The notes under the pieces were generated by a model. It saw only the letters and a program-made list of their open reading frames with translations, did not search any database and had not been told where the DNA came from. Both the position numbers and the translations under genes were made by a program. A DNA stretch of 64,000 nt from Henricia sp. BOLD:AAB3569. Lineage: Eukaryota > Echinodermata > Asteroidea > Spinulosida > Echinasteridae. The DNA is taken from assembly GCA_037783545.1 (NCBI GenBank), contig JBBELK010001244.1, positions 62,001 through 126,000 of the forward strand, in the 5' to 3' direction. Shown here one piece after another: positions 1 to 64,000 of the stretch (the first letter of the stretch is position 1; the number at the start of each line of letters is the position of its first letter).

Positions 1-798
1 TTATAATTTGTTCCATGGTATTGAATAGGAGTTTGGTGTCCCGTGTTACCTACGCCAATGAAAATTGGCTGTAGAATGAGTTTGCATTAACCTTGGTGCC
101 ATATCTACACACAAACATTAAATTTAAGTGGCATTTGTTGAAATAAAAATAATTATTATTTACTGGGAAACCACTTTCAATCACTAAAAACACTTGGAAA
201 TCTTAAAAAGCATGTCACACTTTTGGACCACTAATTTTGGGAATGACCCACATCTGAAGTCTTTGTGAAATTTACCATCGGGTCTTACTTTTCTTTTCAA
301 AATAATCAAAGAAAATTTGACAAAATGACCGTTTTATGGTATGTCGGACATTACAGTTAGAACAATGCAAAATTGTGCACGCTATTTGCATCAATAATGG
401 TACAGATAGAAAACACTATGTGTATTTTTATAGTCGTCTCACAAACTTCACAGGGATCGAAATTAACCTGAATTTCATGCTGGTCAGAAGGACCAGTAGA
501 TTAGAGAACTCTACTGATCCTGCTGAAAATGTGGTGGTCCACTGGCATTTCCAAAATGGCACCGAGATATATTTATTTATTTATTTATTCACAACATCCA
601 ACAGCGGGAGGACCGCCAATTACAGGAATGGGATCAATTAACATACAATAACTATCAACTTCTAAGTTGAATTAGAAATGGCCAGAGACACCAGGGAATC
701 CCTCCACTTGCTCTTCACGAAAGCACAATGTCTTCTTTAAGGGATACTAATGTATAAGAAAAAGTCAAACATATTTACTTTACGCCAATTTTGAACAG
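1..798. other. DHX36 intron, no coding signal; SINE/LINE tail fragments
   Basis: I see no exon here. At about 569-690 a TTTA microsatellite is followed by a sequence that recurs at 31405-31530, which looks like the 3' end (read on minus) of a SINE or LINE. At about 680-740 there is a piece of the repeat seen again at 6240-6480 and 12590-12720. Confidence 0.6.
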
Positions 799-919
799 AG
801 AGCTGTTGTTGACATGGAGCCACAAAATGAACAAAACATCCGAACGTTACTGGAAGATGTTAAGACTAGCCAACCAGGAGAAGGAGCAGCTATGGATGGT
901 GATGGGTCAACCACTTCAA
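799..919 (+). CDS. DHX36: DHX36 exon, N-terminal region
   Basis: The acceptor ends in TTGAACAG and the donor is gtgagt. The exon encodes [20 protein letters not shown] and a Gly/Ser-rich tail, matching the segment after the DHX36-specific motif in vertebrates (ERAVVHMD...). It starts in phase 0 and ends with one extra base, which the next exon completes. Confidence 0.85.
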
Positions 920-3900
920 GTGAGTCTCTTGGCTTGTTTTAAAGTATATTGTCTCTGTTAACCCTCCTACTCCTGCTGGTAGGCTATGGCCAACAGTTAG
1001 ACTGCTAAAAACTGTCCAGCTGGAAGGTTTTGAGCGGTCTAAAAACTACTAGAGACTAGCCATGGCTCACTGCAGTTTTGTGTGGAAACCCCCATGGGTG
1101 TAATAAGAGCTCCTGTTGAACATGTGTGGTGTCCATGTAGCATAGGGAAAACAAGAATCTCATAATCGGTGAGAGATTGCCCATCGAAAACAAATGAAAA
1201 CAGCAGCACACTATACTATATGTGGAGTGCTGTGGCGGAGCGGTCTAGTGGAGCGGTCTAGTGGATTGTATTCAAAACCCAGGGAGCTGAGATGGTATAT
1301 GGAGTGATTTAATGGAGTCCTATGATCAGGGGTAATGATAGGGGTAAGCGCCTTGACCGGGGTTCCCCTGATAAATGCACAGTATAAGTCCATATTACCA
1401 GTGAATGTTGATGTGTTTGATTAGCCATTGAGCTCCTAAGGCAGCCGGGGCTGAGATGGTATATGGAGTGATTTAATGGAGTCCTATGATCAGGGGTAAT
1501 GATAGGGGTAAGCGCCTTGACCGGGGTTCCCCTGATAAATGCACAGTATAAGTCCATATTACCAGTGAATGTTGATGTGTTTGATTAGCCATTGAGCTCC
1601 TAAGGCAGCCGGGGCTGTATACTCCCCAGGGAGCTGAGACGGTATATGGAGTGATTTAATGGAGCCCTATGATCAGGGGTAATGATAGGGGTAAGCGCCT
1701 TGACCGGGGTTCCCCTGATAAATGCACAGTATAAGTCCATATTACCAGTGAATGTTGATGTGTTTGATTAGCCATTGAGCTCCTAAGGCAGCCGGGGCTG
1801 TATACTCCCCAGGGAGCTGAGACGGTATATGGAGTGATTTAATGGAGTCCTATGATCAGGGGTAATGATAGGGGTAAGCGCCTTGACCGGGGTTCCCCTG
1901 ATAAATGCACAGTATAAGTCCATATTACCAGTGAATGTTGATGTGTTTGATTAGCCATTGAGCTCCTAAGGCAGCCGGGGCTGTATACTACCCAGGGAGC
2001 TGAGACGGTATATGGAGTGATTTAATGGAGTCCTATGATCAGGGGTAATGATAGGGGTAAGCGCCTTGACCGGGGTTCCCCTGATAAATGCACAGTATAA
2101 GTCCATATTACCAGTGAATGTTGATGTGTTTGATTAGCCATTGAGCTCCTAAGGCAGCCGGGGCTGTATACTCCCCAGGGAGCTGAGACGGTATATGGAG
2201 TGATTTAATGGAGTCCTATGATCAGGGGTAATGATAGGGGTAAGCGCCTTGACCGGGGTTCCCCTGATAAATGCACAGTATAAGTCCATATTACCAGTGA
2301 ATGTTGATGTGTTTGATTAGCCATTGAGCTCCTAAGGCAGCCGGGGCTGTATACTACCCAGGGAGCTGAGACGGTATATGGAGTGATTTAATGGAGTCCT
2401 ATGATCAGGGGTAATGATAGGGGTAAGCGCCTTGACCGGGGTTCCCCTGATAAATGCACAGTATAAGTCCATATTACCAGTGAATGTTGATGTGTTTGAT
2501 TAGCCATTGAGCTCCTAAGGCAGCCGGGGCTGAGATGGTATATGGAGTGATTTAATGGAGTCCTATGATCAGGGGTAATGATAGGGGTAAGCGCCTTGAC
2601 CGGGGTTCCCCTGATAAATGCACAGTATAAGTCCATATTACCAGTGAATGTTGATGTGTTTGATTAGCCATTAAGCTCCTAAGGCAGCCGGGGCTGTATA
2701 CTCCCCAGGGAGCTGAGACGGTATATGGAGTGATTTAATGGAGTCCTATGATCAGGGGTAATGATAGGGGTAAGCGCCTTGACCGGGGTTCCCCTGATAA
2801 ATGCACAGTATAAGTCCATATTACCAGTGAATGTTGATGTGTTTGATTAGCCATTGAGCTCCTAAGGCAGCCGGGGCTGTATACTCCCCAGGGAGCTGAG
2901 ACGGTATATGGAGTGATTTAATGGAGTCCTATGATCAGGGGTAATGATAGGGGTAAGCGCCTTGACCGGGGTTCCCCTGATAAATGCACAGTATAAGTCC
3001 ATATTACCAGTGAATGTTGATGTGTTTGATTAGCCATTGAGCTCCTAAGGCAGCCGGGGCTGTATACTCCCCAGGGAGCTGAGACGGTATATGGAGTGAT
3101 TTAATGGAGTCCTATGATCAGGGGTAATGATAGGGGTAAGCGCCTTGACCGGGGTTCCCCTGATAAATGCACAGTATAAGTCCATATTACCAGTGAATGT
3201 TGATGTGTTTGATTAGCCATTGAGCTCCTAAGGCAGCCGGGGCTGTATACTACCCAGGGAGCTGAGACGGTATATGGAGTGATTTAATGGAGTCCTATGA
3301 TCAGGGGTAATGATAGGGGTAAGCGCCTTGACCGGGGTTCCCCTGATAAATGCACAGTATAAGTCCATATTACCAGTGAATGTTGATGTGTTTGATTAGC
3401 CATTGAGCTCCTAAGGCAGCCGGGGCTGTATACTCCCCAGGGAGCTGAGACGGTATATGGAGTGATTTAATGGAGTCCTATGATCAGGGGTAATGATAGG
3501 GGTAAGCGCCTTGACCGGGGTTCCCCTGATAAATGCACAGTATAAGTCCATATTACCAGTGAATGTTGATGTGTTTGATTAGCCATTGAGCTCCTAAGGC
3601 AGCCGGGGCTGTATACTACCCAGGGAGCTGAGACGGTATATGGAGTGATTTAATGGAGTCCTATGATCAGGGGTAATGATAGGGGTAAGCGCCTTGACCG
3701 GGGTTCCCCTGATAAATGCACAGTATAAGTCCATATTACCAGTGAATGTTGATGTGTTTGATTAGCCATTGAGCTCCTAAGGCAGCCGGGGCTGAGATGG
3801 TATATGGAGTGATTTAATGGAGTCCTATGATCAGGGGTAATGATAGGGGTAAGCGCCTTGACCGGGGTTCCCCTGATAAATGCACAGTATAAGTCCATAT

Positions 3901-6900
3901 TACCAGTGAATGTTGATGTGTTTGATTAGCCATTGAGCTCCTAAGGCAGCCGGGGCTGTATACTCCCCAGGGAGCTGAGACGGTATATTGAGTGATTTAA
4001 TGGAGTCCTATGATCAGGGGTAATGATAGGGGTAAGCGCCTTGACCGGGGTTCCCCTGATAAATGCACAGTATAAGTCCATATTACCAGTGAATGTTGAT
4101 GTGTTTGATTAGCCATTGAGCTCCTAAGGCAGCCGGGGCTGTATACTCCCCAGGGAGCTGAGACGGTATATGGAGTGATTTAATGGAGTCCTATGATCAG
4201 GGGTAATGATAGGGGTAAGCGCCTTGACCGGGGTTCCCCTGATAAATGCACAGTATAAGTCCATATTACCAGTGAATGTTGATGTGTTTGATTAGCCATT
4301 GAGCTCCTAAGGCAGCCGGGGCTGTATACTCCCCAGGGAGCTGAGACGGTATATGGAGTGATTTAATGGAGCCCTATGATCAGGGGTAATGATAGTGATG
4401 AAATAACGGTACCCATATTTAACTGGACGGAATTGAACTTTTCATTAGGTCTGACAGCAGTTTGAAGTAAACATTTATGCTGTTTAATACCCAACAGGAA
4501 GAAACCCAGAAGAGGAAAGGTTGCATTCCTTCTATCAGTATGTCATAGGCCGGGATTCTGCACTTGACAAAAGACTAGCGATGGAGCTTGAGAACAAGGC
4601 TAGTGACCAGCGTTATATGGATATGCAACGATTCCGTCAGAAACTACCATCATACAACATGAGACACGTAAGGCTTGCCATAATAGGTCATTACATGAAA
4701 ACAGGACCTACATGTAGTGTTTCATTTATGTTGTGATGCTTCAGGAGTGGATTCTTTATAAATATCACAATTGCAATATAAAGAAGTTTTATCTCTTAAA
4801 TATCCTAACTCTTAAGACATCTTAACTATCGCGAGGGTCACACGAGAAAAATCTTGTATTTACTCTATCATGATATGATTGTAATAGTTCCAACGACGAA
4901 TATTTAAAAGACAAATATTGCCTTACGAGATGGCTGCTTTTCTATACAGTCTATTCATGTATTCTTGGGTGGAAAGTGAAAACTTGTGGCAAACTGCCTT
5001 GCCCAAGGACACAACAGATAAACTGCACTGGTACCTGCAATATTTTAATAGAGTGAACAGATCTTAAACTTAAGCCACTAGACTGCTCGACAATAGAACT
5101 GTACATAAATATTTAATGTCTCAACTCTCTATTCTCTCATTGTACAGGAGCTACTACGTCTAATAGATCACAACCAGGTTGTTGTTATTAGCGGTGAGAC
5201 GGGGTGCGGAAAAACCACCCAGGTGCCCCAGTTTATACTAGATGACTACATTGAGAGAAGTCAGGGTTCCATGTGTCGTGTTGTTTGTACCGGTACACAG
5301 CCGAGACGAATATCCACCATATCGGTGAGTTACCACAAAAATCATTAAATGAGAAAACGGCGAAGTTTACCGGCAAAGAATTTGGGGACATTTTACTGAT
5401 TTACACAATAAGTTGCATTTACATTACATTTAAGACAGTTTAGCGCAAAAATCTGCTTAGCACAGAATTATTGCAACAATGCGTTACCAGCCAAAATCGT
5501 ATATGTGACATTGAATTTTGGCTGGTAACATACATTTATAAAGCAAACAAATTCTGTGCTAAACAAGTTTTTGTGCTAAACAGCGCCATTAAATTGGCCT
5601 TGAATGCTAATAATGGTCCCGAGCTGAAGGCGAGTCCAATTTGTAGTTTTTGTGAGCATAATACTTGTCTCATAAAATTATAAAATGTTGATTTTCGTTC
5701 CTCAGGTGGCAGAAAGAGTCGCTTCGAGAGAGCAGAGGGTTGCGGGAATGGATACAGTGCTGGCTACCAAATCAGACTGGAGGCCAGACTACCGCGCCAA
5801 CAGGGCTGCATTCTCTATTGCACAAATGGCATACTCTTGAAGTGGCTGGAATCAGACCCGTAAGCTAAACATTCATATCATTGACAATGACCAAATACTT
5901 AACTATATACACTACTCACAATAAGTTAGGGATATTGGTGTGGTTCAATTTTGCATTTTTTTCTTCAAATGACTGTTTTCACCTATTCCTGTGACAATGT
6001 GCGTCTGTCATGCAGATACAATTGTCTAATCGTATACAAAATCATTCAAGTGGAATGCATACCCTCAAAAAAAATATCTGCGTACACCCCACATCCCACA
6101 TTATCCCTGACTTTTTGTAAGTAGTTTAAGTCTTCTCTCAAAGCATTACTTCGAGTACATCCGCTGCACTCATGTTGTTGCGCTGATACATTGGTGTAAG
6201 CCTTCCTTTTTGTCTTAAGTGTCCTAGTGGCTCAGCTATGGACACGGCCAGAGACACCGGGGAATCCCCTAACTCTTCACGAAAGAATGCTCTGGGATCT
6301 TTTAGGTGCGTTACACAACACACTGGACCAACGGCTTTACATCCCTTCAGAAGGATGGAGCAAGTGTGTTTAAGTGCCTTGCTCAGGGTCACAGGTACCC
6401 CAGCCGGGTATCGAACCCGTAACTCCAAGTTTTCACCCAAGTATTGGCTACGGTACCCCACACAAGTTTCTGCTTATAACAAGGTCATCCGCAAAGTCCT
6501 AAGGATTTTCTTATTTGCGAGGGGTGTGAAGAGATTTTTGAGTAAAACGGAGCTCTAAAAATAACAATCGCATTTTCTGCACGAGTTGATTCTGTGGTGT
6601 TACAGTGCGATGTGTATCAAATTTACACACGTTAATGGGTGAAAATGCTCAATGTGAACGCAGCCTAATCTTATCCACTACCATTTAATTACAGCCTCCT
6701 TGAAAGCGTCAGTCACATCGTTCTGGACGAGGTCCATGAGAGGGACATCATCTCAGATCTTCTTCTTGTCATCATCAAGGATATTTTGCCTCGGAGGTAA
6801 GAAATCTCTTTCGTCATTTACACTAATCCCAATAAGTTAGGGATATTGTGGGGTGTACGCAGATATTATATTGAAGGTTAAATACAAAATATAAATAATG

Positions 6901-9900
6901 TAATAATGTAATGGTGGACACTTGTATAGCGCACATGTCTACCCTAGGGTACTCCTGGCACTGTTGCCATTAACATCATCGCTGAAGTTAGATTGTGGCA
7001 TTACCCCTAACAGCTCCCCAAATATCGCTTGGGTTGATGAGGCAATTGAGATTAAGTGTCTTGCCATCAGACACAAACACGTTGACACAAGTGGGGCTCG
7101 AACCCCCAATCCTTCGATCACAAGCACGGCTGGATACCCACTAGACCACACGTGCCCACCAAGTAAAAAAATGAAGCCAAGCTTTTGATGTGATGCACCT
7201 ACTTCAGGGCTTAGTAGGCTTTTGATGTTGCGCGTTGAGAACGAATGCGTCAAGGTCGATGTTGGTCCCAGATGGATGCAGCGTACCCAGTTGGAAAATA
7301 ACACGCTGCTCCATTGCGTGATGCGTGTTTGACGTAGCTGTTGACATGACACAGACGCTCATGTCCTTCGTCGAATGTAAAGGGGCGTTGAAGTGCTGGG
7401 CCACAGCTAAGCCAGGCAAGTTGAGACGAATGCTCCTCAGGTGTTCGGTAAAACGATCCGCCAAATGGTGCTTAGTTTCACCGATGTACAGCTTTCTGCA
7501 GCATTGTGCATAGGATACAAATATTTTATTGAAGGTATACATTCCGCTTGAATGAGTTTGTATATATGCATGACAGACACACCTTGTCACAGGAGTAGGT
7601 GAAAACAGTCATTAAAAAAATATATAAAAATTACAACATACCAATTATATCCCTAAGTTATTGTGAGTGGTTTATTTCCTGATATTTGTTTTTTCAGAGC
7701 AGTAGCACAAATAGTTTCATGAGGTGACAGATTTAATGTTCTGTTGCACTGAATGAAATTGAAGGATGAATTTAGAAACACGAGAAAATTGCAGTGCCCC
7801 GACTGGGATTCGAACCCAGGTCCTTTGGCTTACATGGCCAATTGCTCTACCAACTGAGCTATCTGGGCATCCCGCCGGAGCACCACAACAATCTCGTGTT
7901 TGCCTCTCTTTTTCCAACAATACAGTGGGACAAATCCATGCCAACCAATTGGCTACACTGAAACAAAATCCACACATGTGACTTTCGTGGCAAGCTAACT
8001 CTTTTGCCGAGACCAAAATTCGAACCTGGGTTCTGAGACCTGATATGACCAGTGCTCAAGCCAATTCGCGTTCACATTTGAATTTTACTTGTATCTAAAC
8101 CTCCCTAATGTTTTGTTTCAGACCAAGTCTTAAAGTGATCCTGATGAGTGCAACACTCAATGCTCAATTATTCTCATCGTATTTCAACGGTTGCCAGATG
8201 GTCGAGATTCCTGGGTTTACTTTCCCAGTCATGGAGTATTGGCTGGAAGACGTGCTACAAATCACCAAGTGAGTTTAAGATTTAGAGCTCAGGGGTGGAT
8301 TGCAATAAAGACAGCTAGGGCGTCCTAGGAGGACGTCCTAACTCAGACATCACTAAGACATCATAGATTATTTTGCCTTGCAATAAACATGTATGTATCC
8401 CAACTTGTGACCTAGGACACATAAAATTTAAGACACCTAATATGTGTCCTAAGTTATGTCATAAACTCAGTTAGGTCATATGATGTGTCTCAGACTTAAG
8501 ACGGTTATATTGCAATCCACCCCTGGTGTTGAGTTTCTTTACTCTATTATATTAAAGAGGCTGTGTCACGGTTTGCGCATGCGCAGCAAAACTTTAAAAG
8601 TTTGGGTTAACCTTTTTAAGTTCGCTCGGATTTGCATATCCCATTCAATCTTGGCCATCCCTTATAATTCTTTAGTAATTCTGGCTGTGGTATACTTGTC
8701 AACTGTTAGGTTGTCCTGATGCATTACTTTCTATTTGAAATGGCACTGTTTCACAAAGTGCTCAAAGACGCGTGTTGGGAAATGTCACTCTTCTTATCTT
8801 GAGACGTTGGTATGGGAATTAGGATGCATTAAACTCATCTTAACTTTTGTGAAAGCGATCGCTGGTCTCAGTGGTTAGACGATTATTTGTACTAACTGGC
8901 GAGACCTGTTACTTTAAATACATGACACATTGTCATAGTGCGTCATGCACGAGTAGGCACTTTGTGGATCTATTGTCACATCATTTTAAATATGAAAACC
9001 TGCCCCTGTCATGGCTGCCGGTGCAAAGAGTCTATAAACATCTTGAATCCTTTTGCATTGTACAGATACAAGCCTCTGGAGCAGCAAGAGCGTTTTGAAC
9101 CAATTTGGAAGGGGGAAGGGGGAAGGGGGAGGGGGGAGCATGGGGGAGCGCACGCTCCCCCCTTTTAAACAAAAAACAAAAAAACACATTCCACTTTTTG
9201 TGCACACTTTTTCTGCTTAAAGTATTTAATTATTGCCTCGGATCGCACCACAGAGCATCTAGAATCCATCTAGGAGCCGTTAGGGCTTCGCGCTACGCCC
9301 TTGTATTTCATTGTCATCAGCATTTCATGCTTAAAAATTTCACGCCCCGCCCCCTTTTCAAAATCCTGGATCCGGCCCTGTAATATACCTTCCAAAAATA
9401 CTGTCTATTAGAAGAAAGCAAAAAGGTTGGCGTAATGACTGCATTGGTTATGTAAAGCCGGCCGTACACCTTGCGTTTCGTCCATGATCCGATCACGATA
9501 GCGCATGTTGTGCAGTCGCATCACAAGGTGTACAGGTTTTGTGATGCGTTCCAATGGCAATGCGTTCCAATGGCGATGTGGTCCCTAAAACAAAAATACA
9601 GAATGGGAATGAGAAAAATATGATACATGATATGGTATCAAAATCCCAGCAACCCTGGGTAAAATAAAGGGACTCAAAAATGTGTTTTGGTCACGCTCCT
9701 TAAAAATGACTTGATATTTCAGTAAGGAGCTTTTTGTTTTCTTCCATGAGACTCAAAGCCATATCACATATATCTTTGCAAATATATTCTTTTAAAAAAT
9801 GTTTGCGAATATTTACAAACATATTTGCAAAGATATGTATGACATCGCAAATACATTTGTTTGCAAAGATATCTATGTTATATGATGTCCCTTGTAAGCC

Positions 9901-12900
9901 GTCATAAAACCCTATGCAGCTGCAAGTGCGTCAGAAACCCTACACGAGCATGCGTCCATGCCAGCACAAAAATGGAGGCGCAATGTCTTCTCCAGAAAAA
10001 TATATGGAGCTAACTGGTTTGACTGTACTTGTGATGTAATCTTTCCGTTTCTCTTATTTTTGTCAAAGTGTGATTTTATAGTTTTTCCTTTGCTACATGA
10101 CATTCTGCCTTGTCATGACTTATCACGTGACTTGTCACGTGTCTTGTCATGTTGACTTGTCATGTGTTGTCAGGTGACTCATCATGCCTCTTGTGATTGG
10201 CTTATTTTTCCCTAGTCCGTCTACAGCACCACCAGTACCATCAAATTACACACTTAATTTCTTTTGCTACCTGACATCAGGGGCGTTCGAGATGCATATA
10301 CCGGGTAACGGGGGGTTACACCACAGACGTACCCGCTCGGGCAGTAGTGGCTGCCACAGGGGCAGACTCGTGTAGCACGTGATGGCTAAAAAAAAACGCT
10401 CCGGTGTAAGTTGGTGTTACCTGGTGTAAGCATCTCAAACGCCCCTATAGTGACTCATCATGTACCTTGTCATGTGACTGATTGTCTCCTATTTCCCTCT
10501 GTCCACAGCGCCACCAGTACCATCCAATCACACACTGACATTGTGACTCATCATGAACCTTGTCATGTGACTGATTGTCTCATATTTCCCTCTGTCCACA
10601 GCGCCACCAGTACCATCCAATCACACACTGACATTGTGACTCATCATGTACCTTGTCATGTGACTGATTGTCTCATATTTCCCTCTGTCCACAGCGCCAC
10701 CAGTACCATCCAATCACACACTGACATTGTGACTCATCATGTACCTTGTCATGTGACTGATTGTCTTGTATTTCCCTCTGTCCACAGCGCCACCAGTACC
10801 ATCCAATCACACACTGACATTGTGACTCATCATGTACCTTGTCATGTGACTGATTGTCTCATATTTCCCTCTGTCCACAGCGCCACCAGTACCATCCAAT
10901 CACACACTGACATTGTGACTCATCATGTACCTTGTCATGTGACTGATTGTCTCATATTTCCCTCTGTCCACAGCGCCGCCAGTACCATCCAATCACACAC
11001 TGACATTGTGACTCATCATGTACCTTGTCATGTGACTGATTGTCTCATATTTCCCTCTGTCCACAGCGCCGCCAGTACCATCCAATCACACACTGACATT
11101 GTGACTCATCATGTACCTTGTCATGTGACTGATTGTCTCATATTTCCCTCTGTCCACAGCACCGCCAGTACCATCCAATCACACACTGACATTGTGACTC
11201 ATCATGTACCTTGTCATGTGACTGATTGTCTTGTATTTCCCTCTGTCCACAGCGCCACCAGTACCATCCAATCACACACTGACATTGTGACTCATCATGT
11301 ACCTTGTCATGTGACTGATTGTCTCATATTTCCCTCTGTCCACAGCACCGCCAGTACCATCCAATCACACACTGACATTGTGACTCATCATGTACCTTGT
11401 CATGTGACTGATTGTCTCGTATTTCCCTCTGTCCACAGCGCCACCAGTACCATCCAATCACACACTGACATTGTGACTCATCATGTACCTTGTCATGTGA
11501 CTGATTGTCTCGTATTTCCCTCTGTCCACAGCGCCACCAGTACCATCCAATCACACACTGACATTGTGACTCATCATGTACCTTGTCATGTGACTGATTG
11601 TCTTGTATTTCCCTCTGTCCACAGCGCCGCCAGTACCATCCAATCACACACTGACATTGTGACTCATCATGTACCTTGTCATGTGACTGATTGTCTCATA
11701 TTTCCCTCTGTCCACAGCGCCACCAGTACCATCCAATCACACACTGACATTGTGACTCATCATGAACCTTGTCATGTGACTGATTGTCTCATATTTCCCT
11801 CTGTCCACAGCGCCACCAGTACCATCCAATCACACACTGACATTGTGACTCATCATGTACCTTGTCATGTGACTGATTGTCTCATATTTCCCTCTGTCCA
11901 CAGCGCCACCAGTACCATCCAATCACACACTGACATTGTGACTCATCATGTACCTTGTCATGTGACTGATTGTCTCATATTTCCCTCTGTCCACAGCGCC
12001 GCCAGTACCATCCAATCACACACTGACATTGTGACTCACCATGTACCTTGTCATGTGACTGATTGTCTTGTATTTCCCTCTGTCCACAGCGCCACCAGTA
12101 CCATCCAATAATACATCCCAAGCCAAACCTCAGAAGATGAACAACGCTGACAGTGAACTTAACAAACTGGAGCAACAACTGCAGGACATCAAGGAACAGG
12201 TCAGACAGGCATTTAGCAGCCATTCAAAGTTGTCAAAATTAACACGGTTCTACAGAGCATAGTATTTTTCAAGACCCCCTTCCTCCCCCGAAATACTACT
12301 TATCAACATTTTTCTGTCAGTACCATGAAGTGTCAACAATTGACAGTGCATGTAAAGTCATATGCAGCCCTCGACACCCACCCCGTCGTCCTTCCTGCGT
12401 TTTGTACAACCGTAAAAATGTTGACAACTTTGGACGGCCCCTTAGCCAATGGATAATCATGTCTTAAACAACTTTGGACGGCCCCTTAGCCAATGGATAA
12501 TCACGTCTTAAACAACGTACATATCTATGCAAGTGGCTGAGGGTACTGTTAGTATTATCAGGAACCACATACATGTAGGCGGGTGGCCAGAGACGCCGGG
12601 TAATCCCCTTCTCTTTATGAACGAATGCTCTGGGATGTTTTAAGTACATTACCTAGAACTTTACATCCCATCTGAAGGATGGAGCAATTGGGGTCAAGTG
12701 CCTTGCTCAAGGACCTGAAGAGTGGTCATTCTTTGGGTGGTTTCACTCGGAGTTGGCAATTCTATTGCCACGGTACTCCCACAGTTAGTCAGTTTTGGAC
12801 GGTCAAAAATTTGTTGCCAAATTTGACCCAACCATGAGAAATGAGTTGAGTTTGTGCCAAGTTTTTGGAATCAGTTCCCATTATCTTTGCAATTTCAAGA

Positions 12901-15900
12901 CGGAATCTAGATTCTCAACTTGGAATTGATTCCAATCGATTCCAGAGATGATTCATCCGATTTCTTGAGGTGGACTTGTGATTTTTATTTTGACAACTGT
13001 GGGCATTTCTCTCCCCAGGGAGCTTAGACGGTTTAAGGAATGGTATAATTAAGCCCAGTGTTATCAGCCTAGCATAAAGGTGTTGTATATGGAAGTATAA
13101 GAGTCGGTTGCCAGCATTCTTGTCGTGTTTGGGGTTCACGACTTAAAACGATCCCCGCACTTCGGTGCAAAGTAAAGAGTTTGTTGGCTCCACTCGTCGT
13201 GTTTGGGGTTCACGACTTAATACGTCCCCCGTTGTAAAAAAATTATGTTCATGATAAACCTATAAGATTTGCACCAGCAGCTGGGGCTGTATACTCCCCA
13301 GGGAGCTGAGACGGGATATTTTGATGATTTTTTTTTCACAACGACCATTAAAAAGTATTGTCAATGCTGCTACATCACTGAATCGTGTAAACAGTAGGCC
13401 GGTGTGTACCTTTAAATGATGTAACAAAGTGCCTACTCATGCACGATGACAATGTGACTGCCCCCTGTCATGTCCGTCCGTGCTAAGGGTCTATTTTTGT
13501 TCAGAGAGTGCTTGCTGCTACAAGCAGTTTTTGTTACGTTAAAAGGAGGGACGAAACTAATATCGATGAATTCAATCAAAAATATTACCGATGTATTTCA
13601 GCTTTTAAATACAAGTAAGACACAGGGTTAATCCTAAATCAGATTAATGCTACAATAATACAACAACAAATAAATAGAATTGAAATTAAAGCTAAACCTG
13701 TATGTATTCTTAGAAAAGGGAAGGCACTGTAGCTTGTTAAATCATATTTTTTGGTAAAATGAGAAAGTCAGTAATAATCATTTGTCACACATTCTGACAT
13801 TACATGTAACGTCGGTTACCGTGACAATGTCCTTATAATGATCCAAAGAGCCGTGTATCATAGGGTGCAGGATATGTTGTGTCATAGAATAACATGCTAC
13901 ATGTAACGTCGGTTACCGTGACAATGTCCTTATAATGATCCAAAGAGCCGTGTGTCATAGAGTGCAGGATATGTTGTGTCATAGAATAACACGCTACATG
14001 TAATGTCGGTTACCGTGACAATGTCCTTATAATGACCCAAAGAGCCGTGTGTCATAGGGTGCAGGATATGTTGTCATAGAATAACACGCTACATGTAACA
14101 CTGAGTCATTTTAAAGGTAGTACACATGATTGGTAAAGTGTTAAAACTGCCCTGTGGAAATTTCAGCCACATAGGTGGAGTAATACTTCTGAAAACTTTA
14201 ACAATCCATGCATGGTATTTGTGTTGAGTTGAATGGTAAAAAACATTTTTTTGTAGACTTTTGTTTTTTAAAACCACCTTCAGTTGTTAATTTCTGACAC
14301 AAAAAACCATTTTGGACTGAAAGAAACATCATGTGGTGTTTGTTTTTCTTGTCAACTTGTGAACAAAAATCAGGGTCACTGCAAATGGTGTGTTCTACCT
14401 TTAAGGGCATTATACATGTAATGTTTTAAACCATGAAAATGCCGAGTATCATTTGCTCACTATTTTTCTCTCTCTTATCTTTAGACCATATGCCCAGTTT
14501 GTTTGGACCGAATCAAGAACATGATATTCCTATGTGGTCACGGTACATGCCAGCTGTGCGGCGACCGAATGTCTGAATGCCCAATCTGTCGTAAGTCTGT
14601 GGAGAAACGTATTCTGTTGTACTGATCCCCATATATCAGTAACATCCAGAGTCAAACCATGTCCATAAATCATCGCTGTACGTATATGTACAGTACATTC
14701 ATATTTAGATTTTAGAGGATATCTTTTCTATTTTAGAATATCCAACAAAATTTGGGCGTTTAACAAAACAGATGCCACCAAAAGTTTGACGTGGAAAGTC
14801 TACATTCGATGTGTGAATGCGCGCGCGTCATGCATGAAGAAAAAGGTCGACACGAGCATTGCTAAACTTGCGATCAAGTATATTATTATGCCGTCTAATC
14901 CCGAGAAAAGAGCACTTTTTCTTCGCAAACATTGTTTGTGTTTAAATAATCTAGGCTTCCTAAATAAACTTCAACCTCTAAATCAGGTATTCGTTTTCAA
15001 ATCAAATTTGACGTATTTGTGCAATGAGTGAATACACTGATGTCGATCGCTCTGTCAGAAAAGGCCCTCTCCGACATGAAATGCTTGGTGGTGATCTTAT
15101 TGTGAAACGCCCGAATTGTGTAAAAAAGCTTTCGAAACATTATGAATACGATAAATTGTATTATATTATAAAAACTTGTGTTGTAAAACAAGGGAACTTG
15201 TATTACTTTGACAACAGCAGTATTACCCGTAGAAAACTCTCCCTTTGTAATATTTCTGATAGCGACACTCGGTGAAAAATGTCTAATTTATCTGGCTCCA
15301 TAAAGCAGTGCAGCGATTATACCAACCTTTTTGGTTTCACATCCAAATTGGAGATTGCAAATTACCTGTTTTCTTCCCATGGATTGTATTTTGAGGAAAC
15401 ATAACATAATTTTTATCAGCGCAGAGGACCCTAGCCATTTTAAAACGGATTGTATAAGACTATTCTAACCTACTTTTAATCCCTTCATCAATGTGTTTTT
15501 GTGTAAATGGGAAAAACTCACCAAAATTAGCTTGTTGTTTTGCTATGTTGTGCATTCACTGCATTCTAGATGTATGTCAAGATGTTTTTGTTCGACCGCG
15601 CGCGTATTGCAGGCGTGTTGTACGTACACGCACACGACCGGATACTTAAGTGCACATTTTGCTTTCGAGCGTGCAGTTTTCGTGTGTGTGCGTTTCAATA
15701 CGTGCTGACCAGGGCGCGGACGCTGACGCACGGCGCGGCCACGCGCCTCTACTGCACATGTGCCTAACATGTGTGGCATGTTGCTAGGCAATTTCTAAAT
15801 GGGCGGAGCTTACTGGATCAGTCTATTGAGAAGTTGATCATGGCTGCAGATCTGGTGTGCAAAACATTTGAGACAGGCTGAACAGTTTCTAAGTGTTTTC

Positions 15901-18900
15901 TAAGAAAATCTTTCATTTTTTCCACTGTTAAATTTGTTAAATTTGGAGCATGGGGGGCGCACGCTCCCCCTTTTAAACAAAAATCAAAAAACACATTCCA
16001 CTTTTTGTGCACACTTATTCTGCTTAAAGTGGTTAATTATTGCCTCGGATCGCACCACAGAGCATCTAGGAGCCGTTAGGGCTTCGCGCTACGAGCTCGC
16101 TATTTCATTGTCATGAGCATTTCATGCTTAAAAATTTCACGCCCTGCCCCCTTTTCAAAATCCTGGATCCGGCCCTGTAATATACCTTCGAAAAATACTG
16201 TCTATTAGAAGAAAGCAAAAAGGTTGGCGTAATGACTGCATTGGTTATGTAAAGCCGGCCGTACACCTTGCGTTTCGTCCATGATCCGATCACGATAGCG
16301 CATGTTGTGCAGTCGCATCACAAGGTGTACGGGTTTTGTGATGCGTTCCAATGGCGATGTGGTCATGATTTTGTGTACGTGTCCGTCGCAACGCAATCAC
16401 AGAATTTCAAGCATGCTCGAAATTTGGCGTGTCTGCAATCGCAACGGAGTCGGAACGCAAGGTGTACGGCCGGTAAATTAGTTTACCAAAACAATCAGTG
16501 GATTTTTGACGATATCCCTAAAAAAATATACAGATTCAGAGGGCAAAATTTCAGAATGGGAATGAGAAAAATATAATACACGATATGGTATCAAAATCCC
16601 AGCCACCCTGGGTAAAATAAGGGACTCAAAAATGTGTTTTGGTCACGCTCCTTAAAAATGACATGATATTTCAGTAAGGAGCTTTTTGTTTTCTTCAATG
16701 AAACTCTTTTTTTGTTTTTGTCTTGCAGATATTCAGAAGAAGTCGTGCATTATTTGCAGAACTTGGACCATGAGAAAATGGATCTTGACCTAATGTCGGT
16801 GCTGATCAAACATATCTGCCTCAATAAACCGGTATGTAAGGCCCGTTTCAAACGTCGCGGTTGCGCCGTGTCGAATAAAATTTAATTTAGCGGGACAGTA
16901 GCACGGCGTAAGTACAGTAGTGGTTTCAAACGTCAAACTTAATTGCAAACTCCCAGTCGAACTTAAATACATCCAACATGGCGGATGAGTCGTGTGCACG
17001 TCATGGACGTTGTGCATGTGCGTTTTCCATTCTGTCCACTGTAAGTCGCCATATTTTCGCAATCCAATTAATGTACAGGAGCCCTTACAATTGGTCAGGA
17101 ACTTTCATCCTTTACTTTGTTCTGTGTCATTTATAGTTGACTTGAACAAGACTAACATCCTTCATTCCCTACATGTAGTTATGACCTGTATATGTGTCTG
17201 TATTTGTCTGTACTTCAGGATGGCGCTCTGCTAGTCTTTCTTCCAGGCTGGGAACAGATCTCCAAGCTAAATGATCTCCTGACCCAACAGCAGATGTTTA
17301 GGAACAGTAACTTTCGCATTATTCCACTGCACTCAATGATGCCAACAGTTAACCAGAGACAGGTAGGTTTAGACCAGGTGGTTTGTGTTCTTAAGCAAGG
17401 CAGTTTGTCACAACTGTCCTTTCCACTCGGAATAAATGTGGGAAATTTGTACATTGAGGTTTTAGAAACACTATTTGTTACCCTTTTAAAGTGTAAGGTA
17501 GATCTCCTTGGAACAACTTCAATTTATTCAATACAATTTTCAAAGCCATTTGTTTGAAATCTTTTTCCTTTGCTTGTCAAATATAGCCTTTTTATTTATT
17601 GAAAGAACCAGTGTTAAGCTAAAAGCTTTTGTGGCAAAAAAAAAACGGGAAAAAAAACCCAAAACAGTGCATGATCAAATTTTGTCGAGGATATGGATTT
17701 GAATCTATAATTTACCAGTAATATCACAAATACTATCCAGGGCAAGTAAACAGAAAATGTTTAAGTTGTGTTTAAAATTTGATTATGTTTAGGTGGAAGA
17801 TACGTGAGTCTTTCCACGGTAAAGGGGGCATTTTGGCAGCACAGACCATATTTTCAAGAAAATACCTTTGTCTGGTCTCAAAATAAAATAAATAAGTTTC
17901 AGTTGTTCTGAAGAGATAACTTGGGCCCAAAACAGGTTACAAATAGTGTGACAACATGCCTTTCTAAAAACCCTGTGTACAAATTTGCCTAAAATGTAAC
18001 ACAGGTGTCCGTCCCAGTTACGAGCATATATTGAGACCAGACAAAGGTATTTCCTCGAAAATATGGTCTGTGTTGCCAAATTGCCCCCTTTACTGCAGAA
18101 AGAACCACTTGTAAGCTTCATGCAATAATATGGTCTGTGTTGCCAAAATGCCCCCTTTACTGTAGACCACTTGTAATTAAGCTTCATGCAATAATATGGT
18201 CTGTGTTGCCAAAATGCCCCCTTTACTGTAGAAAGACCCACTTGTAAGCTTCATGCAATAATATGGTCTGTGTTGCCAAAATGCCCCCTTTACTGTAGAA
18301 AGACCCACTTGTAAGCTTCATGCAATAATATGGTCTGTGTTGCCAAAATGCCCCCTTTACTGTAGAAAGACCCACTTGTAAGCTTCATGCAATAATATGG
18401 TCTGTGTTGCCAAAATGCCCCCTTTACTGTAGACCACTTGTAATTAAGCTTCATGCAATAATATGGTCTGTGTTGCCAAAATGCCCCCTTTACTGTAGAA
18501 AGACCCACTTGTAAGCTTCATGCAATAATATGGTCTGTGTTGCCAAAATGCCCCCTTTACTGTAGAAAGACCCACTTGTAAGCTTCATGCAATAATATGG
18601 TCTGTGTTGCCAAAATGCCCCCTTTACTGTAGAAAGACCCACTTAAAGCTTCATGCAATAATATGGTCTGTGTTGCCAAAATGCCCCCTTTACTGTAGAC
18701 CACTTGTAATTAAGCTTCATGCAATAATATGGTCTGTGTTGCCAAAATGCCCCCTTTACTGTAGTAAGACCCACTTGTAAGCTTCATGCAATAATATGGT
18801 CTGTGTTGCCAAAATGCCCCCTTTACCGTAGACCACTTGTAATTAAGCTTCATGCAATAATATGGTCTGTGTTGCCAAAATGCCCCCTTTACTGTAGAAA

Positions 18901-21900
18901 GACCCACTTGTAAGCTTCATGCAATAATATGGTCTGTGTTGCCAAAATGCCCCCTTTACTGTAGAAAGACCCATATGTAAGCTTTATGCAATTCAGCCTA
19001 CGGACCGTGAAGTAAAACCCATTAAAACAAATCTGAAAAATAATGCCAAAAAGGAAATCATGACAAATTCTCTGATCACACAACAGGTGTTTGAGCGACC
19101 TCCACAGGGGGTCCGCAAGATCGTCATAGCAATGAGTATCGCAGAAACGAGTATTACTATCGAAGACGTCGTTTACGTGCTCAACCTCGGACGCGTCAAG
19201 GAAGGAAACTTTGACGTGGCCAAAAATCTGAGCACGCTCGAACCGGAATGGGTCAGCGTCGCCGCTGCGCGTCAACGAAGTGGCAGAGCTGGCAGGTGTG
19301 TTAATTTATAAAAACCTAAGGGTGGATTCCAGGGTTGTAGTCGAGTCCATTACAAGTCCTCACAAGTCCACCACAAGTCCCTGGGTCTTAATTCAAGTCA
19401 CAAGCTATTCAAATGAACTCCAACAAAGGCATTCTGTTGTGCGTGTTCATCCTTTGCTTCTTGTGACGGACTTGTGCAGGATTGTCAAGGACTTGTGATT
19501 TTTTCGGCTCTGGACTTGTGATAGACTTGTGATGGACTCGACTACAACCCTGGGGGGTTCACATTGAAAAGTTATCACACGTTGCGTGTGTAAATTTGAC
19601 GCTGTCATTTTGAGAAAATGCGATGCAGGTGAACACATTCTTATCAGCAGGGGATCAATCTTGATCCCGAGCTTGGGACCAGTGTAAACACGGTCTTATG
19701 CATAGTTCCGACCTGTCAATCAAGCCGAACCCGCCGACCAATCACAACAGAGCTAGCAGACAGCACCCACATAGGTCAAAGTGATGCAATCATCACAACA
19801 ACCACACGATTTTCTGCCCATACAGTTTGTATGTTGTATGCGCCAGAGACCGGGTGAATTTTGGTTTCAATGTCGGGCGATTCGCTGTTCAAAGGTAGGA
19901 AAGCGCATTTTTATGAATATATGTCATCCCTGCATTACTAGCCCTTCGCTCAGTGTGTGCTATGGTAACTGTCGACCCTAAAACATAAATACCTTTGAGT
20001 TTTCTCCAATGAATCTGTGCTTTCCATGCCGAGTCCTGTTGCTTTGTACGTTGTGTCGCCATTTTTTTGCGATGGCTTGTGAGCACATAGCAACAATATC
20101 TAAGGGGCGGGGTTAACTGGGCAATCTCGGAACTATGCATTGTAGGGCTAATGTGGACAAATGTCTATACAGATATCTTGTCAGTTCTCCCGCAATAACC
20201 AGATTTTTCTGTCTAAATCACATTAACTTGAAATATCTTGCGCTTTATCACAGAGTGCAGCCGGGCGAGTGTTACCATCTGTACAACCAACTCAAAGCCT
20301 CCATGTTAGTCGAGTACCAGTTGCCAGAAATGCTTAGAACGCCGCTGGACGAACTCTGCTTACAGATCAAGGTACCAATTAAAAAGGAGCTAGTTCGGAT
20401 TTTTCAGGAAAATATATTTCGTTCTAACTTAACAATCGTGTAAAATATTTCCCCAAAATACTATCTTCATGCAATTCAGCCTACGGACTGTGAAGTAAAA
20501 CCCATTAAAACAAATCCGACAAAATAATGCCAAAAAGCGAATCACGGCAAATTCTCTGATGACACAACAGGTGTTTGAGCGACCTCCACAGGGGGTCTGC
20601 AAGATCGTCATAGCAACGAATATCGCAGAACTTAATCGTGTAAAATATTTCCCCAAAATACTATCCATGGTAAGAAAATGGGAAATTTGCAATCTCTGAT
20701 TTGGAAGCAAAAAAGTTGGTGTAATTACTGCACTGCACTGCTTTATGAAACCAGAAAATTAGTTTACAAAACATTGGTGATGTTTTGTTGAAATCATTGA
20801 AGATACACGGATTGCGAGCGTGTAATTTTGGAATGGTAATGAGAAATATATCTTCTTATCTTGGGACGTTGGTATGGGAATTAGACGCATTGATCTCGTC
20901 TTAACTTTTGTGAAATCGATCCCATGTCTCAGTGGCTAGTTGATAATTTGTACCAACTGTCGAGACCCGTTACTTGATTTAAATACACTACCACGCGTCT
21001 TAGGAAAGGTCACTCTTTATATCTTGGGACCTTAGTATGGGAATTAGGATGCATTGAACTTGTGGTAATTTTTGTGAAATTGATACCATGTCTCGGTGGT
21101 TAGATGATAATTTGTACTAACTGGCGAGACCCGTTACTTGATTTAAATACATGACCAGGGGCTGATTTAATTAAAGTTCAGAAGTTTGTTCAATGATTTT
21201 CTTTTGAATTTGGTATCATTGGAAAGCCCCGTTATTCCTCTTTACAATGATGTGTCAATGGTTAAGCAATTGGGGGATGTGCAGCACAGCTGAATAGGGG
21301 GGTGGGTATAAAGTGAAATGTCACAAAATGCATTGCTATTGTCAAAAAGTGTATGGACACATTCCCATCCCCCAAGCAAAACGGGAATGCACTGCATGAC
21401 AATGTCTCTCTATTTTGGAACTGCCCAATTTGACCATTCCGCTGAAAATATAGGCCCTATGCACGGGCGGCCATGACAGGGGGCAGTCACATTGTCACCG
21501 TGCGTCATGCACGAGTAGGCACTTTGTGGATCTATCGTCACATCATTTATATAAGAAAACCTGCCCCCTGTCATGGCCGCTGGTGCAAATGGTCTATTAA
21601 CAAAATATCGTGATTAAGTTTGTTTTGACTTTCACTATATAATTTGTGTCTGTTTTGTTTTATTTGTTTCTAGAATGCCCTCGATGAGAACGAGGACCTA
21701 ACTCCCCTCGGACACCACCTTGCCCAGCTCCCTGTCTCCCCTGCCATTGGTCGTATGATCCTCTTTGGTGCCATGTTTTGCTGCCTAGATCCAATCCTGA
21801 CTATCGCTGCTAGTCTTAGCTTCAAGGATCCCTTTGTCATCCCCCTGGTAAGCCTAAAGGATCGTGTCCAGATCACATTTTTGACCTCTCCCCATTTTTC

Positions 21901-24900
21901 CCATGGGTGGTGAGATTTTCATACCATATCATTTTGTCATATTTTTCTCATTACCATTCTTATTTTTTGCGCTCTCAATCTGTATATTTTCATGTGTTCC
22001 ATAAAGCAGTGCAGTAATTACACCAATTGTTTTGCTTCCACATCCAAATTGAGGATTGCAAATTTCCTGTTTTCTTCCCATGGATAGTATTTTGGGGAGG
22101 CATTTTATATGATCGTTAGGTTAGAACGAAATCCATTTTCTGGAAACATCTGAACACGCTCCTTGAAATGTACTTTTTACTTGTGCTTTTTGACAGGGCA
22201 AAGAAAAAATGGCTGACGCGCAGCGGAAACTGATTTCAGAGAACACGTACAGCGATCATTTGATGCTTGTTAATGCTGTGGCTGGGTGGGAGGATGCGAG
22301 GGATCTCGGAATTCAGGAGGAGAATGACTACTGCTGGAGGAACTTTATGTCTGTTAACACTCTCAAGGTATAAAGAAAAATACTTGTGAAGATTCGAACC
22401 TGAGACCTCTATAATACAATAGGGAAATGCTCTACCAGCTGAGCTATGAGGCACAGCTGTATACTGCCTTAGGTTTCCACCAAGACCTCTGACACACCGG
22501 GCAGATGCTCTACCAGCTGAGCTATGAGGCACAGTGGTATACTGCCTCAGGTTTCCACCAAGACCTCTGACACACCGGGCAGATGCTCTACCAGCTGAGC
22601 TATGAGGCACAGAGGTATAGTCCCTCAGGTTTCCCCCGAGACCTCTGATGCACTGGGCAGATGCTCTACCAGCTGAGCTATGAGTTACAGTGGTACTCCC
22701 TTAGGTTTTCCCCCAAGACCTCTGACACACCAGCTGAGCTATGAGGCACACCAGCTGAGCTATGAGGCACAGAGGTATACTCCCTCAGGTTTCCCCCGAG
22801 ACCTCTGATGCACTTGGCAGATGCTCTACCAGCTGAGCTATGAGGCACAGAGGTATACTCCCTCAGGTTTCCCCCGAGACCTCTGATGCACTTGGCAGAT
22901 GCTCTACCAGCTGAGCTATGAGTTACAGTGGTACTCCCTTAGGTTTCCCCCAAGACCTCTGACACACCAGGCAGATGCTCTACCAGCTGAGCTATGAGGC
23001 ACAGAGGTATACTCCCTCAGGTTTCCCCCGAGACCTCTGATGCACTTGGCAGATGCTCTACCAGCTGAGCTATGAGTTACAGTGGTACTCCCTTATGTTT
23101 TCCCCCAAGACCTCTGACACACCAGGCAGATGCTCTACCAGCTGAGCTAGGAGGCACAGTGGTATAGTCCCTCAGGTTTTCCCCAAGACCTCTGATGCAC
23201 CGGGCAGATGCTCTACTAGCTGAGCTATGAGGCACAGTGGTATAGTCCCTCAGGTTTTCCCCAAGACCTCTGATGCACCGGGCAGATGCTCTACCAGCTG
23301 AGCTATGTGGCACAGTGGTATACCCCCTCGGGTTTTCTCCCAAGACCTCTGACACACCGGGCAGATGCTGTACCAGCTGAGCTATGAGGCACAGTGGTAT
23401 ACTCCCTCAATAATTTGTTAAATCCACAATCACAGATTTATTTTATTTTTAATGTTTCTTTTTACTATGAATCTTTTAAAGATGCCACATACCTTTTGAT
23501 GTATGTTTTTTTCTCTCGTAGATGTTGGACAATATGAAGACCCAATTCTGTGAGCATTTGGCAACACTGGGCTTTGTAGGAGGCAAATCATGCAAGCAAC
23601 GAGCAGGCAATAGGAACTCAAGTAAGCCATTTTGTTTCAATTTTGATATGTGACCTGTCCGGACGAAATGAGCAAGTTTTTTTTTAATTGGATATTTTCA
23701 AAAATTGGATATTGGTATTTTTGATTTCAGCTTTCCAATAGTATATAAAAACACAAGGTAAAACTATTGCCCCAACACAACACAGCTTGTTCAAACAAAT
23801 TTTACAAATCTTAAAACAAAATCTCTTACTCTTACGAGTTACAAAAAAGCTATCTTCAAAATTGGTATAGACAAATCTGGATGCAGTGAAAAACGACAAG
23901 GTTCCACCGGGATTCGAACCGCGGACCTTCTGCTCAATGTGCAGACGCCCTACCAATTGAGCTATGAAGCCAACTGGTGGTCTCGAATCACGGTAGTGCA
24001 GATGTTTCTCACTGATTGGGATTGGCTATCACGTGAGCTAAACAAGCCCTACAGAGGGATAAACCCTTCAATATGGTAACCACCCCTCCCAGAGATCTCT
24101 TAAGACACAACTCAAACCCGAGGTCATTATCCCTAAACAGAAATCACCTATTTATACTTGATGGTTTTTCTATTTAACTTCAGACAATCGTCAGTTGGTC
24201 AAGGCAATACTGTGCTCTGGTCTTTACCCAAACGTGGCTCAAATAAAGGAAAATACATTCAACAGACGAGCTGGGAAACACAGGTGAGGAAGTGTGTCAA
24301 ATGCACAGATATCTATTAACAACAAGATAAGAAACGGAGGCCGTACGCGCATAACCGCGCCTTCTCATTAGCATAGTTTTGGGCACCTCATTTGCATACT
24401 TTTGGGCACCTCATTTGCATGGTTTTGGGCACTTCCCCATTGAATTACACGTAAAACCTCTCGCATGCTCACTTTCTCAATGTTTGTGACGACCGCGCGT
24501 GTTATGTTCGAACACAAAACGCGTTACACGCACACGCGTTCCAAGCTGCCTGAAACCGGTTCCAGTGATGTGCCATTCAATAACACAGTCGTTTCTTATC
24601 TTGTTATTAATAGATATCTGTGGTAAAATGTCAGAACTTTTCATGTTAACCCTCCGACATGCAGCGCACATGAAATTACACGGGGACTCAAAAGAAGCGT
24701 TGTACCCTAGGGTCGCAAACAGCTGTTGTTTACATTGTGGCATCAGATAGGTAGGATGTTTGATAACTTCTAATTTCCAGGGTACACAAAGATTTTTTTT
24801 TTGGGGGGTGGGGGGTGGTGTTGGATGGCGTTGGATGGCATAGTGGTAGAGCGCTTGTCCCCTAAACCATAGGCCATGGGTTCAAATCCCGGCCAGGGCA

Positions 24901-27900
24901 CCCTCAGTTCACCCAGCTGTGAATGGCTAGCTAGCCTCCAACCGAAGGTACAGGCAGCGGAGGAAGGAACTGTCCACCCTACTCCATTATGCCGAGGCTC
25001 AGGACACAATGCCAAACACTCATTGGAGTATGGGACTACCCTTAGTTCACCCACAGCTGCGGGTAGCTATAGACCAAGTGAATGTACAGGCAGCGGAGGA
25101 AGGAACTGACCACCCTACTCCATTATGCCGAGGCTCAGGACACAATGCCAAACACTCATTGGAGTATGGGACTACCCTCAGTTCACCCACAGCTGTGGGT
25201 AGCTATATAGACCAAGTGAATGTACAGGCAGCGGAGGAAGGACTGACCACCCTACTCCATTATGCCGAGGCTCAGGACACAATGCCAAACACTCATTGGA
25301 GTATGGGACTACCCTTAGTTCACCCACAGCTGTGGGTAGCTATAGACCAAGTGAATGTACAGGCAGCGGAGGAAGGAACTGACCACCCTACTCCATTATG
25401 CCGAGGCTCAGGACACAATGCCAAACACTCATTGGAGTATGGGACTACCCTCAGTTCACCCACAGCTGCGGGTAGCTATAGACCAAGTGAATGTACAGGC
25501 AGCGGAGGAAGGAACTGTCCACCCTACTCCATTATGCCGAGGCTCAGGACACAATGCCCAACACTCATTGGAGTATGGGACTACCCTTAGTTCACCCACA
25601 GCTGCGGGTAGCTATAGACCAAGTGAATGTACAGGCAGCGGAGGAAGGAACTGACCACCCTACTCCATTATGCCGAGGCTCAGGACACAATGCCAAACAC
25701 TCATTGGAGTATGGGACTACCCTTAGTTCACCCACAGCTGTGGGTAGCTATAGACCAAGTGAATGTACAGGCAGCGGAGGAAGGAACTGACCACCCTACT
25801 CCATTATGCCGAGGCTCAGGACACAATGCCAAACACTCATTGGAGTATGGGACTACCCTCAGTTCACCCACAGCTGCGGGTAGCTATAGACCAAGTGAAT
25901 GTACAGGCAGCGGAGGAAGGAACTGTCCACCCTACTCCATTATGCCGAGGCTCAGGACACAATGCCCAACACTCATTGGAGTATGGGACTACCCTTAGTT
26001 CACCCACAGCTGCGGGTAGCTATAGACCAAGTGAATGTACAGGCAGCGGAGGAAGGAACTGACCACCCTACTCCATTATGCCGAGGCTCAGGACACAATG
26101 CCCAACACTCATTGGAGTATGGGACTACCCTCAGTTCACCCACAGCTGTGGGTAGCTATAGACCAAGTGAATGTACAGGCAGCGGAGGAAGGAACTGTCC
26201 ACCCTACTCCATTATGCCGAGGCTCAGGACACAATGCCAAACACTCATTGGAGTATGGGACTACCCTCAGTTCACCCACAGCTGTGGGTAGCTATAGACC
26301 AAGTGAATGTACAGGCAGCGGAGGAAGGAACTGACCACCCTACTCCATTATGCCGAGGCTCAGGACACAATGCCAAACACTCATTGGAGTATGGGACTAC
26401 CCTCAGTTCACCCACAGCTGTGGGTAGCTATATAGACCAAGTGAATGTACAGGCAGCGGAGGAAGGAACTGACCACCCTACTCCATTATGCCGAGGCTCA
26501 GGACACAATGCCAAACACTCATTGGAGTATGGGACTACCCTTAGTTCACCCACAGCTGTGGGTAGCTATATAGACCAAGTGAATGTACAGGCAGCGGAGG
26601 AAGGAACTGACCACCCTACTCCATTATGCAAGGCTCAGGACACAATGCCCAACACTCATTGGAGTATGGGACTACCCTTAGTTCACCCACAGCTGCGGGT
26701 AGCTATAGACCAAGTGAATGTACAGGCTGCGGAGGAAGGAACTGACCACCCTACTCCATTATGCCGAGGCTCAGGACACAATGCCAAACACTCATTGGAG
26801 TATGGGACTACCCTCAGTTCACCCACAGCTGTGGGTAGCTATATAGACCAAGTGAATGTACAGGCAGCGGAGGAAGGAACTGACCACCCTACTCCATTAT
26901 GCCGAGGCTCAGGACACAATGCCCAACACTCATTGGAGTATGGGACTACCCTCAGTTCACCCACAGCTGTGGGTAGCTATATAGACCAAGTGAATGTACA
27001 GGCAGCGGAGGAAGGAACTGACCACCCTACTCCATTATGCCGAGGCTCAGGACACAATGCCAAACACTCATTGGAGTATGGGACTACCCTTAGTTCACCC
27101 ACAGCTGTGGGTAGCTATAGACCAAGTGAATGTACAGGCAGCGGAGGAAGGAACTGACCACCCTACTCCATTATGCCGAGGCTCAGGACACAATGCCAAA
27201 CACTCATTGGAGTATGGGACTACCCTCAGTTCACCCACAGCTGTGGGTAGCTATAGACCAAGTGAATGTACAGGCAGCGGAGGAAGGAACTGACCACCCT
27301 ACTCCATTATGCCGAGGCTCAGGACACAATGCCAAACACTCATTGGAGTATGGGACTACCCTCAGTTCACCCACAGCTGTGGGTAGCTATATAGACCAAG
27401 TGAATGTACAGGCAGCGGAGGAAGGAACTGACCACCCTACTCCATTATGCCGAGGCTCAGGACACAATGCCAAACACTCATTGGAGTATGGGACTACCCT
27501 CAGTTCACCCACAGCTGTGGGTAGCTATAGACCAAGTGAATGTACAGGCAGCGGAGGAAGGAACTGACCACCCTACTCCATTATGCCGAGGCTCAGGACA
27601 CAATGCCAAACACTCATTGGAGTATGGGACTACCCTTAGTTCACCCACAGCTGTGGGTAGCTATAGACCAAGTGAATGTACAGGCAGCGGAGGAAGGAAC
27701 TGACCACCCTACTCCATTATGCCGAGGCTCAGGACACAATGCCCAACACTCATTGGAGTATGGGACTACCCTTAGTTCACCCACAGCTGCGGGTAGCTAT
27801 AGACCAAGTGAATGTACAGGCTGCGGAGGAAGGAACTGACCACCCTACTCCATTATGCCGAGGCTCAGGACACAATGCCAAACACTCATTGGAGTATGGG

Positions 27901-30509
27901 ACTACCCTTAGTTCACCCACAGCTGTGGGTAGCTATAGACCAAGTGAATGTACAGGCAGCGGAGGAAGGAACTGACCACCCTACTCCATTATGCCGAGGC
28001 TCAGGACACAATGCCCAACACTCATTGGAGTATGGGACTACCCTTAGTTCACCCACAGCTGCGGGTAGCTATAGACCAAGTGAATGTACAGGCAGCGGAG
28101 GAAGGAACTGACCACCCTACTCCATTATGCCGAGGCTCAGGACACAATGCCAAACACTCATTGGAGTATGGGACTACCCTTAGTTCACCCACAGCTGTGG
28201 GTAGCTATAGACCAAGTGAATGTACAGGCAGCGGAGGAAGGAACTGACCACCCTACTCCATTATGCAAGGCTCAGGACACAATGCCCAACACTCATTGGA
28301 GTATGGGACTACCCTTAGTTCACCCACAGCTGCGGGTAGCTATAGACCAAGTGAATGTACAGGCTGCGGAGGAAGGAACTGACCACCCTACTCCATTATG
28401 CCGAGGCTCAGGACACAATGCCAAACACTCATTGGAGTATGGGACTACCCTCAGTTCACCCACAGCTGTGGGTAGCTATAGACCAAGTGAATGTACAGGC
28501 TGCGGAGGAAGGAACTGTCCACCCTACTCCATTATGCCGAGGCTCAGGACACAATGCCCAACACTCATTGGAGTATGGGACTACCCTCAGTTCACCCACA
28601 GCTGCGGGTAGCTATAGACCAAGTGAATGTACAGGCAGCGGAGGAAGGAACTGACCACCCTACTCCACTATGCCGAGGCTCAGGACACAATGCCCAACAC
28701 TCATTGGAGTATGGGACTACCCTCAGTTCACCCACAGCTGTGGGTAGCTATAGACCAAGTGAATGTACAGGCAGCGGAGGAAGGAACTGACCACCCTACT
28801 CCATTATGCCGAGGCTCAGGACACAATGCCCAACACTCATTGCAGTATGGGACTACCCTCAGTTCACCCACAGCTGTGGGTAGCTATAGACCAAGTGAAT
28901 GTACAGGCAGCGGAGGAAGGAACTGACCACCCTACTCCATTATGCTCATTGGATGAGTATGGGACTACCTTTACCTTTTACCTTTATCTAATTTTTATTT
29001 TGCATCCAGACCAGCCAAAATCTTTACTCCCCACGACGGTCGCGTCAAGATTCACCCCAAATCAGTGAACTGTGACGAGAGCCAGTTCCCAAGCAATTTG
29101 ATTATCTATCACCTGAAACTCAAGTCTACTAATGTGAGTCAGATTATATACATCCTTGGGAAAAAAATAATAGACCATATATGTCATGAATTATTCATAA
29201 AAATCACTCCTCTTTGGTAGCAAATGAAAAACGTTCTTTGTTTTTTGCCATAAATAATTATTAACACTGTATACTCCCCAATAACTTATTTTTCTTGTCG
29301 GGTCGTAGGTGGTCCAACATTTTTTTCCCAGGGCTGTGTATGTGGATTTTTCCTTATAATAAATAAACAAACTGTTGCAAACTGCCTAACTGGTAACCAG
29401 CAATATTACGATCCTAGGAGTCACTCTTATCTTAGGATGTTGGTATGGGAATTAGGATGCATTAAACTCCTCTTAACTTTTGTGAAATCAATCCCAGGTG
29501 TTTTTGCACGACACCAGCGCTGTGGAACCGTACCCTTTGCTGTTCTTCGGTGGTAAGATCCGAGTCACTAACGAGGAAGGTGTGGAGACAGTCATGGTGG
29601 ATGACCACATCAAGTTCAACGCATCGGCCAGGGTCGCTTATCTAGTCCAGGTACGCTTTAACATCAGTCATTTCGTCGCAAAGCTGACATAGTGACGAAT
29701 GTGCAATGGCTTTAACACTGGACATTCGTCAGTATGTCAGCTTTGCGACGATTTGTCTAAACATAATGTCCGTTTTGGGGTGTTTCAAATTAAATGAAAT
29801 TTCAAGTTTGTGGCCCTTAACGGTCTGTTCAGCAATAACTGTCCGTAATTTCCACCGTTTTTATTAAATGTTTGTTGGGCAATGTTAAGCCAAGATGCAC
29901 TCACAAATGGTTTTTTTTTCGGAAATACATACACTTTTGTTTTTACAAGGGTGCCCTCATGTTAACGAATCTGGGCCCCTGACTACTGTTATTATGGCTA
30001 TGTTTTCTGTGCAACGTAGCCAAGGAACCAGCAAAATTGGACGGAACTTTCACCAGCGTCGCTAGACCATTTTGAATCGGGGTGTGACCAAAATTTGCCA
30101 ACGGCTGCTGGGCCAGAGTTGCTAAGTGGGGGTGGGGGAGGGGGGGGTCGATGTAGACCATCCCCCACACACCCCGTCTAGCGACGAACTGCACTAAATA
30201 GAATGCCCATAGAAAAAGTGTCCAATATTCAAAAATCATTTTCAAATTTTCACGTTTCAATTTTATTAAGCACAGGGTAGTAACACTGAAACCGTTTTTT
30301 AATTCTGTAGTTTATCTTGAATTCCAAAATTTATTTTGAACTCTGAATATTTATTTTAGGATCTTCGGCAGGAACTTGACAAGCTTCTGAAGGAGAAAAT
30401 CGTCCGCCCAGGAATGACCTCATGGAGTCAAGATAGCAAGGAAGGTCGTATCATGCAGGCAATTATTGACCTCATCACAACCACGGACGACCAGAATGAC
30501 GCTTATTAG
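799..30509 (+). CDS. DHX36: DHX36-type DEAH-box RNA/DNA helicase gene, multi-exon, 5' end outside window
   Basis: DHX36 (RHAU/G4R1) is a 3'-5' DEAH-box helicase that unwinds RNA and DNA G-quadruplexes. Seventeen exons in consistent phase are visible: 799-919, 4498-4667, 5148-5324, 5706-5859, 6695-6796, 8122-8268, 16729-16831, 17219-17362, 19087-19295, 20254-20371, 21674-21847, 22197-22367, 23522-23621, 24184-24283, 29010-29133, 29498-29650, 30360-30509. A broken linker exon lies at 9066-9111. Helicase motifs I ([10 protein letters not shown]), II (DEVHER), III (MSATLNA), IV-like (LVFLPGW) and VI (QRSGRAGR) are all present, followed by the HA2 and OB-fold regions. The match to DHX36 over other DEAH proteins rests on [26 protein letters not shown] and the whole C-terminal third. 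The N-terminal G4-binding (DSM) exon is not seen and should lie upstream. About 805 codons are visible against roughly 1,000 in vertebrates. Oddities are a 1-nt frameshift, a changed motif V, a truncated linker exon and one missing HA2 exon, so this copy may be decaying or misassembled. Confidence 0.95.
1281..4395 (+). repeat. 182-bp tandem array, about 17-18 units, higher-order structure
   Basis: Units of about 182 bp are nearly identical over 3.1 kb inside the DHX36 intron. The unit junctions come in three kinds: ACTCCCCAG, ACTACCCAG and a shortened form (GGGGCTGAGATGG). The shortened form recurs at about 1450, 2530 and 3790, giving larger periods of 6 and 7 units. Small ORFs read across it are by-products. 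Confidence 0.97.
4498..4667 (+). CDS. DHX36: DHX36 exon before the helicase core
   Basis: The exon is 170 nt and joins in phase with the exon ending at 919. It encodes the conserved lead-in to the helicase core ([10 protein letters not shown], then [17 protein letters not shown]), which matches human DHX36 LDQKLLEDLQ...RYIEMQHFREKLPSYGM. The donor is gtaagg. Confidence 0.95.
5148..5324 (+). CDS. DHX36: DHX36 exon with Walker A (motif I) and motif Ia
   Basis: It encodes [19 protein letters not shown], a complete motif I for ATP binding. Motif Ia reads CTGTQPRR where the family has CTQPRR, so two residues (six bases, 5'-CGGTAC-like) have been added in frame. The exon is 177 nt, phase 0 at both ends, with donor gtgagt. 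Confidence 0.95.
5706..5859 (+). CDS. DHX36: DHX36 exon with 1-nt frameshift
   Basis: The exon starts VAERVAS in frame 1. From about 5726 the family sequence ([20 protein letters not shown], then [21 protein letters not shown]) continues in another frame. The exon is 154 nt where phase requires 155, so one base is missing near the GAGAGAG run at 5726-5730. Splice sites (ctcag / gtaagc) are intact. This is either a real lesion or a sequencing error in a short dinucleotide run. Confidence 0.9.
6235..6480. repeat. Dispersed repeat (copies also at 12590-12770 and about 680)
   Basis: The segment contains the phrases AATGCTCTGGGATSTTTTA and AGTGCCTTGCTCARGG and ends in a tRNA B-box-like sequence on the minus strand (GGGTTCGATACCC). 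A second copy lies at 12590-12770. It is probably a tRNA-derived SINE. Confidence 0.6.
6695..6796 (+). CDS. DHX36: DHX36 exon with DEVH box (motif II)
   Basis: It encodes [20 protein letters not shown] and the following helix. DEVH is the Walker B motif that coordinates Mg2+ and ATP. It joins in phase with both neighbours (2 nt carried in, 2 nt carried out), with donor gtaaga. Confidence 0.96.
6905..7165 (-). repeat. tRNA-derived SINE
   Basis: Read on the minus strand, the segment starts with a tRNA-like head with A box (TGGTCTAGTGGGTATCC) and B box (GGGTTCGAGCCCC), followed by an unrelated body down to about 6905. There is no folded tRNA with a sound acceptor stem. Confidence 0.6.
7204..7590 (-). 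mobile_element. Penelope-like element fragment: GIY-YIG endonuclease domain
   Basis: On the minus strand this encodes a GIY-YIG nuclease: [18 protein letters not shown], then [30 protein letters not shown] and [18 protein letters not shown]. The order (YIGET, R..EHL.....VA.HF....H....M, then LHP.G.N) is that of the C-terminal nuclease of Penelope-like retroelements. The reverse transcriptase part is not present, so this is a short remnant lying in a DHX36 intron. Confidence 0.8.
7795..7869 (-). tRNA. tRNA-like sequence, anticodon position TGT (possible Thr), more likely SINE-derived
   Basis: The minus-strand sequence folds as a tRNA. The A box is TAGCTCAGTTGGTAGAGC, the anticodon stem TTGGC/GCCAA, the T arm CTGGG-TTCGAAT-CCCAG, and the acceptor stem is mostly paired (TGCCCAG/CGGGGCA). 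The loop CATGTAA puts TGT at 34-36 but has A at position 33, where U is almost universal. A second B-box-like piece follows at about 8020-8045. I favour a tRNA-derived SINE head over a working gene. Confidence 0.4.
8122..8268 (+). CDS. DHX36: DHX36 exon with motif III (SAT)
   Basis: It encodes [20 protein letters not shown] and then [20 protein letters not shown]. Motif III (SAT) couples ATP hydrolysis to unwinding. The exon ends with two bases (AA) that need an A from the next exon; both the candidate at 9066 and the exon at 16729 supply it. Confidence 0.96.
8290..8525. mobile_element. MITE, 236 bp
   Basis: The terminal inverted repeat is CAGGGGTGGATTGCAATA at the left and its complement at the right, enclosing sequence with several internal AGGACRY/GTCCTA inverted words. 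It sits 21 bp after the donor of the exon ending at 8268. No transposase. Confidence 0.8.
8745..8935. repeat. Dispersed repeat, further copies at 20845-20995, 21000-21160 and 29415-29497
   Basis: Shared text includes GTTGGTATGGGAATTAGGAT and GGTCTCAGTGGTTAGA. The 20.9- and 21.1-kb copies form a tandem pair. The copy at 29.4 kb supplies the bases directly before the acceptor of exon 29498. Confidence 0.7.
9066..9111 (+). CDS. Candidate truncated DHX36 linker exon
   Basis: After a good acceptor (tttgcattgtacag) the reading frame set by the previous exon gives [16 protein letters not shown]. This resembles the start of the DHX36 RecA1-RecA2 linker (human RYVPEQKEHRSQFKRG). About 45 further residues are expected before the next exon's [10 protein letters not shown], but the sequence runs into a G-rich stretch and the left copy of a direct repeat. 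No donor is visible. I infer an exon cut by rearrangement or misassembly. Confidence 0.5.
9102..9754 (+). repeat. Left copy of the direct repeat bracketing the MIB1 segment
   Basis: From about 9135 to 9754 it is closely similar to 15945-16706, in the same orientation. It contains a deleted version of the MITE found whole at 16256-16475. The left edge is obscured by a G-rich stretch (9111-9134). The word AATTTGGA occurs at the left edge of both copies (9102 and about 15940). Confidence 0.85.
10279..10446. mobile_element. MITE, 168 bp, interrupting the 93-bp array
   Basis: The ends are AGGGGCGTTCGAGATGC and GCATCTCAAACGCCCCT. It separates a diverged first unit of the splice-site array (10175-10278) from the 18 uniform units. 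Confidence 0.8.
10451..12110 (+). repeat. 93-bp tandem array of a MIB1 intron-exon boundary, 18 units
   Basis: Each 93-bp unit holds a candidate branch site (TGACTGATTG), a pyrimidine tract, the 3' splice site (CCCTCTGTCCACAG) and about 21 bases of the MIB1 exon (CGCCACCAGTACCATCCAAT), then an intronic filler (CACACTGACATTG). The last unit (from 12032) runs straight into the true exon. A diverged unit lies at 10175-10278. The period is a multiple of three, which explains a long spurious ORF. Confidence 0.97.
12090..12199 (+). CDS. MIB1: MIB1 penultimate coding exon (Mind bomb E3 ligase), partial gene
   Basis: Mind bomb 1 is a RING E3 ubiquitin ligase that ubiquitinates Notch ligands (Delta/Jagged) in the signal-sending cell. 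This 110-nt exon encodes [14 protein letters not shown], then [20 protein letters not shown] and Q, matching the coiled-coil linker ([13 protein letters not shown]) just before the last RING of MIB1. The exon starts with two bases completing a split codon, ends in phase 0, and joins exactly to 14485. The acceptor is the last of 18 near-identical 93-bp units that each carry the same splice site. No upstream MIB1 exon is visible, and the piece lies in the same orientation inside a DHX36 intron. Confidence 0.93.
12224..12434. mobile_element. MITE, about 210 bp
   Basis: The ends are related to AAAGTTGTCAACATTTTCAC and complement. A second copy lies at 30757-30908. This copy begins 25 bp after the MIB1 donor; the other begins just after the repeated DHX36 terminus. 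A further tandem piece (CAACTTTGGACGGCCCCTTA) is duplicated at 12420-12500. Confidence 0.7.
13120..13235. repeat. Dispersed repeat, inverted relative to 58440-58585
   Basis: Contains GTCGTGTTTGGGGTTCACGA twice, about 80 bp apart. The same pair occurs in inverse orientation at 58444-58580. Confidence 0.65.
13313..13415. mobile_element. Right-end fragment of TTAA MITE (full copy 36597-37374)
   Basis: About 100 bp are nearly identical to 37272-37374, including the terminal GCCGGTGTGTACCT followed by TTAA. Confidence 0.8.
13800..14100 (+). repeat. About 93-bp tandem repeat, 3 units, in the MIB1 intron
   Basis: Three direct copies of a segment starting TGTAACGTCGGTTACCGTGA and ending ATAGAATAACAYGCTACA. 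They lie in the intron between the two MIB1 exons. The length resembles the 93-bp splice-site array but the sequence is unrelated. Confidence 0.85.
14111..14404. mobile_element. TTAA-flanked MITE, 294 bp
   Basis: TTAA at 14111-14114 and 14401-14404 flanks inverted ends AGGTAGTACACAT and complement-like GTGTGTTCTACCT. TTAA target sites are typical of piggyBac-type transposition. It ends 80 bp before the MIB1 RING exon acceptor. Confidence 0.75.
14485..14625 (+). CDS. MIB1: MIB1 terminal exon: C-terminal RING finger and stop
   Basis: The exon encodes [40 protein letters not shown] and KRILLY before TGA (14623-14625). All eight zinc ligands of the C-terminal MIB1 RING are present ([21 protein letters not shown]), and the sequence differs from human MIB1 at only a few positions. 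The acceptor (tctcttatctttag) is strong. This RING recruits the E2 enzyme. Together with 12090-12199 it forms an undamaged C-terminus, which argues that it is a functional or very recently moved segment rather than an old pseudogene. Confidence 0.96.
14640..15940. other. Gap between MIB1 stop and right direct repeat
   Basis: No gene is recognised. At about 15280-15420 there is a dispersed repeat (contains CCATAAAGCAGTGCAG) with relatives at 21995-22110 and, inverted, at 20645-20760. The first few hundred bases may be MIB1 3' UTR. Confidence 0.5.
15945..16706 (+). repeat. Right copy of the direct repeat bracketing the MIB1 segment
   Basis: It is similar to 9135-9754 and ends 22 bp before the DHX36 acceptor at 16729. 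It includes a complete MITE at 16256-16475 (TIR GGCCGTACACCTTGCGTT and complement). A further fragment of that MITE family lies at 48735-48860. Confidence 0.85.
16256..16475. mobile_element. MITE, about 220 bp
   Basis: The inverted ends are CCGGCCGTACACCTTGCGTT at the left and the complement at the right. Flanks are ...TAAAG and TAAAT..., so a short TAA-type target duplication is possible. The same insertion is present, with an internal loss, in the left copy at 9466-9590. Confidence 0.8.
16729..16831 (+). CDS. DHX36: DHX36 exon at start of RecA2
   Basis: It encodes [20 protein letters not shown] followed by [14 protein letters not shown], matching human YSASTVDVIEMMEDDKVDLNLIVALIRYI. The acceptor (ttgtttttgtcttgcag) is strong and lies 22 bp after the right copy of the 0.76-kb direct repeat. 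The donor is gtatgt. Confidence 0.95.
17219..17362 (+). CDS. DHX36: DHX36 exon with motif IV region
   Basis: It encodes [20 protein letters not shown] through [17 protein letters not shown], nearly identical to human DHX36 (DGAILVFLPGWDNISTLHDL...LIIPLHSLMPTVNQ). The length is 144 nt, phase 0 at both ends, with donor gtaggt. Confidence 0.97.
17819..18093. mobile_element. MITE, 275 bp, parent of the adjacent array
   Basis: TIRs of about 66 bp: GTAAAGGGGGCATTTTGGCA at the left edge and its near-complement at 18030-18093. The right TIR end (ATATGGTCTGTGTTGCC ... GCCCCCTTTAC) is the core of the tandem array that follows. Confidence 0.85.
18094..18975 (+). repeat. About 60-bp tandem array, 13 units, built from a MITE end
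   Basis: Each unit holds about 34 bases of the MITE right TIR plus flanking GTAGAAAGACCCACTTGTAA and CTTCATGCAATA. Some units lack AGAAAGACC. The array ends about 110 bp before the DHX36 exon at 19087. Confidence 0.95.
19087..19295 (+). CDS. DHX36: DHX36 exon with altered motif V and motif VI
   Basis: It encodes [39 protein letters not shown] and QRSGRAGR. Motif V normally reads ATNIAETS and the following strand VIDGGK. Here they are AMSIAETS and VLNLGR, so two conserved motif V residues and the Asp-Gly pair are changed. A partial duplicate of this exon at 20570-20630 keeps ATNIAE. Motif VI (arginine finger) is intact. The donor is gtgtgt. Confidence 0.95.
19329..19553. mobile_element. MITE, 225 bp
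   Basis: The inverted ends are CCAGGGTTGTAGTCGAGTCC and complement. The interior is rich in GACTTGTGA/TCACAAGTC words. No transposase. Confidence 0.85.
19697..20136. mobile_element. Possible MITE with short TIRs
   Basis: ATGCATAGTTCCGA at the left is matched by TCGGAACTATGCAT at the right, about 440 bp apart. The interior shows no coding signal. Confidence 0.45.
20254..20371 (+). CDS. DHX36: DHX36 exon, start of HA2 region
   Basis: It encodes [20 protein letters not shown] and [17 protein letters not shown], matching human VQPGHCYHLYNGLRASLLDD...LPEILRTPLEELCLQIK. The next family segment (ILRLGGIAYFL...HLMEL, about 36 residues) is not found before 21674. Because both flanks are phase 0, omitting it keeps the frame open. 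Confidence 0.96.
20464..20630 (+). pseudogene. Partial duplicate of the DHX36 motif V exon and its acceptor
   Basis: The segment copies about 165 bp from 18985-19149: the last 100 bases of the intron, the acceptor and the first 60 bases of exon 19087-19295. It reads [20 protein letters not shown] and then stops abruptly. It is flanked on both sides by copies of a 35-bp sequence (CGTGTAAAATATTTCCCCAA...; 20426-20463 and 20630-20664). It keeps the family motif ATNIAE where the main exon has AMSIAE. Confidence 0.9.
21674..21847 (+). CDS. DHX36: DHX36 exon, HA2 (ratchet) domain
   Basis: It encodes [20 protein letters not shown] and [20 protein letters not shown] then [10 protein letters not shown], an almost exact match to vertebrate DHX36 helicase-associated domain 2. 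The length is 174 nt in phase 0, with donor gtaagc. Confidence 0.97.
22197..22367 (+). CDS. DHX36: DHX36 exon, HA2 continuation
   Basis: It encodes [20 protein letters not shown] followed by [16 protein letters not shown] and [15 protein letters not shown], matching human GKEKIADARRKELAKDTRSDHLTVVNAFEGWEEA. It is phase 0 at both ends. A tRNA-half tandem array begins about 10 bp into the following intron. Confidence 0.97.
22376..23412 (-). repeat. 75-80-bp tandem array of a tRNA 5' half, about 14 units
   Basis: On the minus strand each unit carries the Pol III A box TAGCTCAGCTGGTAGAGC. The unit nearest the exon (22384-22452) also has a B box (AGGTTCGAATC) and looks like the founding tRNA-like sequence. 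The others have the A box and anticodon-arm region but no proper B box. The array fills most of the intron between 22367 and 23522. Confidence 0.92.
23522..23621 (+). CDS. DHX36: DHX36 exon before the OB fold
   Basis: It encodes [20 protein letters not shown] then [13 protein letters not shown], matching human MLHNMKGQFAEHLLGAGFVS. It has 33 codons plus one base, donor gtaagc. Confidence 0.95.
23900..23971 (-). tRNA. tRNA-like sequence (loop ACATTGA), likely SINE head
   Basis: On the minus strand: A box TAGCTCAATTGGTAGGGC, anticodon stem TCTGC/GCAGA, T loop GGTTCGAATCC, acceptor GGCTTCA/TGGAACC with one mismatch. Position 33 is C and the T stem has a mismatch, so a working tRNA is doubtful. 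Confidence 0.4.
24184..24283 (+). CDS. DHX36: DHX36 exon, OB-fold start
   Basis: It encodes [20 protein letters not shown] then [14 protein letters not shown], matching human NEKIIKAVICAGLYPKVAKIR. The donor is gtgagg. The following 4.7-kb intron is almost filled by the 136-bp array. Confidence 0.95.
24833..24905 (+). repeat. tRNA-derived SINE head at the start of the 136-bp array
   Basis: A box TAGTGGTAGAGCGC at 24841 and B box GGGTTCAAATCCC at about 24880-24892. The acceptor ends do not pair, so it is a SINE rather than a tRNA. The SINE body continues directly into the first unit of the array. Confidence 0.75.
24906..28955 (+). repeat. 136-bp tandem array, about 30 units, expanded SINE body
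   Basis: Units of 136 bp (138 bp where TATATAGACC replaces TATAGACC) run for 4 kb with few variants (CCCTTAGTT/CCCTCAGTT, CAGCTGCGG/CAGCTGTGG, GCCAAACAC/GCCCAACAC). The first, diverged unit is the SINE body after the B box. The last unit ends about 50 bp before the DHX36 acceptor at 29009. All ORFs in it are by-products. Confidence 0.97.
29010..29133 (+). CDS. DHX36: DHX36 exon, OB fold
   Basis: It encodes [40 protein letters not shown] and TN, matching human VYTKTDGLVAVHPKSVN...WLIYHLKMRTS. The acceptor lies only about 50 bp after the last unit of the 136-bp array. The donor is gtgagt. Confidence 0.96.
29498..29650 (+). CDS. DHX36: DHX36 exon, OB fold
   Basis: It encodes [20 protein letters not shown] and [16 protein letters not shown], matching human IYLYDCTEVSPYCLLFFGGD...WIVFQSPARIAHLV. 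The length is 153 nt, phase 0, donor gtacgc. A 77-bp hairpin begins 24 bp after the donor. Confidence 0.97.
29674..29750. repeat. Near-perfect hairpin next to a DHX36 donor
   Basis: CGTCGCAAAGCTGACATA at the left pairs with TATGTCAGCTTTGCGACG at the right. Arms are about 31 bp with a loop of about 16 bp. The hairpin begins 24 bp after the splice donor at 29651. It may be a very short MITE. Confidence 0.8.
30360..30509 (+). CDS. DHX36: DHX36 terminal exon with stop codon
   Basis: It encodes [20 protein letters not shown], then [18 protein letters not shown] and TAG at 30507-30509. This matches human ELRKELDILLQEKI...VLSAIIDLIKTQE. The final two-thirds of the exon is repeated twice more downstream of the stop. 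Confidence 0.97.
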   Translation, partial: DLRQELDKLLKEKIVRPGMTSWSQDSKEGRIMQAIIDLITTTDDQNDAY

Positions 30510-30748
30510 CAAACTGCAGCCGTTGTCTAAATGTCATTGAGGTCGTAACCTACCAGGAGAGGTCGTATCATGCAGGCAATTATTGACCTCATCACAACCA
30601 CGGAAGACCAGAATGACGCTTATTAGCAAACTGCAGCCGTTGTCTAAATGTCATTGAGGTCGTAACCTACCAGGAGAGGTCATTCCAGGTCGTTTCATGC
30701 AGGCAATTATTGACCTCATCACAACCACAGAAGACCAGAATGACGTTT
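30444..30748 (+). repeat. Tandem triplication of the DHX36 coding end
   Basis: The last ~65 coding bases, the stop and about 50 bases of 3' UTR (30444-30559) are repeated at 30560-30676 and, in part, at 30677-30748. Copies 2 and 3 preserve [13 protein letters not shown]-like coding text. Only the first copy is in frame with the exon. Confidence 0.93.
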
Positions 30749-30756
30749 GAAAGCCG

Positions 30757-30908
30757 TCCAAAGTTGTCAACATTTTCACAGTTGTACAAAGTATTTTTCA
30801 AGACCCTCCCCAAAATACTACTTTTGTCATTACCGTGAAATGTCAACATTTTGCAGCCCTCGACCACCCCCTTCCTATGTTTTGTAGAACCGTGAAAATG
30901 TCGACAAC
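30757..30908. mobile_element. MITE copy related to 12224-12434
   Basis: Ends AAAGTTGTCAACATTTTCAC and GTGAAAATGTCGACAAC. It abuts the third copy of the DHX36 terminus. Confidence 0.7.
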
Positions 30909-30909
30909 G

Positions 30910-31740
30910 TATCATGCAGCTAATTATTTAACCGAAAGCTTTATAGAATAACTCAAACCAGTGCATCATAGAGCAAGTTTGATTCATGACTATAGTTAAA
31001 TATAATTTGACTATTTCCAACCGAACGCAGTCTAGCTAACAATGGTCAGTCATGTATGGAACCAACCCATCAGGTATTGAGTTTATGCAGCATTTTGCAC
31101 AGAACCAGTTGACTAACCAAATGCATTCACACTTGAACGTAATTGCGCATGTATTTTGCCAGTAACTTGCTCATTCTCGCAACAAGGGCTAATAGACCTG
31201 AAGAATGATGTGATAGTTTGTCTTCGATAGTTTGTCTCCATATGTGAAAATCTATGAGTCTCACGATACCAGACGACGAAGTTATGTAAACAAACAGTGA
31301 TGCCATTGTTCCAGGTCCATTTTATGGTGCTGCTAAGCGCACAATGCACTTTCTTTACTTTACAAAAATTACTTTGTGACATGTATGTTGTATCATGGTT
31401 TAATGCATATTAATTTATTTATTTATTTAATATACAACAGCGGAGATCCGCCACTTACAGGTATCATGAAAAACAATTAAAAATTAAATATATATAAAAA
31501 TTGAAACAAATACAAATTACATGTAAATAAATATATAACTAATTGTATATGGATAGTGGATAATTGCTATGTAAATTCATGTAAATAAGTTAATTCAGTG
31601 TACAGCTGGCTAGACCTGTGGTGGTACATGTACATAAATAAACATATAATTGAACTAGGGGTGGGAAATACTTCGATAAATCTGTGTACGGAAAGGAATC
31701 CATGTACTGTAATATTAAACTTTATTTTCTGAGTATGTTT
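30910..31740. other. Intergenic, no gene seen
   Basis: A TTTA microsatellite and SINE/LINE tail at 31405-31530 match the one at 569-690. No coding exon or clear polyadenylation site for DHX36 was recognised. Confidence 0.5.
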
Positions 31741-31763
31741 CATTATTGCTGCAATATTAAAAA

Positions 31764-32600
31764 GCCCCCTCCCCCTCCCCTAAGCCCCTCCCCCACCCCC
31801 CCCCCACACCCCTCCCCACACTCCCCTTCCTCCTCCCCCACCACCCCCTCCCCCCTCCCCACACCCCCCTCCCCCACCCCCTCCCCCACCACCCCCTCCC
31901 CCACCCTCCCCTCCCCTTCCTCCCCCACCCCCTCCCCCACCACCCCCTCCCCCACCCTCCCCTTCCTCCCCCACCCCCTCCCCCTCCCCCACCCTCCCCT
32001 CCCCACACTCCCCTTCCTCCCCCACCCCCTCCCCCACCACCCCCTCCCCCACCCTCCCCTCCCTCCCCCACCCCCTCCCCCACCACCCCCTCCCCCACCA
32101 CCCCCTCCCCCACCCTCCCCTCCCCACCACCCCCTCCCCCTCCCCCACCCTCCCCTCCCCACACTCCCCTTCCTCCCCCACCCCCACCACCCCCTCCCCC
32201 ACCCTCCCCTCCCCACACCCCCCTCCCCTTCCTCCCCCACCCCCTCTCCCCCCACCCCCTACCCTCCACCCTCCCCACACCCCCCTCCCCTTCCTCCCCC
32301 ACCCCCTCCACCCCCCACCCCCTCCACCCCCCACCCCCTACCCTCCCTCCACCCCCACACCCCCTCCCCTTCCTCCCTCCCTCCACTCCACCCCCCACCC
32401 ACCCCCACACCTCCCCCTCCCCCACCTCCACTTCCTCCCCCACCCCCCCCCACCCTCTCCCCCTCCCCCACAAACCCCCTCCCTCTCCCCCACCCCCCCC
32501 CACCCTCTCCCCCTCCCCCACAAACCCCCTCCCTCTCCCCCTCCCCCACAAACCCTCTCCCCCTCCCCCACAAACCCCCTCCCCTTCTCTCCCCCCCCCC
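31764..32600. repeat. C-rich low-complexity block (G-rich on minus), G-quadruplex-prone
   Basis: About 840 bp built from CCCCTCCCCCACC-like words with almost no G on the plus strand. The minus strand carries dozens of runs of four or more G. Long proline- or glycine-rich ORFs are artefacts of composition. Confidence 0.97.
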
Positions 32601-33931
32601 TACAATATAGCTACAATATAGCTACAATATAGCTACAATATAGCTACAATATAGCTACAATATAGCTACAATATAGCTACAATATAGCTACAATATAGCT
32701 ACAATATAGCTACAATATAGCTACAATATAGCTACAATATAGCTACAATATAGCTACAATATAGCTACAATATAGCTACAATATAGCTACAATATAGCTA
32801 CAATATAGCTACAATATAGCTACAATATAGCTACAATATAGCTACAATATAGCTACAATATAGCTACAATATAGCTACAATATAGCTACAATATAGCTAC
32901 AATATAGCTACAATATAGCTACAATATAGCTACAATATAGCTACAATATAGCTACAATATAGCTACAATATAGCTACAATATAGCTACAATATAGCTACA
33001 ATATAGCTACAATATAGCTACAATATAGCTACAATATAGCTACAATATAGCTACAATATAGCTACAATATAGCTACAATATAGCTACAATATAGCTACAA
33101 TATAGCTACAATATAGCTACAATATAGCTACAATATAGCTACAATATAGCTACAATATAGCTACAATATAGCTACAATATAGCTACAATATAGCTACAAT
33201 ATAGCTACAATATAGCTACAATATAGCTACAATATAGCTACAATATAGCTACAAAATAGCTACAAAATAGCTACAAAATAGCTACAAAATAGCTACAAAA
33301 TAGCTACAAAATAGCTACAAAATAGCTACAAAATAGCTACAAAATAGCTACAAAATAGCTACAAAATAGCTACAAAATAGCTACAAAATAGCTACAAAAT
33401 AGCTACAAAATAGCTACAAAATAGCTACAAAATAGCTACAAAATAGCTACAAAATAGCTACAAAATAGCTACAAAATAGCTACAAAATAGCTACAAAATA
33501 GCTACAAAATAGCTACAAAATAGCTACAAAATAGCTACAAAATAGCTACAAAATAGCTACAAAATAGCTACAAAATAGCTACAAAATAGCTACAAAATAG
33601 CTACAAAATAGCTACAAAATAGCTACAAAATAGCTACAAAATAGCTACAAAATAGCTACAAAATAGCTACAAAATAGCTACAAAATAGCTACAAAATAGC
33701 TACAAAATAGCTACAAAATAGCTACAAAATAGCTACAAAATAGCTACAAAATAGCTACAAAATAGCTACAAAATAGCTACAAAATAGCTACAAAATAGCT
33801 ACAAAATAGCTACAAAATAGCTACAAAATAGCTACAAAATAGCTACAAAATAGCTACAAAATAGCTACAAAATAGCTACAAAATAGCTACAAAATAGCTA
33901 CAAAATAGCTACAAAATAGCTACAAAATAGC
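32601..33931. repeat. 11-bp satellite in two homogeneous blocks
   Basis: TACAATATAGC is repeated about 59 times (32601-33249). It then switches within one unit to TACAAAATAGC, repeated about 62 times (33250-33931). I see no interspersed variants in either block. Confidence 0.98.
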
Positions 33932-33953
33932 TAGGTAATCTACAAAATAGCTA

Positions 33954-34830
33954 GGTAATCTACAGAGTGGAGGGTGGGGTTCTACATTGCACCGATGCTG
34001 AATCTTTGTGGAAACCACTATTGTCACAAAAAGAGGACCTGTACTGTGATGAAAAAAATATATACATATTAAGGTTTAATATCACAATGACAAACTGCAG
34101 CAATGAACAAGTATATACAGTACAAAACTTTCATTATGTCAGCATGAACAAATTACTTGATTTAAAGTCAAAAATTTGTCTCATGTCAAATGAAAGTACA
34201 CTGGTTAGTATTTTTTTAAAACCTGTCCATGTCTTGCGTGGTGTAACGAAATTGCACTACATTCTTCTGAGCACGCACACATGTCAAAATTTAAAAAGGA
34301 TTTCACACATGCACAAACAGTGACAGCTCCTTTAAGTATAAAGCCCTCCACACACTAGCACTATTTGCTAAGCCAAAATTCATTCGTGGCCAATGGCATA
34401 AGGAGATAGCTCTCGTGTGCAGCAGGCTTTAGACTAACTTACATTTGCCTAGTGGCCGTCTTGTAGCAAGGTAATCTACAGAGTGGAGGGTGGGGTTCTA
34501 CATTGCGCTGATGCTGAATCACATGTCTTTGTGGAAACCATCACTATTGTCACAAAAAGAGGACCTGTACTGTGATGAAAAAAAATATACATATTAAAGT
34601 TTAATATCACAATGACAAACTGCAGCAATGAACAAGTATATACAGTACAAAACTTTCATTATGTCAGCATGAACAAATTACTTGATTTAAAGTCAAAAAT
34701 TGTTGTCATTTCGAATGAAAGTACGCTGGTTAGTATTTTTACACATGTCCATGTGCATCTAGTGGCGCACATGATCGTTGACCACCAAACATTCCCAGAT
34801 GTTGTACGTCACAGAAAGCAATCAATATAA
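33954..34830 (+). repeat. Tandem duplication, two units about 515 bp apart
   Basis: 33954-34330 and 34469-34830 share long stretches (for example GGTAATCTACAGAGTGGAGG and ATGACAAACTGCAGCAATGA). The start of the unit also appears in the last satellite units (CTAGGTAATC). No coding meaning is evident. Confidence 0.9.
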
Positions 34831-35003
34831 TATGCAAAACCCAGCGACAAATTTGAAAAAGTTAGTTCAACTTTTAGCTGCCCCTATATAAGATTACCTT
34901 TTGACAATGCCATAAGCCCCATAGCCTTGCATGTAATCATCACAGAAATGTTGCACAAGCAGGCTTACGCAGTGTGCAAGGGTTCGTCACAGTGAATTCG
35001 GCT

Positions 35004-35081
35004 GCTGGTCCTGGGGTCAATTTCACTAACCGGGCTTTACGATAGATTGTAAGCGTTAGTGAAATCGACCCCAGGACCAGC
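35004..35081. repeat. Short hairpin, 27-bp arms
   Basis: GCTGGTCCTGGGGTCAATTT pairs with AAATCGACCCCAGGACCAGC around a loop of about 24 bp. One mismatch. Probably a minimal fold-back element. Confidence 0.8.
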
Positions 35082-35089
35082 ACTGTTTT

Positions 35090-36596
35090 ATGTAACCAGA
35101 TAAATTACAAAACATACATGTTTTTTTTTTTGTCAAAGGGTAATCTTAAAGGGGCTGTGTCACAGTTTGCACATGCGCAGCAAAACCTGGACAAGTTGGG
35201 CTAACATTTTTTTATTGTCGCTGGGTTTTGCCTATTCAATCTTTGCCATTCTTGTTAATTTTGGCAGTGGTGTACTTGTCAACGCCCAGGTTGTCCTGAT
35301 GCATTACTTTTACTTGAAATGACACCATTTGCCGTATTTTTATACCGCCAAACATCCAGTGGTCGAGCACGGGCATGCGTAGTTTTTTTCTTTTTGGACT
35401 AGCTTGACAATTCATGCCTTTATCTTGTTATGAAATTGCTGTTTTGGGAAAATCATGACACTTGACAGAGCAGTGAACATCACCATTAACGGAGCTGCTA
35501 TTTCGCTCTTCCAAACTGTTCATCCTTTTTGGTGCATCATCTACATTGTCAGAGGAATTCTCAGAATTCAAAAGAGTCTACAGGAGATCTAGGAACTTAC
35601 CCAAAACTGCCAAGAGTCAAAAGGGTTCACAGCGCGGTACCTTTCCTTTAATACAACGCACTGTAAACATAGAAAACACGTTATACATGTATCATAAAAA
35701 GTATAATTTATATACATGTAATCACAACTCTCAGCTGATTGCGCACTCGGTCTCAATGTTTATCAAAGAAATTTGGCTTTGGATCAGTATTATTACTGCA
35801 AATCTGTGTCACATCTCAATTTCTTAATCAGAAAATATGCAACTAACTATTATGTTTACCCCCCCCCCCCCACCACGGGCTACCCCACCAAAGAGGTGAG
35901 GATTGCTGGCACATTTGCGCGACAAAATCCCCACCCCTGGGGCAGCATTTAGGTAACAAAAATCCCCACCCTCAGGTGCAAAACATGCGCGTCTTGTATA
36001 CTAATGCACATAAAATTGTAATTCAAAGGGTCAAATTCCCCACCCTGGGGCAGAAAAAACGTGACCAAACACCCACCTGTACCTATGGGGTGGGGCAGCG
36101 CAGGGGTGGGCGAAACAATTGATAGGTGCATAACAACTGGCATGCGAAACGGCTAAATTAAAGTTTGTGAGGCGGTTTATGTGTTCAGTTTCAGTTCACG
36201 TGACCTGCGATCGTGATACCTTTAATCCACGGTCGTTCCATTTGGGTCTTTCTCAGTACTGGTTGCGTTCATTCCGTAACGTTTGGTCGCGTTCATTGTC
36301 GATCACCAGGGCGGGTCAGAATGGCGTCGAATCGGCGTGACTAGCTCCGCCACTATCAGACTCTCGTGCGTTCATTCATCCAGCGAGAAGCACTGTAGAT
36401 CCACGAACTAACAAAGTATAGCCTTGCCTCAAGTGGTCATCTGATAATAAAGTACATGTATATGCACTTAGCAATTACAACTGCTGCTTAATTAATTAAC
36501 ACTTACAAAGTTATGCAATGTGCTGGACTGTCATTAGTGTTGCTTAATTAACCACTATGCTTATGTAATTATGCAAAATAAGTAACTCGTCAAGAA
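35090..36596. other. Intergenic, no gene seen
   Basis: Only short low-complexity runs (poly-C at about 35861) and imperfect repeats of CCCCACCCYYGGGGCA at 35880-36110. A segment at 35140-35330 resembles 8560-8760 (GGGGCTGTGTCACAGTTTGC). Confidence 0.5.
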
Positions 36597-37374
36597 TTAA
36601 AGGTACACACCGGCTTTGTTGGGCACGAAATTGACCCATACAAGATTCTAAATGCCCTTCCGAAATAAACTGAACATATCCTGAAAAGAAACCACGCAAT
36701 TTTGCCGTTTTTGAGCAATTTCCTGAACCAGATTCTGGTTCCGAAATGTCACGTGGTCTTGCGAGTTAGTTTTGTGTCCAGCCGCAGTGAAAGTTTCTTA
36801 CAGCAGAACTGCACCAAATTCAACTCTGATTTTCCCCCAATATTTATAAGTAATTGACAAAAGAGAGACTATTTATACAGGTATGAAACAAAGTTAAACA
36901 TAAGTATGAAAATTCAAATATAAATGTTTGTTTCGAGAGTCCGGAGAACGGGAGAGTGAGCACGTGCTATACGGCGGGCTATTTTGCCCCGAGAAGCACG
37001 GCAAATAGCTTGAGTGCACACACGGCCGGGTAGTGTGCTCCGGTGTACATATGTACGTTCGTGAAGAAAAAACATGATGCCAACTCCTCCAAAGAAAACA
37101 GAAATTCCTATTTGTTTGTCCGGGCTGTTCAGTGAAATCGTAAGCAGAAAACTGGAGATATCACGTGTAGGCAAAGAGCGAATCGTTTGTGCGCGTAGTT
37201 GCAACAGCTGGTAAAGCGTATAACAGGTCTTTTGACCGTTTTGGTTAATTATGCACTTCTTTAGTAAATGACGGAATATTTTGATGATCTTTTTTCACAA
37301 CGACCATAAAAAAGTATTGTCAATGCTGCTACATCACTAAATCATGTAAACAGTAGGCCGGTGTGTACCTTTAA
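36597..37374. mobile_element. TTAA-flanked TIR element, 778 bp
   Basis: TTAA at both edges, TIR AGGTACACACCGG and complement CCGGTGTGTACCT. No transposase is recognised. Partial relatives lie at 13313-13415 (right end) and 49165-49320 (left interior). The TTAA target points to a piggyBac-mobilised family. Confidence 0.8.
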
Positions 37375-38217
37375 GAGTATGGAGGATAGTATGCAAGGTG
37401 TATACGCAGCACTGCAAGGGAACCAGCAGAATAAGGATATAGTGACCTCATGTTTTTTCAACGTACTGAGCCGACTTAAAAACAAGTTGTTTTTTTATTA
37501 AAAACTCGTGGAGAATACTCCGTTGATAATAGTTTTCTATTCCTAAATTTCTATTTCGATCGTTTGCAAACGATTTACTTATTTTTGGTTCGCATCTAAG
37601 CGGTCCAAAATGCATGGGCGCTGTGTACTCCGTGTGCGTGTTCCAACGCGATGCATTTTTTTTAATCGCGCACACACGCAATATGTGCGCCACAGAGTGC
37701 ATGACGCAAGCCACATAGTACCCGATCAACTGAGAACGAATATTTTAAACACCCCGCCAGGAAAATGCATATAGATTTTCATGGTTTTTTTTAAACGTGG
37801 TACATTTGACAAAGCTGAAATTTCTTAGGATGAGTTTCTTGATGTCTTTCTTTTGATTTATAATGGTTTTACTCGCAGAATCACTCAGAAACAGATCTAC
37901 AGGACCTTTAAGGTACTAACCTGGGATGGATCTTGAGGACTTCCCTTTACTGAAATGGCTTTCAACCAAAGCAGTGCATCCACTTTGTTCCATCTCGTGT
38001 ACATGTAGTTGCGAGCTGCAATAAAAGTGATCCAAAGTCTATCACATTACATTTTGTCTTGTCAACTTGTGAACAAAACAAGTTAATTGACAAGATTTCG
38101 GGGAATCGGGTTGGGTAACAAGAATCTCATAATCGGCGAGAGATTGCCAAATGAAAACATGAATGAAAATAGCGACACACTATACCATATCCACTGTTGG
38201 GAACTTTGTAATTAAAC

Positions 38218-38358
38218 TTAAAAGGCACAGGCTCGTCAGCAACATGCGCGCCAAATTTGTGCCACGAAATACGCAGCTCCGTGTAGCAAAGGCATGAGGC
38301 TGCGTATTTCGTCGCACAAATTTGGCGTGCGCCATGGCTGACGAGCCTATGCCTTTAA
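38218..38358. mobile_element. Palindromic TTAA MITE, 141 bp
   Basis: Almost wholly two inverted arms (AAGGCACAGGCTCGTCAGC ... GCTGACGAGCCTATGCCTT) flanked by TTAA. A left half of the same family is at about 56984-57045. Confidence 0.85.
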
Positions 38359-39769
38359 CAAGACTTCATCGTAACTAGACTAGTTTCCGTCCACATATTC
38401 CACATTCATGAATATGAGGACAGGTAAAGGGCACTTCATCTTGATCTGTGATTGGTCGTCTTTGCGCGTGCGCGTTGTGTGGTTTATATTTTTAAAAAGT
38501 GGGGAAGCTCTTTACTTCAGGCAATGTTTATGTAATTTAGCTATATGTTTGACACGCGCAGCCGGGTTAGAAATGTCAATGCAAAATTTACACACTCAAA
38601 AAAATATAAACAATGCGACCACGGGCAGATTTCTTCCCGTCATGGCTGTCTTTTACCAGTGCTCAAGAGCACAAGTGCCACAACCCCTTAAGAACATGAG
38701 TTTGACGCACTAGACCGTTCGGCCATAGCACTCCGCTTATAGGCCCCCAAAATAATGGAACTTTTTCATCTTTATCCGTCGATTTCAGCCACCTGAGTAA
38801 AGCTAGCTTCGGTTCTGAAACCCATTTAGCTACATATTGAAAAACAAAGGATACATCCACCACAGGACCTTTCATTGAGCGAACCGCTTCAGAAAACCAT
38901 CCTTGTTTGATGTATTTTGATTGCACAGTTGTACATACAACGGACGAAAATCCGACAGACAAGTAGACTTCGGATCAACTCTTCAGTCATCTGTCAATTT
39001 GACGTATGAAACCTTCGGATACGTTGATATTTCTACTTGACGTGCGTAAATGAAGCTGATCTTTCAGACGGTTCACATTGAAAACGCATCAACGGACCAA
39101 AAACTGACGGACCGGAGACGACGTATGTCGATTTTACGTACGTCTGACGGATGAAAATAGTGCAGTGGAAACCTGCCTTACCGGAAAAACCATCCCCAAA
39201 TGCCCATCGCCTGACCCGTCTTTTGAACGACTACATGCGCGCAGCGTTTCACACATACCACTGCAAACATGGTCTGGTTGCGGCGCAGGTAAAACGTAGC
39301 ACGGTGTCATTCAAAAGACGAGTCGGGCATTAGACAGATTCAACGGGGGAAAAAAAAGAATTTTTCTTTAGTTTTCTCAGAAAGTATGCACCGCACAATA
39401 CCCTTCCTGGCAATGTGAATAATTTGTATTGAGGTAAGACGACATATTGTGCGAGTTACAGCGACTAAACTGTATTTCAACTGTATTCCGTCCCTGAACG
39501 ATGCATTACACTGTCGAGTATATATCGCGATCATTACCATCGATCGCGATTATTTCCGTGCCATCGTGGTACCGTGATGCCACGATTGTTCAAAATCACA
39601 TACGATTAGTTCACCGTGAGAAAAAAATATCGCGATAGACGATGGTATCGTCTATCGGCACAAGCTTAATTTGTACACACCTTGAACTTGACGGCTGTGG
39701 ACGGCCCGTCAGTGTAGCAAATCTCGCTCCGTGGTGGCTGCCTCAGTCAGAGTGTTGCCAAATATGATA

Positions 39770-40185
39770 TTTTGTAGTGAGCTTTCATTGAGGATCCCGG
39801 CCTGAAACGCCAGACATCGAACCTCCGTTGTGCCTTCTGCAAACGGTGGATTCCCATTGGTCGATTGTTGCACGTTTGTATCTTTACATGGTGTGGAGTG
39901 AGCTTTCATTGAGGATCCCGGCCTGAAACGCCAGACATCGAACCTCCGTTGTGCCTTCTGCAAATGGTGGATTCCCATTGGTCGATTGTCGCATGTTTGT
40001 ATCTTTACATGGTGTAAGTTGTGACCTCTCATTGTGGGTCTCGGCCTGAAACGCCAGACATCGAACCTCCGTTGTGCCTTCTGCAAACTGTGGATTCCCA
40101 TTGGTCGATTGTTGCATGTTTGTATCTTTACATGGTGTGTTGTGAGCTTTCATTGAGGATCCCGGCATGAATCGCCGGGATATTT
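39770..40185 (+). repeat. About 122-bp tandem repeat, 3.5 units
   Basis: Units begin near 39777, 39897, 40020 and 40142, with shared text GAAACGCCAGACATCGAACC and GATTCCCATTGGTCGATTGT. Short ORFs across it are by-products. Confidence 0.92.
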
Positions 40186-41956
40186 CTAAAATGCACACAA
40201 AAAAGAAAACATTGTTAAAAAAGTGTAGGATTGGGCACATGAAAGGAACCTGGCATTAAAGGAGCGTGACCAGGGTTTCTGGAAAATAGTTTGATGTAAC
40301 TTACCAATATTATCAAGTAACTCTCATACACACCTCCCATGTCCAAAAAACCCGAAAACATTCGCGATTTCCAGTACAAAATTGAACGAAACTATCGAGT
40401 CGGCTTTCAGCGGATAAAGTTTGCATGAAGCCCGCCCTCTACAGTCTGAATACGCGCAATCACGCTGAAGTCTTGACTCATGCATATGTATGTTCACCTT
40501 CGTAGTACTTTTAGTCTTGATATTTAATTTGTTTACATTAAATAATTTATTTAACAAAATGTGTAACGTATAAATTGTACTTGAAAATATTTTTCTTGAT
40601 CAGCTAAGCAACACAAAATGAAGAAATATTAATTATATGTACGTCTCCGGTTCCATGTGGTTTACATGGAGCCGGAGCATCGCTAAACTGGTCCCCCTGT
40701 CCATGTGCGCTACGCTGCTCTCGCTCATATACGACGAAGGGGAAGTAAATATGTGGACAGGGGAACCAGTCTAGGTCCACGCATGGTCTCAGGGTCAAAA
40801 GTCAAACCTCAATATTTATTTTTCGACGATATCCTCGGAAATATGCGGCCTAGAAGCGCGGGAGTTTCAGTTTCGTAATCAGAAAAATATAACGGATGTT
40901 ATCATATAAAAATCTCATGACCCATAAGGTAAGTTCCGGGGAGTTATGGGTAAAAAAAAGTGATCTGGTCACACTCCTTTAATTGCATTAATTTTTTTCT
41001 TTTTTTCTAAACAAATACATAAAAGGTAAAAAGGACAAATCCGTTATGGTTTATGGTTTATTTAAAATCATGATATATGTTTATCATTGCTGTCAAACCT
41101 ACATGATGTACGTGTATATAGTTTGTATACACATACAGTATAAACTTAATAGGCGCTGAGCAGTGTCTAAGTTTGTCTGCTACTTGTCGCGGGGTGACAT
41201 TTGCTAGTGATCGTAGTCTTAGAGATGGAAGTCGGCTCTTTAGGTACCTTGCCTGTGTATACACACAAACATAAATAGTTTATGAAATAGATTGTTAGTC
41301 AGAAGGTCCAACATAAACAGCATCATCATCTTCTTGAGCATATCATTTGTATTAAGCTTACCAGTCACTACAGGCCGTGCCTCAGCTTGTCCGCCACCTG
41401 TTTAAGTGTGATGTGTTAAAGAGAGGGCAGTCTGCTCTTGAGGTACCTTGCCTGTGTATACACACAAACATGAATAGTTTACGGAATAGATTGTTAGTCA
41501 GTAAGTCCAACATAAACAGCATCATCATAATGTATTATATTTATCTTCAGTATGCACACTACGACTATTTGAAAGCGAATAACCCGTCTATTTCCACAAA
41601 AATAATCGGTTTAAGTGCCATACCCAAAATGTACGGACTGTTTTTCTTTAATAAAAAACTAATTGGAAAACCGGTTTTGCCAAACATTCGAGCTGAATTT
41701 ATTGTCTTTTTCAGAGGGTTATTTGTAATTACGTCATGAAACTTAAATAAAGTTACACGGTGTCGTACATGTACATGTAGTAACTAGTAAAATTCTGACC
41801 AGTTCAATGGGAGCCTAGGGGTATTAAGTGTAAATTACACATCTACATAAGCACCAGCAACATTCTTAAGTGTCGGTCGAACGGTTAACCAACAATTTAA
41901 AGAATTGCAAACCGGTTTCTGAATTTTAAACCGTAAATTCTCATCCCTGTAATTTA

Positions 41957-44165
41957 CAATGGACAAAAGTCAACGTCACGGCAACCAACACGAAGGAGTC
42001 ATTGGTCACTTACAATGCGTACATAAAGTTCTGTGAAGAACTATGTCTACCAACAAAAACTATTACTCAATATCCAAATTTAAAACCTTGGTTCGATAAC
42101 AGCATTCGCACTAAAGTACGAGCAAAGGACCTTGCTTATAAACAGAAATCTGTGGACCCGGCTGCCTATAAAAGGGCGAAGTATGACTTGGAAAAGAGCA
42201 TCAACGCTGGTAAACGTAAATATCGTCGGCTCTCAGAGAACAACTTGAACAGTAACAACACTCGGGATCTCTGGGCGGGTGTTCAGAATATCACCAACTA
42301 CAAGCAAAGTGCGCCAATCATAGACAATGATGACATTACATTGCCCGATCGCCTGAACGAGTTTTATGCTCGCTTTGATCGCGACAACATTCTTGAGTCT
42401 GGGTCTCCGAGTGCAGCAGCAGCTGACGTCACAGAGCAGGAGCCGCCATTCATAATACAGCCTGAAGATGTTGCGCGAGTTCTGTCAGGTCTGAACGTGC
42501 GCAAAGCTGCAGGGCCAGACCAGATTACGCCGCGGCTTTTGCGTAGCTGTTCGCGTCAACTCGCCGATATTCTTGCCAACATCTTCAACTGGTCGCTCAG
42601 CATAGCCAAACTGCCCGAGTCTTTCAAGAACTCGATCATCGTTCCAGTGCCAAAAAAGAAACTGATCAGTTCCTTGAATGATTATAGGCCAGTGGCCTTG
42701 ACGTCACAGATTGCTAAGTGTTTCGAACGTTTAGTGATGAATTTCATGAAATCAATACTGCCATGTGATTTGGACCCGTGTCAATTTGCGTATCGGACAA
42801 ATCGATGCGTTGAAGATGCTGTGAATTACTGTTTGCATTTTATCTTAAAGCACCTTGAACCTGGAAGACCAAATTCATCAAAATATGCTCGTATTTTATT
42901 CATTGACTACTCATCTGCTTTTAATACTATAGTCCCGTCTAAGCTTTATCAAAAGCTGATTGATCTTAATTTACCAGGATCTCTATGCAAGTGGGTTTTA
43001 GATTTTTTATTGAAACGTAGACAAATTGTGAGAATCGGTTCAAATTTCTCGAAACCAATTGTTCTGAGCACTGGAACACCGCAGGGCTGTGGTCTTTCTC
43101 CTCTTTTGTATAGTCTATTTACACATGATTGTAAAGTGGATGATCCATCTAGCGTGATTGTAAAATTTGCTGATGATACCACCCTTAGTGGTTTAATTTG
43201 TAATGGCGACGAATCCAGTTATAGAAGTCAAGTATCATCTCTTGTAAAATGGTCTGAATCGAACAATCTTGTCTTGAACGTTGACAAAACTAAGGAAATG
43301 ATAATTGACTTTCGTAAAAATAAAGGTCAAATTGAACCAATTGTCATTAACGGAAGAGATGTGGACATTGTAGATTGTTTTAAGTTTCTCGGTATATTCA
43401 TATATTTAAACACCCTGTCTTGGTCAAATCAAGTATCTGAAAATTTGAAAAGGGCCCAACAACGTTTGTATTTTCTACGTAGACTGAAATCCTTTGGTGT
43501 TAGCAGACATATTTTGATTAATTTTTATAGATGTGTAATTGAATCTTGCCTGACCAGCTCTATTATTGTCTGGTTCAATGTCACTCCTGAGTGTGAAATT
43601 TATAAACTGAATCGGGTGGCCAAAAACGCATCGCGCATAATTGGATTTAAGTTGGATGACATGAAGACAATCTATGATAAGAGAATGAGAAAACGTGTCG
43701 AAAACATTGTTAAGGATGTGCATCACCCAACTAATGAGTTCTTCCACATGATGCCTTCAGGAAGAAGGATGAGATCAATAGGTGCAAAAACCAACCGTTT
43801 CAGAGATAGTTTTATACCATCGGCCGTGCGGGTTTTTAACAATGGGGACTTTTAATGTATAAAATGTGTATGTACATGTTTCAAAAATAGTTTTTATATC
43901 ATCGGCCGTGCGGGTTTTTTTTTTTAACAATAGGGTTTTTTAATGTCTAAAATATGTTTGTATAAATCAACCATTTCAGAAATAGATTTTATATCGTCGG
44001 CTGTGTAGGTCTTTAACAGAGGGAGCTTTTTTCATTTAATTTTAAAAAATTGTTTGTATACTTTATGTAATTATATGTTTATTATTGTTGTTGTGCGAGT
44101 CCAACATTACAAATTCCTGTGATTGTTTTTTAATCATTGGCTGAATAAAGCAATCTACATCACAA
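41957..44165 (+). mobile_element. 5'-truncated non-LTR retrotransposon (LINE), CR1/Rex1-like
   Basis: The element keeps an intact reverse-transcriptase reading frame but lacks the upstream endonuclease, so it is 5' truncated at about 41.95 kb. The 3' region ends near TGAATAAAGC at about 44150 with no long poly-A. It carries three degenerate copies of the C-terminal coding end (43799, 43879, 43973). It lies just left of the large TIR element starting at 44246. Confidence 0.9.
42002..43855 (+). CDS. LINE reverse transcriptase, open frame
   Basis: The frame of at least 617 codons (open from about 41934, no natural start) encodes the linker after the endonuclease (LCLPTKTITQYPNLKPWF), then the reverse transcriptase. 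Motifs in order: KAAGPDQITPRLL (about residue 165), SIIVPVPKK and NDYRPVALTS, LFIDYSSAFN with catalytic Asp (about 300), GTPQGCGLSPLLYSLF (about 355), and FADDTTL with the catalytic Asp pair (about 388). The C-terminal tail PSGRRMRSIGAKTNRFRDSF is typical of Jockey-superfamily elements of the Rex1/CR1/L2 group. The frame has no internal stops, which suggests a young insertion. Class assignment within the superfamily is uncertain. Confidence 0.93.
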   Translation: MVTYNAYIKFCEELCLPTKTITQYPNLKPWFDNSIRTKVRAKDLAYKQKSVDPAAYKRAKYDLEKSINAGKRKYRRLSENNLNSNNTRDLWAGVQNITNYKQSAPIIDNDDITLPDRLNEFYARFDRDNILESGSPSAAAADVTEQEPPFIIQPEDVARVLSGLNVRKAAGPDQITPRLLRSCSRQLADILANIFNWSLSIAKLPESFKNSIIVPVPKKKLISSLNDYRPVALTSQIAKCFERLVMNFMKSILPCDLDPCQFAYRTNRCVEDAVNYCLHFILKHLEPGRPNSSKYARILFIDYSSAFNTIVPSKLYQKLIDLNLPGSLCKWVLDFLLKRRQIVRIGSNFSKPIVLSTGTPQGCGLSPLLYSLFTHDCKVDDPSSVIVKFADDTTLSGLICNGDESSYRSQVSSLVKWSESNNLVLNVDKTKEMIIDFRKNKGQIEPIVINGRDVDIVDCFKFLGIFIYLNTLSWSNQVSENLKRAQQRLYFLRRLKSFGVSRHILINFYRCVIESCLTSSIIVWFNVTPECEIYKLNRVAKNASRIIGFKLDDMKTIYDKRMRKRVENIVKDVHHPTNEFFHMMPSGRRMRSIGAKTNRFRDSFIPSAVRVFNNGDF

Positions 44166-44349
44166 TCCCAATTCTTGCAATGGCACAGGTGTGTTATTAG
44201 GGCGGTGGGGCTTACTGGATTGGTCTATTTCAGGGTTAAAATGTATGGGGCGCCGTTTGTCAACTAATTATTTAGGCGAATTACACTGTATAGCATGTTT
44301 TTTCCATGGTTTATCTTAATTCTGTGTAAATCATGCAATTGTGTCAAAG

Positions 44350-45055
44350 GCCGTTTATGGTTTACAAACCTTTAAAACATCGTTTTGTACCAACACGATT
44401 CTTTACAAAACAGAAAATATACATGCAGCTGTACGAATTCATTATTTACAAATAATGAAAATGTCACCTCGGCGTTCCATACTTTATAAATGAAACTGAC
44501 GAGTGTACATTTCAATGGTTTACACACAAGAGAATTGTATCGTTCATGGACAATTTCATGGTTTATAAATAATGAATACTGCACATTGCCATTATTTGTA
44601 AACCAGAAAAACGCGCAGCAAACTATCACTGGTGCGCAATTACATGGTTTATAAACCAAGAAATTTGCACCGGGTTCCGATTTTGTATGGTTTATAAATA
44701 ATGAAAATTTGTTAATTGACGTACAATTTCATGGTTTATAAACAATCAAAACTTCTGTGGTTTGTAAACAATTAAAAATAGTCAATAGGCGTGCATTTCG
44801 ATGGTTTGTAAATAATGAAAAGTAATGGTTGGCTCACAATTTCATGGTTTATAAATAATGAAAATGAACTAGTTAGCGTTGTCGCAAAATTTCATAGTTT
44901 AGAAACGGAGAAAATTGAAGCTTTATACACTTGTCTGTCGTTTGTAAAGGTTGACTATCGATAAAAAGAGAAGTATTATGCACTCGGTACATCTCAAAAT
45001 ACGATCATTGAAGAAAAATTAAAGGGTTTGTAAACCATGAAATTCACGCTTCATA
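44350..45055. repeat. Subterminal motif array in the large TIR element
   Basis: About twelve copies of ATGGTTTATAAATAATGAAA or close variants (TGGTTTRTAAAYAATNAAAA), some in inverse orientation as GTAAACCATG, lie at 30-60-bp intervals. Irregularly spaced subterminal repeats like this often bind transposase; that role is an inference here. Confidence 0.75.
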
Positions 45056-45656
45056 AACGTTTATTATAATCCAGTTTCATCCCGGTTAAACTCGCCCGTT
45101 TGCGAGAGCAATGGGTGCATTCAGTTAGCTATCATTGAGTCATAAGGGTGTTCGTTCAAAGTGTGAACAGTCCGGCAGACAATGGCAACAAGGTATTTAT
45201 GTGTACAGCTAATCGAACGCTACGGCACTGCCTGCAGCGCGCGCGGGAAAATCCCAGAACATATATTGCAACGTGATTAAGAATCTCCAAATTTACAAAT
45301 TTGTTACGCCGTAACTAGGAATCTCAATTTAGTTGTGGTATTTGTAAATTTGTTGACGTGTTCACAGGCGTGATTGTTCGTACTTTTAAGACATTATCTT
45401 CAGTTTAACTTCCACATTAGTTGTTTTTACGTATGAATCCCTAAATTAATATAATACCGACAACATTCTACTAGGTATTGTCCATAAACCCGACCAGGAT
45501 TTACTCGTATTTTTGTCTGATCGCCATGATTTACTAGACTTGTTGCCAGTCTACTCAAAGTTACACCACAGTTCGTCCCGTCTTATTGGAGCTGACGAAA
45601 TAGTTGTTGCTACGAAAGCCTATGCTTATGAATTATTTTGTTAATATGCACGGCTG

Positions 45657-46626
45657 TATAGCTTTAACAACATGTTCCCTCATTGGGTAAAAGTTTATGG
45701 ATGCAATGAAACTGACATTTTATGCTTGGTAAGTACCCTATTGAACCTTTCATCCTTTTTTCATATGTGATTGGACCAAAGACACAACAATTGATGGCTT
45801 ATTAAACTAGGTTTAAATGGGCCAGAGCCCATATGGCAATATTATTACATTCCTCAAGCTGGTAATATTAATTGAGTATACAGGACATATAATACTCTGA
45901 ATCATTGCGACCTTATTTAATGCTTGATGAAAATTGGTCGATTTACTTGATCTTCTCTGACCCATATGACTCAATTCTCTGACTCAATTCAGTGAGACAA
46001 CCCACTGGAACATGATCAGTAATCGTGTTGACCTTTATTGACTTTGCCGATTTTGAGGTTTAACACCCGTTCTTTGAGTGAAAAAGCCCCTTTTCCCCGT
46101 GCATCATATATTTTAAAAAATAACCAAACTAAAGGTAATACTCTGTACTTTGAAATGCGTAGCGAGTTGGTGAGAAACATAGACGTACTTTTTATGTACT
46201 CACAAAAGTTTGCAGTGCGGCGCTGTTTTCCGTGTCATTTTCCTGCGCTGAGCGTAGGGTCACGGAGCTCAGTGAGCAGATGTGCGCAAGTTGTTCATAT
46301 GGGTCAGAGAAGATCAAGTAAATCGACCAATTTTCATCAAGCATGAAATAAGGTCGCAATGATTCAGAGTATTATATGTCCTGTATACTCAATTAATATT
46401 ACTAGCTTGAGGAATGTAATAATATTGCCATATGGGCTCTGGCCCATTTAAACCTAGTTTAAGCCATCAATTGTTTTGTAAATATTAACTTTTTGTTGTG
46501 TCTTTGGTCCAATCACATATGAAAAAAGGATGAAAGGTTCAATGAGGTACTTACCAAGCGTAAAAGGTCAGTTTCATTGCATCCATAAACTGTTACCCAA
46601 TGAGGGAACATGTTGTTGAAGCTATA
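45657..46626. mobile_element. Fold-back element, about 970 bp
   Basis: Inverted arms of about 320 bp (45657-45972 and 46296-46626; outer end TAGCTTYAACAACATGTTCC) surround a 320-bp centre. TA flanks are possible. A short ORF at 46038-46346 spans the centre but resembles nothing I know. Confidence 0.85.
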
Positions 46627-47336
46627 TTGTTGCAGATATTCACAGCGCATTGTCATCATTTACCTATACACTTTATATGGTATACTGTACAATATTATAT
46701 CGAACATGTGCTCTAAAGAAAAAGGATACACATAATTAAAAATCATTATTTGTTTTAAAAATGAAGTGTTTCAATTGTTCGTGACGTTTCGGTGACAAAC
46801 AAATTAATAATTTCTTATCCATGGGTTTGGGTTTTTGGCTAATTTATGTTAACCTTTTAGCAGCCGTTTTGAAATTTCAAGGTTATGGCAACCACTTTTA
46901 CTTTTAAAAGTTGCTTAGTTGAATTTGCCATGTCAGAAAACATATTATTAGACACTAAAATCATTAGAATCGGATAATGTTAACTGTGTTGGTGAATTTG
47001 ATCACCAGTCAAAAGTGCGTTGACCTTTCGACGTTTTTGACCACAGCGCCCTTATTTAAGGTCGGAGGTATAACAAACTATACATTTTTGGAATCCTCAT
47101 GACTAGACGAGTAATTTGATATGCATATCGACACGATTTGAATATATTTAAATTTTGACCCCTGTTTGACCTTTGTTGACCCCTCCCGGAAATGCCTGAC
47201 ATTTTCAAGGGGGCAGCCCAAGTCAAAATTGTTCGGTATTCATCAGGGAACACAAAAACACTTTCAAACCTTTGTTCCCAGAATTTGGTCACGGGACCTA
47301 CAGGCTGGTCTCCTACTACAGCTACATGTACATGTA

Positions 47337-48352
47337 AACACCTCAACAAAAGTAAGTTCCCCCCTAAACAATTGATCATATCTCCCAAAGTAAATTTCGG
47401 AATGACACGAAATTTCGTGTGAATGATTAGTGCAATGTAAGGAACGTGTATTTCAAGTGGTGGGTCCATACATTATGTCATGCATGAATGAGCAGCATTT
47501 AAAGGTGAAATTGACACTTTTCAAAAATTGCAAAATGCAGTCAACAATTCCCTAATTCTTTTCACAGATGACAAGTAGAGTTTAACTTAAGAAAATGCCA
47601 CGCATGTCTATACAGGACAGGGCCATTGCCGTAGGCCTGCTAGAGACACCTGTAAAACAAGTAACCCGCAGGATGGGAGTCAGGCCAAATAAGGAATTTG
47701 CATTAAAAATTCGAAATGATTGGGGCTGTCGCAGACTTGCCAAGAACTGGTCGACCAAACGTTACTACCCCTGCAGACGATCACTTTATGGCAATGCACG
47801 TCCAGTTAGGCTGAGGGCAAGAGTGGTCAATGAGCTTTTAGAGATTCAAGAAATTGACCGGATGATATGGCCAGCAAACTCCCCATATCTCAATCCCATA
47901 AAACATTTGTGGGACCAATTGAAGCGGACATGTGATCGGAGAACTGGTGAGCAAACAACACTCAAGGACTTGCCCCAGATGCTGAAGGAGTGGATTACCC
48001 TTCTGGGGCGGAGGATCACCCGTCTCATCAACACAATATGCGTGATCGATGTTATCATGTGTTACAAAATCATGGTGGTTACACAAGATACCGAGGACCA
48101 AAATTTTACTTGTCATGTGTTAACAGAATTGGGAATAACTTGTTGACTGCATTTTGCAATTTTTGAAAAGTGTCCATTTCACCTTTAAATGCTGCTCATT
48201 CATGTATTATAACATTAGGTATAGACCCACCATTTAAAATGCACACTCCATGCATTGCACTAATCATTCACTCCAGGTTTCGTGTAATTCCGAAATTTAC
48301 TTTGGGAGATATAATCAGTTGTTTAGGGGGAACTTACTTTTGTTGAGGTGTT
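47337..48352 (+). mobile_element. Tc1-like transposon, internally deleted, 1016 bp
   Basis: TIRs of about 220 bp start AACACCTCAACAAAAGTAAG and are flanked by the TA target duplication (47335-47336, 48353-48354). The centre encodes a shortened transposase. Removing the element would leave one TA within the right TIR of the 44246-48510 element. Confidence 0.9.
47595..48146 (+). pseudogene. Tc1/mariner-type transposase, internally deleted
   Basis: The frame starts MPRMSIQDRAIAVGLLETPV, a helix-turn-helix DNA-binding start, and later has WPANSPYLNPIKHLWDQLKR, the conserved block around the third catalytic acidic residue (usually DLNPIEHLW). At 183 codons it is about half the usual length of about 340. 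The middle with the first two Asp residues is absent, so it cannot be active. The E of the NPIEHLW motif is K here. Confidence 0.85.
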
Positions 48353-48512
48353 TATATTTCCTGTTTTGTAAAGAATCGTGTTGGTACAAAACGATGTTTT
48401 AAAGGTCTATAAACCATAATTGGCCTTTGACACAAATGCATGATTTACACAGAATTAAGATAAAACATGCTATAATTCGCCTAAATAATTAGTTGACAAA
48501 CGGCGCCCCATA

Positions 48513-49341
48513 AAAATTGGGAGGTAAATGCGTACTACTATATGTACATTTATTAACAGCAGGCCTTTAAATTAACAATTTTTACTTACTTCTTCCGAGT
48601 ATCTTAGACTTCTCCTTCTGCTTCGAGGTATATCCGTAAGAGTACTCTTCGTAGATGACCGCCATTTCTTGCACCATTTTAACAGAATTTTGCTTCGGTC
48701 TGTAACAAAATTAAAAACAGCATAATTTAGCACGACTCTGTTCGTCCGTGATCCGAACACGAAAGCGCATGTTGTGCAGTCGCATCACAAGGTGTACGGG
48801 TTTTGCGATGCGTTCCGATGGCGATGTGGTCACAATTTTGTGCAACAGAGTCTGAATGCAAGGCGTATGTATACATGTACCGCCTGCTTTAGAGTACATT
48901 GTTTCGTGTGCGTCATGTGGGTAAATGGTACACCGCATCAAATTGGCCTTTAGGCATGCATATGCACAGTTTAGCTGGGCAATTTTGTCATCCAATACCA
49001 TGATGCATTGCGAACGTCGATAAGGTAACATTGGTTATTGTTATTACAATTTACCGAATATATATGCTAACATGCACTACATGATAAATGTACTACACCA
49101 ATGCAACACAAAATTTAAATGGGCCTATTTCAGCATGCACCAATACTGACATGCACATCGTCTTTGTTGGGCTAGAAATAGACTAATACATGACAAAGTC
49201 TTCCCTAAATAAACTGAACAGAATTAACCACAATTTTGCTGGTTTTTAAAAACTTTTTCAAGAAATTAAGGTCACATGATTTATCTGAACCAGATTTCTG
49301 GTCCGGATAACTCATGTATTTTGTTGGGTATGACGTGGCTA
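48513..49341. other. Intergenic, repeat fragments
   Basis: Includes a fragment of the 16256-type MITE (48735-48860) and a piece similar to 36620-36780 (49165-49320). No gene seen. Confidence 0.5.
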
Positions 49342-49350
49342 TAGTTACAG

Positions 49351-49983
49351 TAGACCCGTGAACAGGGCTTCGAAAAATCCTCAGCCCTGAAGTTGTTTCT
49401 ACCAAAAATCTGTGGCAAACTCACGCAAATGAAATTTGTCCCTCGGCTCTGATATTTGCTCAATAGGTGCATGCACTCACCCCAATGTTCAAATATTCCG
49501 AAGAGTGCGCATCGATCCGATGTCTAGTTTCGGTGAAATCATGGGGCAAAATTTAGACCCTCCGTGGGATAAAATACAGATCGTTTGCCTAAAATCAAAT
49601 ATGCGCATGCGCGAGAGCAGAGAAGTCAACACGAGCTAGACTGGTTCTGTCCTTTTTACTTCCCTTCGTCGCATGGTCGCATACGACGAAGGGAAGTAAA
49701 TATGAGGACAGAGAACCAGTCTAGTGTTGACCTCTCCGCTCTCGCGCATGCGCATATTTGATTTTGGGCAAACGGAGGGTCTAAATTTTTCCCCCACGAT
49801 TTGACCGAAACTAGACATCGGATCGATGCGTACTCTTTGAAATATTTGAACATTAGGGGGAGTGCACCTTTTGAGCAAATATCAGAGCCAAGGGACAAAT
49901 TTCATTTGCGTGAGTTTGCCATAGATTTTTGGTAGAAATGGCTCCAGGGCCGAGGATTTTCCGAAGCCCTGTTCACAAGTCTA
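49351..49983. mobile_element. Palindromic fold-back element, 633 bp, 9-bp target duplication
   Basis: Two inverted arms of about 310 bp meet near 49672 with almost no spacer. The termini are TAGACCCGTGAACAGGG and CCCTGTTCACAAGTCTA. The 9-bp flanks TAGTTACAG (49342-49350 and 49984-49992) are identical. Long TIRs and a 9-bp duplication suit Mutator-like elements. Confidence 0.88.
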
Positions 49984-49992
49984 TAGTTACAG

Positions 49993-51255
49993 CATCTATT
50001 CGGAATAAGTTACAGGGTATTTGTGGCGCTCATACTGCGAGGTAGAGTGTGAAATTCAAAAAATGTCAAATTTTACTATGTAGTTAAGTCAGCCCCAACA
50101 CATACTAACGGCCACAAGGCTACATGTACTATCTACCTAGCGACAGTAATGTATACCGGTACGTTTCACTTGGTCCTTGCGTAGCTGTATGTGTCAGCAA
50201 TGTGACGTTCTGTGGCAGATATGGCCAATATTTATGAGGGGCGTAAAAGGATCGACTGCAGTGTGGCGCAGTTAAAAACAAAATTTGGCCCTACATGTAT
50301 CCTGGGGTCATGGGTTTTCAATCGGAAAACAGGAAAATTCCTCGGAAACCAAAAACAGCAAATATCTTAAAACAATTTTACCCACGTTTAAACACTATAT
50401 CCTTAAAGTATATGTTCCACAACAGACCATGAAGTTTCTGCTGTTTTTTTTTCTTTCATGACCAGTTTTCCCAAAACTCAGAAGCTGGCTTCAGCTTATT
50501 TTGGTTTCTTATACATGTAATTGATTTATTCTTTGTCTTTTATTCAGGGATGTTTTAAATGATCTAGTTTTTCCTATACATTTAATCAATTTTCGCACAA
50601 GCTGACACCGCTTTCGGGGAACATTGCATCTGATATGTTCGCTATTTTGGAACTGAAGGAATTTTCAAACAGACTTTAAATTTTGCCTGTTATAAAAGCA
50701 TTATATCCCACACTGGTTCTGCAAATTTGAACAAGTTATTGGCCAATCTAGCTAAAACGCCCTGCCGGCAACATTTAATCAATTTTCGCACAAGCTGACA
50801 CCATTTAGGATTCCTAAGCGCGTTCAAAAAAGATATAAGAATTTGTTGGATTTGGCACGCCATAAACTTTCAACTGGCAAGGCAATCGGTCCTGCACGAA
50901 TGAAAGACGGGACCTTGAGCGATCTGAGGATGCTTTTGGTGGAATATTTGATAAAAGATCATGTCCTATGATACACTTGATTAAAAGTCCAAAAGTGTGA
51001 TAGTGATCGATCTTCAGCCGTAAATACACATTTTGCAAAGTTTGAAAGATAACTCATGCCAGGTAATTTAATTTGCAGCAAGTTGGAGGCACAGACAAGT
51101 GACCGATTCACTGCTTGCAAAACAGCCGCAAATCACGGTGGATCTCGTACAGTCCCGCAGTAAATCAGTGTAAGTTTGCTGATCGAAAACACATGACGAT
51201 CGAAAACACATGACGGCACGATATGTACAGCAGAATTACCGGTAGCTAATGTCAC
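49993..51255. other. Intergenic, no gene seen
   Basis: A 30-bp sequence (ATTTAATCAATTTTCGCACA...) is duplicated at 50579 and 50771. Nothing else is recognised. Confidence 0.5.
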
Positions 51256-51809
51256 CTTAGCCCTAACTTTATCATGTGGTTATTTCATGTAGGGCTAATA
51301 TTAATAAGAACAGTCAACATGAACACGATATCTCAAATTCAGTCTGTGCACTGGTAGTCTGGTAATTGTACACAAGACTTGAATTTGTACACATCGGCTG
51401 TCATTCCAGACCTTTTTTACTGCAATAAGCCAGTTCGGAGTCTCGACTGCGCATGCGTCTCCCGACTTTGGTTTGAGATAAACAAAGCGGTATGCATTGT
51501 GTTTATCTCAAATGACCTGTGTTTATCTCAAATGACCTTGACACAATCCCATAGACGTTCATTGCGCGCGCGAGATTCCGAACTGGCTTATTGCATATGA
51601 TGTATGCTGAATCTTCATCATGGCTCGTTATTTCCCTATAGGACCTGCGTAGTGGTTATGCCCGACAAGGTTTGGGCGAGTCCCAGGGGGAATTATTGTG
51701 TCACGGGGAGAAAATGACACTTTTGTTTTGTGATATCGTGTTCATGTTGACTGTTCTCATTTAATAGCCCTACATGAAATAACCACATAATAAAGTTAGG
51801 GAGCTAAAG
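51256..51809. mobile_element. MITE with a second MITE nested inside
   Basis: The outer inverted ends (CTTAGCCCTAACTTTAT ... ATAAAGTTAGGGAGCTAAAG) have arms of about 80 bp that end at GATATCGTGTTCATG. Nested at 51421-51595 is another inverted-repeat element (TGCAATAAGCCAGTTCGG and complement). Confidence 0.85.
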
Positions 51810-53896
51810 CAGATTATATAATTTAAATTATTCTGTAGGTCATTGCAAATGACCACAACCTAGAATACACGTTACATGCGTCTGTATATCGCTCGTCCCG
51901 AAAACCGCGGGGCGGCATGGGCGGGGAGCTGAGAGCGGGCGGGATCGGGAGCCGAGATTGCATGTGCACTGCCCATTGCCCACCCGTACCAGCGTACCCT
52001 CGTCACGCAGCGACTCTTGCTAATTTTTCCTCGACATTTAAATTGTCACACAAAATTTCCCCGCCTGGTGACTGCTTTAGATACCCTTGATGCGAAAATT
52101 AACTTGAAAGAAAAATAACTACCTACATTTACAATACTGTTTTTGATTCAAAAGCTGGGCTTACGTGAATGATTTGACGTTGAACCAAGTTCGTCGGCAC
52201 GTCACGCCACGCTTGGCCGACGTAGAAACGAGATGACCCAACCACGTGTTGTAGATTGGTTCCCGATCCCTATAGATTGGTTCGCTTATTGCGGAAATTC
52301 TCCTGTGTGGAATATGTGGACGGGAACCAGTCTACCACGTGTTGAAGCACGGTCTAATATGACCGCGTGGGGAAGTCACGTGGGACAGGTCACCCAATAG
52401 TGTTCCTTCGTTTTGAATGTACGTCATTGGTAATCATTTTAGCCAATTGGTCCAGTCAATCTAAGCATTTTTTGTTTTGCTCAACCCACCACTATTTGCA
52501 ACATAATTTTTTTTAACTGGTATGCAATTTACTTTAAAGTCTCCCGAACACCACACTAAAAGTTTACCAAAATATATTTGGTGGAAAGATGTCAAATTTG
52601 CATAATATGCAAATTACCTGCCGCCATCAGGAAAAATTATGTTTTACTTTAACTATATATGTAGGTACCCAATCAAAGCACATGAATTGTCTAAACCTAT
52701 GTCTGTATATAGTCACAGTACACGATAAACAGGCTTCTAAATTAATGGTGTGAACACAAATATGCAAATTATGCAAATTAGCGGCCACCATTAGGAAAAA
52801 ATAGTTTACACTGTATTTTCGTACGCAAGTATCTACTCATAACGATACATATGTAACCAAGTGGTAACATTAAATGATAATTTCAATAGAAATTATAGAT
52901 AAATGGAAACAGAGGGTGCTCTACAAAAAGGAAAACATGTAAACCGAAACCAATGTAATTTGCTTTAACTTCCTTTGTTTAATTTCAACTTCTAGCGTAA
53001 TTAAATAAATCAAACGTGCAAACGTATTCAAACGTATTCAACGTACATGTAATCAAACGTATTCAAACGTATTCAAAACGGCAGTCAACTAATGGCAACG
53101 TTGACTGTAATAAATAAAATTAAAAGCAAAATTAAGTTTGCTATAATTGCACGTGTAAATCAATAAACATTTGAAAACTACATCGAAATACACTTACTTA
53201 TTGATGAAGCATATGGATGATCCAACAGCACTAGGGCACACGAAACGGCCAAGTTGAAACTACATGTACTAGAGACCAAAGATGTGTTACTCTGGCAGCT
53301 AAGGTGGAAAGAACTGCGAGACTGGTAAATTTTGAGCCCTTATATATGGAGCATGGTCATGGTTGAATATAACTAGTAACAATAAAGTAACAGATGCTAG
53401 GCACAGTACAAAGAATATAATATAAACCACAATAAAGGTAAATGCAGGTCAGGCACATTCCAGAATGTGCCCACCAAAGAATAATAGGCAAAGCTAGTGA
53501 GGCTGGGCACATTCCAGAGTTCCTGGCACCAAATGAATAGAATAACATACAATAGAAATAATAAAACCAAAGCAAGTAAATTCCAAAGTGCCTGCTGGCA
53601 CAGAGGAATAATGGATGCCACACAGTCCAGCCACGGCCACCCAACAATTATTCCTACCAAAGAGCAATTGTCAGGGGGCAGTGGCATGAGCTATGTGGCA
53701 CCATTGTGACAACTTTGTACCGAACTAAATCGGGTCCGGTCACACATGTATTTGTGCAACGTACCCATGTTGTTATGGCCAGAGAACATACGTTTCTCAA
53801 TTCAAATTGTATATGTAGACATGCAAATTAGGTCTAAACCCATTTTCTGGTCAGGAAAATTAAGATAAGCACATTCCAGAATAATCCATTTGATGA
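51810..53896. other. Intergenic, no gene seen
   Basis: GC-rich stretch at about 51890-51990, a short inverted repeat at 52241-52335 (ACCACGTGTTGTAGA arms, GGGAACCAGTCTA core), a short tandem of CAAACGTATT at 53025-53075, and duplicated phrases with CACATTCCAGA at 53450-53520. Confidence 0.5.
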
Positions 53897-54110
53897 CTGT
53901 TGGGTACAATATATAGTATGCGCCAGCGGTGTATGGACCGTATCGAATAGCCGCCATTTCGTGGGGCAGTTTATTTGTTCCTTGAGGACATGCATGGTTG
54001 CACATTATTGTGCTTCCATTGTTGAACGGTTTAAGTAACAAAAGGTGCCCCACGAAATGGCGGATGCGCTATTTGATACGGTCTATTGCATACTGTAATT
54101 TACCCAGTGA
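53897..54110. mobile_element. MITE, about 210 bp
   Basis: Arms include CCGCCATTTCGTGGGGCA and TGCCCCACGAAATGGCGG, with outer matches GACCGTATCRAAT and GGGTA. No coding content. Confidence 0.75.
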
Positions 54111-54506
54111 TTATTATCGTTGGGTGCACCACATAAGGCAAGGCCAAGGTCCGTGCGCGGATTTTCTGCACACCTCAATTGAACTGAGGATAAAGCATCT
54201 TGGGAGCCCAAAATGTAATATGTTGTAAAGAAGTAGGCCTAGGTGTTTACACAAAGCCTGGTTCGTGATCTTGCAACTCTGTGAATTGTTGGTGAAAATA
54301 AAGGCTGAAAAGTGCTCTAATTTTCCCTGTAGTGGAGGGATAATTTTCAAATATGGCTGCCTTAACCGCCAGTTATAATGCACCTATAAAAAATTGATAG
54401 GTGCATAATGCTATAGTGCTATTTTAAACACGACGGTATAGCCGGTCCTCATATTCAGTCGTTGTATGTGGAATATGGTAACCAGTCTAGTCTTTTTCCA
54501 TGCACG

Positions 54507-55058
54507 TCATATTAAGCATGCGCACTTAAGCTCAAACGTTGCTGCCACCAAGCGTATCAAAAGTAGGCCTATCCATTGAGCTATATAACAGTAAATCAAT
54601 GGGCCTATCCCATTCTCTAAACTACGGTGCGTTTTAAAAACAGCTGATTCGGCTTCAGGTTTGGAGTTCTGTTTGGCACACCAAAGCTTTAGTTCGTCTT
54701 TGGTACCTAAAATTAAGCAAAATCAAGTTTTAACTGCAACCCTTTGGTTTACAAAAAAGGGGATGCAATAGAATTACCATGTGCAAACTGGCGTTTCTTT
54801 GTTGTATTTGCATTGACATAGGAAAGGTACAATTAACTCTGGTCTTGATCGAGCCGAATAAAATATTTCGAAAACGCTGTTAATCCTGCTAAATCTTTAA
54901 TTACCATTAATCCTTTAATAGTCCGATCATTTCATACTGCAAAACCTGTACTTCATATCTCGTTTGGCGAAAAAATCAAGCAAGTGCGGATAATGTACTC
55001 CAATATGGGAAAGCATCCTACCTGAACGCTGGTTCTCGAAGATGAGGCCGCAATCCAT
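54507..55058 (-). CDS. Candidate 5' end of a minus-strand gene, two exons, unrecognised
   Basis: On the minus strand an ATG (55058-55056) opens MDCGLIFENQRS and reaches a good donor (TTCAG then gtagg, exon end 55022). An acceptor (ttaattttag) at 54707 joins in phase to GTKDELKLWCAKQNSKPEAE and runs on to a stop at 54507, 78 residues in all. The KDELKLWCAKQ stretch resembles the start of a SAP-like helix, but the rest does not complete one. The real second donor may lie before the stop. No homologue is recognised. Splice sites in phase are the only support. Confidence 0.22.
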
Positions 55059-55379
55059 GTACATGTAGTTTCAGTAGTTTCTGATCAATATCATTGAGCT
55101 TCAGGAAGCTGAACTGGTTCGTTCGTGTACGAAGTCGAAGATCAAGCACGAAATCGAAGATTAACCACACGAAAAACTGCTGCCAACTAGTGCCAAGCAG
55201 AGGCTGCCCAAAATATCTCAGAATACCGCGCAACTCCCGTGCGGTTCGTCCGAGTACTTATACGGAGTGATATATGCGATGCCGTCCATAAAGTATGTAC
55301 GCACGGAGGGGAAGAGGTGGTTGGAGCCAATATGCGTACACCCAACGTTAAAGCATATGAAGTCACGAAATATGCGTAC

Positions 55380-55446
55380 AGGGGGGGAGGGGGGAGGGGG
55401 GAGGGGGGGGGGGAGGGGGGAGGGGGGAGGGGGGGGGGGGGGGGGG
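55380..55446. repeat. Poly-G tract with A interruptions
   Basis: About 67 bases almost wholly G on the plus strand, G-quadruplex-prone. Confidence 0.97.
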
Positions 55447-55449
55447 CTA

Positions 55450-58130
55450 TGTCACACAGCCACTACGTACAATTAGCGCATATTCCACGGATGAAATTTT
55501 GGTCATTCGTGATACAGGGCTGCCAACACTCACGCATTGAGCGTGATGAGACTCACGCATTTTACTTCATTCTCACGCACGCATAACATTTTCTCACGCT
55601 TAAAAAAATTACCCCTCCAAAAAAAAGTAACGGCAAACGATCCTTTTCGGTACCTTCCGTAAAGAGTGTTCCACAGAAATAGAAAGGGATGCCCTTACAC
55701 CCTAGAAATTAGAAGTTTAATGCTGGGTATGCCTTATTTTATTTGCATCCCCAAGTTATAATTTTTGCGGTTTTTTTACCATTTTTAATACGGTAGGGAC
55801 TTGGAAATCCATGACGTCATCGGCCGTGCAGATGATTAAAACCAGCATATTATTCTTTCATTTTATTGACTCTAACAAGATACACATTGCCTGCAAGTTT
55901 CATTGAGATATCTTGATTAACGAAGGAACCACAACCATTTTTATTAAAAAAAGTCGCGTTTTCGGTCACAAAATTCTATTCAATTTACCTATAGATAAAT
56001 GACGCCAATTAACGAGCTTCAAATGCTTTTAATGTCCTTATCAATTAAGATATCTCAAAAATTTGGGTGTCACTGTGTAGATTTTTTCATGCTATTTCCA
56101 GTGGTACTAATTACATTGGTATTGGTTCATTTCGAAATTTTTCTTCACATACCTACCATGTGATGTTCACTGCGGGGGTCAGACTAGTCGACCGTTGAGA
56201 CAAGTCGACCGTTGAGACAAGTAAAAGGGAGTGGTGATGGTGCTTACCCATTCAGTGACACGGCCGTTCTGGTCGACATGTTTTTATTGTTTGAAAATAA
56301 AATAGGTTATTTTAATTTCAAAATTTCAGTGTGTCCGCTGAGTTGTCTCAGCGGTCGACTTGTCTCGAGTCCAGTTGGCGGCTAAACTATAGAATGCAGG
56401 GCCCACTAATTTGTTATTAATTAATCTTTTATTCTGATATAAATTACACTTTTTTAGCGAAAGCTTTTTTTTTTCAATCGCGTTTACAATTCCGCCATCT
56501 TGAACAGTGACGTGTTACAACTGACTAGAGATGAACATACCCCCGGCGGGGCTCATTTCCTCTAGTCAGACTAGCTAGTCAAACCACGCATACTGCAGCG
56601 TTCTATATCGACTATGGTTAGTTTAGTTAACTATAGTCGCCCGCCCGAACTTGCTCAGTGTTTGCGTAATATCTATGTTTGCGCCTAGTCTGCGTGCGCG
56701 TGTTACGATTATATGGAAACTATAGGCTTTTATTGTGGTAGTCCCCTCCCTTTAAAATGGTCCAATTTTACAGGCAGTATAGTGTACTGTGAAATCACCG
56801 TCTCGTCCATAAAACTCACATGACCAGTTGCCTCTTTATATGCTTTCTTGATTTCCTGTCGTTGCTGGTTGCTGCGATGTGTCAGAAACACCGCCAAGGC
56901 AGATTCGCATTTAGGCCTACCTGCAAATTAAGATTTTATGATTTTTCTTTACAAAATGCCATTGCCATTAAGATAGCGATGGTTAAAGGCACAGGCTCGT
57001 CAGCAATGCGCGCGCGCCTAATTCGTGCCACGAAATACGCATTTCAATTTTTCGGCATTTCAATTTTTCCAATGCGCACATTGGCTTGCGCAGATATCCT
57101 TAATCAAGAAACGTACTGCATTTTGTGCAACGATATTTCACGAAATATATTTTCATGTGACAATATCAGCCAAAATTCGAAATTCGACATACGTACCTAA
57201 TATTTTCTGTACAGCGCCGACATCTTTTGCTGGGTCGAAAGGTTTAATCGGGGCGATTATGTATATGTATCATTTGCAAGATTACAGATTCGTGGAATAA
57301 GAGTGTAACATATCTAAGGAAGAGTGTTGGTAAACTAGCCTGAAGAAATTTTAGCTACTTATAGATGCATCAATGCTTCAGAAAACCTTACAAAACTACA
57401 TATGGATTCCACGGAAATAAATTCATGTGGTGTTTGTTACCATTGCTATCAACACTTTGAGTATAAGGTTTTTCTTGTCAACTCATGAAAAACTAAATTG
57501 GGTCATTGCAAATGATACAATGGCCTAGTTAAGAAATTGTATTCAGTCCAGGTACGGTTTACCAAAATTGCGTCAAATTGGCTTTTATATACGAGATGAA
57601 ATTGTCTTTGAAGGAATTGCATGCAATAGTCTTACCTTAATCATATTGGAGATGGAATTTGCGACGGAAACTTTAAAAGCGAAACGACAATCTTTCGACT
57701 GATGAGGCGTCTTATGGGCTTAAGCGCCCCTACGCCTGCTATTTATACCTGCGACGTGCCTGGGAATACTTTGTATTCAATTTAATGCTAATATCTCGCC
57801 ATACTTGGACCAATGACGACCAAGGCCGTAAATTTAACCGTATATGGCGCATGCGTGTTAGCATCACCATCGATCGTGATCACGGTAGCTTGTTGTTCAT
57901 TGCACCTTTAAAATGCGATATTAACCATAGAGTTATAATAATTATATATAATATATGATATTGACACACTATCGGCGCGAGGGGATTCGCAAAGCAATTA
58001 ATTATCACAGACCAGTTGCTTTTGAGCCTGGTTTTTAACATTTGCAAAAAAAGAACAAATTATTATCAGATACTTTGATTCCGGTTTTCATCCGCCATTG
58101 ATTATTTCACAAGCAAATTTATACCCAGCA
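55450..58130. other. Intergenic, no gene seen
   Basis: Inverted-repeat remnant at 56184-56375 (core ACAAGTCGACCG). Left half of the TTAA MITE at 56984-57045. Segment at 57430-57530 resembles the 14111-14404 MITE (CATGTGGTGTTTGTT). Otherwise featureless. Confidence 0.5.
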
Positions 58131-58345
58131 CGATATGTGGCAAAGGGACTCGCCCCTAACGCCTATATACCTCAACACACTCTTCCCTTTTGTTAACGCA
58201 CCAACCCCACCCCCCCCCCCCCCCCCCCCCACCCCCTAAAAACTGAAAGAAATTCCTTGGAAATTCTTTGGATGTTTGAGACACAATGGGGGAACAATGG
58301 TAGGGGGATTCCCTCTGCCACATATCGGGCTGCATATGAGCAAAT
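58130..58345. repeat. Repeat copy with poly-C, inverted relative to 60657-60768 / 61500-61535
   Basis: Reads CTCTTCCCTTTTGTTAACGC, CACCAACCCCACC, a poly-C of about 22, CCCCTAAAAACTGAAAG and CAATGGTAGGGGGATTCC. The complement of the two halves is found either side of the 60768-61499 element, so this copy lacks that insertion. Confidence 0.8.
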
Positions 58346-58443
58346 TAGTGAGTTCATCAAATCTGACTTTAATTTTCATTGTTTCATGGATGACATATTA
58401 AGTTATTCTAATAGTTTATTTATTAATTCTGCCTTTTGTTCGA

Positions 58444-58580
58444 TTGGGGGACGTATTAAGTCGTGAACCCTAAACACGACGAGTGGAACCAACAACGCTC
58501 TTAACTCACACCGAAGTGCAAAGGGGACGTATTAAGTCGTGAACCCCAAACACGACGAGTGAAGCTGGTAACCGCTCTTA
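58444..58580. repeat. Dispersed repeat, inverted copy of 13120-13235
   Basis: Two units of GACGTATTAAGTCGTGAACC...AACACGACGAGTG about 80 bp apart. Confidence 0.65.
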
Positions 58581-58899
58581 ACTTGGAGAGGCCAGATAGA
58601 ACCATTGCTTCACTAACCATGAAATCAGTGCAACGCAGTGGCCATGGTTGGCGGTCATTTTTGGGGGAAACAATGATTTGTACAATTCTGAATTATGGAT
58701 TAACAATTAGGATTTAGTGTTTGTATTTTTAATGTTGCAATACTATTCATGTAGGCCTATGTGCCAAGAACATTGGAAATCAGATATTTGATGTCAATAG
58801 ACCTTAATGATGTTCTCAAGGCATCATGGGATTGGATGTCCGCAAAAAACCATCCATTCTGCTGTGATGTTGTTAATTTGTTTATGGCATCAACTATAC

Positions 58900-59095
58900 G
58901 ATTGTAGCTTTGACTATACTTTATTATCAACTTGAGATGACGAAGGAGGATTGCAGTCTTAGAAGTGGGAGGGAAAACCCACGCGGTCAAGTAGGGACTG
59001 CAAACCCAATCACCATACACGCCCCGGCATCGAACCCAGGATGCCAGAGTGAAAGGCGAGGAAAGAACCACTTCACCAACCCAAACCACCTTGCA
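58900..59095 (-). repeat. tRNA-derived SINE
   Basis: On the minus strand the head carries an A-box-like TTGGTGAAGTGGTTCTTTCC and a B box GGGTTCGATGCC at about 59030-59045, then a body with GTCCCTACTTGACCGCG. Confidence 0.55.
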
Positions 59096-59232
59096 AAAAC
59101 CATTTTTGTATAGTCAAGCCAAAGCGCCGCATCTTGCCAGAAACCACTATTTAAATAATAATAAAGAAAATAAGTGTGGTACTACGAAGACCCAGAGGGG
59201 ACATTTAAGTATTATGATTTTTTTTATTTTTA

Positions 59233-59432
59233 ATACGTACGTACGTGATAATAGTACGTACGTGATAATAATAAGTACGTACGTATTATTATCACGTACG
59301 TACGTGATAACAATACGTACGTACGTGATAATACTACGTACGTACGTGATAATTTATTACGTACGTACGTGATAATACTAAGTACGTACGTGATAATAAT
59401 ACGTACGTACGTATTATTACGTAGTTACTCTA
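59233..59432. repeat. ACGT-palindrome microsatellite
   Basis: About nine units of ACGTACGTACGTGATAATA in both orientations. Each unit is self-complementary around ACGTACGT, so the tract can fold on itself in many registers. Confidence 0.95.
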
Positions 59433-59575
59433 TTTTCAAAATCGGTAAAACTCCTCTGTACTTGAACAAACAAACAACGTGATTTAAATAAGTGCATTTG
59501 ACGCGCAGCAGTAAATCCAATCAAATGTGACCAGAATCTGATTGTGCGTGTTCGGTCATATTTCAGCCTCAGCAC

Positions 59576-60274
59576 TAGTCTTGGCCCAAGACTACTCTAG
59601 TCGATATTGGTTTGTGTACGCGTTGGCCATACAGTGCGCCCTCTTGCAGCACTAACGGACCAGTCTTTGCTCACTAGAGTAGTCTTGGGAATTTCTCCCG
59701 GAAGTTTTAACTTTTTCTTTGTTTTTGCCTAGGCTTTCCTAGGGAACCAATCAGCGAGTGACCCAAATACAGCAGAGCGTGGGAATGCAGCGAGCGACCC
59801 AAATACAGCGCGTCGACCGCAGAGCGTGACCCAAATACACCGCGTGCACGCGCTTCGAATGGTTTGAAAAATATAAGGCGGCTTACAAGAATCATCGAAC
59901 ATGACCGTTTTATAGTTGCTAATATTTTCGGTGGCATAAGTTTCTTGGCAAATGTTTGCGAATATATTTACAAACATGTTTGCAAAGGCGTATGACATCG
60001 CAAAATACATTTGTTTATGAAGATAATTGCGACATTGCAAAAATTTGCAAAGATATCTGTGGTATGCCATGTCCCTTGTGTGTCATCATAAAATCCTCTG
60101 CAGCTATTTACATAAAACGGTACCGCCCCCAATGCTGAACTTCCCGGAGAAATTCCCAAGACTACTCTAGTGAGCAAAGGGCTGGCCAGTTAGTGCTGCA
60201 AGAGGGCCTACTACTGGGAATGGCCAACGCGTACACAAACCAATATCGACTAGAGTAGTCTTGGGCCAAGACTA
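59576..60274. mobile_element. TIR element A, 699 bp, 9-bp target duplication
   Basis: TIRs of about 140 bp begin TAGTCTTGGCCCAAGACTAC. Flanked by CCTCAGCAC at 59567-59575 and 60275-60283. The interior includes a sequence related to 9770-9925 (TTTGCAAAGATATCT). Confidence 0.9.
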
Positions 60275-60283
60275 CCTCAGCAC

Positions 60284-60530
60284 TAGTCTTGGTGCAAGAC
60301 GATACTGCGTGATATTTGTCACTGAGTACCACCGCGCGCTAACAAACATTCACCGACATTCGCCAAGAGAGGGCGCCATACACTGTACTATGGGGACAGG
60401 GAACCAGTCTACGTCCGTGCTCTGCAGACTGGTGTGTATGGCGCCCTCTCTTGGCGATTGTCGGTGAGTGTTGGTTAGCGCGCGGCGGTCAGTGACAAAT
60501 ATCACGCAGTATCGTCTTGCACCAAGACTA
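60284..60530. mobile_element. TIR element B, 247 bp, sharing a target site with element A
   Basis: Two inverted arms (TAGTCTTGGTGCAAGACGAT and complement, about 100 bp each) around a short centre containing GGGAACCAGTCTA. Flanked by CCTCAGCAC at 60275-60283 and 60531-60539. Confidence 0.9.
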
Positions 60531-60768
60531 CCTCAGCACATGCATGCTTTCACATTTGTGTTTTAAAATGTAAAGATTGTGCGCGTTTATCACGGGAAAC
60601 ACACGCTCAGTGCATGCACTCACAAAAGTGGAAAAATTCCACCCACGTGTTCTTCTGTCACCATATGCAGCTAGCACGATATGTGGCAGAGGGTATCCCC
60701 TACCATTGTTCCCCCGTTGTCTAAATCATCCAAGGAAAGGAATTTCTTTCAGTTTTTAGGTGGGGTTG

Positions 60769-61499
60769 TAGCCCAGGTTGGACGTCGTCTTCATTGCATT
60801 ACGAGTGACGTCCAGGTCACGATGTCTCTAAACAGGGGGACTGAAACTTCCACATAAATTTTTGAGCTATTTTACCTTTTAGTGGACGTCGAATTGATGT
60901 CCGTATATCCTTTGCGTCTTCATTTACAGGAACGGAAGGTTTAAATGTCGTATATATACCAAATTTGATTAACAAAATAGTGAAATCTAAGGCACAACCT
61001 AACGTTAAAGTTCAGAGAAATAAATAACAGCTGCCGTCGCGTCACGCATCGTGAAGTTTGGATAGGCTTGCGCGTGCGGCGTCACGATTTCAGGCACGCA
61101 ATGCGCCGAGGCCATGGCCTAGTTCAGTTGCGACGCGCGCACGGCCGGCCGCGCCGGCACGCGTACGCGTGACTACGCGCGCGGTGAGAACAAAATAAGC
61201 TGAACGTAACTTGGCTGGCTGTAGTAGTGGATTATTTGTGCACAAATATATAGCAAATTAGCGTGACTTTTTGCCGTTTTCCTCCGGAATATGCAGTTCG
61301 GTGATGTGTAGTGGATTTCTAAACCCGGCAATCCCAAAGATTAGGACACATGGAACTTTGTTAGCACATTACCGGCTTCCAGCACAAGGTAGAAATATTG
61401 ATTTTTTCTGTTACAAAAATTTTCACCCTGTTTTTGGAACTTCATATCCTGGACTCCGTATCCCCATGTAGTATGCGGTACGGAGTCCAACCTGGGCTA
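60769..61499. mobile_element. TIR element, 731 bp, with 9-10-bp target duplication
   Basis: The ends are TAGCCCAGGTTGGAC and GTCCAACCTGGGCTA. Flanks GGTGGGGTTG (60759-60768 and 61500-61509) are identical. An uninterrupted relative of the target is at 58170-58250. A short frame at 61271-61471 is not recognised. Confidence 0.85.
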
Positions 61500-61880
61500 G
61501 GTGGGGTTGGTGCGTTAACAAAAGGGGAGAGTGCGTCGAACTTAAAGAGGAAGAATCCCCCTTGACGAAAATCCAGCATTTAGGCTTTTTTCGATAGTCC
61601 AAACATCCCTCTTGCCGACGTGGATTTTTATTATTTTTTAATTGTCGGTTTTAAGTGGATAAATTGCAAGCAAAAGTGCGCTTTTCGAAAATGAGATTTT
61701 CGCGATTTCTGAAACGCTCATTAGGTATTCATGATATGCGCGTGACCCCGTGACGCAATCCTGAGAAAGAGAAGTCAACACGATAGTTAGCTCCATACGT
61801 TTACACGCAAAAAACTTAGAAAACCGTCTCTTTTAGATGGTGTTTTTTGAAGAATTTTGTTGTTCCAAAAAGCCAGAGAT

Positions 61881-62175
61881 ATGCCCAGTAGCTGCGTGGT
61901 TGCATGTTTTACCAGACACTATGGAAAAAAAAGAGCAGAAAGATTTTCTTTTATATTACCAAGAGAGAGAAAAATGAGTCGCTCATTCTATAACTTGTAC
62001 GGCCGATGTTCAATCACGTGGGAAATACGGCCCGGAGGGAACCGTTCCATGCTGTACACAGACCGCTGTGAATGCCGTTCGTTCCGTGACAAAACCACCC
62101 GTCGCAATGCACCAGTATTTACTTCAAAAGAGCTTCATTGTGAGTCACAATTTCACCGTTTTTTTCACAAAACAG
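61881..62175 (+). CDS. Possible THAP-domain fragment
   Basis: The frame starts MPSSCVVACFTRHYGKKRAE and RFSFILPRE, close to the N-terminal pattern of THAP zinc fingers (M-P-x-x-C-x-x-x-C...R.F.F..P). The expected Trp and the Cys-x2-His pair are not clear; a weak HCESQF lies near the end. A donor-like AACAG/gtaata occurs at 62175. THAP domains occur in host factors and in P-type transposons. The frame stays open to 62351 if unspliced. Confidence 0.3.
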
Positions 62176-62351
62176 GTAATAGTAGATTGTTGTCATATTA
62201 CATGTACATGAAGTGTACGTTTTCACATTTGTATTTTGAATTACAAGGACAAAACAGGCATGATAAACATTCACTTCGTGTATTTTCCATTTTGTATGTT
62301 TCTCAGGATGACGTCAAAACCCTGTTGATAAACAAGCCAAGTGACCTCTAG

Positions 62352-64000
62352 CGTTTCAGAACTTCGGGTAAAGAGGGTCGGAACTGCTTTACGTTTTAAG
62401 CAAAAGCCCGTCGATTTTTTGTGAAAAACAAGTTGTGATGGTGTTGTAGACACATACACCTCCATCATGTCCATGATAAACAGAAAAACTTTAAAAATGT
62501 GGACGGGGGGGATTCTAGCTGTTTAAAAATGAGTACAAATTTCTCTGAAAACTTCAGTCAAGATTTGTGAGGTCATCTGCTCACAGTATACATGTTGAAT
62601 GAACATGTTCAAACATGTACTCGCCATGAAATTGTCAAAATAACCAGTTACAACGTGTCGTTTGACTTGAAATGACGTCAACTAGGAAAACTGGAACGTT
62701 TCCAAACTGCAATGATAAATTCAAGAAAGAGATGCAACAATTTGGGGTTATGAGACTGCTTTGAAGTTGCCGATTGAACCCGAACGAAGGGAAACATGTA
62801 TACACTATACAGCAAACTCGACTTGTAATAGGGGGAATAAGATGACAAGCAGCTGGTAAATCTTGGCACAATCTGATAAAATAAATATCGCCATTGATTG
62901 TTTATTCATTCGACAGGACATCGTCAGAAATTGGTGCGGTTTACTTACAAATGCCAGGAAATAAACACTGCTGTTACAGTGTTCCGAATCCGGGGTTCCG
63001 GAACGTGTATAATTATGTCATGTCTCGTTTTGCCAATCGTCCATAGTTGGCATGTATGATATGCTGGCCAACAATAATGGTCCTGGATCATTATTCGTTG
63101 TTACAGATCATATGAGAACGTCTTGAGAAGAGGCTATGGTAGGGGTAAAGGGTTTAAGGTGTCGGGGTTAGAGTTTAATTCATTAAAAAGTAATGAACTT
63201 GCAGCGAGTTCGTTTGGTGTAGTGGTTAGAGTGATAGACCTCTGTTATTAATGTCCCTGGTGCAATACTCGTTACTTGGTTTTAAAAGATCCTAAGTAGT
63301 TAGAAGCTTGAAAGAGCCAGAACAAATTTTAGTCTCTGTTCCGAGTGTTAAATGTGTTAAATGAGAGTCCTAGCTATGGTCCAGGACCAGTATTGTAGGC
63401 CAGAATCTCACGCGTACATATGACCAGCATATATTCTGGATACTGCATTGTGGAAACTCCGCCGCAGTGTACTATTCACTTGGGAAAAACTACCATAGGC
63501 ATTCGCCATTTGAGACTCTATATGCACCAAGTCTATGCCAAAGTGTTTTCAAAAGAAGAACTTGATATTTTATCATTAATCATGTTTCGTAACGCAATTT
63601 ATCATGTAATATTAGGAAAAATTAGTGGCAAGGGTGTTTGATAAATGATACCATCGTGTATCGTAGTGATTTGTTTCCAACACTGGGAACTAATCGTCTG
63701 CAATTTTAAACAATCGTGACACTGCGGTACCACGATGGCATGTAAATATTCACGAGGCTGATTATCCCAACGCATTGTAACTAATCAATGTCAGGAACCA
63801 TCAAGAAACAATCAGAAACTGTCAAGAAGTATTCAGATATCAGGAAAATTCCCTAAACTTAATTTTTTTAATTTAACTTTTTAATTATTATTAATTTAAA
63901 CATTAAATTTAAAAAATTAACTGGCTTAGGGGCCTACTTAGATAAGTTTGATTTTCAAACATCAAACTAAAACAATAAATGTCAAAATATTGTTGTTTGT
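62352..64000. other. Intergenic, no gene seen
   Basis: A degraded tRNA-SINE head at about 63208-63270 (TGGTGTAGTGGTTAGAGTGA) and a repeat at 63640-63760 related to 39515-39660 are the only recognised items. The AT-rich end is featureless. Confidence 0.5.

Follow-up and report, generated by a model that had tools for sequence, protein, structure and literature searches.

Which acceptor does a transcript use when the 3′ splice site of one intron stands in front of its exon many times over, and does the gene pay for the copies? The question is raised by the 64,000-nucleotide stretch of Henricia sp. DNA analysed here (the window), in which an intron–exon boundary assigned to MIB1 has been multiplied into a minisatellite. 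The copies may be a tolerated by-product of repeat growth, or they may act on the splicing of the gene that carries them.

Results

The segment 14485-14622 matches PDB 8v0d, whose chain is described as UbcH5B-RING3 of MIB1 (E 3.9e-26, 91.9 bits), as well as the Pfam RING family (2.1e-10). When the 110-nt exon downstream of the array is spliced in frame to the last coding exon (Table 1), the score against PDB 8v0d rises to 126.1 bits over residues 10-83. This gain in bit score supports the predicted assignment of 12090-12199 as a MIB1 exon, together with its frame, and the joined exons match the MIB1 C terminus, in line with the identity given by the first-pass annotation. The first nine residues of the joined exons fall outside the match, so that it is the splice signal that sets the exact exon start. 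Pfam detected no MIB1 domain in the three forward frames of 1-9992, and a comparison of one frame of 1-14999 with sequences in PDB gave no upstream MIB1 match. The upstream intron is therefore probably longer than 10 kb, although an exon may have been missed or the gene copy may be partial.

Table 1. Features of the MIB1 boundary region (positions in the window).
Feature	Position	Strand	Remarks
Intron stretch resembling the unit 0 tail (10258-10277)	10084..10103	+	18/20 bases
Unit 0, diverged, with a separate acceptor whose AG ends at 10226	10174..10260	+	right end approximate
Inverted-repeat element dividing unit 0 from unit 1; ends of 44 nt, 77% complementary	10279..10446	.	
Array of 18 units, 93 bp each	10450..12123	+	unit 18 retains the first 79 positions only
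Array-shared part of unit 18; its acceptor, with the AG ending at 12089, leads into the true exon	12031..12109	+	
MIB1 exon, 110 nt, donor CAG|GTCAGA at 12200	12090..12199	+	joined-exon homology; donor score 3.27 (approximate matrix)
Downstream intron, 2285 nt	12200..14484	+	
Last MIB1 coding exon, RING3 and stop codon	14485..14625	+	homology

The array itself is reported by TRF at 10450-12109 with a period of 93, 17.8 copies, 97% matches, 0% indels and a score of 3166. A script run over the 64 kb located 18 copies of the core TGTCCACAG on the + strand, every one of them inside the array, and the spacing between neighbouring cores is 93 in 17 of 17 cases; the acceptor AGs end at 10508 in the first unit and at 12089 in the last. 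A chance origin of the array is ruled out by the TRF result, the exact spacing and a shuffle test of the exon start, in which a degenerate pattern of 20 bases gave 19 matches with 0 mismatches (3 allowed), compared with 0.05 expected, and 0 of 100 shuffles reached 19.

Each unit consists of the last 59 nt of the intron, up to and including the AG, the first 20 nt of the exon and a further 14 nt not shared by the true exon. A CTGAT motif resembling a branch site, a pyrimidine tract and CACAG stand ahead of the 20 exon bases, and since the intron end and these exon bases are present in all 18 units, the repeats span the exon–intron boundary. The A of CTGAT lies at about −28, with no AG from there to the acceptor, so that each unit is predicted to be a complete, self-contained acceptor module. 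From −19 to +1 around the AG, the same bases occur in 18 of 18 units, and the splice signal is thus kept. The first-pass annotation had described a 3′ splice site amplified 18 times at the MIB1 boundary, with decoys of almost equal strength. The amplification is borne out by the TRF result and the 18 evenly spaced cores, and the near-equality by the invariant bases. Its extent, 10451-12199, is corrected at the start to 10450, while the last unit does continue into the exon as described. The exon start shared by the units, given as about 21 bases, is present but 20 bases long, with 9 of the following 14 bases differing between unit 18 and the other units. The inventory of 18 units stands, but it overlooked a diverged 19th copy upstream, with an AG ending at 10226.

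Units 1-17 differ on average by 1.76 bases (mean identity 98.1%), and 13 of their 136 pairs are identical; the variants sit at five positions and in a mosaic order. Higher-order block duplication among the units was not significant at any of 15 lags (lowest permutation p 0.06), and RNA structure over the first five units was unexceptional (z −0.71, with 24 of 100 shuffles equally stable or more). A 573-residue open frame running through the array follows from 93 being divisible by three and is not the MIB1 frame.

The 19th exon-start copy, at 10227-10246, belongs to unit 0, which starts at about 10174; its first seven codons keep their residues, with two silent changes in 20 bases. The element between unit 0 and unit 1 may be called MITE-like, a name that reflects our reading. 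The tail of unit 0 resembles a stretch of intron further upstream (Table 1), a match of 18/20 that was reached in 0 of 200 shuffles, and this resemblance suggests that the array was preceded by an older duplication of greater length. On our reading of the sequences, the final 14 nt of the 93-bp unit may correspond to the unit 0 tail after a deletion. The likely order would then be the longer duplication, the deletion and the expansion of the 93-bp form. The interval 10086-10160 resembles both unit 0 (0/200 shuffles as good) and the 93-bp unit (2/200). A still older copy within 9900-10085 was rejected, with alignments no better than those of shuffles (100/200 against unit 0 and 22/200 against the unit).

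The consequences of acceptor choice follow from the reading frame, assuming a G from the previous exon. Under this assumption, all 17 acceptors of units 1-17 read 12 residues and then a stop, and acceptor 18 is the only one that reads into the complete RING. Two in-frame TGA stops occur in every unit, and from the unit 0 acceptor the frame stays open for 49 residues. Paired with the donor at 12200, acceptor 18 makes an exon of 110 nt, and acceptors 17 to 1 would make exons of 203 to 1691 nt. As a general rule, a stop more than about 50 nt ahead of a junction triggers RNA decay; after decoy acceptors 1-17 it lies 165 to 1653 nt ahead of the next one. It had been proposed that any upstream acceptor yields a short peptide followed by TGA and that only the last acceptor gives a working RING. 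Both statements hold, with the amendment that each unit has two in-frame TGAs, not one.

Acceptors and donors were scored with approximate splice matrices. On this approximate scale, the acceptors of the array reach 5.8 to 7.2 and outscore at least 7 of the 10 DHX36 acceptors nearby; among the 3493 AGs in the window, 9 to 23 lie above them. The decoys are therefore credible candidate acceptors. The best donor-like site in the array, CAT|GTGACT, scores 0.96 compared with 3.27 for the MIB1 donor, and 204 of the 3835 GTs in the window exceed it, again by the approximate matrix. Recursive splicing and micro-exons were considered and rejected, since C and not GT comes after the AG and even the best donor-like site of the array scores low.

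Fifteen arrays, hand-picked from 48 TRF rows, occupy 22.5% of the window. In the interval 10200-29660, where MIB1 ends and ten DHX36-like segments lie, eight arrays account for 42.8% of the sequence, so that the overlap of an array with an exon end needs no special cause. Among these eight, only the MIB1 array contains an exon end (1 of 23). Local circular shifts over 10200-29660 placed a mean of 9.8 exon ends inside arrays, with at least one in 99.8% of shifts and one or none in 0.9%. Over the whole window the mean was 5.2, with at least one in 82% and one or none in 25%, on an exon-end set in which some ends were a few bases off; the local numbers did not change after correction. Exon ends were taken as the best AG or GT near each match. 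The ten DHX36 segments include two that are weak alone (the first, i-Evalue 17, and the seventh, 2.6), and negative acceptor scores were obtained for the third and the tenth. The answer to whether arrays avoid exon ends thus varies with the null used, and both shift tests are rough because the arrays are few and long.

Other repeats and genes were recorded in the window. A copy of the DHX36 intron–exon boundary at 18993-19146, taking in the acceptor and some 60 nt of exon, occurs 1.5 kb downstream, at 20476-20630, with 92.9% identity, and by eye a stretch of the host intron is repeated on both sides; the copy may represent a second, dispersed boundary duplication within the window. An array of 136 bp x 29 at 24944-28945 lies between DHX36-like exons and covers no mapped exon end, and one of 183 bp x 16 at 1450-4395 lies upstream of the MIB1 array. 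The 78-bp array at 22427-23409 (about 12.6 copies) contains, on the minus strand, TAGCTCAGCTGGTAGAGCA, which resembles a tRNA A box; this minisatellite apparently grew from a tRNA-derived repeat. At 32600-33953, right after a C-rich short-repeat stretch, the 11-bp repeat CTACAAAATAG occurs in about 123 copies with a 99% match. A 641-residue reverse transcriptase ORF at 41930-43855 (Pfam RVT_1, 2e-25) is apparently a retroelement. Both ARAGORN and Rfam detected a tRNA-Thr(TGT)-like sequence on the minus strand at 7794-7868; a further tRNA match, also on the minus strand, at 23899-23971 came from Rfam only.

Discussion

Tandem repeats over intron–exon boundaries have been described in amphioxus as "mirages", in Adh3, the globins BflGb6 and BflGb9, troponin C and PGBD5, and length instability is reported for them (PMC3087553, PMC3902484). 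BflGb6 has 6 and 3 units in two haplotypes, and its mirage is homogenised inside and diverged at the edges (PMC3087553). The MIB1 array shares with these cases repeats that cross the boundary and an AG kept in many repeats and, with BflGb6 in particular, a homogenised inside (units 1-17) and diverged edges (unit 0 and the end of unit 18). Three features of a mirage are present: boundary-spanning repeats, a kept splice signal and homogenisation inside with the edges excluded. The array therefore appears to be a known type of repeat at large size: it has 18 units, where the reported counts reach 6 in BflGb6 and 7 in PGBD5, a comparison that does not amount to a survey. It differs from the amphioxus mirages in its host gene, MIB1, and in the diverged longer copy and inserted element at its 5′ edge. 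Neither a MIB1 mirage nor an 18-unit case appeared among literature titles and abstract openings, a weak search since most subscription papers lie outside it, and the junction pattern had 0 matches in viral and prokaryotic contig collections.

It is very improbable that the array is an assembly artefact or that its unit number is wrong. Long near-identical arrays are hard to assemble, and the BflGb6 mirage is described as aberrantly assembled in one genome draft (PMC3087553). However, the units carry variants scattered in a mosaic and keep an exact 93-bp spacing, and the diverged outer copy indicates that the boundary was duplicated long ago. The chance that the array is a stage towards a new intron or exon appears slighter still. 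Tandem duplication of a splice boundary was proposed as such a route for the amphioxus globins, and the Rogers model of intron gain by tandem duplication is recounted in the same paper (PMC3087553). The MIB1 array resembles this model in being an intragenic duplication that covers a splice signal. Unlike the model, it has no new intron visible in its sequence and apparently no good donor in the unit, and the MIB1 frame meets two stops per unit.

We consider it probable that the array is a largely neutral mirage in which the last acceptor is used, and rank this reading first, with a splicing throttle second. Its origin would be a tandem duplication of the 3′ end of the MIB1 intron and the start of the next exon. 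Unequal exchange or gene conversion would later have enlarged the array and made its units uniform. In a genome rich in minisatellites, the array most likely serves no function itself and is tolerated as a by-product. The last acceptor is probably favoured because no other acceptor makes a short exon together with the donor at 12200; if a decoy were used now and then, the RNA would meet an early stop and probably decay. The anatomy, the frame with its stops, the homology and the turnover pattern are established directly. Neutrality, last-acceptor choice and decay are what we infer.

Reed and Maniatis reportedly found in 1986 that the upstream acceptor is preferred, which speaks against use of the last one. 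In human data with long introns, sites close to each other across the exon are described as favoured, and both introns flanking the MIB1 exon look long, which by analogy supports the last acceptor; for acceptors, the text states that the upstream preference is significantly reduced, not that it is reversed (PMC9225289). Duplicated beta-globin acceptors provide a further analogy. The distal site alone was used, again in support of the last acceptor, but splicing was very inefficient, which argues against neutrality (PMC5389562). The constructs of both studies, including GloC-2x3′ss, resemble the MIB1 array in having identical tandem acceptors, the upstream ones with little or partial exon; they are artificial and have two sites, whereas the array is natural and has 18 plus one.

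Leaky choice would mean that upstream acceptors are used at a marked rate and part of the MIB1 RNA is lost, with no regulatory role. The acceptor cores are identical, and upstream preference is described as the rule in short-intron settings (PMC9225289). However, leaky choice would produce the long exons listed above, between introns that both look long, and we give it only a slim chance.

The support for a mirage comes from the exact anatomy and spacing and from the homogenisation of units 1-17 with unit 0 and the 3′ edge excluded, as reported for BflGb6. Neutrality is supported by analogy, since the authors suggest undisturbed splicing for the Adh3, globin and troponin C mirages (PMC3087553, PMC3902484). 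Conversely, the single exon end found inside an array, compared with a local mean of 9.8, is a hint that arrays overlapping exon ends are as a rule eliminated and that the MIB1 one may not be harmless; this hint disappears over the whole window, where a quarter of shifts are as low.

A throttle, which the first-pass annotation had raised in connection with nonsense-mediated decay, seems unlikely, although it is the strongest competitor of the tolerated mirage. The extra acceptors would bind U2AF and U2 snRNP unproductively, or yield RNAs with early stops, and thereby lower MIB1 output, perhaps in step with unit number. The high acceptor scores on the approximate matrix and the early stop from every decoy are consistent with this idea. 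In vitro, two acceptors occupied at once on one RNA can inhibit splicing (PMC5389562), and decoy exons can promote intron retention in OGT, SF3B1 and ARGLU1 (PMC8706089, PMC12017769). The MIB1 array is similar to decoy exons in offering intronic acceptors that are possibly recognised without being spliced. In contrast, decoy exons, as described there, have donors too and their retention was measured, while the MIB1 units appear, by the approximate matrix, to have no good donor. The mirages of other genes are, in addition, reported to splice normally.

Conclusions

The object is striking, and its kind is not new. It is doubtful, though conceivable, that unit number acts as a length-tunable brake on MIB1, and hence on Notch signalling, with each added acceptor trapping U2AF and U2 snRNP and reducing productive splicing; if it did, a germline or somatic change in repeat number would change the dose of MIB1. 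The locus is, as the first-pass annotation suggested, a natural test of acceptor choice, with nearly equal acceptors of which only the last gives a complete RING. A Notch-pathway gene here presents, within a single intron, a large natural series of near-identical acceptors. If splicing is clean, the spliceosome is able to bypass 17 equally good sites in favour of the site whose pairing with a donor spans a short exon; otherwise, the locus would be a natural case of repeat number setting gene output. Either outcome would inform which acceptor wins when sequence strength is equal.
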